Shown here: positions 1 through 64,000 of the stretch, one piece after another
How positions within the stretch are numbered: position 1 is the stretch's first letter
Layout of the letters: each line of letters opens with the position of its first letter
Source of the DNA: Diacronema lutheri
Taxonomy: Eukaryota; Haptophyta; Pavlovophyceae; Pavlovales; Pavlovaceae
Length of the DNA: 64,000 nt
Direction: 5' to 3'
NCBI GenBank assembly: GCA_019448385.1
Contig: JAGTXO010000072.1
Coordinates: 62,001 to 126,000, forward strand
The notes under the pieces: model-generated
Database searches by the model: none
What the model saw: only the letters and a program-made list of their open reading frames with translations
What the model was told of the DNA's origin: nothing
Translations under genes and position numbers: made by a program

Positions 1-14
1 CCCTCCGGACGCGT

Positions 15-936
15 TCAGATGAGCTTTTTGGGATCCTTCTTTCCGGTGCCGTAGAAAATGAACGCACGTACGCCGGGCTTGAGCAGGATGACCGTGTACG
101 CGACGGACATGAGCGTGATGAAGCCGACGCCAGTCGTGACGACGTAGAAGGAGGTGAGCTGCCCTGCCTGCTTGTATTGCGCGTAGCGCGGAACCACCCT
201 GGTCCACGTCACCTGCCGCGCGCGCGTCGTGTGCCGTGCAGCGCCTACGTGAAGGAGTAGCCGGGTGGCTTCGGGCGCGGCGGCGTGCGCGGCGCGCGGC
301 GGCGTGCGCGCGCACGATGGGCATGATGAGCACGCGCGTGACGACGTACGAGACGAGCAGCAGGAGCGAATTGAGCGCGTACGGCAGAGTAGCCGGCGTG
401 CCGAACACCTTGAGCTGGAACCAGCGCACATCGAGAAAGATGTTCGAGATCTCGGTAAGGTAGCCGACGGCGGACAGCCACATGATGAGCTCCGCGTCGC
501 CGGCGCCGTAGAGCACCGCGGCGGGCCGCTCCATCGTCGGGTAGTGCCCGATAATCATGACGACATGGTGAATGACCATCACGAGCTGCCGCGTCGGCAG
601 CGCGTAAAAGATGAAGTCTGAGATGAAGTAGCCGATCGAGTAGGCGATCGTGAGCGGCCAGATCTCATACCGCCCGTAGACCACGACGAGCACCGACGCG
701 ACGCTCACGATGACCGCATGCACGAAGCCGACGATGTAGGCGGCGAGCAGGCACGCGGCCATCGGCGGGCTCTCCTTTCTGCGAAGCTTGGCGGTGAGCC
801 ACGAGTCCTTGGTGAGCCTGAGTACCGCGAACGTTGCGACGATGTGCAGCGCAGCCGACGCGACGATGATCGCCTCGTGCCGCGTGTCCGTCTCGAAGAG
901 CGCAACAAGGAACGGCGAATTGGAGGAGGACGCCAT
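15..936 (-). CDS. TLC-domain (TRAM/LAG1/CLN8-type) multi-pass membrane protein
   Basis: The deduced protein is 272 aa in two exons (936-316 and 212-15) joined across a 103-bp intron (315-213) that starts GTGCGCG and ends GGCAG; both exons are in phase 0. Hydrophobic segments alternate with short loops. The centre carries the TLC-type pattern HHVVMIIGHYP followed by GAGDAELIMWLSAVGYLTEISN and a conserved RWFQ. The C-terminus is KKDPKKLI, a dilysine-like tail that may act in ER retrieval. TLC proteins act in the ER or plasma membrane in lipid metabolism (ceramide synthases, TLCD/TMEM56 types). The LAG1 ceramide-synthase motif is not clearly complete, so a TLCD/TMEM56-like role is the safer reading. 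The start is the first ATG giving a coherent N-terminus (MASSSNSPFLV), 78 bp from the ACC start on the other strand. Confidence 0.75.
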
Positions 937-1014
937 CTTTGCACGTGGTTCGCTCGATCCGACAGGTCCAGCCGAGGCGCGATCAGTGGTCTTCATCAAC
1001 GCGCGTGCCGCCGC
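937..1014. promoter_or_regulatory. 78-bp divergent spacer between TLC gene and ACC
   Basis: The start codons of the TLC-domain gene (minus) and acetyl-CoA carboxylase (plus) are only 78 bp apart. The spacer must hold both 5' leaders and any shared core promoter. No TATA box is visible. Both genes concern lipid metabolism, so shared control is plausible but inferred. Confidence 0.45.
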
Positions 1015-2958
1015 ATGGACTCGCCGGCCCGGCGGTACGAGCAGCTCGTCGCCGGGTACGGCGCCAGCCGCGCCTTCCGGCGCGTGCTCATCGCCAACAA
1101 TGGCATGGCCGCCACCAAATTCATCATCTCCGTCCGCCGGTGGCTGCACCTCACGTGCGGCGATGCGCGACTCATTCAGCTCGTCGGGATGGCCACGCCC
1201 GACGACATCCGCGCGAACGCGCGGCACGTCAGCCTCGCCGACGTGATCGAGGAGGTGCGCGCGCCGCGTTTCCACGCTTTGTTTACGGGCCCGCTACGCG
1301 CGCAAGGCCGCGCGCGCTCGACGCTCACGCCCGTGTGCCCCGCGCACGATCCGCGCGCGCGCGCTGCGATGGCGCAGGTGCCGGGCGGCTCCAACCGGCA
1401 GAACTACGCGGACGTCAATCTGATCATCCAGTTGGCGGTAAAGCACAAGTGCGACGCCATATGGCCCGGCTGGGGCCACGCCTCGGAGAACCCCGCCCTC
1501 CCGCTCGCCGCCGCGGAGGTGCGCGCGCGCGCCTCGCGCGCCGCCTCGGCGCCCGGCACTGGCCGGCGCCGCGCGCGGTGTGTGGGGGCGCCGGCCGTGG
1601 CCGCTGCCGGATGGCGTGAAGAGACCACCGAGCACGTGGGCGCCTCGGGCACGCTCGCGTCCCACCGCGCGCCTGTTCGCACATGCCGCGCCGCGCGCGT
1701 CGCGCCGCGCGCCGTGCGCGCAGGCGGGCATTGCCTTTGTCGGGCCGGACGAGCACGCCATGTTCGCGCTTGGCGATAAGGTTGCGTCGACGCTGATCGC
1801 ACAGACCGCGCGCGTGCCGTGCGTCGCCTGGTCCGGCTCGGGCCTCGCGCTGCCGCACGGCGCGCGCGGCGACGTGCCGGGCGCCGAGCCGGGCGCGGGC
1901 GCGGACGGCGGCGGGGCGGCTTCGCGGCTGACGGTGCCGCCCGAGGTGTTCCACAAGGCGTGCGTGCACAGCGCGGAAGAGGCGCTGGAGGTCGCCGAGC
2001 GCGTCGGCTACCCGGTGATGATCAAGGCGTCGGAGGGCGGAGGCGGGAAGGGCGTGCGCAAGGCGATGCACGCTGGCGCGGTTGCCGCCATGTTCCGGCA
2101 GGTGGCGGATGAGGTGCGCGGCTCGCCAATCTTTCTAATGCGGCTGTGCCAGCGCGCGCGGCACATCGAGATCCAGCTCGTGTGCGACGCGCACGGCTCG
2201 GTGTGCGTGCTGTCCGGGCGCGACTGCTCGATGCAGCGCCGCTTTCAAAAGATTGTCGAGGAGGGGCCGCCGCGCTGCGTGCCGGCGCGCACGATGGCGG
2301 CGATGGAGGCGGCGGGCATGCGCCTCGCCTCGCTCGTCGGGTACGTGAACGCGGGCACGGTCGAGTTCCTGTACGTCGAGGAGAGCGACGAATTTTACTT
2401 CCTCGAGCTCAACCCGCGGCTGCAGGTCGAGCACCCGGTGACCGAGGGCGTGACGGGCCTCAACGTGCCGTCGCTCCAGCTGCTCGTCGCGATGGGCTGC
2501 CGGCTGGCGAGCATGCCGCGCGTGCGCGACTTCCTCGTCACCGACGCGCAGGCCGACGACCCGTCGTACGACCCCTTCGCCAAGCTCGGCGCGCGCCACA
2601 CGGTCGCGGCGCGCGTCACGGCGGAGAACACCGCTGACGGGTGGAAGCCCACGGTGGGCGCGATCGAGCAGATCAACTTCCAGTCGCTGCCCGACGTGTG
2701 GGGCTACTTCTCCGTCGAGCCGACGGCCTCCGCCGTCCACCAGTTTGCCGACTCTCAGTTTGGCCACGTCTTCGCCTCGGGCGCGAGCCGTGCGGACGCC
2801 ATCGCTGCCCTGCTGCTCGCACTCGACGGGCTGAGCGTGCGCGGTGACGTGCGCACCAACGTGGCGATGGCGCGGCAGCTCGTGGGCTCGGAGGATTTTG
2901 GCGCGAACCGCGTGGACACGGCGTGGCTCGACTCGATCATCGCCGCCGACGCGTCCGC

Positions 2959-2994
<36 letters not shown>

Positions 2995-4545
2995 GGGCAT
3001 GCGCGCGTGCGGCCCGAGCGAGCAGACCGTCGCGATCTGCGGCGGGCTGATCCTCGCATGGGCGCAGATCCGCAAGACGGGCGCGCGGATCGAGACGGAG
3101 TACATCGGGCGCGCGTCGGCGCCGCCCGAGGCGCTCGTCCAGTCGCTCGTCGAGCTGCGCGTCGACTTTGTCTGCGCTGGCGTCTCGTACGCGCTCGAGG
3201 TCTACCGTCATGCGCCGCGTGTCTTCTCGGTCGCGGCGAACGGCTCGCTGCTGCAGGCGAAGCTCTACCCGATGCCGGCGGAGGGCGCGTTCCTGCTCGC
3301 GTACGGCGAGCGCAAGCTGCACGTCGTCGCGCACGACGAGCCCGGCGGTGCGCTGCGGCTGACGATCGACGGGCACGTGGTGCTCGTCGAGAAGGAGCGC
3401 GACCCGTCGGTCCTGAGCACGGCGTACACGGGCAAGCTCACGCGCTACCTGGTGGACGAGGGCGCGCACGTGGCCAAGGGCGCGCCGTATGCGGAGATCG
3501 AGGTGATGAAGATGCTGTGCATGCTCACCGCGCCCGAGGCGGGCCGCCTGTCGGTCGAGCGGCCCGCCGGCTCGTTTGTGCAGGCGGGCGACGTGATCGC
3601 GCGGATGGAGCTCGATGACCCGTCGCTCGTCGAGCGGCCACGCCCCTTCTCGAGCGAGCTGGGCGAGCATGCGCCCATCATCGACGACGGCACGCTCGGC
3701 GCCGGCTGCGGCGCGCGCTCGCTGAGCGCTGCGCTGAGCGGCGTGAGCGCTCGCCTCGACTCGATCCTCGACGGCTACTTGGATAACGAGGAGGAGGTGC
3801 TTGGCCAGCTGCACGAGGCACTGCACGACCCGAGCCTGCTGCGCGCCGAGCTGGGCGAGACGCTGCGCGCGATGCGCGGCCTGCCCGCCGGCCTGGCGGA
3901 GCAGCTCGCCGCCCTCGCCGCTGGCGACGGCGGCGGCGGCGGCGGCGGCGGAGGCGGCGGCGGCGGCCTCGGCGGCGGCGCGCCGGTCGGCCTGGCCGCG
4001 CCGCTCGGCGGCTCGGCGCTCTCGCCGCTCTCGCCGTCGGCGGCGGCGGCGGCGGCGGCAGCTGCGGGCGCGAGCAGCGGCGGCGGCGGCGGCAGCGGCG
4101 GCGCGGCTGAGCTCGGCGCGCGCGTGCTCGCGCTGCTCGCGTCGTACCGCGCGGCCGTCGAGGAGGGCGCGCGCGGCGCGGGCGGCTCTCCGTCGGACGT
4201 GCTCGACGCGGCGTGCGCCTTCGACGCGGCCGTCGCGCCCGCCGCGCACTTTGCGCACGCGCACGCGCGCGGCACGCGCGCGCGCGCGCAGTCTCTGGTC
4301 GAGCGGTGCGCGGGCCGTTTCCTCAGGGTGGAGGGCCTCTACGCCAAGGGGCACACGATGGGTGCGCTCCTCGCCGCGTGCGACAACGAGCCGGCCAAGC
4401 TCGTCGACGTCTTCCTCGCACACTCGCAGCTCGAGCGGCGATGCAACACGCTCATCTCGCTCATCGATATCTACCACGCCGGCCACGCCGGCGCGGGCGG
4501 CGCGCTCGCGCCGGACGACGGCGGCGCCGAGCGCGCGGGCGCGGA

Positions 4546-4592
<47 letters not shown>

Positions 4593-5030
4593 ACGGGCGC
4601 GGCGCGTACCTGCGCCCGCTCGCGGCGCTCGAGGGTCTGAGCTACGCGCGGCTGCAGCTGCGCGCCAAGCAAATCCTCAGCTCGATGGGCGACGACATGG
4701 CGAGCGCCGTTGTCAAGCAGCTGCACCCGTGCCTTCATCGCATGGCCGCAGGCGCGCTGCCCGCCGACGACGAGGCGTGCCTCACGCGCTACCTACAGGC
4801 GCACATGCACGTCGCGCAGGCGTTGCTCTTCCGCGCGTACGCCGAGGCGACGGCGGCGCTGCGCAAGGCCGTCGCGCGCACGCTCGTGCTCGTCTGGTAC
4901 GGCCACGCGCGCGTCTCGCACGTGTCCGTCAAGACCTTCTTCCGCACGGGCCGCGAGAAGAGCGTCATCACGTGGGAGCACGACGCGCCCGACTCTGTCG
5001 CGCAGCGCGCGGGCGGCGCGGCCTTTGCGC

Positions 5031-5097
<67 letters not shown>

Positions 5098-8000
5098 GCC
5101 GGCGGACTCGGCGCGCGCGCTGCCGGCGGGGCGCGAATGCGGCGCGCTCGTCTTCTTCTCGTCCAAGGAGGAGATGGAGGCCAACTTTGCGTGGCTCTGC
5201 GGCTGCATCTCGGGCGTGCAGGGCGGAGCGGCGGGCGGTGCGGCAGATGGCGGTGGCGGCGGCGGAAAGCTTGGCGCAGCGCGCGCGCGCGCGGGCGGCG
5301 CGTCGTGCGGCGGCGGCATGAGCGCGATGGGCGGAATGGTGCGCAACCTGTCGAGCAAGGCGCTCGCCGCCGCCGCCGCGAGCGGAGGGCCCGCCGCCGC
5401 CGCCGCCGCGGCGGCGGCGGCGGCGGCCGCCGCAACCGGCGCCAACACCGGCGCGGCCACCGGCGCCGCCGGCGCGAGTGGCGCGGACGGCGGCGCGCTG
5501 GGCGTCGGCGGGCGGCGCACGCTGCACGTCGTGATGATGGCGGACGTTGCGGTCGAGCACAAATGGAAACCGGCGACACGCAGGATGGGCAATCAGCATG
5601 GCGGCGGGTCGGGCTCATATGACACCTTTGACGATGGCGCCCAGGCCAAGTACTATGCCGACTTTGTGCGCGCGCACGCGGGCGCGCTGCGCGCGCTCGA
5701 CGCGAGCGCGGTGGCGGTGACGATCCCGACGCCGTCGCGCGAGAGCGCGCAGCTCGAGGCGGCCATTTCGATGGTCGTGACGCCGACGTACAACTACACC
5801 GCGCCCGAGTACGAGGAGGAGAGGCGAGTGCGGCACATCTTGCCCCAGTTTGCCGGCTGGCTCGAGCTCGAGCGGCTGAGCGCCTTTGAGCTGCGCCACG
5901 AGTTTTTGCCCACGCACCCGCTCGTGCACACCTTTGTCGGCACGGCAATCGCGCAGCCGCAGGACCGCCGCCTCTTCGTGCGCGCCGCGTCGATCGTCGC
6001 CGCCGACGCGCCGCCGCCGCTCCCAAAGCAGCCGCGCCTCTTCTCGCGCGCGCGCTCGGCCGACGGCTCGCTCGCCGCGGCGGGCGGCGGCGGCAGCATC
6101 GGTGGCGACGGCGTCGGCGCGTGCGCGAGCCCGCAGGGCCCGCTCTCGCCGCGCCTCGCCGCGGCCGACGCGCCCTCCGAGGCGGCGGCGGGCGGTGGCG
6201 GCGGCAGCGGCGGCGGCGGCGGCGTCGGCGACGAGCGGCAGGCGCTGTGCGTGCTCAAGGGGCTGCTCGAGGCGTGCAAGCCGTCGCTCACCGCCGCGCG
6301 CTCTGCGCACTTGAGCGGGATGCACCTCTTCCTCCACCACCGCCAGCCCCTCCTCCTGCCCGTCCATCGCGCGCTCGGCGCCTTCGCCGACGCGCTGCGC
6401 GCCGAGCTGCGCCTGCCCGCCCTCTCGATGCTCGACCTCGAGGTGCGGCTCGCGCACGCGGAGGCGCTGCTGCCGCTGCCGCCGCCGCCGCAGCCGCTGC
6501 AGCCGGCCGCGCCCGCGCGCGCGGGCGCGCGTGCCGGCGGCGGTGGCGGCGGCGGCGGCGGCGGCGGTGCGGCGCGCGCGGCCGGGCCGCGCGCGAGCGC
6601 CGTGCGCGTGCTCGCAAAGTGGTCGCACGTGCTGCAGGTGGCCGCGTACGAGGAGGTGCGGCCCGAGGCCGAGCCCGACGCGCCCGCGCGGCTGCAGCAC
6701 GTCGCGAGCCGCCCGCCCGTCGCGGTGGGCAGCGCGCTCGACGGGCAGCTCGCGGCGAGCGCGTACGCGCTGCTCTCCGTCGTCGACCAGCGGCGAATGC
6801 GCTGCCACAAGGCGGGTACGACCTACTGTTACGACCTGCTCGGCCTCTTCGCCGCCGCCGTCAAGGCGGAGTGGGACGCGGCGGTCGCGAGCGGCGCGGC
6901 CGCGGCGGAGGAGGTGCCGCCGCCGTCCGCCCTCGCGACGGCGGTTGAGCTCGTGCTCGCGGAGGGCGGCAGCCTGCGCCCGCTGCCCGCGCCGCGCGAC
7001 GGTGGGAGCAACAAGGTCGGGATGGTCGCGTGGCTCCTCACGCTCGCCACGCCCGAGTACCCGCACGGCCGCGAGGCGGTGCTGATCGCAAACGATTTGT
7101 CGATTGAGAACGGCACCTTTGGCCCGCTCGAGGACGAGGTCTTCCAGAAGGCGAGCGCCCTCGCGCGCGCGCGCCGGCTGCCGCGCATCTTCGTGGGCGC
7201 AAACTCGGGCGCTCGCTTTGGCCTCTCCGAGAGCGTCAAGCAGCGCTTCCGCGTCGAGTGGAACGAGTGGGACGAGCCGCACAAGGGCATCAAGTACCTC
7301 TACCTCACGCACAAGGACCGCGAGGCCCTCGGCGACTCGGTCGTCACCGAGCGCGTGGTCGTGCGCCTCTCGGCGGCGCGGCGCGCGCTGCAGGGCGGCG
7401 GGTTGGGGATTGGTGCCGAGTCGGGCTTCGAGTCGGACGAGGCGGGCGGGCGGGCGGGTGAGGAGGTCTTTGCGGAGGAGGTGCAGCACAAGCTCGTCGC
7501 CATCATCGGCAGCGAGGAGGGCCTCGGCGTCGAGTGCCTGCAGGGCTCGGGTATGATTGCCGCCGAGACGGCGATTGCGTGCCGTGACATCTTCACGATT
7601 GCGCTCTCCACATCGCGCAACATTGGCATCGGCTCGTACGTGCTGCGCCTCGGCCAGCGCATCGTGCAGCACCGCGCTGCGCCGATCATCCTCACGGGGC
7701 ACGTTGCGCTCAACAAGCTGCTGGGCAACAACGTGTACGAGTCCAACCTGCAGCTCGGCGGCCCCGAGGTGATGAGCAGCAATGGCATATCGCACGCAGT
7801 GGTCGATTCGGACCTGCACGGCATCGCAGCCATCGTGCATTGGCTCGGATATGTGCCGCGCACCGCCGATGCTCCGCCCGCCGTCCTCCGATGCCGCGAC
7901 CCCGTCGAGCGCGACGTCGAGTTTGTGCGCGCCGCCGCCGCCGTCGCCGCCGTCGCCAGCGCTGACGCTCTGCGCGCGCGCGCGCGCACCGCCCGCGCTG

Positions 8001-9421
8001 ACGCCGCGCGCGCCGCGCCGCGCCGCCGTGCGCGCGCAGAGCGTGAGCGCTGGCGAGCTGTACGACCCGCGCTGCCTCATCGTCGGTGACGGCACTCGGC
8101 TCGGCCTGTGCGACCGCGGCTCCTTCACTGAGACACTCGCTGACTGGGCGCGCACTGTGGTCGTCGGGCGCGCGAGGCTTGGAGGTGCGCACGCGCGCGG
8201 CGGCGGCGCGCGGCGCGCCGGCGCGCGGCGCGCCGGCCGCAGCGCCTTTGCGCCCCCACCGCCCGGTCGCGCGCGCGCGCGCGCCGTCTGAGCCCCCCCC
8301 TCCCCCCCCCCCCCCCCCCCCCCCTTTCCCTGCCGATGCGGCCAGGCATCCCGATCGGTGTGATCGCGACGGAGAACCGACTCGTGATGAAGACCATCCT
8401 CGCAGACCCGGCAAACATGAACTCGCGCGAGGAGCAGGTCGCGCAGGCCGGGCAGGTGACCGCCGCGCCTTCGACGGCGCGGCCGCGCGCGGCCGCGCGG
8501 CGACGGCGCGCGCACGCGTCGCTCACGCGCGCGCGCGCGCGTCTCCCCCCGCCGTCGCCGCACGGCCGCGCGCAGGTGTGGTTCCCCGACTCGGCGTACA
8601 AGACGGCGCAGGCGATCCGCGACTTCAACCGCGGCGAGCGGCTGCCCCTGCTCGTGCTCGCAAACTGGCGTGGCTTCTCGGGCGGGCGGAAGGACATGTT
8701 CGAGGAGGTGCTCAAGTTCGGCTCGTACATCGTCGAGCACCTCACCGAGTACGAGCAGCCCGTCATCGTCTACGTGCCGCCGCACTGCGAGGTGCGTGGC
8801 GGCGCGTGGGTCGTGATCGACACGCAGATCAACCCGCGGCAGATGGAGATGTACGCCGATCCCACCGCGCGCGGCGGCGTGCTCGAGCCGGCGGGCATCG
8901 CCGAGATCAAGTTCCGCAAGCCCGAGCTCGTCAAGGCGATGCACCGCCTCGACCCGCAGCTCGCGTGGATGAAGATGAACGCTGCGCCCGCCGTCGTCAC
9001 CAAGGAGGACGTGTCCGCGCACGAGGCGGAGCTGATGGGCGCGTACGCGCCGCTCGGCGAGGCCTTCGCCGACCTGCACGACCGACCCGAGCGCATGCTC
9101 GCAAAGGGCGTGATCCGCAAGGTGGTGGCGTGGAAGGAGGCACGGCGCACCTTCTACTGGCGGCTCAAGCGCCGCCTTGCCGAGCTGCCGCTCCAGCGGC
9201 GCGTGCACGCGCGCGCGCCCGAGCTGCCGCCGCGTGACGTTGCCGAGCTGCTCGCGCGCGCGCTGCAGCTGCGCGCCGGCCTCGCCGCTGGCGACGCGGA
9301 CGACGACCGCGCCGTGTGCGCGTGCCTCGACGCGCTGCACGGCGGCGTGCCTGCCGCACTGCACGTCGCGCTCGACGAGCTCGCCGACGACGCGCTCGCC
9401 GCCCGCGCCGGCTCCGAATGA
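1015..9421 (+). CDS. ACC1: Homomeric (multidomain) acetyl-CoA carboxylase
   Basis: The enzyme makes malonyl-CoA from acetyl-CoA, the committed step of fatty-acid synthesis. Six exons fit: 1015-1254, 1378-1518, 1724-7924, 8040-8184, 8346-8455, 8576-9421. They sum to 2,560 codons plus stop with matching phases. Biotin carboxylase opens with RVLIANNGMAA and has the ATP-grasp loop EGGGGKGVRK near residue 231 and LNPRLQVEHPVTEG. The biotin site is EVMKM, with Lys near residue 723. Carboxyltransferase shows GANSGARFGLSE near residue 1950 and NWRGFSGGRKDM near residue 2309. Length exceeds the usual 2,200-2,300 because of Gly and Ala runs, for example at 2962-2996, 4549-4590, 5034-5096 and 5360-5440. 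No clear plastid or mitochondrial presequence precedes the biotin carboxylase domain, so a cytosolic form is likely. Small introns hidden in the Gly tracts cannot be excluded. Confidence 0.95.
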
Positions 9422-9588
9422 TCCCCAGCGCCTTTCGGCCCCATCGCACCTCCCCTCCAACCCCCCCCCCCCCCCCCCCCCCCCCCCTTCGATCCCACAC
9501 ATGGACACGCATCATCTCATGTTCTCTCGTTTGGGCGGCCGCGCCGGCTAGAGCGCGCGCGCTCGGCGCCTTCTCTTCCCCGGACGTC
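9422..9588. other. Convergent 3' spacer with poly-C tract
   Basis: This 167-bp gap separates the 3' ends of ACC (plus) and the short-chain dehydrogenase (minus). It holds a near-pure C run at about 9460-9487. A similar C run lies in ACC intron 4 just before the 3' splice site (about 8289-8326). No coding signal is seen. Confidence 0.6.
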
Positions 9589-10347
9589 TCAGCCGCGGCC
9601 GACAAAGGGCATGTTGGTCGCCATCACCGTCAGCCGAAGCACGTTGGCCGACGGCGGCAGGCTCGCCATGTAGACGACGGCGTCGCCGACGTGCTTCACG
9701 TCCATCATCGGCTCGACCATCTTGCTGCCGTTCGCCTGCGTGATCCCCGCGCGCATCGCGCCCGTCATCTCGGTCTGCGCGTTGCCAATGTCGATCTGGC
9801 CGCACGAAATGTTGAATGCTCGGCCGTCGAGCGCGCACGACTTGGTCAGGCCGGTGATCGCGTGCTTGGTGGCGGTGTACGGTGCCGAGTTGGGCCGCGG
9901 CACCTCCGCCGAGATGCTCCCGTTGTTGATGATGCGCCCGCCCATCGGCTTTTGCGCTTTGAACTGGCGGAAGGCCTCCTGCGCGCAGAGGAAGCTCCCC
10001 GTCAGGTTCACTGCGACCGTCGTGGACCACTGCTCGTAGCTGAGCTCCTCGAGCGGCACGCCGGGCGTGAACGTGCCCGCGTTGTTGAAGAGCAGGTCGA
10101 GCCGCCCAAACTCAGCGACCGTCGCCCGGAAGAGCTCGCGCACCGCCACGGGGTCGGACACGTCAGTCGGCGTGACAAGCGCCCGCCCGCCCGCGGCCAC
10201 GACAAGCGCGGCGGTCTCCTCAAGGCCAGGGCGGCGGCGGCCAGCCAGCGCGACGCTGCAACCCTGCGCGGCGAGCGCCGCGCTCACTGCTCGGCCGATG
10301 CCCGTGCCCGCGCCCGTCACGATTGCCACCTTGGACGCGAGGCTCAT
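9589..10347 (-). CDS. Short-chain dehydrogenase/reductase (classical SDR)
   Basis: A single-exon protein of 252 aa. It opens with the Rossmann cofactor motif TGAGTGIG (residues about 11-18), has the NNAG motif (about 88-91), a catalytic Ser in NGSISAEVP, and YTATK (Tyr and Lys of the active site). An Arg-Arg pair after beta strand 2 (GRRRPG) suggests NADP(H) preference, as known for the family. The substrate cannot be told from sequence; length and layout are typical of classical SDRs. It is convergent with ACC and divergent from the translocator gene. No targeting peptide or membrane span is visible, so a soluble cytosolic enzyme is inferred. Confidence 0.9.
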
Positions 10348-10565
10348 CTCGCGCGCGCGCTTTTTGGAAGAATGGCACGCATCGGTTGCCGCTCTGCACC
10401 ATTTCCGCTTTTTGGTTTTTGCAAGTTCTTTTGGGACTTTTTGGAATTATCGGAGTCGTGACGACGTGCGCCCGCCCGCGCGGCGAAATTATTTGGCGGC
10501 GTGCAAACGCGGCATCTGGCGCAGATCCGCGTGGACAGACCGTCCCTCGTCATCGGCGCGCGCAC
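10348..10565. promoter_or_regulatory. Divergent promoter region between SDR and translocator
   Basis: A 218-bp spacer between two start codons facing away from each other. It is locally AT-richer (T-rich run near 10410-10450) than its surroundings, as expected for a promoter in this genome. No named element could be recognised. Confidence 0.4.
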
Positions 10566-12251
10566 ATGAGCCCGTGGCGCGCATTGCCCGCGGCGTTCGT
10601 CGACGCGGTGGCTTCAGCGGAGCACGAGACGTACCGCAAGGGCTACCGCTCCTTCCGCCGCGTCGGCTCCGAGCAGGCGCCCACCAACGCGGCGGGCGGC
10701 CGAGCGGCGGCAGCCGCGCAGCCGCAGCGCGTGCCCATCCCGAGCGTCGCGAGCGCGATGCGGCGATTCGAAGGGACGCCCGCGCAGATGCGCAAGGTGC
10801 CGTCGAGTCTGTCCGTCGACTCGCTCGGCCACCACGCCGAGACGACCAAGCGCCGCCAGGCGCTCGGCATCGCCGCGCCGGACAGCGACGACGACGTCGC
10901 CGAGCCGCACCTCGCCGCGTCGCCGTTCCGGCTGCGCTGCGGCGCGCGGCGCGAGCGGCCGTGGGGCGAGCTGGACGCGTGCACGGAGTACGCGCCCGAC
11001 CTGATGCAGCTCGGCGGCCGCCCGCTCGCCGCCGAGCTGAGCGCGCTCGCTGCGCTGCTGCGCGGCGCGGCGCGTCGGCGGCCGCCCGGCGCGCAGCCCG
11101 ACGCGGCGGGCGCGAGCGCGGACGCGGACGAGCTCGCAGCGGAGGTGGCGGTCGCGCGCGCGCAGGCAGCGGCGCGACAGGCGGCGGCCGCCGCGTCGCG
11201 CCGCAGCACGCTGCTCTTCGTCGTCGTGTGGTACTTCACCGGCGCGTTTACGAACTCGTCGTCCAAGCAGGCGCTCGCGTCGCTGCCGATGGCGCTGCCG
11301 CTCACGCTCACGGCGGTGCAGCACGCGGCGGCGGCGCTGCTCGGCTGCCTCGTCTACCGCGTCGCCGGCCTGCAGCCGTACAAGCCGCTGCCCTCGCGCA
11401 GCGAAATGGAGGGCGGTGCGCGCTCTGCGCTCGGCTGGCTGTGCGTGGTCTACTCCCTCGGCTTTGCGCTCACCAACGCCTCCTTCGGCGCGGTGAACGC
11501 GTCCTTCGTCGACACGGTCAAGGCGGCAGAGCCGATCTCGACCGTGGCGCTCGCGGTCATCTTCCTTGCAAACGAGCGGATCACGCTACGCGTGCTGCTC
11601 GCGCTCGTGCCCATCGTCGGGGGCGTCGGCATCTCGTCCATGGCGGAGGCGTCGGCGTCGGTGATCGGGCTGTGCTTTGCGCTCGGCTCCAACTGCTGCT
11701 TCTCGGCGCGCTCGATCGCGGCCAAGCTGGTGGGCAAGCGGCTCGGCTCCGACCGGATGGACGGCGCAAATCTGTTTGTGCACGTCAACCGCCTCGGCCT
11801 GTGGCTGCTGCTGCCCGCCGCGCTCGCGCTCGAGGGGCGGCAGCTGCTCGCGCTCGGCGCGCAGCTGCCGGCGGATCGGCTGAGCGCGTCGCTTCGGCTC
11901 TTCGGCTTCAACGGGCTCATGTACTACTTGAACAACCAGATGAACTTCCTCGTCCTCGAGCAGGTGGACACGCTGACGCACGGCATCATCAACTGCGGCA
12001 GGCGCGTGGCCAACATCCTCTTCGCCATCCTCTGGTTTGGCAACCGGGTGACGCCGAGCAACGCGACAGGCATCTCGCTCGCATTGGCCGGCGGGCTGCT
12101 CTACGTGCGCGCGAAGCTCGAGGATGGCCGCGAGGCCCGGGCGCTGCTCAAGCGGAGCAACGAGGGCGCAAAGGAGCAGCGCGCCGCCGACCCGCCCGCC
12201 AAGCTGGCGGGGCCGGCCGGCGGGGGTGGCAAGGGCGGCAAGGGCGACTAG
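10566..12251 (+). CDS. Triose-phosphate/sugar-phosphate translocator family (TPT/DMT) transporter
   Basis: A 561-aa protein reading from ATG 10566 (MSPWRALPAAF) without introns. The first ~215 residues are hydrophilic, Ala/Arg-rich and not recognisable. Hydrophobic spans then begin at STLLFVVVWYF. The core matches the TPT family: SFVDTVKAAEPISTVALAV with the conserved KAAEP, then a membrane repeat, and HGIINCGRRVANI near the end, followed by ALAGGLLYVRAK. The C-tail is Lys/Gly-rich and soluble. The family exchanges phosphorylated C3-C6 sugars or nucleotide sugars across plastid or Golgi membranes. The specific substrate and membrane are not readable. The long N-terminus could include a targeting region, but no clear signal or transit motif is visible. 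Confidence 0.85.
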   Translation: MSPWRALPAAFVDAVASAEHETYRKGYRSFRRVGSEQAPTNAAGGRAAAAAQPQRVPIPSVASAMRRFEGTPAQMRKVPSSLSVDSLGHHAETTKRRQALGIAAPDSDDDVAEPHLAASPFRLRCGARRERPWGELDACTEYAPDLMQLGGRPLAAELSALAALLRGAARRRPPGAQPDAAGASADADELAAEVAVARAQAAARQAAAAASRRSTLLFVVVWYFTGAFTNSSSKQALASLPMALPLTLTAVQHAAAALLGCLVYRVAGLQPYKPLPSRSEMEGGARSALGWLCVVYSLGFALTNASFGAVNASFVDTVKAAEPISTVALAVIFLANERITLRVLLALVPIVGGVGISSMAEASASVIGLCFALGSNCCFSARSIAAKLVGKRLGSDRMDGANLFVHVNRLGLWLLLPAALALEGRQLLALGAQLPADRLSASLRLFGFNGLMYYLNNQMNFLVLEQVDTLTHGIINCGRRVANILFAILWFGNRVTPSNATGISLALAGGLLYVRAKLEDGREARALLKRSNEGAKEQRAADPPAKLAGPAGGGGKGGKGD

Positions 12252-12602
12252 GGCGGCGAGGGGCGCGCGGCGCGGTGCGCGGCGAGCGCGCGGACGGTTT
12301 TGGGGGACAATGGCAGCGCGTCCCGGCAGGCGGGTGAACGTGGCTGTGCGGGCGGCCGGCAGGAGTGCCGGCGGGCGTGCTCCGCGGCCCGCTTGCCTGC
12401 CCTCCTGCCGGTGCCGGCTGGCGGCCGGTTGGCGAGGGCGCACATTTGCGGCGCGACAAGGGCATATGCGACCTAAGGCCCTAAATTTGGCCCATATGAG
12501 TGCCTCTCGGGCCAAAGCGCGAGAGCCGCCACGCCGTGGCAGCAGCTGCGTGGCAGGCGCTTTCGCGCCGTGGCGCACCGCGTCCGTCGCCACAACACGT
12601 CC
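12252..12602. other. Intergenic region upstream of the Unc13-like gene
   Basis: About 350 bp with no supported coding sequence. It contains imperfect inverted stretches rich in GCCGGC and a locally AT-richer patch at about 12470-12500, which may be the promoter of the downstream gene. No specific site could be identified. Confidence 0.4.
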
Positions 12603-15600
12603 ATGGTCCATCTACCATTTCCCCCATCATTCCGCGTCGGCGATGGCGCCACGACGGATCCGGCCGGAAGAGGAGGTGCAGCCGCGCGTGCGCGTACGCC
12701 GCGCACGACGCGCCGCACGCCGCGTCGCTCACGCTTGCGCGCGCGCACGCTTGCACGTGCCGCGCAGACGCCGCCGCGCGCGTACACGCCGCCCGCGGAG
12801 CTGGCCGGCCCGACGGCCGCGGCCGAGGCGCACGCGCTCGCGCGGCTGTGGCCTTGGCGCGCCGTCTCGTCGGGCGCGCTCGCCGCGCCGCGCGTCGGCT
12901 CTGCCGCGCAGCTGCGCCAGCTCGAGGAGGAGCGCTCGCTTCTGCTGCACCGCGTGCTCGCCGACCTTCCGGTCGAGCGGCTGCGGCTGCCCGACGGCGT
13001 CGCGGCGATCGAGCACTTGCCGACCAAGGAGCTGCGCGTGCGCACGTTGCTCGCGGACATCGACTCGGGCGAGGTCGTCGACCTGCGCCAGCTCGGCGCG
13101 CCCGCACTTAGCGTCTCGGACAGCTTTGGCGGCCCGCCGCTCGGTCGTGTGGCGCGCGTCGGCGCGCTTGCGCCCGAGCGCAGCATCGGGCTCGCCGCCC
13201 TTGCGCGCGGCGTCGGGATGAGCGAAGCCGAGCTGCGCGTGACGGCGTACGAGGCGCTGCTCTCGCTCGTGCGCTGGGAGGCGCTCGATGCGGACGGCAC
13301 GGACGGCTTGCGCACGATCCGCTCGCAGCTCGGCATCTCGTCACGCAGGCACCGCGCGCTCGCGGCGGCGCTCCAACGGCCGGCGCGGTGCGCGCCACCG
13401 TCCGCTGACGGCGCTCCAACGGACGGTGGCGCGCTGGCGGCCAGCGCCGCGCCGCCGGCAGCGGACGGTGGCGGTGCGCGGTCGGGCGGTGAGCGGTCGG
13501 ACGGCTCGCCGTCCGCCGGGTGTGCGCTCGGCGTCAGCTCGCTGCTCAGCTGGTGCGCGCGCCGCACGGCCACGCCTCGCGCGCCCCGGGCCGCCGCGCG
13601 CGCGCGCGCATGTGCGGGGGCCGCTCCCGCCCACGCGGCTGCGGCGGCCGCTCACGCCGTGCGCGCCCCCGCCCGCCGCGCAGGCGGCTCGAGCTGCTGT
13701 GCTGCGCGCGGCCCGCTGACTTTGAAACGGACGGCGAGTTCCTCGAGTGGCAGGCGCGCTCGCTCAAGCTGGTCAGCGCCGGCCTCTGCGCGGCGTGCGA
13801 GCGCGCCGCGCGGCGGCTGCCGGTTTCAGACGCCGCCGCGCGCGCGCACGCGCTCGAGCTGGCCGCGCGTACGCGCCGTGCGTGCGCCACGCTGCTCGAC
13901 GTCGCTCGGCCGAGCGAAGGCGAGCACCGCGCGCGCGCGTCGGCGGGCTTCCCGCACGCGCACTACGCGGCGGCGCTGCGCGAGCTCGAAGGCGTGGCGG
14001 AGCACGTTGCCGTCGCTAGCCACGCGGCCGAGGCGCGCGAGCGGTGGGCCGATCAGGCGGAAGGCGCGCCCGCCGGCTGCACCGACGCCGCGCCGGCCGC
14101 CGCTGCCGCCGCCGCCGCCGCCGCGCCGTACACGAGCGCGTCGCGCGCGTGCGAGCTGGTGCGGCGTATGGCGTTGCTGCCCCCGCTCGCGTCCGCCATC
14201 ATGGTCGCACTCCTCAGCTGCGCCTTTGATGTGGATGCGCCGGGCAGTTGGGTGTACAACTGGCCGGCCGTGTGGCCGCTCGTGCAGGCCGCGGCGCACG
14301 GCCTCGCGCTGCCGCGCGAGCTGCTCTGCGCGGCGGTCGCGCGCGCGCATGGCGTCGAGCTCGAGCGCGCGCTGCTGCAGCCAAGGCCACGCGGCGCAGA
14401 GGACGGCGGCCTCGACCCGGCGCTCGTCGCACGGCTGTGCGCGCATGCACTCGCGGCCCGCCCGCCCGACGAGGCCGTGTGCAGCCGCTGGCGGCAGCGC
14501 GGCCACCGGAGCGCGCCGGCGCGCGCGGGCGCGTGCGCCGAACTGCGCGCCGCCGTGGCGCAGCTGCTCCTGCCGTGCGGCGCGTTCGCATTCGGCGCGC
14601 TCACCGACTACCACCGGCTGCACGCGCGGCCGCAGCTCGTCGCCGCTGCCGCGGACGTGGCGGCCTTCTTCACCGGCCTCTACGCGGCGGGGGAGGCGGG
14701 CGAGGGCGGCGTGGCGTCGGTTGAGGTGTGGGCGGCGCGACACGAGCCTGTCAGCTGGGTGGTCGACGCTGCGCCGCTCGCCAGCCCGGCCGCGGACGGC
14801 GCGGACGAGGCGCGCCCGCCCGATGCGCGCGCGTGCCACGCGGGGCCGCGCGCGCTCATCGTGTGGGCTTCGCCTGCACTGCCCGGCCTCGCGCGCGCTG
14901 ACCCGCTCGCGCTGCCCACGCCGCCGCTGGGCTGCGCGCTCGCCGAGGCGGCGCTGCGCGGCGGCTCGTTGCGCTCCGAGTTGTCGCGGATTGGCGGACC
15001 CGACGCGCTCCCTGCCGCCACGTCGCTCAGCGCCGGGGCGGACGCCGCAGAGGCGGCGGGCAGGGCATGGGGTCGGCAGCTTGGGGTGGAGGCGGAGGCG
15101 GAGGCGGAGGCGGAGGCGGAGGCGGAGGCGGAGGCGGAGGCGGAGGCGGGGGCGGAGGCGGAGGCGGAGGCGGAGGCGGAGGCGGAGGCGGAGGCGGAGG
15201 CGGAGGCGGAGGCGGAGGCGGAGGCGGAGGCGGAGGCGGAGGCGGAGGCGGGGGCGGGGGCGGAGGCGGAGGTGGAGGCGAAGGCGGAGGCAGATGCGGA
15301 GACGGAGGGCGAGTGCGGAGAGCACGGGCAGCCGAGTCGCACAGAGAGCCCACCGCCCTGGGACGAGCTGACCAACGGGCCGCTCGCCGCGCGCGCGCCT
15401 CGCCACCCGCCGCGCCGCGCGGGCGGTGGCGACGGCGGCGGTGCGGGCGGCGAGGCGGTGCGCGCGGCCATCGTCGCCCTCGCGCGCGCAGAGGCCGGGC
15501 AGCTGCCGCTCTTCTCTGACCTGCACCCCGCCTCGCGCACCCACGCTGCACTTCGCAAGTGCGTCGGCGCGCTGCCGCGCGCCACGGCCGGCGCGCCGGC

Positions 15601-18600
15601 CGCGGACGGGGCGCGCTGCGCCGAGGCGGTGGCGGGCGGCGCGCGCGACGGCGACGATGGCGATGGCGGCGATGGCGGCGGTGGCGGCGGTGGCGGCGGT
15701 GGCGGCGGTGGCGGCGGTGGCGGTGGCGGTGGCGGTGATGGTTGTGAGGAGGAGAAGGCGCTGCGGCCGCTGCTGCGCATCTGCCGGCCAGCCGTTGCGG
15801 CGCAGCTGACTGAGCGCATTGCACAGGCGCGCGAGCGGCGTGCGGCCGCGGCCGCCATCGTTCATGCACTCGCGCAGCGCGCCGCGCCTCGCGGCCGCGT
15901 GGGCGGGCCGGGCGATGGCGGACGGGAGGGCCAAATGGTGGCTGCGCTGCGCGGGCCGTTGGCGCGTCATTCTCGCTCGCCGTCATGGGGCGCACGACCG
16001 TCCGGCACGTCCGGCACGTCCTCCTTTCGCTTCGAGCGCCTCGGCGGCGGCGCGACCGGCTCGCCGACCGCCGCTGCGACCGTCACGGTCGCACTGCGCG
16101 TGCGCGCGCCGCCGTGCGCGCACGGCGGCGCCGTCACCTCGACCGCCAGCGCGGAGACGCGTGCCGTACGAGTGAGTCTCGCTCCGGCAGCGGGCGGGAA
16201 AAGGTTGAGCGTGGCGCTCACGCACGCGACGGCAGCCGAGGCGCCGCGCGTCGAGGTGCTCGTGCTCGCGCGCACTGGCGGCGGCCGCGCTCCGGACGCT
16301 CTCGGCGGTGGCGGCGGCGCGCGCCATCGCCGTCTTCGCTCCGTCGGAGGAGGCGAGCGCCCGGCCCCGGCGCGCGCCGTCGGCGCTGGCGCGCATCGCC
16401 GAACGGTGAGCGCCGGTGGCGCGAGGAGCTCGGGCGCGGCGTGGGCGAGCAGTGCACGCCCGCGCGGCGCTGCCGAGCTCGCGCATCTCAAGCATGCGCC
16501 GCCCGACGGGATGGACGCGCGCCTTGAAGCGGCACGGTGCGCGGCCGCGACCGCCTGCCGCGAGGATAACAAGGACAACGGTGCGGCTGCCGCCATCGAC
16601 GACGCGCTGTGCTCGCACGGCAGCGGGCGGGGTGGTTTAGCAAAGCGGCGGCGCGAAGGAGGCGATGCGCCGCAGCCCATCCCCGCCGCGCGCCCGCCCG
16701 CCAGTGAGCTCGGCGCGCACGTCAACTCGCACGCGCCCGTCGCCGAAGCGGCGGCCGCGACCGAGCCTGCGGCCGCGTTTGGCGCTCCGACGCTGCTACT
16801 GCCACTGGGCAGCCTCGTGCGCGCCTTCTCGGCGGGCGTTGCCGGCGCGGCCGCCACGGCTGGCGCGGGCCGCGGCAGTGAGAAGCCGCGTGCTGGCGGG
16901 GAGAAGCCGCGCACTGGCGCATCCGCGACCGCACGCGCGCGCGCCGCTGCGGCCTCGCTCGGCGGTCAGCGCGGCGCGGTGGCGCCGACCGACGCCACGC
17001 GCACCGGCGACGCGCCCGCCTCGCCACGGTCGGCGCGCGCGCGCATGCCGCACCTGTGGGTTGGTACGATCGTTGCGACTGCGGCCGCTGGTACGCAGCG
17101 CGGTGGCGGAGCGGTGGGTGCTGGGCCCATCGGAGGCGCGGCGGCGCCGGATGCCGCGCACGAGCCCGCGCCGGCGGGCGCGCAGCCTGCGCCGCGCGGC
17201 TCGCCCGGGCGTGCGGTGCGCGGCAGCTGCGACGGCGCGCTCTCCACCGTGGGCTCGATATGCGCGCACACCGCGCGCGCCGCTGCCGCCGTCGGCTGGG
17301 GCAGCGGCGGGCAATTGCGCGCCGAGCGGTGGAGCGGGCCGGCCAACTCGCGCTCGCGCTCGCCCAGCCGCAGCCGCGCGGACAGCGGCGCGCAACTGCC
17401 GCTCGATGCGAGCCAGTGCCGCAGCGGCGACGGCGGCGTGGAGAGCGCGCACACCAACGACGCGAGCGCGGTGGCCGGGCCGGGCGTCGAGTCGGCAGGC
17501 GATCGGGCCGGCCGCCCCCCTCTTCTCGCAGAGCGGCCTCCGCAGATTGAGCGCGCCGTGTCGAGCAGGAGTGGCGGCGGCGGCAGCTTTGGCTCGGCGA
17601 GCAGCGCGCCGAGTTCGCTCGGGATGGGCAACGTGCTCGACAATGTGCGCACGAGGTTGCGCAGGGCCGCCGGCAGCGCGGCGACGTCGCCGGTCGCGGC
17701 CGCCACCGACGGCGGCGACGTCGCGCCCGACTCATTGGCGTGCGCACGCGACTGCGACGATGGCCGTGCGCCCGCCGTCCGCCTCGAGCTGCCGCCGGCC
17801 GCGGTCGCGCGTTGCGATGCCACGCCGCCTGCGCCGCCAGCAGTGAGCGGGCCGGCGGCCGCCGCGCCGGGCGATGCGGCACCCGCGGGTACGAGGGCCG
17901 CGGGGGCAACGGGGGCAGGGGAGGCGGCGTGGGCAACGGGGGCGGCGGGGGCTGCAGGGGCGGCGGGGGCGGCGAAGGCGGCGAAGGCGGCGGGGGCTGC
18001 GGAGAGAAGCGACGCGCCGGGCGGTGCGGACGGGGTCGCGGCGGGCAGTGTGGCCGTCAGCGCAGCGGAGGAGGCGGCGGGCGGTGCGGCAGCCGAGGCT
18101 GCAGACTGCGCAACGGGCGAGCGGTCGGCGCAACGTGCATGCCGGCGGGCGGAGCGCGCGGCGGCCGCTGCCACCGCGCGCGAGGCGAGCGCGCGTGCCA
18201 CCCAGCTCGGCGACGCGATCTGCGCGCTGCACGAGCGGCTGGACGCGCACGCCGCTCGACGCGGTGGCGAGGCGGAGGGCGCGAGCGCCCACGAGGCGGG
18301 GGGCGTGCCGTCGCCCCTTGGCCACGCGGCCGCAGCCGCGCAGGGCAAGGCCGCCGGGCACAGCCACGCGACGCACGCGCACGCAGCGCGTGCGGAAGGC
18401 GCGGCGGTGCCGCGCGGCGCGGACAGCGAGACTGCGCTTCACGCAGCGCTCACGCCCAGCGTCTTTTCGCCCACGCCTTCGCCGCCGCGCGCGGCTGACC
18501 AGCCGGTGTGCGCGTGCGTTGCAGCGGACGTGGCGACGCGCTCGGGCGCGGCCGAGGCCGCGGGCGGCGTCGAGCAGGGGAGGGCTGCCGCGGAAGCGAG

Positions 18601-19245
18601 GGCGCAGGCGCGGAGGGCGCGCCACCTGCGACTGCTCGACCGGCTGCACCCAATGCTCGCGCCGCTGCGTCCAGCCCTGCTGGCCGCGCAGCCGCCGCGC
18701 ATCGGCCCGCCTCCGCCGCAGCCGCACGGCAGCGTCCGCGTCCACGCGGAGCGCGCGCTTGCTTCGCCGCCTCCGTGCGGCAGCGGCGGAGGGCGCCCCG
18801 CTGCCGAGCGCGCGGCATCAGCCGCGGGTTGGACTGGCGGGGCAGCGCGTGCGCACGCGCCACGCCCGGCGTGCGTGCCCGACGGGGCGGCGTCCGTGGG
18901 GCATGCACGCGCACTCGCTGCGGCCGGCGAGGCCGTCGTGGCCGGCGAGGCCGGCCGGAGTGGCCCTGCGACGGCGCAGCGGGGCCCATTCGTCGCCGAG
19001 CCGCCTGCGTGGATGCCGCGCGCCGCCATGCTCCGCGCCGCGCTGCTGGCGCGCGGGTGCAGCGTGCCCGCCGCCCAGCTGGGCCACGTCCTCCTCTCCG
19101 CTGCGGTGCCGCGCGGCGGGGAGCTGGGTGAGGGTGAGGGTGCTGCTGTGGGCAGCTCGCTGCTCTCGCTGCTGCGGAGCGAGGCGCACGGCTCGGCGCA
19201 CGGCTCGGCGCACGGGTTGGAGCGGCCGCCCGCCTCGAACGCAGC

Positions 19246-19322
<77 letters not shown>

Positions 19323-21924
19323 CAGAGCGCGCTGCCGCTGACGGGCCCGGCGAAGGGGAGGGCAGGGGCGACGACGAGCAGGCGACCGAGGCGGTGCGCA
19401 GGCTCGACGCCCTCGCGCCGCGCGGCGCTGCCCGCCTGGTCGTGCGCGCGGCCGCGCGCCGCGCGGGCGCACGCCTGGCCGAGCGCGTTCTCCTCCTCGT
19501 CGCCGCCTCGGAGCAGCGCGGCACGGACGACGGCGCGTGCGAGGACAGCGTCGAGGCTGAGAGCGCGGGCGAGCATCCGCTCCGCCGCTTCGACGACGAC
19601 GGGTGCGGCGAGGGCGGCGCGCCGCCGCTCGGCGCGGCGGCGCAGGCCGCCGCCGCGGCGAGCGCGGCGGTGGCACGTGTCCTGCTCGCGCCGCCGAGCG
19701 TGGGCGAGGTGACGGAGCTCGTGCGGCTCTGCACACAGTGCCTCGCGCTCGAGAGGCCGGGCACGGGCGGCGCGGGCGCGTTTGGCGACGCGCTGCTGCG
19801 CTACGACCCAGGCGCCCCCGCCGCGGTCGGTGCGGAGGTGAGCGCACGCCTCGACGCGCGGATCAGCGCGCTGCCCTGCGATCTGCGGATCACCGATGCG
19901 GCTGCGCTGCAGCTGCTGCGCGCCGCGGCCGCCTTCGACGGCGCGTGCGGCGCGCTCGGCGCGGGCGTCGCGTGCGCGCCGCGTTGCGCGCGGCTGCTCG
20001 AGGGGCGCGGCGTGGGCGGCCTCTTCGAGCGATTCGTCCGCGCGCAGAGCGAGCACTTGTGCGCGTGCACGCGCGCGGCGCTCTCGCACGAGGACTGGAA
20101 GCACGCGCTGCCCGACGTGCGCTACTCGAGCTCGGTGATCGACGTGTTCCGCCTGCTCTCCGAGACGACGCGCGCCCTCACGATGGCGCCCCAGCCGATG
20201 AGTGGCGTGTGGCTGCGCCGCCTTCTCGACGGGGCAGTCGGCGCGATCTTCGAGTATGCGACGTACCTCAGACGCGACCTGGCGCGCGCGTCGGCGGTCG
20301 TGCCGCCGCTCCCGCCGCCGCTTGAGCCCGTCGTGCGCGCGCGCTCGCTCGGCGAGGTACGCGGCGCGCTCGCGCGTCTCGACGGCGCGGGCGAGGCGCG
20401 GCTCGCCGCCGAGCCGATCGAGCGCGTCGTCGTGCAGCTCAACAACCTCGCGGCGATGGCCGTCGCGTTCGTACCCGAGCTCGTGGGCGCGATCGAGGCG
20501 GAGTGGCTCAGCCTGCGCGCGCTCATGGCGCAGCTCGACCCCGACGGCGCCGCGCGCGCCGCGCCGCGCGCCGCGCGCCGCGCCGCGCGCCGCGCGCACT
20601 CGCCCGCGCGCCGCGTGGACGGCGCAGCGGAGCGCGGCGCGCTCTACCCGTGCGCGGTCGATTGGGCGCACGTGCGCCGCCTCTTCGGAGGCGCGACGCG
20701 CACGCTCCTCTTCACATGCCGCGACATCTGCGAGTACATTGGCCACCGCCTCGTCTATTACGACCTGCGTGGGTGCGAGCGCCGCGCCGCACCTCCGCGC
20801 GCGGAGTCACGCCGCGCAGGGTCGCGCCGCCGCCGCCGCCGCCGCGCCGCGCCACGCCGCCAAGCCACGCCGCCAAGCCACGCCGCCGCCGCGGCCGCGC
20901 CCGACGCCTCCGCCGCCGCCGCTGCCGCCGCCGCCTCGCGCGCGCGCGCGCGCCCGTGCGGCGTGGCGGCACAGGTGCTTGCTCGACGGGCTCTATGTGC
21001 CGAGTGTGAGGGAGGCGACGCTGCGCTCATCGGGCGCCCTGCGGCAGCTCGCGGGCGCGCGTCGGCTGGTGCTGCGCGAGGCGTCGGCGGAGTGCGTCGA
21101 GCAGTTGATGGCCGCGCTGCTCCACGCGACCGTCGCCGTGCTCACGCGCATCCTGCTGGACGGTGTGCGCGCCGCGCGAGCGCCGCGTGCGCGCACACCG
21201 CGGGGCGTGCGCGCCACCCACCGCGCCGCGCCGCCACGCCGCGCCGCCCCGCAGGCGGCAAGTGGCGCGTCTTCGAGCAGGCGGACGGCGCGGCGCTCGT
21301 CGCGGATATCGAGGCGGTGGAGGAGCTCTTCAGCACGCAGGACGACGACACGATGAGCGGCGCACTGTCGCCGGAGGTGAGGCGGCGCGCTTGCGCGCGT
21401 GGCGCGCGCGTGGCTGCGCCGCTCGCCGACGCGCCTCGCGCCGCTCGCTCTGTCACCGCGCGCGTCGGCAGCTGGTCACGAGCTGCACCGAGTCGCTGCT
21501 CGCGATCGCCGAGCTCAACAAGCGCCCGTCCGCGCAGCTCGTCGCGCTCTACGCCGCGGTTGCCGAGCCCGATGCGCAAATCACGGTCGGTGGTCCGGGC
21601 GGGGAGGCGTTCCCGTCCGCCCTGCCGGCGCGCGGCGCGGCGGCCGGCTCGGATGGCTCGGACAAGGCGCTGGCCATCTTCGGTGTGCTCTGCCACCGCG
21701 TCGACGAGATCGCGCGCCAGTTCGTCGGAGAGCAGCGCGCGAGGCTCGGCGCGCGCGACGAATGGCGTGGGGCCGGCGGCGGTGGCGGCGGTGGCGGTGC
21801 GCGCGCTAGGGGCGCGGCGGGTGGCTTCGCGACGCAGATGCGACACATGGGCGCAGTCGCGCTCGCAAAGGGCGGCGTCTGCCGCGGTGCCGTCCACGGC
21901 ACGAGCCCATCCGCCTCGAGCTAG
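12603..21924 (+). CDS. Giant plant-type Unc13/MUN-domain protein
   Basis: Five exons (12603-13552, 13684-20772, 20975-21162, 21255-21376, 21472-21924) have matching phases and total 2,933 codons plus stop. Landmarks of plant Unc13-like (DUF810-type) proteins appear in order: ELRVTAYEALLSL early; ELLCCARPADFE then EWQARSLKLVSAGL at the exon 1/2 junction; SSVIDVFRLLSETTRAL (MHD1-like, near residue 2466); VQLNNLAAM; LLDGLYVPS in exon 3; and ADIEAVEELFSTQDDD in exon 4. The family bridges vesicles and target membranes in exocytosis and recruits membrane ATPases in plants. Residues ~900-2,100 are a disordered Ala/Gly/Arg insert with EA and DG repeats, so the protein is more than twice the usual ~1,000-1,100 aa. 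The family call is firm, but the insert could hide introns. Confidence 0.7.
15091..15291 (+). repeat. GGCGGA hexanucleotide array coding for Glu-Ala repeats
   Basis: About 33 near-perfect GGCGGA units, with a few GGCGGG variants, lie inside exon 2 of the Unc13-like gene. In the gene frame they give alternating Glu-Ala. All other frames are also open through the array. Confidence 0.9.
15655..15744 (+). repeat. GGTGGCGGC-type array coding for Gly
   Basis: Tandem GGC/GGT codons in exon 2 of the Unc13-like gene give a run of more than 25 glycines after a short Asp/Gly lead-in. Confidence 0.85.
19250..19321 (+). repeat. GGCGAC hexanucleotide array coding for Asp-Gly repeats
   Basis: About twelve GGCGAC units in exon 2 of the Unc13-like gene encode alternating Gly-Asp, one variant unit giving Ser. 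Confidence 0.9.
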
Positions 21925-22609
21925 CGTCGCAGAAAGCGGTGTCGCTCGCCGCGGCCGCCCTCGCAGCTCCCGCAGCCGCCCTCGCAGCAGCCGCCGCCGC
22001 CCTCGCATGCTTGCGTCGGGCGGCGCACAGCCCACGGCATGTGTCCAGTCAACGTCGCCACGTGTCTGGCAACACCAACCGCCCTCGCAGCAGCCGAGCC
22101 CGTCCTCACAGCAGCCGCGGCCGCCCTCGCAGCAGCCGCCGCCGCCCTCGCATGCTTGTTGCGCGCGGCGCACAGCCCAGCGGCGGCGAAGCGGCCGCGG
22201 CTGTGCGCGTGTGGCGACGCGCTCGCCGCTGTGCGGCTCGGATAGCCCACACTCGGGCGCGCGCGCGCTCAAATTGGCACTTGGCAGTGCCAGTGCCGCG
22301 GGTGGGCGGCGGAGCGCGCGCGGCGGCCGCGGGCGCGCGGCGGCGGCGCGCGCCGAGCGCAGGCCCGCCGCGCGCCGCGTGGGCTGGCTTCGTGCTGAAG
22401 GCCAGGGCAGGCCGCCGTGGCGCCCCTCCCAGCGGGTGCATGCGCCGCCGGGCACCCGGCGGGCACCCTCCGATGGCGGCACCCATTAACGAGCCATGGG
22501 GCGGGCATCATTTTTTCTCCCGAGCCTTTCCCTCGGACGGATGCGCCGTTAGTCCGGCGGAAGGCCCTCTGACCACGGGGAGATACGCGGCTGCCTCACC
22601 GCGCCGTGT
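21925..22609. other. Intergenic region with ~55-bp direct repeats
   Basis: No supported gene. Two copies of a ~55-bp unit (about 21981-22033 and 22125-22180, offset 144 bp) contain CTCGCATGCTTG and GGCGCACAGCCCA. Between and before them lie degenerate CTCGCAGCAGCC units. The last ~110 bp before 22610 is AT-richer and probably carries the promoter of the carrier gene. Confidence 0.6.
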
Positions 22610-23479
22610 ATGTCCCTGGTCGACACCGCGAGCGGCCTCGCTGGAGCATGCGCGTGCACGTACACGGGCCTGCCGTTTGATGTCGCCAAGGTGCGCATCC
22701 AGAGCGGCCAATACCAGTACCGCGGCGTCCTCGACTGCCTGTACAAGGTCGTGCAGAAGGAGGGCGTGGCCGCGTGGTGGCGCGGCTCGATGCCGGCGCT
22801 CAGCTCGTCGATGGCGGAGAACATGACGGGCGTGACGGTGCAGCGCGCGATCCGGCGGCAGCTCTCGCCGCTCTCGCCCGACGCGCGCCTGCCCGTCACC
22901 ACCGAGCTCGCCGTCGGCGCGCTCACCGGCCTGTGCACGTCCGTTGTGATGAACCCGTTCGAGGTCGTGAAGACGCGCCTGCAGGTTTCACCGACGGCGC
23001 AGCCGCCGTCGCTCTTCGCCGCGCTCGCGGGCGTGACGCAGAGCGAGGGCGTCAACGGCCTGTTCCGCGGCCTCGCCGCGCTCTGGGCGCGCGACATCCC
23101 GTTCAACGCCTTCTTCTTTGGCACCTACGAGGGGCTGACGACGCTCATGCTCGCGCAAGACCGCGCGACGTCGCGCGACGACCTGCCGTCGCACAAGGTC
23201 TGCCTGGCGGGTGGCGCGGCGGGCGTAGTCGGTTGGACGTGCGTGCTCCCCTTCGACACCGTCAAGACGCGCCTCCAGGCGAGCGTTGGCCCGCAGGGCC
23301 GCGCCGACGTGTGCGGCGCGCTGCTCTCGATCGTGCGCGCAGAGGGCGTCGCCGGCCTCTACCGTGGCTGGACGGCGGCGGTGTGCCGCGCCTTCCCGGC
23401 CAACGCCGCCATGTTCCTCGGCGTCGAGACCACCCAGCGCATCCTGCGCAAGCACTTTGCCGATGCAGAGCGGCGGTGA
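22610..23479 (+). CDS. Mitochondrial carrier family (SLC25) transporter
   Basis: A single-exon 289-aa protein, the usual length. Three ~95-residue repeats are visible, each with the PX(D/E)XX(K/R) signature: PFDVAKVRIQ, NPFEVVKTRLQ and PFDTVKTRLQ. Each is followed by a region matching the second part of the signature (GVAAWWRGS, GVNGLFRGL, GVAGLYRGW). Carriers of this family span the inner mitochondrial membrane with six helices and exchange metabolites. The sequence looks closest to the ornithine and carnitine/acylcarnitine branch, judging only from overall pattern, so the substrate is uncertain. The ATG at 22610 places the first helix directly at the N-terminus, as normal. Confidence 0.92.
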   Translation: MSLVDTASGLAGACACTYTGLPFDVAKVRIQSGQYQYRGVLDCLYKVVQKEGVAAWWRGSMPALSSSMAENMTGVTVQRAIRRQLSPLSPDARLPVTTELAVGALTGLCTSVVMNPFEVVKTRLQVSPTAQPPSLFAALAGVTQSEGVNGLFRGLAALWARDIPFNAFFFGTYEGLTTLMLAQDRATSRDDLPSHKVCLAGGAAGVVGWTCVLPFDTVKTRLQASVGPQGRADVCGALLSIVRAEGVAGLYRGWTAAVCRAFPANAAMFLGVETTQRILRKHFADAERR

Positions 23480-23860
23480 GGCGGTCGAGCCAAAAGCCGG
23501 CGACCGCACGCCGACGAACCGAACGGCCGCCGCTGACGCGCCGTCCTCTCCTCGGCCGGCCATTCGAGCGGCACGCGTGCGTAGGCGTGCCCGCGCCGCC
23601 GCTGGAGCGCTCGCCGACGTGGCTGGGGCGCGCGCGCCTGCGCGCGCTCCTGGCTGCCGCCGACCGGTTCGCTCCGGCCGCGCCGCGCATTCTGCCGAGC
23701 GCCAACGAACGCCGCTTGTGTTGGTCGGTGGTCACACGACCGGCATCCAACTTAGGGCTCCGTGGGCCCGTGCGGCCGTGCCCCGTGGCCCCGTGGGCAC
23801 CCGCCTGAACGGCAACGGCCGTTCCGACTCGCCGACGGCGAAGTTCTGCGCACAAGAAGA
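23480..23860. other. Intergenic region
   Basis: About 380 bp between the carrier gene and the [2Fe-2S] protein gene. It shows the same GC-rich composition and no coding stretch that can be supported. A palindrome-like pair of GGGCTCCGTGGGCCCGTG and CCCGTGGCCCCGTGGGC lies near 23756-23796. Confidence 0.4.
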
Positions 23861-24370
23861 ATGGCGGCGGTAGTGCTCGTCGCGGGGCTCACCCAGGGGA
23901 TCGGCGTTCTCCCCTCCCCTTCCCTCCCCCCCCATCTGCGCGTGTGCACTGGAAAGACGTGCCGCGCGGATGGAAGCGCGCTGGTGCTCCGCCGTTTCGA
24001 GCAGCTCGCGTGCGAGCTGGGCGGCTTTGAGGCGGCGGGCTGCAGCTGCCTTGGCCAGTGCGGCAATGGCCCAAACGTCGTGGCGCTCACGTGTGGCGCG
24101 GGGGAGCCTCGGCGCTTCGTCGGCGTGCGCAAGGCAGCGACGATTGCAGCCGTGCTTGAGGTCGCCCTCGGCATCGACGTGCCCGAACCGCTCGTCGAGC
24201 TGCAGGCGACCGCGTCGCGCGCACGCCGGCTCGCGTCGCAGGGCCTTCTGGCTGAGGCCGCGCGCGCGTACGACGATGGGCTGCGCGCGGCAGGCGGGTA
24301 TTCTTCACTCCGAGCCGAGCTGCAGGCCGGCATGCAGGAGCTGCGCGAGCGCATGCGCACGACTGACTAG
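23861..24370 (+). CDS. Thioredoxin-like [2Fe-2S] ferredoxin-domain protein
   Basis: A 169-aa protein from ATG 23861 (MAAVVLVAG). It has the four-Cys layout of thioredoxin-fold [2Fe-2S] proteins (NuoE-like): CTGKTC with Cys-X4-Cys, then 30-odd residues later CSCLGQCGNGPNV. The segment in between (LVLRRFEQLACELGGF) would be the helix of the fold. A helical C-terminal tail (ARRLASQGLLAEAARAYDDG onward) is not part of the domain. The role is probably electron transfer or a metal-bound partner domain; the partner is unknown. The ~20 residues between the start and the first Cys motif are Pro/Leu-rich and could hide a short intron. Confidence 0.7.
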   Translation: MAAVVLVAGLTQGIGVLPSPSLPPHLRVCTGKTCRADGSALVLRRFEQLACELGGFEAAGCSCLGQCGNGPNVVALTCGAGEPRRFVGVRKAATIAAVLEVALGIDVPEPLVELQATASRARRLASQGLLAEAARAYDDGLRAAGGYSSLRAELQAGMQELRERMRTTD

Positions 24371-24970
24371 GCACCGGACGATCGCGCAGCTGGAGGCCGC
24401 GCTGCGCGAGACGGGCGAGGACGGCGAGCTCGTCGTGCGCGGCGACGCGCGCGCGACGGCGCGCGCGCATCTCAAGGAGGCGTACGGCAGCGAGGCCTTC
24501 CGCAGGCGGCGGATGCGCGCACACTTTGGCACGCAGCGCGCGCTCAAGGCAATGGTCGACGCCTTCGAGGCCAAGTTCGGCCCGCCCGGCCCCTCGTGCC
24601 TGATCGCGATGGGCGGCTGGTCGCGCGGCAGCGTGCACGGCGGCGCGCGCCACCTGCCCGGCATGATGCCGACGATGACGATGACCATCGTCGACGCCTT
24701 CCGCGCGCGCGGGTACGAGATCGGCTTCATCGACGAGAGCTACACGTCCAAGCTCTGCAGCCGGCCGGGCTGCCGTGGCGCGCGCGTCCCTGTCGACTAC
24801 GCCGCGGTGCGCGCGCCACCGTCCGGTCCCGACGGCGCGCGCCGCGCAGTGAGGGCGGTCGGGCTGTGCCACTGCTGCGACACCTTCTTCGATCGCGATT
24901 TCTCGGGGGCGCGCAACATTCACCGGCGCGCGCGCGAGTGGCGCGCGCGCGGCGACTGGGCGGCCGCCGT
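24371..24970 (+). pseudogene. Truncated Fanzor (TnpB-like RuvC nuclease) remnant, C-terminal half
   Basis: An open stretch without its own start reads as the C-terminal half of a Fanzor protein. Visible are AFRRRRMRAHFGTQRA, KFGPPGPSCLIAMGGWSRG, then RuvC-II with IGFIDESYTSKLC (Glu in DES), a zinc ribbon with Cys pairs in LCSRPGC and LCHCC, and RuvC-III with DRDFSGARNI (catalytic Asp). The N-terminal half and RuvC-I are absent: the stretch starts at the stop codon of the preceding [2Fe-2S] gene, and upstream this frame overlaps that gene. After ARNI the frame runs into Pro/Ala low complexity with no family signal. Fanzors are eukaryotic transposon-derived RNA-guided DNA nucleases. This copy should be inactive unless spliced from elsewhere. 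Confidence 0.75.
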
Positions 24971-24975
24971 GTCGC

Positions 24976-25008
<33 letters not shown>

Positions 25009-25473
25009 GCGCGTCGGCGCGCACGCCGCTGCCGCCGCCGCCCGGCGCCGCGCGCGCGACGCGCTCGCAGGCGGCGGCCGCGGCCGCCGCTGCCGCCGCC
25101 CCGGCCGCGCCGCCAGCTGGCGGTGCCGCCGCCGGCGGCGCGGCCGCGCCGCCCCCTTTCCCCACATCGCCACCCCCCCCTTTCTCCCATTGTGAAGCCA
25201 AGCGCGCCGTAGCGCGCGCGCGCAGGCCTCGCAGCCGCGGCCGGCTTTCTACCGGCCGTTGCGCTTGGCTGCGCGCGCGCGCCGTGCGGCGCACTCCACA
25301 CACTGCACGGCACGCACACTGCACACACTCACGAAACCCGCAGAGGAATCTGCACGTGCCACCACCCTGGACGGTCGTTGAGCCCCCAGGGATGCCCTCA
25401 CACAGCCTCCGCCGCGCGGCGGGGTTGAGGCACAACCCCCCCCCCCCCCCCCCCCCCCCCGGGGTTGAGGCAC

Positions 25474-25507
<34 letters not shown>

Positions 25508-25627
25508 ACCCCCCCCCCCACTTAGTGGCGCACCCATACTGGAGGGCTCTGGGCTGAAGGCTCGGAGGGGCTTGAGGGGTCCTACGGCGGCGACGCTCCG
25601 TATGTAGGAAAAGGGCTCTGCTTTCCG
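24971..25627. other. Intergenic region with Pro/Ala-type simple repeats and paired poly-C tracts
   Basis: After the Fanzor remnant come CCG and GCC runs, then a unit GGGGTTGAGGCACAA followed by a C run, present twice in tandem (about 25420-25460 and 25461-25520). The 3' end of the downstream minus-strand monooxygenase lies at 25628. No supported gene. Confidence 0.6.
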
Positions 25628-27049
25628 TCATCCAGTTTTGCGAGTGCCCGTGGGCGCCGCCGCCGCCGCAGCCGGTGGCCCGTTGGGCTGTGGCGACGCG
25701 AACGGCAAAATGCTTCCCGAGCCATGCCGCTCGGCCGGGGCGCCGCGCAGCGCGGCGTCGACCCACGCGCGGTTGAGCGCGACGATCTGCGCAAACGGCG
25801 TCGTCGACTCGCTGAGCAGCGCCTGGACCGGCGGCCGCACGCGCAGCGGCTGTGGGAGAGCGCGCGTGAGCGACGCAGCGAGGCCGCGTGCCGCCTGCGC
25901 CACCGTGTACGGCAGCCGGAGCGGGCCGCGGGGCGGCAGCTGCAGCAGCTGCCAGAGCGCGAGCCCCTCGGGCTGCTGCGCGGCACTGAACGCCTCACCG
26001 ACCGCCTCGACGACGGATTCGCCCGCGGGCGCGCCTCGCCGCAGGAGCGCGTCGAGCGCGAGCACGTCAAGGAGCGCAGAATTTGCGCCCTGGCCGAGCG
26101 TGCCGCCCGTGCTGTGCGCGGCGTCGCCGAGGAGCAGCGCGCGCCCGCGCGGATCGTGGTAGCGGCTGCAGCGTACGGTGGTCGCCTTGGACGGCTGCTG
26201 CGCGCGGAGCTGCGCGAGCGCCGCCAACGTGGGGGCGCCGTATTTGGGCACGTCGGTCGCGATGGCCGCCGCAATCTCGTGGTCGGCGCGGCCGGCAAAG
26301 GGCTCGTCATCGCGCCAGGCGAGGAGGGTGCACAGCTCGTTGCCTCGCTTTGGGATGGAGAAGAGGCTGTACCCCTTGGCGCCCATCGCGTGCACCGCGA
26401 GCGGGTCGAGTCCGGGCGGGCATGGCTGCACGAACACCTTGTACCTGCCCGGAAGGTCGCACACGCTCGCGGCAAAGCCGTCGGCCTGCTCGTGCATCGC
26501 GCCGCGCACGGCCGAGTTGACGCCGTCGGCGCCAATCAGGTCGGTGTAGCCGATCACTTCGCCAAAGGCGGTGGTGCACTGGTGCAGGCGCAGGTCGACG
26601 TTCTGGATCGCCGTGCCGAGGCGCAGCTGCAGCCGCTCGGGCGCGTGGCGCGCTTGCAGCTCGTCGAGCAGTGCGGCCGCGAGCGCGTCGCGCGAGATGA
26701 GCAGCGTCGGGACGGAGCCGGGCTGGTTGGCGCGCAGCTGCAGCGCGCGCGAGCCAAAATGGAGGAAGAACTTGGACGAGAGCACGCCGCGCTGCGCCAC
26801 CGCCTCCCACAGCCCGAAATGCTGCAGCGCCGTCCGGCCGCGCACGTTGATACCGAGCGAGTAGGCGCGCGCGCCGACCGACGACGCAGTCCGCGGGTCG
26901 GGGCGGCGGTCAAAGACGGTCACGCGCGCGTCGGGCCGGCACGAGAGGATGGCGTGCGCGGCGAGCAGGCCGGCCGGTCCCGCGCCGCTGATCACCACAC
27001 CCCCGGACGAGGCCGCGTACGCAAGGCTGAGCAAAAAGTGCGCGGCCAT
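25628..27049 (-). CDS. FAD-dependent monooxygenase (kynurenine 3-monooxygenase-like)
   Basis: A single-exon 473-aa flavoprotein hydroxylase. Near the N-terminus it has the dinucleotide-binding GxGxxG motif in VVISGAGPAGLLAAHAIL followed by an acidic end to strand 2 (VTVFDRRPD). The DG motif is in LIGADGVNSAVRGAM, and the second FAD motif is GRALLLGDAAHS followed by GQGANSALLDV. The layout and the RYHDPRGRALLLGDAAH block resemble kynurenine 3-monooxygenase and related aromatic hydroxylases. The N-terminus MAAHFLLSLAYAASSGG is hydrophobic and could be a weak membrane or signal segment. Pathway context is not available from neighbours. Confidence 0.85.
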   Translation of the reverse strand: MAAHFLLSLAYAASSGGVVISGAGPAGLLAAHAILSCRPDARVTVFDRRPDPRTASSVGARAYSLGINVRGRTALQHFGLWEAVAQRGVLSSKFFLHFGSRALQLRANQPGSVPTLLISRDALAAALLDELQARHAPERLQLRLGTAIQNVDLRLHQCTTAFGEVIGYTDLIGADGVNSAVRGAMHEQADGFAASVCDLPGRYKVFVQPCPPGLDPLAVHAMGAKGYSLFSIPKRGNELCTLLAWRDDEPFAGRADHEIAAAIATDVPKYGAPTLAALAQLRAQQPSKATTVRCSRYHDPRGRALLLGDAAHSTGGTLGQGANSALLDVLALDALLRRGAPAGESVVEAVGEAFSAAQQPEGLALWQLLQLPPRGPLRLPYTVAQAARGLAASLTRALPQPLRVRPPVQALLSESTTPFAQIVALNRAWVDAALRGAPAERHGSGSILPFASPQPNGPPAAAAAAPTGTRKTG

Positions 27050-27282
27050 CGCGTCATGTCACCAAGACGCTTTTTTGGGGGGGGGCGGGCCGCGGGCGAG
27101 GCTGGAGAGCGGCCGCTACCCGCTTGGCTGCGGGCGCTGAAGGGAGGGTGGCCGCAGCCGAGGGCGGCCGAGGGGGCGGCTGCTGCCAACAGGGTGGCTG
27201 CCCCCGAGGTGCGGGGGTATCGACGCGCGCGTGCGTGTACTGTCGTCTGTGATCACGGCGCTAGCACCCCTTTTCGAACAAA

Positions 27283-29793
27283 CTAGACCTCCGGCCAGCC
27301 GGATCGCTCGAGCGCCGCCTCAAGCAGCTGCGCGCAGCGCGGGTGCATGTGCGTGCCATCGAGCTTGAGCTGCGGGTTGAGCTGAGCGCCCTGCCCGCTG
27401 CCGTCGAGCATCGCCTCGTCAAGGCCGTCGAGCCACGCGAGGGCCCTGTCCGTGCGCGCGGCCTCGCACACCTGCGCGCACGCGTGTGCGGAGCCGAGGG
27501 ACGACCGCGGTCGCGAGCACGCGCGCGCAGTCGGCACGGCGCGGCGCGAGCGGCCACCGAGCGCCGCGCGCACGCGCGCGCGCGCGCCGGCGCGCGGGCG
27601 GCCGCGCACATGGGTCTTGAGTATGGCGTTGAACATGAGGACGACGGCGCGCGTCTCGTTGAGGACGGGGGGCACGGCGTGGACCCACAGCCTCTCGAGC
27701 TTGCGAACTCGCACGAGCTTGAGGAGCGCGCGGATGTAGATGGCGATGACGGCGGCCGCGCCTTCGTCGACCGATGCGTACCGCCTGCGCGCCACGCAGA
27801 CGAGCAGCGCCTCGCGGCAGTCGATCTCGCAGAAGATCGAGACGCAGCGCGCGCCAATCGGAAGGGCCTCCGCCGCTTTCCAAAAGTTGGCCCTTGGGAA
27901 GAAGGTGCATTCATCGCGCAGGTGCCACGCCTTGAGGCCCGTCACGAGCAGCGGCACGAGCAGCACGCGCTCGCCGCGCGGCTGCACGAGCCGCCAGCCA
28001 TAGGGCAAGCAATGCGAGTCACCAAGCACGTACAGCCGGCGGTCGTGCGGTGGGATTGGCAGCTGCGATCGCTCGTCGCGCAGCGTCGGCAAGAGCTGCG
28101 CGACGGTGCAGAAGTAGGCGTGCTCGTTGCGCACGAGCGTCAGGTGCAGCTGCCGCCCGCGCCGTGCCGGTTCGATCGCGTTGATGAGCGCGGGCAGCGC
28201 GCGCAGCCTGCCCGTCACAAAGAGGATTTTGGCCGCGGTGAGCAGCAGCCCGAGCAAATCAAGATCAGCCGTCGAATAGCCGCTTGCACTGTCCTCGGAC
28301 GAGGCGGCCGGCGGGAGGGCGGGCGTTGCGAGCGGCCCGCCCATCGGCAGGTCCTCACCTGCGCCAGCCACGAGAGCGGGCGGCGGCGGTGGCACGTCGC
28401 CGCGCGCGTCGGCCACGGACGGCGGCGCGGCCGCGCGCTGCGCGGCTGGCGCACGCGCCGCGTCGTCGAGGAGCTCGGCGAGCTGCTCGACGGTCGGGCC
28501 GTCGGCGCCAACGGAGCGGCCGCGCGCCTGCGGGCTGCGCATGTAGCCGAGGAGCACACCGAGCGCCTCGTCGTACTTGAGCGACAGCTCGAGGACGTGC
28601 GCGAGGTTGAGCGCGTACGACGCGGCCGCACCGGCGGGCGCGTGCATGAGCGCCGCGTGGTACAACCGCTCCGCCTGCTCGAGCAATGACGCCTCCTTGA
28701 CGACCGTGCCGAGGAAGGCGTGCGCCGACGCGGCCGCCGCGCTCGGCGCGAGCTGCTCGAAGAGGTGCGTGCAGCCGTCGTCGGCGGCGACGACCCTGGC
28801 GAGTGCGGCGCGCGTCTTCTTGTCGTCCGGTCGCTTGACGATCAGCCGCAGCTGCACCTTGAGCGCGTCGTGCAGCTGGCCGCACTCGAGCGCAACTGCC
28901 GCGTACTCAGCGAGCGCCTCGGGCTGCTCCGGCTCCTTATCGAGCACCGCCATGAACAAGTCCGCGCCCGCCTTCCGATCGCCCGCGTCGTAGAGCGCGC
29001 GGCCGAGGAGGGTGAGGAGCCGCGACCGCCGGGCCTGCACGCCCTCGCCGCCGATGGCGTCGCCGTCGGGGCAGAGCTCGAGCGCCTCGCGCGCGACGCG
29101 CACGGCGTCGCGCGGCCGGCCGAGCGTCACGTACGCCTCGGCGAGCCGCGCGAGCAGCAGCGGCGTCGTCGGCGCGCTGAGCGCTGTCGAGCGCGCGGCG
29201 TCGCACGCCGCCTCGAGGTGCGCGGCGGCGCTGGCCGTGCGGCCGCAGTGCGCCTCAATCTCGGCGAGGCGCGAGAGGCATGCGCGATGGCGGGGGTTGT
29301 GCTCGAGCACCGCCTCGTACGCAAGCGCGGCCGTGCGGTAGTTCTTCGCCTTGAACGCCGCCTCGCCCTGCGCGAGCAGCGCCTTGGCCTGCGCGCCCGT
29401 CGGCTCCGCGCGCGGCGGCGCGGCCGGCGCGCCGGCCGCGCGCTTCGGAGCGCCGACGGCGACGGCGGGCGCGGTCGACGGCGGGCGTGGCGACGGATGT
29501 TCCGGCAGCCCGGCCGCCGGCCGGACGAACAGGTCCGCGCCAGCCGACACACACGCGGCGAGCGGCGCCGACAGGCGCAGCGGCGCGCCGCGGCCGTCGA
29601 CAAGCGCGAGCTCGGCCGGCCGCAACGCGTGCGCTGCGTGCGCCGTGTTGTACGAGGCGACGAACGCGTCAAGCGCACGGCTAGCTGGTCCACCGTCCGC
29701 CCGGTCGAGCGCGAGCGCGAGCGTGTGCGCCGGCGCGCCGCCAGCGCCGTCCTCGCAGTGCACGAAGACGCGCATTGCCCGTCTGGAAGTCAT
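27283..29793 (-). CDS. TPR protein with N-terminal ubiquitin-like fold and C-terminal SGNH-like domain
   Basis: Two exons (29793-27610 and 27471-27283, both phase 0) give 790 aa; the intron starts GTGCGCGG and ends CGCGCAG. Residues ~7-85 (MRVFVHCEDG to GADLFV) look like a beta-grasp segment. Residues ~135-400 hold TPR-type helices, for example ALLAQGEAAFKAKNYRTAAL and RALYDAGDRKAGADLFMAVL. From ~585 a GDSH block (LYVLGDSHCLPYGW) and, in exon 2, DGTHMHP suggest an SGNH/GDSL-like hydrolase domain with Ser and Asp-x-x-His elements. Such a combination could be an enzyme with a TPR scaffold, but the substrate is unknown. It lies 77 bp downstream of the nucleoside-hydrolase gene on the same strand. 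Confidence 0.7.
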   Translation of the reverse strand: MTSRRAMRVFVHCEDGAGGAPAHTLALALDRADGGPASRALDAFVASYNTAHAAHALRPAELALVDGRGAPLRLSAPLAACVSAGADLFVRPAAGLPEHPSPRPPSTAPAVAVGAPKRAAGAPAAPPRAEPTGAQAKALLAQGEAAFKAKNYRTAALAYEAVLEHNPRHRACLSRLAEIEAHCGRTASAAAHLEAACDAARSTALSAPTTPLLLARLAEAYVTLGRPRDAVRVAREALELCPDGDAIGGEGVQARRSRLLTLLGRALYDAGDRKAGADLFMAVLDKEPEQPEALAEYAAVALECGQLHDALKVQLRLIVKRPDDKKTRAALARVVAADDGCTHLFEQLAPSAAAASAHAFLGTVVKEASLLEQAERLYHAALMHAPAGAAASYALNLAHVLELSLKYDEALGVLLGYMRSPQARGRSVGADGPTVEQLAELLDDAARAPAAQRAAAPPSVADARGDVPPPPPALVAGAGEDLPMGGPLATPALPPAASSEDSASGYSTADLDLLGLLLTAAKILFVTGRLRALPALINAIEPARRGRQLHLTLVRNEHAYFCTVAQLLPTLRDERSQLPIPPHDRRLYVLGDSHCLPYGWRLVQPRGERVLLVPLLVTGLKAWHLRDECTFFPRANFWKAAEALPIGARCVSIFCEIDCREALLVCVARRRYASVDEGAAAVIAIYIRALLKLVRVRKLERLWVHAVPPVLNETRAVVLMFNAILKTHVRGRPRAGARARVRAALGGRSRRAVPTARACSRPRSSLGSAHACAQVCEAARTDRALAWLDGLDEAMLDGSGQGAQLNPQLKLDGTHMHPRCAQLLEAALERSGWPEV

Positions 29794-29870
29794 CGCTAGA
29801 TCGGTCAGTCGCAGACTCTCATCAGTGTGTGACGATGGCGTGCGGCGGCGCCGGCGTGCGAACTGCGCGG

Positions 29871-32800
29871 TCAGGACGGCCGCACGACCGCGGCAGCGTA
29901 CGAGTGAATCACTTCGTTGACCGTCGCGACGGTTGCGAGCTCGATCATGCGCACGATTTGCGCCCGCACAGTGCGATCGTGCGACGCGGCGTACATGACG
30001 TGGAAGGCGTCGAGGGCGGCGACGGTCTCGTCGTACGCGCGCGCCGCGCCGCCGAGCGGAACGACAGCGACGCGCTCAAGCGTCCCGCCCATTGCGCGCC
30101 AGGCGAAGAGCTGCGCGACGCACCACAGCTGATCCGTCAGGCTCGGTCCGGCGAGCACGAGCAGCGACGCGCTCAGCGCGAGGTAGCACGGCGTGTGCGC
30201 GAGCAGCTCGTGCGGCTCGAGGCCCGGATCGGCGCACGCGACATCCAGGTAGACGAGCGGCGGCCGCCCCTCGCGCGCGGCGAACGCGCGCGCCCACACG
30301 TCGAGCGCGCGCGCGCGCTGCTCGGGCGGATCGGCGGTCGACTGGACGACGTACGCGTCAATCTGCTCGACGGGCGCGCCAACCCGCACGTGCGCGCCGA
30401 GTGCGTGTGCGCTGTCCACGCGCGGCAGTGGCAGCCGCCGCGCGCGCGACGCGCGGCCGTGTGCCGGCGGCACACGCCCGGCGCGCGGCCTTTGCGCGCG
30501 CAAGCTCGGCCACACGCCGCTGATGCGGCCGCTGCCGCTGCCACGGCTCCCCTCCGAGCTGCCGACGGCGCCGCGAGCGCCAAAGCGCTCACCGTGACGC
30601 GGCGTCGGTGCGCCTTTCGCGCCGGCGAGGAGGTACGCGAGCCGCTCGAGCTCTGCGCCGCTCAGCTCGACGGGCGCAAGCAGCTGCACCGCCTCGTCGG
30701 CGAGCTGGTCGGGCTCGCGCTCGTGCGCGGAGCCGAAGCCGATGAGCGCGGCGAGCGCCGCCTCCTCGCCCACCGACGAGACGAGCCGGCCGAGCAGCGC
30801 CTGCACGCGCCGGTGCGCGCCGGCGGTCGCGAGGAGGAGCGCGAGCACCAGCGTCCCGTTGAGGACCACAACGGGCGCGACGATTGACGAATCCCATGGC
30901 GTGAGGTCAAAGTCAAAGACGCTCGGCCGCGCGGCGAACGCCCATGTGGCAATTGCGAGCGGCAGCACGTTACCGACGAGTGTGATCGTGCACGCGCGCC
31001 GCACGCCGTCCACGAGCGTGCGCACGCCGAGCCGCCGCCGGCAGAGCGCGCGCACGAGCGTCGCACCTGCCAGCGCGACGCCCGCGTTGGCCGAGGCGGA
31101 GCCGGTGATGATCGTCGCGGCCGTCGGCGTGTTGATCACCGCTGGGCGCGCTGAGTCCACCGTGATGAAGATGCGTAGGATGAAGGCGTGCAGCGCCTGG
31201 TTGAACGCGATGATGGCGAGCAAGACGAGGCCGACCCACAGAGCGACGCGCCGGTGGTGCGCCGTGTCGGCCGGGTGCAGCGCGGCCGAGACCATCTGGA
31301 GGGCGAGCGTGTAGAGCAGCTGCAGCAGCGCGTTCGCCCAGATGAAGTTGCCGCTGCTCAGCTCGGTGCGAAGGTCGACGCTGCCCATCGCGCCGGGCTC
31401 GCGCGGTCCGAGCAGCGCGCGGAACGCCTCGGCGATGAGCAGCGCGACGGCAACGCAGAGCAGCGCGCAGCCGATGACGAGCGCGCTCAGCGTGATGCGC
31501 CCGTTGCGCGAGTGCGCCGCGCGTAGCGCGGCGCGCAGCCGATGCGCCGCGTCGCGCGCGAGCGGCGCGACGAGCTGCGAGCGGCGCAGCGCACGCCCCG
31601 CGCGCATGTCGAGCCAGCACGAGGCGTCGGCGCTTAGCGATGGCGTCAAGTCGGAGACGGGCGAGGCGTCCGCGCTGCGCCGCTTGCCGTCCGCGCGCCG
31701 CGCCTCGGCCGGCGCGGGCGCCATCAGCGCGCCCGCCGCCCGGGAGGGCGCCGCGAGCGGCGCCGAGCCAGGTGGCCGCGGCCCGCCGGCGCTGGCATGT
31801 TCTCCGCTCGATGCGCGCGCGCCGGGGGACGAGCCGACGCACGATTGCTCGTCGGCGGGCAGCTGCGTCGCGCCCAACACGCGCCCGCGCAGGCCGCGGT
31901 CGTAGGCACACTGCGGGCTGGGCGCGACCGGCGCCGATGCGCCGGGCAGCGCGAGCCACGAGCGCCATGGCCTCTGGCGTGATCGCGTGCGCGCGGCCGA
32001 GCTGCCACCGGCGAGCGCGCTCGCGCCCGCGCCGCCGTCACCGTCCGTGGCGCGCGCGCCGACCGTCGCGAGCACGACCTCGTGGTACGTGGCGCGCAGC
32101 AGCCGCGTGACGAAACGCGCGTCGATCGCGTGCTCAACGCCGAGCTGCAGCCGGTGCGCCGCACCGCCGCCGCCCGCCGCGGGCACGCGCAGCGCGCTCG
32201 CGAGGTCGCGCGTCGCCGGGAGCGCCGCCATCAACGCGACCACGTCGTACGGCTTGACGAAGCCGTTGAGGTGCTCGCCGATCGGGTCGTCGGCGCCGAG
32301 GCGCGCGAGGCCGCGCGCCTCGAACTGCGCGCCATCGACGCCGCAAAAGGTCTCAAAGAACCACGGCTTGGAGCAGCGCGCCGGCAGCCCGCCCGCGCAC
32401 AGCCGCCCCCAGAGCGCCTCGAGCCCCTCAAACTGCGAGCGCGCGAGGTAGGCCATCAGCGGGCACGCGGTGCGGATCGCAAACGAGCGCGCGAGCTGCA
32501 TCGGGATGAGCGGCACGGCGATCCGGCTGACGACGGCCATCGGCAGCCCACGCGCAAGGCAGAAGGCGTACGCCTCGCGCGCGGCCGGCAGGTCGAAGAG
32601 GTTGTTGCTGCTCGAGTCGGGCGCCCAGTCGGCCGCGCCGGTCGGCACGGGGTCGGCGGCCGGCGGCAGGCCGTCGACGCGCTCGACGCCGCCCTGGATC
32701 GCCACCTCGCGCACCTTGGCGAGCACCAGCTCGGGCTCGTCACGCGCGAGCTCGGCGAAGTCGGTGAGCGCCGAGATGCACACGAGCGTGAGCGACGCGG

Positions 32801-33155
32801 GCCGCGCGTCCACGAGCAGGCGGCGGAGGAGCACGCGTCCGTCCTCAAGCCGCGCGCGGTCGACGCGCGCAAAGCCCTCGAGCGCAAACTCGTGCGCGCC
32901 GACCGGCACCGCCTGCCCGGCCGAGCCCACGCCGACGGGCACGTGCGCCGCGCCCGCGCGGTCGAGCACGCCGCGCGCAAGCGCCGCGCGGTCGACCACG
33001 TGCGCGCCGCCGCCGTTGGCGACGACGCCGGCGAGCTCGAGCTCGCCCTGCATGTCGAGCATCGCGAGCACGAGCAGCGCCTTCACGTCGTCCGGGTCGG
33101 GCCCCGCGTCGCAGATGACCACGAAGCGCTCGCGCGCGCGCATGCGCTCCAGCAT
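29871..33155 (-). CDS. Nucleoside hydrolase-like / polytopic membrane / TIR-like fusion protein
   Basis: One uninterrupted frame of 1,094 aa. The N-terminus matches the inosine-uridine nucleoside hydrolase family: VVICDAGPDPDDVKALLVLAML carries the Asp-rich metal/ribose site (DxxPDPDD), followed by GVVANGGG and SLTLVCISALTDFAEL. After a low-complexity linker, about six hydrophobic spans lie at residues ~550-780. The last ~165 residues (DAYVVQST, PPLVYLDVACADP, SASLLVLAGPSLTDQLWC) fit the TIR-like pattern of algal and oomycete proteins with WLDKxCID and WCxxEL motifs. The predicted product is an integral membrane protein with a purine/pyrimidine-nucleosidase-like head and a TIR-like tail. Introns in the linkers could divide it into two genes. 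Confidence 0.65.
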   Translation of the reverse strand: MLERMRARERFVVICDAGPDPDDVKALLVLAMLDMQGELELAGVVANGGGAHVVDRAALARGVLDRAGAAHVPVGVGSAGQAVPVGAHEFALEGFARVDRARLEDGRVLLRRLLVDARPASLTLVCISALTDFAELARDEPELVLAKVREVAIQGGVERVDGLPPAADPVPTGAADWAPDSSSNNLFDLPAAREAYAFCLARGLPMAVVSRIAVPLIPMQLARSFAIRTACPLMAYLARSQFEGLEALWGRLCAGGLPARCSKPWFFETFCGVDGAQFEARGLARLGADDPIGEHLNGFVKPYDVVALMAALPATRDLASALRVPAAGGGGAAHRLQLGVEHAIDARFVTRLLRATYHEVVLATVGARATDGDGGAGASALAGGSSAARTRSRQRPWRSWLALPGASAPVAPSPQCAYDRGLRGRVLGATQLPADEQSCVGSSPGARASSGEHASAGGPRPPGSAPLAAPSRAAGALMAPAPAEARRADGKRRSADASPVSDLTPSLSADASCWLDMRAGRALRRSQLVAPLARDAAHRLRAALRAAHSRNGRITLSALVIGCALLCVAVALLIAEAFRALLGPREPGAMGSVDLRTELSSGNFIWANALLQLLYTLALQMVSAALHPADTAHHRRVALWVGLVLLAIIAFNQALHAFILRIFITVDSARPAVINTPTAATIITGSASANAGVALAGATLVRALCRRRLGVRTLVDGVRRACTITLVGNVLPLAIATWAFAARPSVFDFDLTPWDSSIVAPVVVLNGTLVLALLLATAGAHRRVQALLGRLVSSVGEEAALAALIGFGSAHEREPDQLADEAVQLLAPVELSGAELERLAYLLAGAKGAPTPRHGERFGARGAVGSSEGSRGSGSGRISGVWPSLRAQRPRAGRVPPAHGRASRARRLPLPRVDSAHALGAHVRVGAPVEQIDAYVVQSTADPPEQRARALDVWARAFAAREGRPPLVYLDVACADPGLEPHELLAHTPCYLALSASLLVLAGPSLTDQLWCVAQLFAWRAMGGTLERVAVVPLGGAARAYDETVAALDAFHVMYAASHDRTVRAQIVRMIELATVATVNEVIHSYAAAVVRPS

Positions 33156-33357
33156 CGGATGGGTTGCGTGGAGTGACGGGTGCAGGGATGCGCGGAGGCG
33201 GTGCGCGCGCTCGCCTCGCGCGGCCCTGATGACAGCCCGCGACGCCTGGTGGCTAGGACGATCGCTAGGACGATTTCTTCATCCAGTAATCACCAGCTGG
33301 TAATCACCGCTTTTTGTGCGGGTTACCCAACTTTTCCAACGGCGGCCAACGAAATCG
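33156..33357. promoter_or_regulatory. Probable promoter of the nucleoside-hydrolase gene, AT-richer spacer
   Basis: The ~200-bp spacer is distinctly less GC-rich than its neighbours. It contains a direct repeat CTAGGACGAT (about 33254-33273) and two TAATCACC copies near 33287-33308. These may be regulatory, but no known factor site is recognised. Confidence 0.35.
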
Positions 33358-35228
33358 TTACGAGTCGGCGGTTATCAACGTGCCCTTCTCGCCGGTGTCG
33401 TCGTCCGCGCGCGCACCGCGCCGGCGACGGCGGCGGCGCGCGGCGAGCGCGCGCGCGAGCTGCGCGACCAACATGGCGGCGCCGACGCCTAGCACCGCGA
33501 GCGCGCCCACGCCGCCGTGCGCGCCCGTGCGCGGCGCAACCGGCGGCGGCGCGCCCGGCTCGCCAGTCCGCGCGCGCGGCGCGTACCGGACGAGGTCGAG
33601 ACGCGCGCGCGGCGACGCGTCGAGCAGCGCGCGCAGCGGCGCGGACGCTTCGGCACACGAGACGGCGAGCACGTGCGAGAGCGCGATCGAGCCTCGCGCG
33701 CAGCAGCCGCAGCCGCAAAAGCGCGCCCACCGGCCGCCGACGCCGAGCGCGTCGTCCGCGGGCGCGGCGCACTCGCGGTACGCGGCGCGCCAAAGCTGGC
33801 ACGCGCGGCACGCCAGCTCGGAGAGCGCGCGCCGCGCCCAATTGGGCCGCGTGGCCCGCGGCGTGCGCGCGCGCGACGGCGGCGGCGGCGCGGCGGCCGC
33901 GGCCGCATACGGCGGTCGTGGCGGCGGCGACCGCGGCGGCGGCGGCGCCGGTGGCGGTGGTGGCCGCCGCCGCCGCCGCGGCGCGGCGGCGCGCACCGCG
34001 CGCGCCTCGCGCGCGAGCTCGGCGACGACCGCCGGGCGCAGCACGTACTCGCGCAGGTGGCCGTCTTCCTGCGCGGTGTGTGCGATGGCGGGCACGGAGT
34101 GGTGGACGTAAAAATGGAGGGCGTTGCCAAAGTCGACGAGCCCCGACACCGGGTGGTCGTGCGTGCGCCCCTCCTCGCCGTCCGTCCAGAGGAGCGGCAC
34201 CAGCCGCGTCCAGCGCACGCCGTCCGCCGACAGCGCGAGCGAGATGTTGCCGCCGCGGTTGCCATTGGGCGTGCCGTCCTCGCCCGTGTTGACGGGGAAG
34301 AGGCCGACGAGGAGGCCGCGCTGCGTCGGATGCGGCCGGACGGCGCCAAAGTACACGTTGTGCAGCCGGGGCGGCGCGAGCGGCTCGAAGCCGGCGAAGC
34401 GGAGCAGCCGGTACGCGCCGTACGGGCCGCGCACGTCCGCGCCCGCGCTGCGCGCCACCTGCACGAAACGGCCGCCCGAGCGCAGCTGATTGGCGCGCGC
34501 AAAGAGGAGCCAACGGCCGTGCAGCGGAGCAAGCGAGAACTTGCCGTCCTACCGCGGCGCGGCGGCGGCGATGGCGGCGGCGCGCGCGTGCCGCCGGTCG
34601 GCACGCGCGCGCGCGCGCGAGAGCGCGCGCGCCGCGCGTGGGCGCGCGGCGGCGCGCGCACAAAGTTGCACGAGGGTGCCGCGTGGGCGTCGACGCAGCC
34701 GGGCGGGCGCGCGCCCCACGTGGGCATCAGCCGCCGCCAGCGCGCATCGTGCGCGAGCCACGCGCCGTCGAGCACGCGCTGCCACGCCGACTCCGCCGGG
34801 AAGAGCTCGACCGGCGCGAGCGTCAGGTTGCGCCCCTTGGCGTCCGCGCGCGCCGAGAAGCCGCGCCCGGGCTCGTGCGCGTCGCTGCCGCCGCCGACCG
34901 CGACGATGGCGCCGAGCCCGTCGGCGCCGGCGCGCGCGACGTCAAAGTTGGCCGCGACGCCCGTGTCCGTCGACAGCAGCGTGAGCGTGCGGCTCTGGTG
35001 CCGCGGCGAGAAGGCGACCAGCCGGTAGACGTTGCGCCGCGTGACGCGCGACGCGCCGTCGATGCGCGAGACGCACCAGACGCCGTCGAGCGGGTCGCGC
35101 TTGGCGGCGCGCGGCAGCGTCTCGACGAGCGACGTGTACCGCACGCCGACGCGCGCCATCTCGCCGCGCAGGCTCTGCACCTCGCGGCTGCTCGGCTCTA
35201 CCGCGCCGCTCGTCCGCCGCGCCACCAT
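33358..35228 (-). CDS. Membrane-anchored beta-propeller (glycosidase-like) protein
   Basis: Two exons (35228-34662 and 34548-33358, both phase 0) give 585 aa. Across the junction the protein reads CNF-DGKFSLAPLHGRWLLFARANQL, a smooth join supporting the intron (GTGCGCGCGC...GGTAG). The middle has propeller-like repeats: NVYFGAVRPHP, GGNISLALSADGVRWTRL, RTHDHPVSGLVDFGNALHFYVHHSVP. This resembles algal and fungal proteins related in fold to five-bladed glycoside hydrolases (GH32/GH43-like), but catalytic acids could not be assigned, so enzyme activity is not claimed. A Pro-rich linker and Cys-rich segment (RFCGCGCCARG) follow, then one hydrophobic span (VGALAVLGVGAAMLVAQLA) and an Arg-rich tail. 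A further upstream start cannot be excluded. Confidence 0.6.
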
Positions 35229-36147
35229 GCCGGCGACCTCCGCGCGGCCTCGGCCAGTCCAGGATGGCGGCTCGAGGTGCGGCGAGACAGGTGGGCGAGG
35301 AGGACGCGGAGAGGAGGACGAGGAGGCGCGTGCGGGCGGAGGCCGCATCTTCCTTTGGACCCATCGCACCGTCCGCGGCTGCACGCCGACCGCCAGCAGG
35401 CACATGCTCGGCGCCACTGAATGGGGCCTGCGCGTGTGCACGTTCGGCTCGGGCGGCGAGCGCGTGCCGGTGCCCCGGTCGCTCCGGCGCACGACTTCCT
35501 GCACGCGCTCGCGTGACCGGCCGCGGCCGCTTTGGCGCGCGTTCGACGCGGCCGCGCGCGCTGCTGGCCGCGCGTCCGTGTACGCAAAGGGGAAGCCTCC
35601 GCGGCCGCTTTGGCGCACGCCGCCACCCCGCTCCACAAGCAAGGGAGGGCGAGGAGAGATTTTTGTGGCAGTGCGTGATAGGTTCGAGCCGCTCGAGGAG
35701 CGCCGCGCTAGCGAAGATAGGGAGACGCGGGTACGTGCTGGCGGTCGCCTGCATGCCGACAGGCGAGGAGGCAACGTCGGCATGCAGGCGGGCGGCGCGC
35801 GTCTTTGGCGATCAGGTGCACAGTGGGCGGCGACGATCGCAGGAGCGGCCGCCGCGTCCACAGCTGCCAAGCGCTCATGGCAAAGGGCACCAACGTTGCC
35901 TTCCACAGGTAGCTCGCTCGCGCCCGTCACGATCGGCTCAATTGCGCGCGAGCGCTCGGCGCGCGCAACGAGCATTCGCCCGCGCGGGATGTTGCGCGCA
36001 CCAGCGGGCACGCCGAGACGGCGCGCGAAGCTGGCCTGCGGCGCGCGAGCCGCGTACATGGCGCCGTCGAGAGCCAACGGCCGGCCGTTCCACGCCGCAC
36101 GGCCCGCGTGCTCACGCCCGCGTCCCTGTGCGCGCCCGCATCCGCGG

Positions 36148-36185
<38 letters not shown>

Positions 36186-36299
36186 ACCACAGCGTCGAAG
36201 CTTCGCAGCGAGGCCACCCACCGCGGCGATGGGGCGCGCGCGCTCGCACACGCTCTGGGGGGCGTCGCTGGGCCGCCGCAGGGTGACAGCCCGAACGCG
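35229..36299. other. Unassigned ~1.1-kb interval
   Basis: No stretch on either strand carries a recognisable family. A GGC array at about 36139-36184 interrupts it. It should hold the promoter of the minus-strand propeller gene and, if the USP-like gene on the plus strand is complete, its missing N-terminal exons. The USP Cys-box was searched for by eye and not found. Confidence 0.4.
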
Positions 36300-37009
36300 T
36301 GCCGCTCGGACGTGCTCACGCCAGCCAGCATTGCCGTCGAGGTGCCGCGCACGACGCGCGGCAATGGCCCGCAGTGCAAGAACAAGCACGCGCTCGTGTG
36401 CGCGCCGCGGCTGCTACTCGGCGGGCGCGACTACCTCCTCGTCGCCGCCGTCGTGCACTTGGGCGAGGAGTCGACGAGTGGGCACCTTGTCGCCATCGCG
36501 CTCCGCAACGAGGCTTGGTTTCTGTGCGACGACGACAACGTGCGGCGGCGCGCACGATCGCTTGGCGCCGCGACCGGCGGTTGAGCGCAGCCGCAGCCGC
36601 CCCGTCCTCCCGCGCGGCACGCGCGCGTGGCCTGAAAGCTCGCGCCGCGCGCCTGCCGCACGCACGCGCGTTGCCCGCGCAGATCTACAACGTGCCTGAG
36701 TCCGACGCGCTGGCGCGGGCAAGTGGTGCGAGCATGCTCTTTTACAGCCGGCTCGACGCGGGGCCGTTGGACCCGGCGCTGGGTTCAGCGTCGCCGCCGT
36801 CGGCCGCATCGCCGGCGTGGCCGAGCTCGGAGCCCGACGCGCCGACCTTGCCGGCAGCCTTGCCGCGGGTGCGGCAGATGGCAGCGGTGCCAACAGATGC
36901 GACGATCGGCATCGCGGAGACGGCTGCAGACATCTCTACGGCGGCGATCGGCCCAGCTGCGTGCGAGGCCCGCCAAGTTGTCTCCGTGACGCGCGCATTG
37001 CGAATGGCG
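36300..37009 (+). CDS. Ubiquitin-specific protease (peptidase C19) C-terminal part
   Basis: Two in-phase coding blocks, 36300(approx.)-36539 and 36683-37009, flank an intron (GTGCGGCGG...CGCGCAG). The first contains DYLLVAAVVHLGEESTSGHL followed by WFLCDDDN, the catalytic-His box and the following Asp pattern of USPs (usually GHYVAY; here GHLVAI, with the catalytic His kept). The second contains ESDALARASGASMLFYSRL, matching the conserved A-Y-x-L-F-Y end of the fold. A canonical donor GTGAGT ends the block at 37010. The Cys box that should lie ~200-300 residues upstream is not visible, so this is a partial or degenerate deubiquitinase. The start is uncertain. Confidence 0.6.
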
Positions 37010-37200
37010 GTGAGTGCGTCCTCGTCTCCAGCGGCCGCTGAGCCCCTTCCCCCTCCCCCCCCCCCCCCCCCCCCCCCCCCTCCCCTCCCCTCCCTCGCTC
37101 CTTCTACCCCTTCCACCTTTCGCACCTCGCACGCGCACGCCGTCTGTTGTCCGCGGCCATGCGCTCGGCGCTTGTGCTCGCACCGGGTAGAGTTCGCGCG
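37010..37200 (+). other. Probable intron with polypyrimidine tract
   Basis: It begins with GTGAGTGCG, the only textbook donor noted in the window, and contains a long C/T tract (about 37043-37115). Possible acceptors are near 37190 and 37210; neither could be chosen, so the exon downstream of the USP-like gene is unresolved. Confidence 0.45.
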
Positions 37201-37391
37201 TGCTGCGTGCAGCACCCTCACGCGTCCCCTACGCCTCCCGCCCGCCCGACCACTCGCCCACCGGCCGCGCGCAGGACCAGCGCACGCCAACCGTTGGGCG
37301 CGGCCAAATCGGGGCATGCGCAAATCCTGAGCCGGCAGCGGAGGGCGGGGATGCGCAGCACAACTGGCGCAAGCGCACGTGGTGCCCGCGG

Positions 37392-37508
37392 CGCGAGCAG
37401 CGCGAGCAGCGCGAGCAGCGCGAGCAGCGCGAGCAGCGCGAGCAGCCCTCGCAGCCCTCGCAGCCCTCGCAGCCCTCGCAGCCCTCGCAGCCCTCGCAGC
37501 CCTCGCGG
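37392..37508 (+). repeat. Two abutting 9-bp minisatellites
   Basis: About six copies of CGCGAGCAG are followed directly by about seven copies of CCCTCGCAG. Both are open in all plus-strand frames (for example Arg-Glu-Gln then Pro-Ser-Gln in one frame). Confidence 0.9.
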
Positions 37509-37574
37509 CCAGGCCTCGGCGCGGGCGCTGGCGGTCGGCCCGCTGCTCTACCGCCGAGCCATTCGCGCGCCAGC

Positions 37575-38330
37575 ATGCGCGCGAGCAATCGCTTTGAGCC
37601 GCTCCGGTTGGCCAAGGCGGACGTGTCCGTCACCGAGCCCGCCGCCGCTCAGCCCGCCGCCCGGCCCGCCGCCAAGCTCGCCGCTGCCGAGCCCACCGCC
37701 GAGCCCACCGCCCAGTCCACGGCCCAGCCTTTCACCGCGCTCGACGCCAAGCCAGCCGACCAGCCCGCCGTCAAATGCGCTGCCGCCGAGCGCGTTGACG
37801 ACCGCATTGCTGCCGCTGAGGTAGGCGCCGTCGCCGCCACGCTCGCCGCCGCCACCGAGCCTGGCGGCGTTGCCGAGCTCGCCGCCGCCGCCGACGAGGG
37901 CTGCAGGGCGCGTGCCGACGCGCTCGCCAAGCGCGAGACCCGCCACGCGCTCCACCGCGAGCAGCTGTTTCGCGAGGACAAGCGCGCGGCCGGTCGCCTG
38001 ATCGAGCAGTGCACGCTGGGCTCTGCGGACGATGCAGCACGCGCGCGCGCCGTGCTCGAGCGCGTCAAGGCGCGTGGCCACGCGCTGCCTCCGCACCTGC
38101 TGCGGTCGACGAGGCGGCGCAGCGTGGTGCGACGTGCGGCCTCGCGATAGTGGGCGCGCTCAACGACGCCGCGCTCGCCGCGGCGGGCGGTGCATCCGCG
38201 CCGCGCACGTTCAGCGTGGCGGACATGTACGCTGTCGGCGAGCGCCTCCGCGTCGCGCTGACTGGTGCGGCCAGCGGGCGTGCGCCGAGCGGCGCCTGCG
38301 CCGGCGCGGGCGCGGTGCGTGGCGGGGGCA
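37575..38330 (+). CDS. Hypothetical Ala-rich helical protein, frame uncertain near 38.1 kb
   Basis: From ATG 37575 (MRASNRFEPLRLAKADV) a stretch with protein-like composition runs through Ala/Pro-rich sequence into a charged helical region (DALAKRETRHALHREQLFRE, RAAGRLIEQCTLGSADDA). Near 38.1 kb the best-looking reading moves to another frame (CGLAIVGALNDAALAAAGG, TFSVADMYAVGERL), which means an unseen small intron or an indel. No family was recognised. It lies between the USP-like fragment and a second unknown gene on the same strand and could be the distal part of the USP-like transcript. Confidence 0.35.
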
Positions 38331-38449
38331 GTCGCGATCGCGCCGAAGCGCCGCGGCAGACGCGCGGCGCCAAGGCCGCCGCAGACGCCGCCGCCGCTGC
38401 CGCCGCCGCGCCGCCGCCGCTGCCGCCGCCGCCCGCGCTGGGCGCTGGT

Positions 38450-38485
<36 letters not shown>

Positions 38486-38546
38486 CGCCGCCGCGCCGCC
38501 GCCCGCCGCCGCGCCGCCGCCGCCGCCACCGGCGGCGCTCGGCCGC

Positions 38547-39374
38547 ATGCAGCACGTCCTGCCGGTTGCGGGCGGCAGCGCGGCAGGCCGGCGGCTCGCG
38601 GCCATCGCACGGCGGGAGCGCGGCGTGCGCGCGCCGCCGCCCGCCGCGCGCTTCCTCGCCACGCTGCCGCCACCGCCACGCGACGGCCTCGCGCGCACGA
38701 GCAAGCAGGCGCGCGCGAGGCGCAACGCGGACGGACGGCCGGCGCTCGCGCGCGCGGCCAACGCGCGCGCCTTCTACCGCGGCGTGGAGCTCGGCGTGCA
38801 CGCGACGCGCGCCATCGTCGACGCGCGCCACGCCGACCTCCCGCAGGCCGTCTTCGTGGCGGAGGCGCGGGCGATCGTCGCGCGCTCCGCCGGCGGCGGC
38901 GCGCTGCTCGCGCCGGACGACGTGCGCGACCTGTGCGACGCGCAGACGGACGCCGATCGCGCTGCGATCTGGGCGTCGGTGGGCGCGCACGAGGCGACGC
39001 GCATCTTCGCGCTCTTCACGCGCAACGTGAGCATGGCGGGCGCGGCGCTGCTCGTGCTGCACGCGCCGGCGGACGCGCCGGCGCGCGCGCTCGGGCTCGT
39101 GGCGACGCGCTCGCGCGCGCCGTCGACGGGCGCGCCGTGCGACGCGCACAGGGCGCTGGTGCAGCGGTTGGACGTGCTGACGGGCGCGATCGCCGCGGCG
39201 CGAGGCGCGCCGCCGTTCGAGCTCGAGCTCACGCTCGCGCCCGAGTCGCAGAGCACGTGCAACGCGCGTGCGGCCGCGCTGCTCTGCGTGCAGGCCGTCG
39301 CGGACGCGAGCGACCGTCCCGCCGCTAAGGACGCGCTGGCCGCGCTCGACGACGCACTGCGGGCAAGAGGGTAA
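38547..39374 (+). CDS. Hypothetical protein upstream of the Fanzor gene
   Basis: From ATG 38547 (MQHVLPVAGGSAAGRR) a 275-aa frame has balanced, protein-like composition: RAFYRGVELGVHATRAIV, LLAPDDVRDLCDAQTDADRA, THRIFALF-type helices and FELELTLAPESQS. It ends at a stop that overlaps the beginning of the chromodomain-coding frame by a few bases. No domain was recognised. Its position immediately 5' of the chromodomain-Fanzor could mean it is part of the same transcript or element. Confidence 0.4.
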   Translation: MQHVLPVAGGSAAGRRLAAIARRERGVRAPPPAARFLATLPPPPRDGLARTSKQARARRNADGRPALARAANARAFYRGVELGVHATRAIVDARHADLPQAVFVAEARAIVARSAGGGALLAPDDVRDLCDAQTDADRAAIWASVGAHEATRIFALFTRNVSMAGAALLVLHAPADAPARALGLVATRSRAPSTGAPCDAHRALVQRLDVLTGAIAAARGAPPFELELTLAPESQSTCNARAAALLCVQAVADASDRPAAKDALAALDDALRARG

Positions 39375-42300
39375 CGTTCCAGTTCCGGATCAGGTGGCTG
39401 GGCTACGACGAGAGCGCCGACACGTGGGAGCCCGAGGGCAACGTCGACGGGGGCCTCGTCGCCCAGTTCCGCAAGACGCGCGACGAGCAGACGCGGCGCG
39501 CGGGCGGATCGGGCAGCGGCAACGGCGGCGCGGACGCGGCGTCGGCGTCGGCACCGCTTCGCGCGCACGGCGTGTCGGGCGCCGCGGGCAAGCGCGCCGC
39601 GGCGGGTGCCGCCGCGGGCGCGCGCGACGCCGCGGGCGCGCGCGCGCCGAGCGTTCCCCGCGCGCGCGGCGCCGAGAGCGCGCGCGTGGACGAGCCCGCT
39701 GCGCCGAGCGCGCGCGCCGCCGGCGGCGCGGCGGCGCGCACGCGCGGCAGCGTGCTCCCGGGCTTCGTGGTCAAGCGCTCGACGCTCAACGCGGGGCCGC
39801 AGGCGGTGACGGCGCAGCCCGGTGCGCGGAAGGAGCTGCGGCGCCTCGTGGCGACCGTGCACAGGCTCACGACACAGGCGTACCGCGTCATCAACAAGGT
39901 GGTGCGCGACGAGGCTGCGGTGGCGAGCGCGTAGGCCGCCGGCGCGGCGTCGGGCGGTCCGTCGACCAGCGTGCACACGTCGACCACGATGGACGAGGGA
40001 ACCGTCGGCGCGATCTTCTCGGCGATCGGCTGGCACACGGACGAGAGCACGTACGGTGCAGCGCCCCAAGGCAAGCCCGCCGAGCAAGCCGCCGCGCAGA
40101 CCAAGGCGGCGACGGCGCGCGCCGTCGGCGAGATGGCCGAGGGCGTCCAGCCCGTCTGCGCGGTGGGCCTCAAGAGCATCCTCGAGGAGGAGGCGACGCA
40201 GGTGTCCACCGCGTGCCTGATGCACCCATCGCGCGTCGTGAACGGGCTGCTCCGCGACGTCTTCCGCGCGGCAGTCGAGCGCGACGAGGCGCTCGTCGCG
40301 CTGCCCGAGATGCAGCGAAACGCGCGCGTGCGCGAGCTGTGCGAGCGGCTGCTGCGCGGCGACGTGGCGGGCGCGCGCGCCAACTGCCCCGCCGCGCTCG
40401 ACGACCACCTGCCCGACATGGTCCTCCACGGCATCGACTACGAGTGCGCGCCCACGCCCAGGTGGAAGTACGACCGGCACACGACGCGCTACTTCCTCGT
40501 GCAGATCCGCAACCTGCAGCACGTGGCCGAGGGGCAGGCGCTACTCTGCCGGCTCGCGCACATCCACACGCAGCTGACCGGCCGGCCGCCGCGGTACAAC
40601 GCTGCGCACGCACAACGTGCGTGCGGCGCGCTGCTGCCGCTGCCGCCACCGTGCGCCCAAGCGCGCGCGCGCCGGCCGCCGTGCGCGCCGCCCTGCGGCC
40701 AGGTTGGTCACGCGCCCGCGCGCTCGCGCGCCGCGCGCTGCGCTCAGGTGCCGCGCAACGTGCGCCTCAACGCGCCCGCCATCTGGGACACGCTCCCGGA
40801 CGACGAGCGCAAGGAGCTGCGCGCGCGGCTCAAGGCGCTGGACCTGCGCGACCACGATGGCGGGCCGATCGAGTGGACAGGCACAAACGGCAACACCCCG
40901 CCGATGTCGGACGTGCGCGTCAGGTACGCGGTCTTTGCGACGCGCTTCGACTTCTCCAACCGCGTCTTCGACTACGCCGGGCGCGAGCGGCCGCCGACCT
41001 GCCGTGGCACGCGCGGCGCTCGTGGGTGGGCCTCGCGCCGCTGCCGCGCGTGCCGCTCCCGGGCCAACAGCCCGTCACGTCGGTGCTGACGGATGGCGTC
41101 GCCGTGCACGCCGTCGGGACCATCCTCGTGCCGAAGGCGCAGGCGCCGGCTGGCGGCTCGAGCGTCCTGCACCGCTGGCGCCGGCCGGACGGGCGCATCG
41201 CCATCGCGCTCGGCTCCGAGCTGCGGCGGGCCATCGACGAGGAGGAGGCGAGGCGGTCGTCGTCGCGGCCGACCCGAACATGGGCAACATCACCACCTAC
41301 TCTGCGCACGCCGGGCGGGCGGCCGTCTGGCGGCAGTTCACGCAGCGCGCGCGCGCGCGCGCCGCGGGCTTTGCGCGCGAGACGGCCAAGACCAACGTGG
41401 CGCGGCAGCGCGTGCGCACCGTCGGGCGCGGCGAGGAGTTCAGCGTGGAGGCAGACGAGGTGCGGCCTGGCGAGGCGCACAGCGCCAAGGTGCTCGGCGA
41501 GGGCGAGTTCCTCGCCTTCCGCCGCGAGAGCGCGCGGGTGCGCGAGCGCGCCGCCGAGCACGTGTACGATGCGCCGGCGCGCCGGAAGGAGCGCTGGCGG
41601 CGCGACAGCGGCGGGCGATCCAACGCGGCGCGCGTCGCCGAGGCGCTCATCGCGGCGCACTGCGTCGACGGCGTGACGCGCGACCGGCTGCTCGTGTGCG
41701 TGGGCAAGTGGCTGCGCGACCACAAGGGCGCGCAGCCCAAGGGCGCGCCGCCCGCCTTCCAGATGGGGCTGCTGCGCGAGCTGCGGCGGCGCGGCGTCGC
41801 GGCCGTCTTCGTACCCGAGCCGTACACGTCGATGCACTGTTCAATGCCGCTGCTCGCCAAGGGTGGCAGGCTGCAGCGCTGCGGCGCGGTGCTCGCGTAG
41901 GAGCCGCGCCTGCCCGTGGCAAAGGGGGGCACGCGCACGGTGCACGGCGCTCGTCGTCTGCCCGGCGTGCAGCGGCGGCAAGAAACCCGCGCACCGCGAC
42001 TACAACGCCGCGCGCAACATCTTCTACGACGTGCACGACATTGCGGCGCACGCGGCCGGGGGCGCGACACCACGTCGACGCCTGAGCGCTTTGCCCTCGT
42101 GCTCGCCTGGTGGGCGCGCAGTGAGGTGTGCGAGCTCGAGGAGCGCATGGTGCACGGCGAGGGCGACGACTACGACGACGAGGGCGACGGCGACGGCGAC
42201 GTTGACGACGGCGACGGCGGCAGCGGCGACGGCGGCGGCGGCGACGGCGGTGGCGACGACGGCGGCGGGCGCGGCGGCGGTGGCGGCGGCGGCTCTCGCG

Positions 42301-42380
42301 CCCGCATTCCCGCCCGCAGAGCTGCGGGCGCCAGTGCCGGCGGCGGCAGCGCGCGCGGGCCGAAGCGCGGCCGGCGTTGA
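39371..42380 (+). pseudogene. Chromodomain-Fanzor (TnpB-like RuvC nuclease), probably decayed
   Basis: The 5' part encodes a chromodomain core (FRIRWLGYDESADTWEPEGN), followed in the same frame by a linker and a Fanzor-like N-terminal helix (VATVHRLTTQAYRVINKVV). Fanzor segments continue downstream: YFLVQIRNLQHVAEG, RLNAPAIWDTLPDDER, MSDVRVRYAVFATRF, RuvC-I VVVAADPNMGN near 41.27 kb, LLVCVGKWLRDH, RuvC-II VPEPYTSMHC near 41.83 kb, zinc-ribbon Cys pair VVCPACSGG and RuvC-III HRDYNAARNI near 42.0 kb. An acidic and Gly-rich tail ends in a basic PKRGRR stop. The three RuvC acids are present, but the reading frame changes about five times. At ~40.98, ~41.26 and ~41.94 kb there is no room for an intron, so this looks like a decayed copy. 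Confidence 0.75.
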
Positions 42381-43103
42381 CGCACGGCCGAGCCACGCAG
42401 CGGTCGACGCTATGCCGACTCTGCCCGGGTCGTGCGCGGTGGCGACGCGTGCCGCGCGCCGCACGCCCGTGCACGCCGCCGCCCATAACCAAGCGCGCCG
42501 CGCCAGGCAACCCGCTCGAACAGCCGTCCGGATCACGGACGCTCGCCACGGCTCGTCGGCGCGCGTCACCTGCGCCGGCGGCCACGGCGCTGTCTGCTCC
42601 GGCCTCGTCTCGAGCAGCCCGACCACTGCTCACCGCCCGCACGCCGCCGCAGCAACGCTGCGCGTCGTGCTCCCGCGCTCGCCAATCGAAGAGCTCCCTC
42701 ACCCAAAGACTAAAATACGAACGGCCCGCGCTGCACTAACGACGCTGACACGCAGGTCAGCAGGGAGGGCGTGCACGGGGCCGAGGCGTGACGAAGGGAG
42801 CGAGCGAAAGTGTGTACGCAGCGTCGGTCCGAAGTCAGGGCGTCGACCCTGTGCACACCGGCAGCGGGGACGGCCGGGAGGGCAAGGGCGCGGCATGGGT
42901 GGTCACCCACACACGCCTAGCCCGCACTGCCCACCGCGCGCACGCTTCACCCGTGCGCCAAGCTGGGCGGCATGTCACCAGGCGCCTAGCGAAGGCCCCC
43001 GTGGCTGCCGCTGGGAGAGCACGCGCCGCAGCGCAGCAGCCACGGGCGCAGCAGCAGCGCCGCTCGTGTGCGCACCTGTCTTGATCAGTCACGGCCCGCG
43101 GCG
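42381..43103. other. Intergenic region
   Basis: About 720 bp between the Fanzor gene and the 3' end of the Ser-Pro-rich glycoprotein gene. No coding stretch could be supported and no terminal inverted repeats of a Fanzor-bearing element were found by eye. Confidence 0.4.
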
Positions 43104-46100
43104 TTAGACTCGACCGGTGGTCACGACAGCGGCCTGCCGCCCCGGCGCTGGCGTCGACGAGCGGCCCTTGGCAACCGCCTGGTGGCGGCGGTAGCACACG
43201 ACGCCGAGCGCCAGCGATGCGGTGAGTAGCACGACGCCAAAGAAGCCGCCAAGCACGCCGCCGACGATTGCGCTCGTGCGTGCAAAGGCCGTGCGGCCCT
43301 CGAGCTCACCCGTGGCTGAGAAGGCGAAGACGGTTGTCTTCGTCACGCGCGGGTCGGACTCAACGGCGATGCCCGTCTCCTGCGCGAGCGCCTCCTTAAG
43401 CCTGCGCACGATGGCTGCGTCGCGCATCTTGGCCGCCACCGACAGCTCGTCGGTGTACACGCCCTGTTGCGCATAGGCGACGAAGCTGACGAGGACGGAC
43501 GCGGCTGTGACGCCCGTGATCTTCACGTCCGCGTTGAGGACGCGTGCACCTGCGCGCTCGAACGCACCCTTCTTATCGTCGGTCCATGCAGAAATGTCGC
43601 CGCCCATGACGATCTCGCCCTCGGTCTCAGTGCGCTCGCCGAGTGCTGGGGGTGGCGATGGACTCGGCGGAGGCGGCCGCCGCGGCGGCGGCGAGCTTGG
43701 CGGTGGTCTTGGCGGCGGGCTCGGAGGCGGCGACGGCGGTGGCGACGGCGGTGGCGACGGCGGTGGCGGCGGGCTCGGAGGGGGCGACGGCGGCGGCGAC
43801 GGCGGCGGCGGCGGGCTCGGAGGGGGCGACGGCGGGGGCGACGGCGGCGGCGGCGGGCTCGGAGGGGGCGACGGCGGCGGCGACGGCGGCGGCGGCGGGC
43901 TCGGAGGCGGCGACGGCGGCGGCGACGGCGGTGGCGGCGGGCTCGGAGGCGGCGACGGCGGCGGCGACGGCGGCGGCGGCGGGCTCGGAGGGGGCGATGG
44001 CGGCGGCGACGGCGGCGGCGGCGGGCTCGGAGGGGGCGACGGCGGCGGCGACGGCGGCGGCGGCGGGCTCGGAGGGGGCGACGGCGGCGGCGACGGCGGC
44101 GGCGACGGCGGCGGCGACGGCGGCGGCGGCGGGTTCGGAGGGGGCGACGGCGGCGGCGACGGCGGCGGTGGCGGGCTCGGAGGGGGCGACGGCGGCGGCG
44201 ACGGCGGCGGCGGCGGGCTCGGAGGGGGCGACGGCGGCGGCGACGGCGGCGGCGGCGGGCTCGGAGGTGGCGACGGTGGCGGCGACGGCGGCGGCGACGG
44301 CGGCGGCGGCGGGCTCGGAGGGGGCGACGGCGGCGGCGACGGCGGCGGCGGCGGGCTCGGAGGGGGCGACGGTGGTGGCGACGGCGGCGGCGACGGTGGC
44401 GGCGGTGGGCTCGGAGGGGGCGACGGCGGCGGGGGCGGGCTCGGAGGGGGCGACGGCGGCGGCGACGGCGGCGGCGACGGTGGCGGCGGGGGCGGGCTCG
44501 GAGGGGGCGACGGCGGCGGCGACGGCGGCGGGGGCGGGCTTGGAGGGGGCGACGGCGGCGGCGACGGCGGCGGCGGCGGGCTCGGAGGGGGCGACGGCGG
44601 CGGCGACGGCGGCGGCGGTGGGCTCGGAGGGGGCGACGGCGGCGGCGACGGCGGCGGCGGCGGGTTCGGAGGGGGCGACGGTGGCGGCGACGGCGGCGGC
44701 GGTGGGCTCGGAGGGGGCGACGGCGGCGGCGACGGCGGCGGCGACGGCGGCGGCGGCGGGCTCGGAGGGGGCGACGGCGGCGGCGACGGCGGCGGCGGCG
44801 GGCTCGGAGGGGGCGACGGTGGCGGCGACGGCGGCGGCGACGGCGGCGGCGGCGGGTTCGGAGGGGGCGACGGTGGCGGCGACGGCGGCGGCGGCGGGCT
44901 CGGAGGTGGCGACGGTGGCGGCGATGGCGGCGGCGACGGGGGCGGCGGTGGGCTCGGAGGGGGCGACGGCGGCGGGGGCGGGCTCGGAGGGGGCGACGGC
45001 GGCGGCGACGGCGGCGGCGACGGCGGCGGCGGGGGCGGGCTCGGAGGGGGCGACGGCGGCGGCGACGGCGGCGGCGGCGGGTTTGGAGGGGGCGACGGCG
45101 GCGGCGACGGCGGGCTCGGAGGGGGCGACGGCGGCGGCGACGGCGGCGGCGGCGGGCTCGGAGGGGGCGACGGCGGGGGCGACGGCGGCGGCGGCGGGCT
45201 CGGAGGGGGCGACGGCGGCGGCGACGGCGGCGGCGGCGGGCTCGGAGGCGGCGACGGCGGCGGCGACGGCGGTGGCGACGGCGGTGGCGGCGGGCTCGGA
45301 GGGGGCGACGGCGGCGGCGACGGCGGCGGCGGCGGGCTCGGAGGGGGCGACGGCGGGGGCGACGGCGGCGGCGGCGGGCTCGGAGGGGGCGACGGCGGCG
45401 GCGACGGCGGCGGCGGCGGGCTCGGAGGCGGCGACGGCGGCGGCGACGGCGGTGGCGGCGGGCTCGGAGGCGGCGACGGCGGCGGCGACGGCGGCGGCGG
45501 CGGGCTCGGAGGGGGCGATGGCGGCGGCGACGGCGGCGGCGGCGGGCTCGGAGGGGGCGACGGCGGCGGCGACGGCGGCGGCGGCGGGCTCGGAGGGGGC
45601 GACGGCGGCGGCGACGGCGGCGGCGACGGCGGCGGCGACGGCGGCGGCGGCGGGTTCGGAGGGGGCGACGGCGGCGGCGACGGCGGCGGTGGCGGGCTCG
45701 GAGGGGGCGACGGCGGCGGCGACGGCGGCGGCGGCGGGCTCGGAGGGGGCGACGGCGGCGGCGACGGCGGCGGCGGCGGGCTCGGAGGTGGCGACGGTGG
45801 CGGCGACGGCGGCGGCGACGGCGGCGGCGGCGGGCTCGGAGGGGGCGACGGCGGCGGCGACGGCGGCGGCGGCGGGCTCGGAGGGGGCGACGGTGGTGGC
45901 GACGGCGGCGGCGACGGTGGCGGCGGTGGGCTCGGAGGGGGCGACGGCGGCGGGGGCGGGCTCGGAGGGGGCGACGGCGGCGGCGACGGCGGCGGCGACG
46001 GTGGCGGCGGGGGCGGGCTCGGAGGGGGCGACGGCGGCGGCGACGGCGGCGGGGGCGGGCTTGGAGGGGGCGACGGCGGCGGCGACGGCGGCGGCGGCGG

Positions 46101-47267
46101 GCTCGGAGGGGGCGACGGCGGCGGCGACGGCGGCGGCGGTGGGCTCGGAGGGGGCGACGGCGGCGGCGACGGCGGCGGCGGCGGGTTCGGAGGGGGCGAC
46201 GGTGGCGGCGACGGCGGCGGCGGTGGGCTCGGAGGGGGCGACGGCGGCGGCGACGGCGGCGGCGACGGCGGCGGCGGCGGGCTCGGAGGGGGCGACGGCG
46301 GCGGCGACGGCGGCGGCGGCGGGCTCGGAGGGGGCGACGGTGGCGGCGACGGCGGCGGCGACGGCGGCGGCGGCGGGTTCGGAGGGGGCGACGGTGGCGG
46401 CGACGGCGGCGGCGGCGGGCTCGGAGGTGGCGACGGTGGCGGCGATGGCGGCGGCGACGGGGGCGGCGGTGGGCTCGGAGGGGGCGACGGCGGCGGGGGC
46501 GGGCTCGGAGGGGGCGACGGCGGCGGCGACGGCGGCGGCGACGGCGGCGGCGGGGGCGGGCTCGGAGGGGGCGACGGCGGCGGCGACGGCGGCGGCGGCG
46601 GGTTTGGAGGGGGCGACGGCGGCGGCGACGGCGGGCTCGGAGGGGGCGACGGCGGCGGCGACGGCGGCGGCGGCGGGCTCGGAGGTGGCGCCGGTGGCGG
46701 CGACGGCGGCGGCGACGGCGGCGACGGCGGCGGGCTCGGAGGGGGCGACGGCGGCGGGGGCGGGGAGGGCGGCGGCGCAGGCGGGCTCGGAGGAGGCGGC
46801 GGCGACGGCGGCGGGGGTGGGCTCGGAGGCGGCGAGGGCGGGCTCGGGAGCAAGCACGCGCAGAGCCGCCGGTAATCGACGGATGCGGTTGAGCCGCACG
46901 CCGCCGACGCCGACGTGGCAGTGCTCGTGGTTACATGGCACTCGCCAACAAAGTTGCCCGTCGGATTGCCGATCATGGGTCGACTGGTTTTACTGCTCGG
47001 GAGGTTGGACACCTTCGGGTAGGACACCGTGCAATATCCCGCGCCCACGGCGGCAAAGTCGTCGATGAAGTCCTCGAAGACGGTTTCGACGGGCGCCGTG
47101 AACGCGCGGAGGGCGTCGCCGTCGCAGGTCGCGCCGAGCGCTGTGCACGCGGTGGTGCACGACACTTGTATGTCCGCGAGGTACCAGCTGCTCCCACCGA
47201 AGGCGACGGGCCCTTCCGTCGCCGCGTGCGCGACGCTGAGCACGAGGGGCAGAAGCGCGGCGCGCAT
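43104..47267 (-). CDS. Secreted single-pass hydroxyproline-rich-type (SPPP-repeat) surface glycoprotein
   Basis: A single-exon 1,387-aa protein. It begins with a signal peptide (MRAALLPLVLSVAHAA), then a ~125-residue Cys-containing globular domain (SWYLADIQVSCTTACTALG through RRLCACLL). More than 1,000 residues of SPPP/SPPPP repeats follow, with occasional Asn, as in extensins and volvocine pherophorins. A second globular domain (GGDISAWTDDKKGAFERAGA through TVFAFSATGE) precedes one membrane span (IVGGVLGGFFGVVLLTASLAL) and a basic cytosolic tail. The expected role is a cell-surface or extracellular-matrix protein with O-glycosylated hydroxyproline rods. The antisense strand of the repeat is fully open (Gly/Asp-rich) but has no start or family logic. 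The frame is intact for its whole length. Confidence 0.85.
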   Translation of the reverse strand: MRAALLPLVLSVAHAATEGPVAFGGSSWYLADIQVSCTTACTALGATCDGDALRAFTAPVETVFEDFIDDFAAVGAGYCTVSYPKVSNLPSSKTSRPMIGNPTGNFVGECHVTTSTATSASAACGSTASVDYRRLCACLLPSPPSPPPSPPPPPSPPPPPSPPAPPPSPPPPPSPPPSPPPSPPSPPPSPPPAPPPSPPPPPSPPPSPPPSPPSPPPSPPPNPPPPPSPPPSPPPSPPPPPPSPPPSPPPSPPPSPPPPPSPPPSPPPPPSPPPSPPPSPPPSPPPPPSPPPSPPPNPPPPPSPPPSPPPSPPPSPPPPPSPPPSPPPSPPPPPSPPPSPPPSPPPSPPPPPSPPPSPPPNPPPPPSPPPSPPPSPPPPPSPPPSPPPSPPPPPSPPPSPPPSPPPPPSPPPSPPPSPPPPPPSPPPSPPPSPPPSPPPPPSPPPSPPPPPSPPPSPPPSPPPSPPPPPSPPPSPPPSPPPPPSPPPSPPPSPPPSPPPPPSPPPSPPPSPPPPPSPPPSPPPSPPPPPSPPPSPPPNPPPPPSPPPSPPPSPPPSPPPSPPPPPSPPPSPPPSPPPPPSPPPSPPPSPPPPPSPPPSPPPSPPPPPSPPPSPPPSPPPPPSPPPSPPPSPPPPPSPPPSPPPSPPPPPSPPPSPPPSPPPPPSPPPSPPPSPPPSPPPPPSPPPSPPPSPPPPPSPPPSPPPSPPPPPSPPPSPPPSPPSPPPSPPPNPPPPPSPPPSPPPSPPPPPPSPPPSPPPSPPPSPPPPPSPPPSPPPPPSPPPSPPPSPPPSPPPPPSPPPSPPPNPPPPPSPPPSPPPSPPPSPPPPPSPPPSPPPSPPPPPSPPPSPPPSPPPSPPPPPSPPPSPPPNPPPPPSPPPSPPPSPPPPPSPPPSPPPSPPPPPSPPPSPPPSPPPPPSPPPSPPPSPPPPPPSPPPSPPPSPPPSPPPPPSPPPSPPPPPSPPPSPPPSPPPSPPPPPSPPPSPPPSPPPPPSPPPSPPPSPPPSPPPPPSPPPSPPPSPPPPPSPPPSPPPSPPPPPSPPPSPPPNPPPPPSPPPSPPPSPPPSPPPSPPPPPSPPPSPPPSPPPPPSPPPSPPPSPPPPPSPPPSPPPSPPPPPSPPPSPPPSPPPPPSPPPSPPPSPPPPPSPPPSPPPSPPPPPSPPPSPPPSPPPPPSPPPSPPPSPPPSPPPRPPPSSPPPRRPPPPSPSPPPALGERTETEGEIVMGGDISAWTDDKKGAFERAGARVLNADVKITGVTAASVLVSFVAYAQQGVYTDELSVAAKMRDAAIVRRLKEALAQETGIAVESDPRVTKTTVFAFSATGELEGRTAFARTSAIVGGVLGGFFGVVLLTASLALGVVCYRRHQAVAKGRSSTPAPGRQAAVVTTGRV
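43718..46686 (-). repeat. 1,521-bp tandem duplication within the SPPP tract
   Basis: Rare markers recur at constant offset: GGGTTC at 44131 and 45652, GGTGGTGGC at 44371 and 45892, and GTTTGG at 45081 and 46602, each 1,521 bp apart. Copies therefore span about 43718-45165 and 45239-46686 and appear nearly identical. 1,521 is divisible by three (507 codons), so the protein frame is kept. Confidence 0.85.
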
Positions 47268-47903
47268 GGTCTCGCCAATATTGGACCCTGGGCTTAACCA
47301 CTAACAAACTCAACTGGCGGGTGCGCGTCCGGTGGCGAGCCAAACGCTCGATTTTTCCGGAGGATAATCTCTGCTGATAATTATGGGAAAACTCACCGTC
47401 CGCTGCCGCCATCGTGAGCTCCGCCGGGGCGGGGGTGTCAAATTTGCCCGACGATTTTAAAGTCTGACAGCGTTCTCCATCCGCTGCGCTGGCGTGAGTG
47501 ACCCGTCGCGTCGCGACGATGGCCGCGCGTGGCGATGTGACGCGACGATCGTCACCGTCGCGGCGTCGCGTGACCGTGACGAGTGACGGTCGCGAAGATC
47601 GTCGCGACGATGAGCGCACTAAGTCTTTCCAACTTTGCCCCCTGCGGCTACTGGCGTCGCCCACGACCACGTCGCAAAGCTTCGCCATGAACCCGCCCTC
47701 AACCTGCTCGCCTCGCTCGCTCGCAATTACGCTGGGACGTTTGCGCGGCGCGAGGACGCGGAAATCTTTGGCTCCGTGCTCGCCGGCGTGCCGCCGGCCG
47801 GGCGCGCGGCACTGCGGCATCGGCGCGTGTCTACCGTCGATCTTGTCGTCGTGCTCAATGGCACGGGCTCGGCGCCCCAGCTTTAAGTCGACTGCGTACT
47901 GCC
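47268..47903. promoter_or_regulatory. Intergenic region with TGACG/GTCGCGAC palindrome cluster
   Basis: The first ~230 bp is unusually AT-rich for this window (for example near 47341-47395) and likely carries the promoter of the surface glycoprotein gene. From 47497 to 47615, TGAC(G/C) and CGTCGCGACGAT-like words are dense, including a perfect 14-bp palindrome ATCGTCGCGACGAT at about 47598-47611. A short protein-like stretch on the plus strand (47.66-47.88 kb) was not accepted as a gene. Confidence 0.45.
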
Positions 47904-49310
47904 CTACGCGCTGCGGCCACAGGCCTTTGGGCGGCGGGCGGCGGCCGTCGGCGGCGAGCGGCGGCGCGCGTGCGCCCGATAGACGGGTTGCCCTTCGACT
48001 TGCAGCCGGGCCAGGTGGGCCCAACGCAGGCGCGCCGCAACTCTTTTCCGCCGGTCCGCGCGCTGGTGCGAGCTGCGCCGCGCTCTCGATCGCGTCGAGC
48101 GCCGCGCGCTCGCACCCGTCGCGCAGCGACCGGCGGCGGCGGGCGCGGCGCGCGCGCTCTCGCGCCACAGCGCGTGCGCGCCTGTCACGGCGAACGTCGC
48201 GGCGCGCAGCCGCGCGCGCGCCGGGACGCGCACGTCGGCGCGCGCGGCGGGCGCGCCGACGATCGGCGCGAGCGCATCCGCCGCGCCGCGCGTGTCGCCG
48301 TCGCGGAGCAGCACGAGCGCGCGCTGCAAGCTCGCCACTTGCCGCCAACCGCGCGCAACATTTGCGTCCGCGTCCAGCTCCGCCTTCGTGCGCACGTCGG
48401 CGGGCCGCGCGGCATTCGACTCGTCGGATGCACCTTCTGGCCCGAGCGCACGCGCGTCATGGCCGCGCGCGAGCGCGACGACCGCGTGCGTGATCGCGCC
48501 GCGCAGCCGCTCCGCCGCCTCGAAGTGCTCGCCGCGCTCGAGGAGACGGAGCGCGAGCGCAGCTTCGCCGCCACCGCCGCTGCCGCCGCCGGCAAGGCGT
48601 TCGCGCTGCTCGTCGGCGGACGGAGCGTCGGCGGCGGCGGCGAGCGTCGCGGCCGCGCGCGTGACGTCGCCCGCCGCGCACTGGCGCAGCGCCTCGCGCG
48701 CGGCGCGCGCGGCGACGCTCGCGCTCATCGCGGCGCCGACCGGCGCGCCGTCCATGCCGGCATCGTCGCTGGCACCTACGAGCTGCGCCGCGAGCGCCTG
48801 CAAGCGTTTCGTGCGCTCCGCGGCGCAGAGGGGGAGGGGAAGCTGCGCGGATGAGCGCGCTGCGGCGCCGAGCCCGCGTGCGCCATCCGCGCCGGCCGAG
48901 CCCATCGCGCGCAGCGCGGCGGACGCGTCGCCGTCGTTGGCCGCGCACGCGGCTGCGCGCAGCGCTGCGGCGGCGGGCAACGCGGCGGCGGCCTCGGCGG
49001 CTGTCGAGATGGCCGGCGCGCCTGCGCTGTTCGCGCCGTCTGCCGCGAGCTCGGCGAGGGTTGCGAACCGCACGGCCGCGCCGTCGAGGTCGCCCGCGAC
49101 AATCCGCGCGATCGCGCAGCGCGGCGGACGGTGGCGGCGCGCTGGCTACGGAGGGAAAGCCTGCGGCGAGCGCTCCGGCGAGCGCGGCACGCGCGTCGGC
49201 GCACGTGCCAACGGGGGCGTCGACGTCGAGCGCGCGCGCGGCGCGGCGGGCGACGTCGGCCGCGCGCGCGCGGTCAAGCGCGTCCGAGCGGGGCGCGGGC
49301 TCTAAGCCGA
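47904..49310 (-). CDS. Hypothetical Ala-rich helical-repeat protein, possibly broken
   Basis: Helical, TPR-like blocks read on the minus strand: AETFGLEPAPRSDALDRARA, GTCADARAALAGALAAGFPS, VRFATLAELAADGANSAG, GEHFEAAERLRGAITHAVV, RQVASLQRALVLLRDGDTRG and SLRDGCERAALDAIESAAQ. They do not share one frame: the reading changes near 49.11 kb and near 48.16 kb, by one base with no obvious intron. It is therefore either decayed or contains unresolved splicing. The family is not recognised. Most of it (from 48664 outward) is duplicated in inverted orientation at 63354-64000. The 5' end was placed after a T-rich stretch that could be an intron end. Confidence 0.4.
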
Positions 49311-50303
49311 ACGTCTCGGCAAAAAAAACACGTCGTGCACACCTCGGCGAAGGCGGAGGCGCTTGCCGCCGGCGCGGCGGCGGCTGCGACGGCGGGCGGA
49401 TTGCAGTGCGGAAAAAATGATCCTTTCCGACCTACGGGGTAGGTACATGAAGCGCTCGTTCATAAACAAGGACGGTGTAGGCGCAGGACATATGTAGGGC
49501 GCCTGTGCGCCCCATACATGATCGCAACCCTGGCCCGCCGCACTCTTCTCCGCCGAGACAGGGTGCGCCCTCTGGGCCGCCGCATCCAGAAAGCAACGCT
49601 CCCCCGGCCAGCACGGCCGGCGGCCCACAGCTGGGCTCGCCCAAACTGGGCTCGCCCAAACTGCGGCAGACGAGGTAACCTCGTTAGCGTGACGCCGGCG
49701 GCCTGTGCCATCGGCGCAAGCTCCAAGCAGAGGTGGACCGCACAGTAGTCTGGGCGAACGCGAAGGGAGCGTTTCGCGGCAAACCTGGCCAGGCCGATCG
49801 ATGAAGTAGACCTTGGGGACACCTGGCTCAAAATTTGAGCGACTTTGGCCTGGTGGGTCTTGCGCGACGGTCGCGCGAGCGTGTCGGACGGCCGAACGAG
49901 GGGCGCGCGGCGCCGACCACGCGCGTGCGGGTGATCGAGGCGGAAAGTGCGCGGACCTGCCGAGCCGATTCGATGGGCATGGTGCATGGAGCCACGCGCC
50001 AAAGTCTCGCGACATTCGGACCAGCCAATCTGCCGGACGAGCACCTGCCGGCGCGGCGCAGCCTCGCACGGTGAAGGACGCGCCGCATGCGCGGCCTTGC
50101 GCGTGGCGTGCGGGCGTTTGGCGGGCGGAGGCGGGTGCTGAGGGCACAGGACTGACCACGCACGGCCCGTTGGCAGCCACACGCACGCCTCAGCCGAGCA
50201 AGGGCGCCCATCCGCCTCACCGCAGCGCGCCGGACGCGCTGTCCATGCCATGCCCGCCATCCCTACGGCACATTTCAAAAAGGGCTGCCCTAACCTAGCT
50301 TAG
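49311..50303. other. Non-coding flank of the Harbinger element
   Basis: About 1 kb with no supported gene. It has a more balanced base composition than most of the window and short direct repeats such as TGGGCTCGCCCAAAC in tandem near 49625-49660. It could be upstream sequence of the hypothetical gene or an older unrecognised element. Confidence 0.4.
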
Positions 50304-50526
50304 GCCCGTTCCCAGCAAACTTTTGAGCCCGACAAAAGTCGCCGAAAAATCGGCTCGGCGGGGACCGCTGTTCCCAGCCACCCTTTTGCCGGAATTCGGA
50401 TTATTGCTGTTTCACACGGGCGGGCGGGAAACGACCAACGGCGTGGTGCGGCGCGGCGACCATCGCCCGGCCGTCAAACTTACACCCGTGCCGGCCAGGC
50501 GGCGCGCTCTTCGTGCTCGATCAACT

Positions 50527-51981
50527 ATGCAGGAGGACGCCGACTTGCACATCGCTGTGGTCGGAATGGTTTTAACGCTCCTCGCGACCGTCGCCGCGCA
50601 CGACGTGCTGATGATCCGCAGGCGCCGGAGGTTGACGGGCAAGGCGCGCTTCCGTGACCGGCTGCACGCCATGCGCAAGATGGACGAGATACCCGAGAAG
50701 GAGTTCAAGCGCATGTTTCGCCTCGACCTCCAGACGTTCCAAGCCGTCCTGAAGAAGATCGAACGTCGCCTCGAGCGACCCATGCCGGAACGAGCCAAGG
50801 CGCGTGGTGACGCGCTGCCGCCCAAGCTCATGCTCGCATGTGCTCTGCGCTTCCTCGCGGGAGGCTCATACCTCGACATCTGTTTTGGATTGGAGATTTC
50901 TCGGTGCTCGCGGCGCGGCGCAGACAACGCGCGTCCCCCTCCCCCGCCGAGCGCGCGCGCGGCGCGCGCGCCACGCGGCCGCGATCACGAACGACCCCAC
51001 CTCAGTGCCCTTGGCGCCCTCTTCGGCTCAACACAGCACTCGCGCGCTCCCATGCTTGCCCGACGCCGCGCGCTCGCCCGACGCCATGCGCTCGCTCGCG
51101 CTGCGCAGGACCAGCTTTAACCGCTCGGTCGACGATGTCGTGGATGCGATCAATGCCGAGTACACCTTGGACTTTGACCCTGGGAACCTCGCGCAGCTGC
51201 AGCACCTTGCGGACGAGTGTGGGCGCATTTCAAGGGCTCGTACATGCGAGGCATCGTCGGCGCCGTGGACGGAATCGCGGTCAAGATCCGCTGCCCAAGT
51301 GGCGACGTGCAGAACCCGGCTGCGTACTTTAATCGCAAAGGCTTTTACGCGATCGTCGTGCAGGCTGTCTGCGATGCGCGCCGTCGATTCATCTTCGTCT
51401 ACGCCAACTCGGAGGGCAGCACCCCGGATTCGGTTGCATGGGGTTCCTCGTCCCTTGGTGAGTTTCTCAGCAGCACGGGGCTGCCGTCTGGCTATTGCAT
51501 CGTCGGCGACGCAGCGTACCCGCTGTCTCTCTCCTTGCTGACACCATACCCGGGCGACAAGCTGCCGTCCGACAAAGACGCATTTAACTACTGGCAGTCG
51601 CACTACCGCATCGAGATCGAGTGCTCCTTCGGCATGCTAAACCGCCGCTGGGGCATCTTCTGGCGCCCGCTCGAGATGTCGGTCGGCAAGGCAACTCGCG
51701 TCATCACGTGCTGCATGAAGCTCCACAACATCTGCATTGACGCTGAGGACGAGGCGTTCGAGATGGGCGAGATCGACTGGGACGGCCTGCCGGTACCGTC
51801 GTCGCCGTTCGACCCGCAGGACGAGTGCGAGCTGGAGGAGCTCTCGCTCGCGCACCGGACCCAGCGCCGCAACGAGAAGAATGATCTGCGCGAGTACCAC
51901 CGTGAGAACCTCAAGCAGATGGGCTTCCAGCGGCCCAGGGTGGGCAGCCGTAAGCGTCGTCGCGGCGAAGTGTGCGCCTAG
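50527..51981 (+). pseudogene. PIF/Harbinger (HARBI1-like) transposase
   Basis: From ATG 50527 (MQEDADLHIAVVGM) exon 1 runs to 50903 and ends after LRFLAGGSYLDICFGLEIS. An intron 50904-51108 restores phase at TSFNRSVDDVVDAINAEYT. The catalytic DDE_Tnp_4 domain follows: first Asp in IVGAVDGIAVKI, second in IVGDAAYPLSL, Glu in IECSFGMLNRRWGIFWRPL, plus AYFNRKGFYAIVVQAV and the LHNICID motif. At about 51217 the frame slips by one base with no room for an intron, so the ~415-aa enzyme is interrupted. The C-terminus is basic (GSRKRRRGEVCA). It would cut and paste the element. An identical inverted copy is at 60683-62137. Confidence 0.8.
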
Positions 51982-52380
51982 CCACACACAATCGTAGGGC
52001 CAAAAATCCCTGCCGAGACACGCTTGTGCGCGTATCCACGCGCCTATCCATCCGCGCCGTAGCGCGGCAGGCTCCTTGGTCCGCCCCGAATCGCTGGCCT
52101 TTGCTGGTCATGCACGTCTCGGCCGGTGCGTGACGAGTGGCGCGCGTCATGTGTGAATTTAAGATGGACTGGTGCGCACGCAGGAGCACGATAATCGTTG
52201 TTGCTTTGCCGCCTGGCCCTCAGGCGCACAGGCACAGCACACGCGCGCCGTCGGGCTCGCGCGCCGCCGGCAAGCCACGCACGCCTCCGCGCGCGCGCAC
52301 GCGCCAAACCGAGCCGCACGCAGCAGCCGCGTAGGCAGGTACGCGCCGCGCACGCTTACGACGAACGGCTGCTTCGCCAC
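51982..52380. other. Spacer between convergent Harbinger genes
   Basis: About 400 bp between the stop codon of the transposase and the stop codon of the Myb-like gene on the other strand. No coding signal; presumably 3' untranslated and terminator sequence of both genes. Confidence 0.5.
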
Positions 52381-52507
52381 TCACACACTGTCCTCCTCCT
52401 CGCGCTCGGCGCGCAGCTTGGCGCGCATCTTGTCGGCGACAGCCTGAAATTCAGCAGCGGCCGCGTCATCGCCGGCGGCTTTGGCAAGGCGCACCAGCTC
52501 GAAGTAG
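52381..52507 (-). pseudogene. Harbinger Myb-like protein, C-terminal piece
   Basis: On the minus strand this encodes FELVRLAKAAGDDAAAAEF, QAVADKMRAKLRAEREEEDSV and a stop, an acidic/basic coiled-coil-like end. Its upstream continuation is at 58519-58954, separated by the Copia insertion. The junction copies carry the AGTAG target duplication (52503-52507 and 58519-58523). Confidence 0.6.
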
Positions 52508-52780
52508 TGTTGGCATTGTGTCTGTGCTGCATGTGTGAGTGTGACTGCATGTCCGTGTGACACGCATGGCGGATGTCCGTCGGCGGATCCCATTGGTGGC
52601 CGGCGAAACGTTTCGCCGGGCTTACTTGGGGGTTCGGTGTCTTAACGAAGACGGAAAGAAACGAAGACCGCGCTCGGCCAGGCCGAGCACTAGGTGGCGC
52701 TCGACTCGCCTGGTCCGCCCATCGGGGACAGGGAGTCGGAGTGAGCTACTGCGTCGACAAGTTGATCGGGAAGTCTAGCA
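52508..52780 (+). repeat. Copia 5' LTR
   Basis: A 273-bp repeat starting TGTTGGCA and ending TCTAGCA, preceded by the target-site copy AGTAG. It matches the 3' LTR at 58246-58518 with three single-base differences by eye and is identical to the inverted LTR at 59884-60156. Confidence 0.9.
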
Positions 52781-55700
52781 TGACGTCAAGCCGCAGCGGC
52801 GACAACCTGATCATCAAGAACATCGGCGACCTCAAGGACCAGAAGAAGGTGGATGACCTCGAACTGTTCGTCAGGGACTACGTGATCAACATGAAGAAGG
52901 AGGCGCTGCTGGGCAACGCCGTGCTCTCCGGCGGGTTGGGAGAGAAGGCGATAGCCGCGACCTACCCCCAGTTCCGCGCAAGTGTCTAGGTCGACCAGAA
53001 GTACGCGGAGCTGGAGATCATGTACGCCAGGCTCGCAGAGCGCGAGCACTACGCGCGCGAGATCGCGCGCGTGACGATGGAGGCGGACGAGGACAAGATC
53101 AAGAGGCTGGAGCGCCTGATCGCAGGCATCAACGCGCCCTTTGCCGCCGCGATGACCACGGCTGCGACGACCACGACTGCCGGCGTCGCCGGCACGAGCG
53201 CGCTGCCCGTGCTCACCACGCCCACGCTGAGCGCGGAGCAGATGGCGCAGATCGAGAAGTACGAGTTTGAGATCGTGGAGCTCAGGCACAAGATCCGCAT
53301 GACCGACTACCGGATGCAGAGCGACATCGCATCGATCCAACCCATCAACGGCAGCTTCACGTTCGACGCGCAGCTCACCCAGATCTTCAACCAAGTGAGT
53401 GAGCTGGCACGAGAGGCGCTGGCGCTCAAATGCTCGCCGCCGGTGTTCATCGAGCTGGAGCGCGAGGGCATGATCCTCAAGAATGTGCTCCCCGACGCCG
53501 CCAACATGACCGCCTTCGCGATCCTGTGGGCCGCCATCGATAAGCACCGGCGCCCGGCGGACATGTACGAGTACCTGCGGCTCTCCCGCAGGATGTCAAC
53601 TCGGGTCAAGATTGGTCAGGACGGCAACGTGTCCACGGACACGTACATCACCGCCGTCAACGACTGCATTCAGGACGACATAACCCTCGCGGCGGCACCC
53701 AAGGCGGCAAAGAAGCTCGCCACGGTCTTGGAGTGCCTCGACGTGAACGACCCGGCGCGCCTTTTCCTCCGGGAGTACCTGCGCATGGACTTCATGCTCG
53801 TGACTGAGCAGGACGTCGAGAAGCTCATCGACGCGATCCGTCGCTCGGACAAGCACATCAAGACCAAGTTCGACACGCGCTCAACGCGCGCGCAGCTCGC
53901 CGCGGTGGCCGTCGGCCAGCCCGCAGCGAAGGGCTCGGCGGGCACGACCTCGCGCGACGCGTCACGCACAACCGACTCGCAGCCGCGTGGCTTCAAGTGC
54001 TACAACTGCGGCGAGTCTGGCCACATCGCGAAGAACTGCACGAAGGAGAAGAAGGTCGGTGGCAAGCAGCCGGGCGCGAACACGAAGTCGGACGCGGGCA
54101 AGAAGTCGCTCATCGTCGACAACAGCAGCGCGGCGACGTCCGGCGCGACCCGGCTGGGCGCGATCTTCTCGCTCTCGGCGACGGCGCCAGACGGAGGCGC
54201 GCTCCTCGCGGCGACGGCAGCTGCGACCGGCCAGGACCGCCCGAAGCCGCGCGCCGACTATGCGTACGACCTGCTCATCGACTCAGGCTCGGAGAAGAAC
54301 ATCGTGCCGGCCGAGCTGCTCGTCAACTGCAAGAAGCTGGACAAGCCGCAGACGCTCGTCTTCGGCAACGGCACGCAGGAGGTCGTCAAGGTCGCCGGAG
54401 ATCTGCTGCTCCACCTCGACGAGGCCAGCGCCGCCGAGTCCGGCGGAAAGCCGCGTGTCGTGGTCAAAGCCTGGGCGTCCGACTTGGTGGTGATGCCGAT
54501 CCTCTCCGCGGCCTGCCTCGCCAACGCCGGCGTTCGCATCACGTTCTCGCGCAACGGCCACTACGCGGACTTCCGCGCCGTCGGCAGCCCGCTGGTGCGC
54601 CTGGACGAGCAGGCCAAGGTGAAGGTGTGGCTCGCGCGGACGGCTTCGACCGCGCTCAAGTCCAACCCGGCGCTCGTCGCCGCCGTCGCGCAGCCACCGG
54701 GAAACTAAGTCGCCCGCCGGCCGGTCCAAGCGAGGAGGAGCTTCGATTATGGTCGATCAGAGCGGGCACAACGGACAAGGACCTCCTGACGCGTACGATG
54801 GCGCGCGTCGGCGGGATGGCGGAACGCAAGCATGACGCGCTCGACGAGCAGTCGGCGGCGTCGATGGTCCGCAAGTCGTTCAAGGACGCGATGCCGACGG
54901 GCGCGCCGTCGCCTCGGCTTCCGCTACGGGATGATCCTGGTCGACGGCTACTCGCGTCGGTGGCAAGTGTACGCGCTGCGCACGCTGGCGGAGAGCGAAA
55001 TCGCGCTCGCGCTGCAGTGGTACGCGCAGCTGTTGGGGACGGGGGCGATGCACATCTCCCACTGGACCCTCGGCTCGTCGTTCGGGCGACGCAGCATCCA
55101 CACGGATGGCGGCACTTCGTTGATGGCCGCATCTGTCGAGCGCGCGCTGGCGCAGCTCGGCTTCTCTTCGACGGTTACCTCCGCACCCGACTCGCCGAGT
55201 TCGAACGGGGTGGCGGAGCGCGCGATTCGTTCGCTCAAGACCCGTCTGCGCGCGCTCATGACGCGCGCGGGCGGTATACCCATGCACGACTGGCACTTTG
55301 CCGCGTGGCATGCGGTGGCATCGCGCAACAGGCTCGCTTCGCAACGTATCGCGCAGGCGGGTGAGCGCGACGAGTATCGGTCGCCGGAGGAGCTCTTCTT
55401 CGGCGTGCCGACTACGTTCAAGCACCACGTGGCCTTCGGGGCCAGGTGCCGGGTGCTGCTGGTCGGGGCTCGCGCGCAGGCGCTGGGCACGCTCCGCCAG
55501 CGCGCCGTGCTCGGGCGCGTCTACCTCTGGGGTGGGCACGGCCTGCAGGTCCGAGGCGTGTTTCGTTACGTCCTCGGCTATGTCGTCCGCTGCGACGACG
55601 GTACCCTTTTGTACTCACGCGATGTGTGGGTCGACGAGACGGACATCGTCGAGGGGGGGTTCTCATCGCTTGGCGCCGCACCGCAGCGGGCTGGCGTGGG

Positions 55701-58245
55701 GACGAGCGATGCTGCGCGCCGCACGCGCCAGCACGATTCGCTGTCGGAGGAGGCGCCCGATGGGCGGCTGCCTGCCGACGAGGAGCACGACTGGGCCTAC
55801 ACGCCCGACAGTGCGCGCGAGGATGAGGACGTCGACTTCGACGCTTCCGAGAGGCCATCGCACGAGGAGCACGACAGGGCTGACACGCCCGACAGTGCGA
55901 GCGGGGATGAGGACGTCGACTTCGACGCTTCCGAGAGGCCATCGCTGAGCACCGGAGCTGCGCCGACGCGCGAGCTACCGGGGATTGCGGCTGCGCCGAT
56001 GCTCGGGCTGCCGTGGTTCGGGGCCTTGCCGAGGCGCGGGGTGCCCGAGAGAGCGGCTGCGCTGACGCGCGAGCTGCCCGAGAGAGCGGCTGCGCTGACG
56101 CGCGAGCTGCCCGAGAGAGCGGCTGCGCAAACGCGCGAGCTGCCCGAAAGTGCGGCTGCGCCGACGCGCGAGCTGCCGTGGTACGGGACTTCGCCGACGC
56201 GCGAGCTGCCGTACGAGTCGCCTTCCGGCCTGATCGGCGCGGACGACGACGAGGGCGTGACCTCACCTGATGGTCACGCGCAGGGCGCGGACGTGACCTC
56301 ACCCCAAAGTGGTCGCGCGCTGCCGCGCGACGAGGCGGGCGTTGCTTACCCCGTGCTCAGTCCGATCGCGAAGCCGCACGAGGACGTGTCGGGCGACGAG
56401 TCGGGCGCCAACTATGACGTGCTGGACGAGTCGCAGCAGCTGCTCGACCTGTCGCACGACGTGGACCGCCGTGATCGCACTTCTCGGTCCAACCCGCAGC
56501 TGTTCCCTCGCGTCCTGGCTGCGACCTGCCCCGCTGTCTGGGAGGCGCAGGACGTCGTCATCCCGAAGAACTACAAGCAGGCGATGCGCTCGCAGCATGC
56601 CGAGCAGTGGGAAGCCGCCGTCCAGGAGCACCTCGCCGGGCATGAGCAGCTCGGCACCTTCGAGGAGGTGCTCGTGCCGCTTGGCACGTGGGCGCTCCCG
56701 AGCCAGTGGGTCTTTTCCCTCAAGGTCAGCTCGGACGGCAAGGTCGAGCGCTTCAAGGCGCGCTCGGTCCTGATGGGCAACTTCCAGAGGCCCGGCGTGG
56801 ACTTCCAGGAGGTCTTCTCGCCGACGATCCGGCCCGAGCAAGTTCGTTTGCTCATCGCGCTCGGGGCCAAGATGCAAAAGGACAAGGAGCAGCGCATCGA
56901 GGACGCGACCATCGGCTCGTTCTCCGTCGTCACCAAGGGCGATGTCAAGGACGCGTACCTCTTCTCGTCGCTCAACGAGGACGAGCGGCCGCTGCATTGT
57001 TTGCCCCAAGGATACGTGACCAAGACGGTCGCGCCGTTTGGCTACAAGGTGGTCGGGCGGAGTCTCAAGGCGCACCCAGGCCTTCGGCAGTCGGGGCGCG
57101 CGTAGCATCGACTGCACCGATCGTCGCTGCTGGCGCTCGGCTTCGCCGAGGCGCCGTCCGCCCCGTGCATCTACGTCAAGGAGACGGCACCGGGCGAGTA
57201 CCTCATCGCAGGAGGGTTCGTGGACGACCTCATCTTCCTCAACCTGACGCGCTCGGCGCGCGCGATCGAGGAGCTGGCCGCGAGCCTGCGGCCGCACTAC
57301 GAGATCAAGCTGTCGGAGAGGCTCGACAAGTTCCTCGGCGCCATCTTTGAGACGTGGTCGGACGGCATTTACATGCACCTCGGACCGTACGTCACCGGGC
57401 TGCTCGAGCGCTTCGGAGCGACGACAGGACAACCGGCTCCGACGCCGGAGGTCGAGGCGCGATCGCTCGTGTCGTCAGACGGCGACGACGACGAGCTGCT
57501 CTCGACGGAGGACAAGCTCATGTACCAGTCCATCACGGGAGGGCTGATGTTCGCGATGGTGACGTGCCGGCCCGATCTTGCGCACGCGGTGAACATGCTG
57601 GCGCGGCGGATGTCGAGGCCAAGGGCCGTCGACCTGCGCGCCGCACGTCGCGTGCTGCAGTACCTGCGCGGCACCGAGCAGCTCGGCTTGCTCTTCAAGT
57701 ACAACGAGGACGCCGAGTGCGCGACGCTGCGCGCGTTCGCCGACGCGGACTGAGCCAACGACCCCGTGCAGCGCAAGTCCACGACCGGCTACATCGTGTT
57801 TTTCAACGGTGCGCCGATCTCGTGGCACAGCGGCTTGCAGAGCACGATCTCGCTCAGCAGCTGCGAGGCGGAGTATGTCGCATTGAGCGAGTGCTGCCGA
57901 GAGGTCGACTACCTCCGGAGCATCATCGACTTCCTCCACCAGCCGTCGGAGTCGCCGACGGAGATCTTTGAAGACAACCAGGGGACGATCGATCTCGTCA
58001 ACAACCCGGTGCACCACCGGCGCACGAAGCACGTCGAGGTCAAGTACCACTACGTGCGCGACGCGCAGGAGAAGGGTCGGATCGTTGTGAGCAAGGTGCA
58101 CACCTCGCTCAACCACGCCGACATCATGACGAAGGCCACAGACAACGCCACGTTCGCTCGCCACGTTACGAGCTTCATGGTCGCCCGCCGCTGAGTGCGT
58201 TCTGCGCGCGCGCGCGCCGCACGCACGGTGCGCGTCGAGGGGGGG

Positions 58246-58518
58246 TGTTGGCATTGTGTCTGTGCTGCATGTGTGAGTGTGACTGCATGTCCGTGTGACA
58301 CGCATGGCGGATGTCCGTCGGCGGATCCCATTGGTGGCCGGCGAAACGTTTCGCCGGGCTTTCTTGGGGTTTCGGTGTCTTAACGAAGACGGAAAGAAAC
58401 GAAGACCGCGCTCGGCCAGGCCGAGCACTAGGTGGCGCTCGACTCGCCTGGTCCGCCCATCGGGGACAGGGAGTCGGAGTGAGCTACTGCGTCGACAAGT
58501 TGATCGGCAAGTCTAGCA
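58246..58518 (+). repeat. Copia 3' LTR
   Basis: A 273-bp repeat preceded by a G-rich polypurine tract and followed by AGTAG (58519-58523), the second target-site copy. It starts TGTTGGCA and ends TCTAGCA. Confidence 0.9.
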
Positions 58519-58954
58519 AGTAGCGCTGCAGGTTCTCGGCGGCCTTAACTGCCAGCGACTCGCTGAGCGACTTGCTCGGCTTGGGCTCGCTCTGGCGTTG
58601 CAGGAAAAGGGTGAAGTTCTTGCACATCTCGCCAATATTCTCGATCGGCAGCAGCGACTCGTCCCCAGCGCGCTTGGCATTCCTGCGCTTCGGCAGCGAT
58701 GCGATTCCGCCGCGCGCAGTCATGCAGCAGCCCTCCTCGGCGCCGAGCCCGTCCGGCAAGCTACGAGTGAGGCTCTGTCCGCCGGGAAGCGAGGCGAGAT
58801 CGCGCACGATGTAGTGGAACGCCATGACCGTGACGTCGCCGTTGCTCACGAAGTGTGGGAAGTTTGAGTGGTCGTTCTGGCCTGACCGCGCGAACTTCGC
58901 GTGCGCCTTTGTGTAGTCGCTTTTCAGCGCGTTGTAGATCTCCTTGAGCTTCGC
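58519..58954 (-). pseudogene. Harbinger Myb-like protein, central piece
   Basis: On the minus strand this reads AKLKEIYNALKSDYTKAHAKF, then SGQNDHSNFPHFVSNGD and TVMAFHYIVRDL, followed by a linker with a basic SLPKRRNAKRAGDES segment and a helical end (ESLAVKAAENLQRY) that continues at 52507. The SGQND/F-x-x-F pattern resembles Myb/SANT-like second proteins of Harbinger elements, which bind element ends and help import the transposase. The N-terminus is absent: at 58955 the sequence switches to inverted Copia gag. Family assignment is moderate; the interruption is clear. Confidence 0.55.
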
Positions 58955-60156
58955 TGCCGCCTTGGGTGCCGCCGCGAGGGTTATGTCGTCCTGAATGCAG
59001 TCGTTGACGGCGGTGATGTACGTGTCCGTGGACACGTTGCCGTCCTGACCAATCTTGACCCGAGTTGACATCCTGCGGGAGAGCCGCAGGTACTCGTACA
59101 TGTCCGCCGGGCGCCGGTGCTTATCGATGGCGGCCCACAGGATCGCGAAGGCGGTCATGTTGGCGGCGTCGGGGAGCACATTCTTGAGGATCATGCCCTC
59201 GCGCTCCAGCTCGATGAACACCGGCGGCGAGCATTTGAGCGCCAGCGCCTCTCGTGCCAGCTCACTCACTTGGTTGAAGATCTGGGTGAGCTGCGCGTCG
59301 AACGTGAAGCTGCCGTTGATGGGTTGGATCGATGCGATGTCGCTCTGCATCCGGTAGTCGGTCATGCGGATCTTGTGCCTGAGCTCCACGATCTCAAACT
59401 CGTACTTCTCGATCTGCGCCATCTGCTCCGCGCTCAGCGTGGGCGTGGTGAGCACGGGCAGCGCGCTCGTGCCGGCGACGCCGGCAGTCGTGGTCGTCGC
59501 AGCCGTGGTCATCGCGGCGGCAAAGGGCGCGTTGATGCCTGCGATCAGGCGCTCCAGCCTCTTGATCTTGTCCTCGTCCGCCTCCATCGTCACGCGCGCG
59601 ATCTCGCGCGCGTAGTGCTCGCGCTCTGCGAGCCTGGCGTACATGATCTCCAGCTCCGCGTACTTCTGGTCGACCTAGACACTTGCGCGGAACTGGGGGT
59701 AGGTCGCGGCTATCGCCTTCTCTCCCAACCCGCCGGAGAGCACGGCGTTGCCCAGCAGCGCCTCCTTCTTCATGTTGATCACGTAGTCCCTGACGAACAG
59801 TTCGAGGTCATCCACCTTCTTCTGGTCCTTGAGGTCGCCGATGTTCTTGATGATCAGGTTGTCGCCGCTGCGGCTTGACGTCATGCTAGACTTCCCGATC
59901 AACTTGTCGACGCAGTAGCTCACTCCGACTCCCTGTCCCCGATGGGCGGACCAGGCGAGTCGAGCGCCACCTAGTGCTCGGCCTGGCCGAGCGCGGTCTT
60001 CGTTTCTTTCCGTCTTCGTTAAGACACCGAACCCCCAAGTAAGCCCGGCGAAACGTTTCGCCGGCCACCAATGGGATCCGCCGACGGACATCCGCCATGC
60101 GTGTCACACGGACATGCAGTCACACTCACACATGCAGCACAGACACAATGCCAACA
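58955..60156 (-). mobile_element. Partial inverted Copia copy (LTR plus 5' gag)
   Basis: A fragment of the same Copia insertion, carried by the inverted duplication rather than a separate insertion: LTR 59884-60156, then the 5' part of gag, ending at the arm boundary 58955. It is preceded (in its own orientation) by the same AGTAG site copy at 60157-60161. It lacks protease, integrase, reverse transcriptase, RNase H and a second LTR. Confidence 0.9.
59884..60156 (-). repeat. Inverted Copia LTR in the right arm
   Basis: Reverse complement of the 5' LTR at 52508-52780, with no difference seen. It shares the 5' LTR variants rather than those of the 3' LTR, consistent with copying of the left arm. 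Confidence 0.9.
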
Positions 60157-60283
60157 CTACTTCGAGCTGGTGCGCCTTGCCAAAGCCGCCGGCGATGACG
60201 CGGCCGCTGCTGAATTTCAGGCTGTCGCCGACAAGATGCGCGCCAAGCTGCGCGCCGAGCGCGAGGAGGAGGACAGTGTGTGA
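60157..60283 (+). pseudogene. Inverted copy of the Myb-like C-terminal piece
   Basis: Mirror copy of 52381-52507, here on the plus strand, ending with the same EREEEDSV stop. It is cut off from any 5' part by the LTR. Confidence 0.6.
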
Positions 60284-60682
60284 GTGGCGAAGCAGCCGTT
60301 CGTCGTAAGCGTGCGCGGCGCGTACCTGCCTACGCGGCTGCTGCGTGCGGCTCGGTTTGGCGCGTGCGCGCGCGCGGAGGCGTGCGTGGCTTGCCGGCGG
60401 CGCGCGAGCCCGACGGCGCGCGTGTGCTGTGCCTGTGCGCCTGAGGGCCAGGCGGCAAAGCAACAACGATTATCGTGCTCCTGCGTGCGCACCAGTCCAT
60501 CTTAAATTCACACATGACGCGCGCCACTCGTCACGCACCGGCCGAGACGTGCATGACCAGCAAAGGCCAGCGATTCGGGGCGGACCAAGGAGCCTGCCGC
60601 GCTACGGCGCGGATGGATAGGCGCGTGGATACGCGCACAAGCGTGTCTCGGCAGGGATTTTTGGCCCTACGATTGTGTGTGG
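60284..60682. other. Inverted copy of the spacer between Harbinger genes
   Basis: Mirror copy of 51982-52380. No coding signal. Confidence 0.6.
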
Positions 60683-62137
60683 CTAGGCGCACACTTCGCC
60701 GCGACGACGCTTACGGCTGCCCACCCTGGGCCGCTGGAAGCCCATCTGCTTGAGGTTCTCACGGTGGTACTCGCGCAGATCATTCTTCTCGTTGCGGCGC
60801 TGGGTCCGGTGCGCGAGCGAGAGCTCCTCCAGCTCGCACTCGTCCTGCGGGTCGAACGGCGACGACGGTACCGGCAGGCCGTCCCAGTCGATCTCGCCCA
60901 TCTCGAACGCCTCGTCCTCAGCGTCAATGCAGATGTTGTGGAGCTTCATGCAGCACGTGATGACGCGAGTTGCCTTGCCGACCGACATCTCGAGCGGGCG
61001 CCAGAAGATGCCCCAGCGGCGGTTTAGCATGCCGAAGGAGCACTCGATCTCGATGCGGTAGTGCGACTGCCAGTAGTTAAATGCGTCTTTGTCGGACGGC
61101 AGCTTGTCGCCCGGGTATGGTGTCAGCAAGGAGAGAGACAGCGGGTACGCTGCGTCGCCGACGATGCAATAGCCAGACGGCAGCCCCGTGCTGCTGAGAA
61201 ACTCACCAAGGGACGAGGAACCCCATGCAACCGAATCCGGGGTGCTGCCCTCCGAGTTGGCGTAGACGAAGATGAATCGACGGCGCGCATCGCAGACAGC
61301 CTGCACGACGATCGCGTAAAAGCCTTTGCGATTAAAGTACGCAGCCGGGTTCTGCACGTCGCCACTTGGGCAGCGGATCTTGACCGCGATTCCGTCCACG
61401 GCGCCGACGATGCCTCGCATGTACGAGCCCTTGAAATGCGCCCACACTCGTCCGCAAGGTGCTGCAGCTGCGCGAGGTTCCCAGGGTCAAAGTCCAAGGT
61501 GTACTCGGCATTGATCGCATCCACGACATCGTCGACCGAGCGGTTAAAGCTGGTCCTGCGCAGCGCGAGCGAGCGCATGGCGTCGGGCGAGCGCGCGGCG
61601 TCGGGCAAGCATGGGAGCGCGCGAGTGCTGTGTTGAGCCGAAGAGGGCGCCAAGGGCACTGAGGTGGGGTCGTTCGTGATCGCGGCCGCGTGGCGCGCGC
61701 GCCGCGCGCGCGCTCGGCGGGGGAGGGGGACGCGCGTTGTCTGCGCCGCGCCGCGAGCACCGAGAAATCTCCAATCCAAAACAGATGTCGAGGTATGAGC
61801 CTCCCGCGAGGAAGCGCAGAGCACATGCGAGCATGAGCTTGGGCGGCAGCGCGTCACCACGCGCCTTGGCTCGTTCCGGCATGGGTCGCTCGAGGCGACG
61901 TTCGATCTTCTTCAGGACGGCTTGGAACGTCTGGAGGTCGAGGCGAAACATGCGCTTGAACTCCTTCTCGGGTATCTCGTCCATCTTGCGCATGGCGTGC
62001 AGCCGGTCACGGAAGCGCGCCTTGCCCGTCAACCTCCGGCGCCTGCGGATCATCAGCACGTCGTGCGCGGCGACGGTCGCGAGGAGCGTTAAAACCATTC
62101 CGACCACAGCGATGTGCAAGTCGGCGTCCTCCTGCAT
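60683..62137 (-). pseudogene. Inverted copy of the Harbinger transposase
   Basis: Mirror copy of 50527-51981 with the same DDE motifs, the same 205-bp intron and the same one-base frame slip (mirror position near 61447). The shared lesion shows that the slip predates the inverted duplication, unless both arms are one assembled sequence used twice. Confidence 0.8.
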
Positions 62138-62360
62138 AGTTGATCGAGCACGAAGAGCGCGCCGCCTGGCCGGCACGGGTGTAAGTTTGACGGCCGGGCG
62201 ATGGTCGCCGCGCCGCACCACGCCGTTGGTCGTTTCCCGCCCGCCCGTGTGAAACAGCAATAATCCGAATTCCGGCAAAAGGGTGGCTGGGAACAGCGGT
62301 CCCCGCCGAGCCGATTTTTCGGCGACTTTTGTCGGGCTCAAAAGTTTGCTGGGAACGGGC

Positions 62361-63353
62361 CTAAGCTAGGTTAGGGCAGCCCTTTTTGAAATGTGCCGTA
62401 GGGATGGCGGGCATGGCATGGACAGCGCGTCCGGCGCGCTGCGGTGAGGCGGATGGGCGCCCTTGCTCGGCTGAGGCGTGCGTGTGGCTGCCAACGGGCC
62501 GTGCGTGGTCAGTCCTGTGCCCTCAGCACCCGCCTCCGCCCGCCAAACGCCCGCACGCCACGCGCAAGGCCGCGCATGCGGCGCGTCCTTCACCGTGCGA
62601 GGCTGCGCCGCGCCGGCAGGTGCTCGTCCGGCAGATTGGCTGGTCCGAATGTCGCGAGACTTTGGCGCGTGGCTCCATGCACCATGCCCATCGAATCGGC
62701 TCGGCAGGTCCGCGCACTTTCCGCCTCGATCACCCGCACGCGCGTGGTCGGCGCCGCGCGCCCCTCGTTCGGCCGTCCGACACGCTCGCGCGACCGTCGC
62801 GCAAGACCCACCAGGCCAAAGTCGCTCAAATTTTGAGCCAGGTGTCCCCAAGGTCTACTTCATCGATCGGCCTGGCCAGGTTTGCCGCGAAACGCTCCCT
62901 TCGCGTTCGCCCAGACTACTGTGCGGTCCACCTCTGCTTGGAGCTTGCGCCGATGGCACAGGCCGCCGGCGTCACGCTAACGAGGTTACCTCGTCTGCCG
63001 CAGTTTGGGCGAGCCCAGTTTGGGCGAGCCCAGCTGTGGGCCGCCGGCCGTGCTGGCCGGGGGAGCGTTGCTTTCTGGATGCGGCGGCCCAGAGGGCGCA
63101 CCCTGTCTCGGCGGAGAAGAGTGCGGCGGGCCAGGGTTGCGATCATGTATGGGGCGCACAGGCGCCCTACATATGTCCTGCGCCTACACCGTCCTTGTTT
63201 ATGAACGAGCGCTTCATGTACCTACCCCGTAGGTCGGAAAGGATCATTTTTTCCGCACTGCAATCCGCCCGCCGTCGCAGCCGCCGCCGCGCCGGCGGCA
63301 AGCGCCTCCGCCTTCGCCGAGGTGTGCACGACGTGTTTTTTTTGCCGAGACGT
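62361..63353. other. Inverted copy of the Harbinger flank
   Basis: Mirror copy of 49311-50303, including the inverted candidate terminus (TTTGCTGGGAACGGGCC followed by TAA) at about 62343-62363. No supported gene. Confidence 0.5.
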
Positions 63354-64000
63354 TCGGCTTAGAGCCCGCGCCCCGCTCGGACGCGCTTGACCGCGCGCGC
63401 GCGGCCGACGTCGCCCGCCGCGCCGCGCGCGCGCTCGACGTCGACGCCCCCGTTGGCACGTGCGCCGACGCGCGTGCCGCGCTCGCCGGAGCGCTCGCCG
63501 CAGGCTTTCCCTCCGTAGCCAGCGCGCCGCCACCGTCCGCCGCGCTGCGCGATCGCGCGGATTGTCGCGGGCGACCTCGACGGCGCGGCCGTGCGGTTCG
63601 CAACCCTCGCCGAGCTCGCGGCAGACGGCGCGAACAGCGCAGGCGCGCCGGCCATCTCGACAGCCGCCGAGGCCGCCGCCGCGTTGCCCGCCGCCGCAGC
63701 GCTGCGCGCAGCCGCGTGCGCGGCCAACGACGGCGACGCGTCCGCCGCGCTGCGCGCGATGGGCTCGGCCGGCGCGGATGGCGCACGCGGGCTCGGCGCC
63801 GCAGCGCGCTCATCCGCGCAGCTTCCCCTCCCCCTCTGCGCCGCGGAGCGCACGAAACGCTTGCAGGCGCTCGCGGCGCAGCTCGTAGGTGCCAGCGACG
63901 ATGCCGGCATGGACGGCGCGCCGGTCGGCGCCGCGATGAGCGCGAGCGTCGCCGCGCGCGCCGCGCGCGAGGCGCTGCGCCAGTGCGCGGCGGGCGACGT
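63354..64000 (+). CDS. Inverted partial copy of the hypothetical helical-repeat gene
   Basis: Mirror copy of 48664-49310, on the plus strand and cut by the window end. It shows the same blocks (EPAPRSDALDRARA, VRFATLAELAADGANSAG) and the same frame change, here near 63.55 kb. Whether it is complete beyond the window is unknown. Confidence 0.4.

Follow-up and report, generated by a model that had tools for sequence, protein, structure and literature searches.

Does the window, that is, the whole 64,000-nucleotide stretch of Diacronema lutheri DNA analysed here, contain a genuine fusion of a chromodomain with a Fanzor nuclease, and if so, what kind of element carries it and what could a chromatin reader do on such a protein? 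The original prediction described a chromodomain core that continues in a single open frame into a Fanzor-type N-terminal region, followed by RuvC and zinc ribbon motifs, in a copy that appeared decayed. On each of these points it stands. The chromodomain core is real (PF00385, E=9.6e-8, 32.3 bits, profile positions 10-52 of 53, in the plus-strand frame 39329-39931), the same frame covers a conserved Fanzor N-terminal stretch before it reaches a stop at 39932-39934, and the RuvC-I, RuvC-II and zinc-ribbon/RuvC-III motifs are all found downstream (Table 1). The copy is indeed decayed because the N-terminal part, RuvC-I/II and the ribbon with RuvC-III sit in three different frames. A Pfam search of the window copy recognised no nuclease family at E up to 1.

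The span originally proposed, 39371-42380, is only the 3' part of an element fragment that extends over ~38097-42737. Element loci from elsewhere in the genome align with this fragment at ~87-97% identity (blastn), in pieces that join or overlap at ~38377-38538 and 39350-39355, with a 6-nt overlap between the two matches of locus L008 at the latter junction. The start of the window-copy chromodomain is absent because ~950 bp adjoining it were deleted. Exon 1 is, in its first part, 88-91% identical to other copies among the matches listed, and its middle part aligned at 115 places, the window copy included; the exon 2 remnant, although its reading frame is broken, retains 91% DNA identity to the intact loci L054 and L046. 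What looks like a further frame break at ~40601-40747 is the normal intron of the family, with the donor site lost in this copy.

Table 1 Features of the decayed element copy in the window.
Feature	Positions	Strand	Basis or remark
Decayed giant-transposon copy, 5'-truncated and internally deleted	38097..42737	+	blastn of loci L082, L081, L008 and L054
Giant-ORF piece 5' of the chromodomain	38097..38538	+	L082:1118-1545, 87% over 445 aligned positions
Giant-ORF piece	38377..39355	+	L081:3147-4112, 94% identity
Junction of the ~950-bp deletion	39350..39355	+	L008 1-575 stops at 39355; L008 from 1528 starts at 39350
Chromodomain core	39353..39475	+	PF00385, residues 9-49 of frame 39329-39931
Linker plus Fanzor N-half (exon 1), stop at 39932	39476..40600	+	Identity, alignment, GC3
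GT-AG intron remnant, donor site gone	40601..40747	+	Comparison of 15 distinct segments from element loci
Exon 2 remnant: WED-like part, RuvC I-III, zinc ribbon, acidic/glycine-rich tail	40748..42380	+	
RuvC-I motif ADPNMGN	41262..41300	+	Invariant in alignment of family copies (A1)
RuvC-II/TS motif VPEPYTSMHC, glutamate in E-x6-C spacing	41800..41850	+	
Zinc ribbon second half and RuvC-III, CPAC...HRDYNAARN	41956..42040	+	Different frame here; PF07282 in intact copies
3' non-coding element end; the terminal portion of intact copies, hairpin included, is missing	42381..42737	+	

Whether the chromodomain and the Fanzor are ever paired in relatives within the same genome was decided by searching the D. 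lutheri assembly (43.49 Mb, 103 contigs). A search with the window copy scored 150 places each for the N-terminal part and the RuvC part among the matches listed; two in each list are the window copy and an identical twin, and the others recur at 88-95% protein identity, so the association is not a chance observation. A chromodomain match lies 1.9-2.4 kb upstream of at least 129 of the 150 listed RuvC matches, the reverse of the outcome that the original prediction had named as refuting it, and the intact relatives that were sought are numerous. In these copies, the chromodomain, the linker and the Fanzor N-terminal half share one frame (exon 1), and a GT-AG intron, usually of 152 nt, joins exactly into exon 2, which contains the TDG motif, the catalytic D-E-D triad and the TNB zinc ribbon. 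In the C3 copy, GC3 is 0.94-0.95 along the chromodomain-to-Fanzor frame, with a phase switch at the intron. Four of the 10 other distinct second exons differ from that of L054 by only 1-4 of 1,722 nt.

We consider it probable, at about 0.6, that D. lutheri hosts a giant DNA transposon whose chromodomain-Fanzor nuclease acts in an RNA-guided manner while being held at marked chromatin, and of which the window copy is a dead member. Such an element, ~31 kb at full length, apparently multiplied recently, and equipped with a PIF1 helicase and hairpin ends without long inverted repeats, would probably transpose by a rolling-circle type mechanism. Its 3' gene ends in the succession of chromodomain, linker and Cas12-like, Fanzor1-type nuclease, split by one intron. 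The Fanzor half would bind RNA from the 3' end of the element and cut DNA matching that RNA, for example, element-free sites, where repair would copy the element in; the chromodomain half, with an aromatic cage of the H3K9me-reader type kept, would hold the nuclease at marked chromatin. More tentatively, and doubtful as it stands, the chromodomain might bring the Fanzor ribonucleoprotein to H3K9-methylated, that is, silenced chromatin in each round of transposition, so that cutting and copying occur at host-marked sites and the 31-kb element can spread in a small genome.

To our knowledge, no RNA-guided-type nuclease has been described that carries a histone reader in its own chain. None was found among the literature matches listed, with a main Fanzor survey (Jiang et al. 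2023) lying outside their scope; in the available text of three Fanzor papers, words beginning with 'chromo-' occur twice in PMC10432273 (both seen as 'chromosome') and not at all in PMC10711439 and PMC11423790. Should the fusion function in the way its architecture implies, chromatin-targeted RNA-guided cutting would be a problem already solved by evolution, with consequences both for what Fanzors do for transposons and for genome tools. Because many copies are nearly identical, the D. lutheri element is probably alive, and the part that a Fanzor plays in transposition could be tested in it. Published RNA-seq from D. lutheri includes three strand-specific libraries (PMC8379373).

Genome-wide, the family comprises 202 5' ends and 221 3' ends, compared to none in reversed-pattern controls. 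When 97 of the 5' ends were compared with 100 listed 3' ends, 62 of the 5' ends found a partner, most of them at a distance of 21-31 kb and 26 at ~31.0 kb, the commonest length; 35 of the 97 5' ends and 39 of the 100 3' ends had no listed partner. By our estimate, the Fanzor-bearing element, with ~200 copies, most of the paired ones 21-31 kb in length, would account for roughly a tenth of the 43-Mb genome. A PIF1 helicase is encoded near the 5' end: for 76 of the 85 listed matches on C1-C49, the same strand carries an element 5' end ~3-5 kb upstream (PF05970, 150 scored matches genome-wide among those listed). The frame upstream of the chromodomain encodes a RecE-like exonuclease, for which a comparison with the PDB gave nothing meaningful.

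Both ends of the element form hairpins, namely, at the 5' end, GTACGACCCGGGTCGTAC in the C9 copy, a palindrome that lacks one base in the C49 copy, and a 3' terminal stem GGGGC..GCCCC. No long terminal inverted repeats were detected, in that no listed 3' 22-mer occurs within 300 nt of an opposite-strand 5' end (97 x 100 compared); candidate asymmetric terminal inverted repeats match at 9 of 10 positions, a score reached in 102 of 2000 shuffles. Helitron2 elements insert between T and T, usually without target site duplication. At four 5' ends and 17 3' junctions of the D. lutheri family, no target preference was apparent by eye; the Chlamydomonas elements insert after TTTT, according to the available part of PMC3627910. 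Several contigs start or stop within a few bases of the element termini. The HUH Rep domain PF14214 has one match genome-wide (on C63), so that the model sees no Rep in the ~200-copy family, and it is therefore not a feature of the family as modelled, although the unread ~13 kb between the 5' end and the giant ORF may hold a divergent Rep; with this single match, the canonical Helitron_like_N identity was rejected. PF20209 (DUF6570) matched nowhere, and neither did its control. Because no HUH Rep was found, we use the label 'Helitron2-like' provisionally.

A close known parallel for such an element comes from CRe-1, -2 and -3 of Chlamydomonas, Helitron2 elements with Fanzor1 proteins that are described as non-autonomous in the portion of Bao and Jurka (2013; PMC3627910) available. 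The D. lutheri element has in common with them the Fanzor1-type C-terminal motif, the intron-containing gene and terminal hairpins; it differs in its length of ~31 kb, in PIF1 and the RecE-like exonuclease, and in the chromodomain-Fanzor fusion, no chromodomain being named for the CRe elements in that portion of the text.

The chromodomain of an intact copy is recognised with more confidence than that of the window copy (Pfam Chromo, E=1.1e-12, 48.1 bits), and both exceed the cut-off of 25.1 bits. There are 150 scored chromodomain matches in the genome among those listed, all but the top four with nearly equal scores. A profile built from 10 copies and compared with the PDB retrieves the methyl-lysine-reader class, namely, CDYL, HP1, Clr4 and MPP8. 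The positions Y/W/Y, which we take to form the aromatic cage for methyl-lysine, as in HP1, are kept in 13 of the 14 distinct intact sequences, the W partly by construction, given that the sequence filter required it; the remaining sequence, common to L071 and L080, has GN, and in the window copy, the first Y was lost by the deletion. From this profile match and the cage positions, we infer a reader of the H3K9me type, with histone binding predicted. Whereas HP1, CDYL, Clr4 and MPP8 are host regulators, the D. lutheri chromodomain, with its predicted binding, is N-terminal to a Fanzor; this natural pairing suggests that the nuclease is directed to marked chromatin.

The chromodomain might instead not steer the nuclease to heterochromatin at all but serve a large polyprotein, for example, in helicase- or exonuclease-linked replication or nuclear retention, or be cleaved off. 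Among the alternatives, this one survives best, although we regard it as unlikely. In the C9 copy, the chromodomain frame is open and GC3-periodic for ~12 kb upstream, the RecE-like domain included, and the 3' ends of the element are dispersed. For 55 3' ends on 13 contigs of known length, each longer than 400 kb, no clustering was seen (median nearest-neighbour distance of 138 kb vs 102 kb in simulations), with 8 neighbours closer than 50 kb observed vs 16 simulated; 8 vs 4 lay less than 35 kb from the end of a contig. Strong targeting to large heterochromatin blocks is not favoured because the 3' ends are unclustered on long contigs. Against a purely polyprotein role, the chromodomain is located directly N-terminal to the Fanzor, and the two are kept together.

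In the Fanzor half, the Fanzor1 motif, D-X(125,275)-[TS][TS]-X-X-zinc finger-X(5,50)-RD, as given in the available text of Bao and Jurka (PMC3627910), is present in exon 2 of L054 as D175, T360-S361, C364, CPAC 404-407 and R416-D417. Yoon et al. (PMC10711439), in the part available, report for Fanzors a RuvC-II glutamate that is rearranged to lie six residues ahead of the zinc finger, a TDG motif in the WED domain and a near exclusive DPG in RuvC-I. The rearranged glutamate is found here (PEPYTSMHC, E357 to C364), and TDG is T116-D117-G118 of exon 2 in 18 of 20 loci, its placement in a WED domain being putative. RuvC-I, in contrast, reads DPN (ADPNMGN) rather than DPG in 18 of 20 loci, with the catalytic D kept; the window copy, too, has DPN, there in a shifted frame. 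The zinc ribbon was matched by PF07282 in all four family members scanned (in L054, E=1.9e-6, 28.4 bits vs the cut-off of 26.3), although its cysteine spacing is unusual (C364, C378, C404, C407) and the first CxxC is altered to CSMP. Thus described, the protein shares with SpuFz1 and GtFz1 (PMC10432273 and PMC11423790, as far as their available text goes) the RuvC triad with the rearranged glutamate, the zinc ribbon and TDG but differs in DPN and in the lack of a detectable sequence match to any solved Fanzor, the best related match being Cas12f1 (E=0.033). AlphaFold models of the two exons were poor (mean pLDDT 36.6 and 40.8). Single-sequence queries with either exon found no relatives in viral contigs, and Rfam had no match in window positions 37500-43200.

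These deviations are compatible with a real fusion in which the nuclease is no longer RNA-guided or catalytically active, the protein being a DNA-binding, chromatin-tethering or self-regulating factor. We deem this reading improbable, slightly more so than the polyprotein role. Besides DPN and the altered first zinc pair, it gains from the 3' end of the element, where folding of five stretches yielded z-scores of -0.2 to -2.4 and no distinctive RNA structure. It also gains from exon 1, where the three comparisons rich enough in changes gave dN/dS of 1.6-4.6 (L043 and pairs differing by fewer than 12 changes were left out), although the numbers of changes are low and GC3 is close to saturation. 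Conversely, 17 of the 20 RuvC loci read have an open second exon with all motifs checked (TDG, D, E-x6-C, CPAC, RD), the D-E-D triad and TDG thus being kept, as is the chromodomain, and exon 2 dN/dS is 0.40-0.73 in five divergent comparisons, with 1.07 and 1.79 in two others that involve 2-3 changes; all these ratios rest on too few changes to lean on. The preferred reading remains that of an RNA-guided nuclease.

Far less probable is that the chromodomain is part of a chromoviral (Ty3/gypsy) integrase that merely adjoins a Fanzor element. LTR elements provide the best-known cases of chromodomains within transposon polyproteins, as far as the available text of PMC6338049 and PMC12477816 shows, the latter reporting chromodomain-containing Ty3/gypsy integrases in Ectocarpus. 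However, the whole genome contains only 4 matches to rve and 16 to RVT_1, against the 150 chromodomain matches; because these are so few, the giant transposon is not a chromovirus, and with hardly any integrase signal, a retrotransposon or Polinton identity was rejected as well. Pfam detected no integrase in the scanned part of the upstream frame, which has the RecE-like domain, and the chromodomain is paired with RuvC as described above. For the family, this reading is already refuted, barring a very divergent integrase in the unread part of the element. The comparison with chromoviral integrases drawn in the original prediction holds as an analogy and not beyond: both are mobile-element proteins with a chromatin reader, but here the protein is an RNA-guided-type nuclease and the mobile element a DNA transposon. 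Least credible is an assembly artefact or a misreading of frames, for which one could invoke the chance long open frames common at 75% GC, the many spurious frames in the window and the contig breaks at element termini, given that the 3' flanks differ among 17 loci, more than 200 termini were found, the domain matches exceed curated cut-offs, and GC3 periodicity coincides with an exact intron phase.

As judged from sequence, the Diacronema lutheri element family combines a chromodomain and a Fanzor nuclease in a fused frame, with intact catalytic residues, a reader-type chromodomain and high copy number. Long open frames alone are little proof of coding at the G+C content of this genome; the gene was delineated from G+C by codon position. 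In the copy on contig C9, one coding frame is traceable from ~12 kb upstream, with mostly 0.82–0.99 G+C at third positions (0.67 in one bin) and second positions mostly the lowest. In the C3 copy, third-position G+C is 0.94–0.98 through the chromodomain, linker and Fanzor N-half (exon 1), after which the phase switches. Among the loci having both flanking words, to which the comparison was confined, this switch coincides with a GT...AG segment of 151–154 nt, mostly 152, in all 14 distinct versions other than that of the window, and its removal joins ...RYN to VPRNV... precisely in frame. For at least 129 of the best 150 RuvC matches, a chromodomain or N-part match lies 1.9–2.4 kb upstream on the same strand; several of the 21 RuvC matches that lack such a partner among the matches listed pair with a match to the middle part.

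The chromodomain of an intact copy is recognized by Pfam with E=1.1e-12, and a profile built from ten copies retrieves 32 PDB sequences at E<=0.01, with CDYL-type domains at the top and HP1, Clr4, LHP1 and MPP8 included. At the three aromatic cage positions, which we take to correspond to those of HP1, 13 of the 14 distinct intact sequences have Y, W and Y (W was required by the selection filter); in the remaining sequence, common to loci L071 and L080, N replaces the second Y. Host chromodomain genes on C30 (L001), C5 (L002) and C69 (L003/L004) are distinct from that of the element and have better Chromo scores, and one of these host frames bears a pair of chromodomains separated by 0.7 kb. 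Retrotransposon integrases with chromodomains are already known, and derivation of the element's domain from a neighbouring chromovirus copy was ruled out because the whole genome contains so few rve integrase (4) and RVT_1 (16) matches.

Exon 2 contains TDG, the RuvC-I aspartate in DPN, a glutamate with E-x6-C spacing, CPAC and HRDYNAARN, all retained within an exon of 572–582 aa in 17 of 20 loci; the other three comprise the window copy, its twin and one locus with a frameshift. The rearranged glutamate and TDG agree with the Fanzors of Yoon et al. (PMC10711439), for whom the former, together with DPG, is a Fanzor fingerprint and TDG is typical of Fanzor1, but the element has DPN instead of DPG. 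The closest solved structure by sequence is Cas12f1 (E=0.033); no other came near.

The original prediction placed a chromodomain core that leads into a decayed Fanzor-type protein at 39371–42380. The chromodomain is indeed there, and so are parts of the nuclease; with E values of up to 1 allowed, Pfam detects no nuclease family here, but an intact copy matches PF07282 (E=1.9e-6). The decay is borne out as well: three separate frames, with stops present, hold the N-part, RuvC-I/II and ribbon/RuvC-III, the donor GT of the intron is lost, and, as shown by blastn of element loci, about 950 bp are deleted immediately before and into the chromodomain. Protein-query searches detected a second, identical copy in inverted orientation elsewhere on the contig (its twin, at C22, 131–134 kb), and in the alignment of 20 loci, both copies lack the element 3' terminus.

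Features of the window and the evidence for each
Position	Strand	Feature	Evidence
1442–8089	+	acetyl-CoA carboxylase gene	Carboxyl_trans, Biotin_carb_C and ACC_central matches
38097–38538		element piece	blastn
38377–39355		element piece	blastn
39329–39931	+	frame with chromodomain	Pfam Chromo, E=9.6e-8, above curated cut-off
39350–42737		element piece	blastn
43104–47300	-	1,398-aa frame directly beside the element 3' end	mainly PPPSPPP repeats, non-repeat ends
48664–53718		arm of 5,055-nt inverted repeat	100% identical to other arm
54790–57102		frame with Copia-like reverse transcriptase	RVT_2
58946–64000		arm of 5,055-nt inverted repeat	100% identical to other arm

We searched 43,492,796 bases in 103 contigs; the genome paper, of NIVA-4/92, gives 43.503 Mb, 103 contigs, a longest contig of 3.042 Mb and 73.25% GC, with 22.9% repeats, the annotated majority LTR elements followed by LINEs, and its searched text has no words starting with 'transpos' or 'helitron' (PMC8379373). 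At least 150 genomic places match the 201-aa N-part, at least 150 the 215-aa RuvC part and, among the matches listed, 115 the middle part; beyond the window copy and twin, protein identity is 88–91%, 93–95% and 69–91%, respectively. The 3' border is sharp: 17 of 20 aligned loci are near-identical as far as the border and divergent beyond it, the exceptions being one locus that runs off the contig end and the window copy with its twin. With up to 2 mismatches, the genome contains the final 22 nt 116 times on the forward and 105 times on the reverse strand, and the reversed control 0 times; for a 31-mer close to the 5' border the corresponding counts are 103 and 99 (control, 0). When 97 listed 5' ends and 100 listed 3' ends were paired on the same strand within 60 kb, 62 of the 5' ends found a partner, at lengths of ~31.0 kb (26), 21.5 kb (13), 29.0–29.5 kb (9), 26.0–26.5 kb (6) and eight others, leaving 35 5' and 39 3' ends without one among those listed; none of the listed 3' 22-mers lies near an opposite-strand 5' end. 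The C9 copy has a perfect 18-nt palindrome close to its 5' end, and close to the 3' end is a GGGGC..GCCCC stem whose loop varies; a short asymmetric inverted repeat is a weak candidate, equalled by 102 of 2000 shuffles.

Some contig edges coincide with element termini (C1:1-22, C12:1-22, C8:187117-187138, C3:444879-444900, C32:562134-562155) or 5' ends (C32:25, C49:17 and locus L089 at the C72 start). Lying within a few bases of the termini, these edges likely reflect assembly breaks at repeat borders; alternatively, they may be the ends of free DNA copies of the element, linear or circular.

Much of the family appears to have multiplied recently because, compared with the intact locus L054, four of ten other distinct second exons differ at only 1–4 of 1,722 nt; five differ at ~19–43, and one, of different length, was left out. 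The dN/dS values, 0.40–0.73 for exon 2 in the five more diverged comparisons and >1 for exon 1 in three, are not leaned on because counts are small and third positions near G+C saturation.

The gene content was read from all but ~13 kb of the element. PIF1 helicase (PF05970) has at least 150 scored matches genome-wide; for 76 of the 85 listed on C1–C49, the family 5' end lies ~3–5 kb upstream on the same strand, and in the C9, C82 and C1 copies, compared by hand, PIF1 precedes the chromodomain by 22.9 kb. A RecE/lambda-type exonuclease is encoded in the long frame that leads into the chromodomain (PHROG 434, E=7.2e-16; about residues 439–630 in locus L081), with TIGR03033 (E=9e-6) and Pfam YqaJ (E=0.01) below cut-offs. 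To our knowledge, such an exonuclease is unusual for a Helitron-like element; Helitron_like_N has a single genome-wide match, on C63. By eye, several stretches of the giant frame in L081 and L082 resemble repeated, partly degenerate cysteine-protease-like modules, with no such Pfam match.

Fanzors are RNA-guided nucleases proposed to help transposons copy themselves (PMC10432273), and Fanzor1 inside Helitron2 elements is already known (PMC3627910, which has a single word starting with 'chromo'). The portion of PMC6338049 consulted reports no chromodomain–Fanzor fusion, and none was found in the literature searched, partly by title and exclusive of the wider Fanzor survey of 2023. We propose that RNA from the element's 3' end would guide the Fanzor, that the chromodomain may tether it to methylated chromatin, and that the element could move by rolling-circle type transposition. 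The 3' ends are dispersed (55 ends on 13 long contigs; nearest-neighbour median 138 kb vs 102 kb simulated), which counts against targeting to large chromatin blocks; targeting to small, scattered marked sites may be compatible with this dispersion.

Near the element, the inverted repeat (C22, 101–134 kb), which has the Copia-like reverse transcriptase between its arms, and the Fanzor twin reflect either a recent inverted duplication or an assembly fold-back at the contig end. The product of the repeat-rich minus-strand frame resembles a pherophorin-type cell-surface protein, with a C-terminal membrane anchor by eye.
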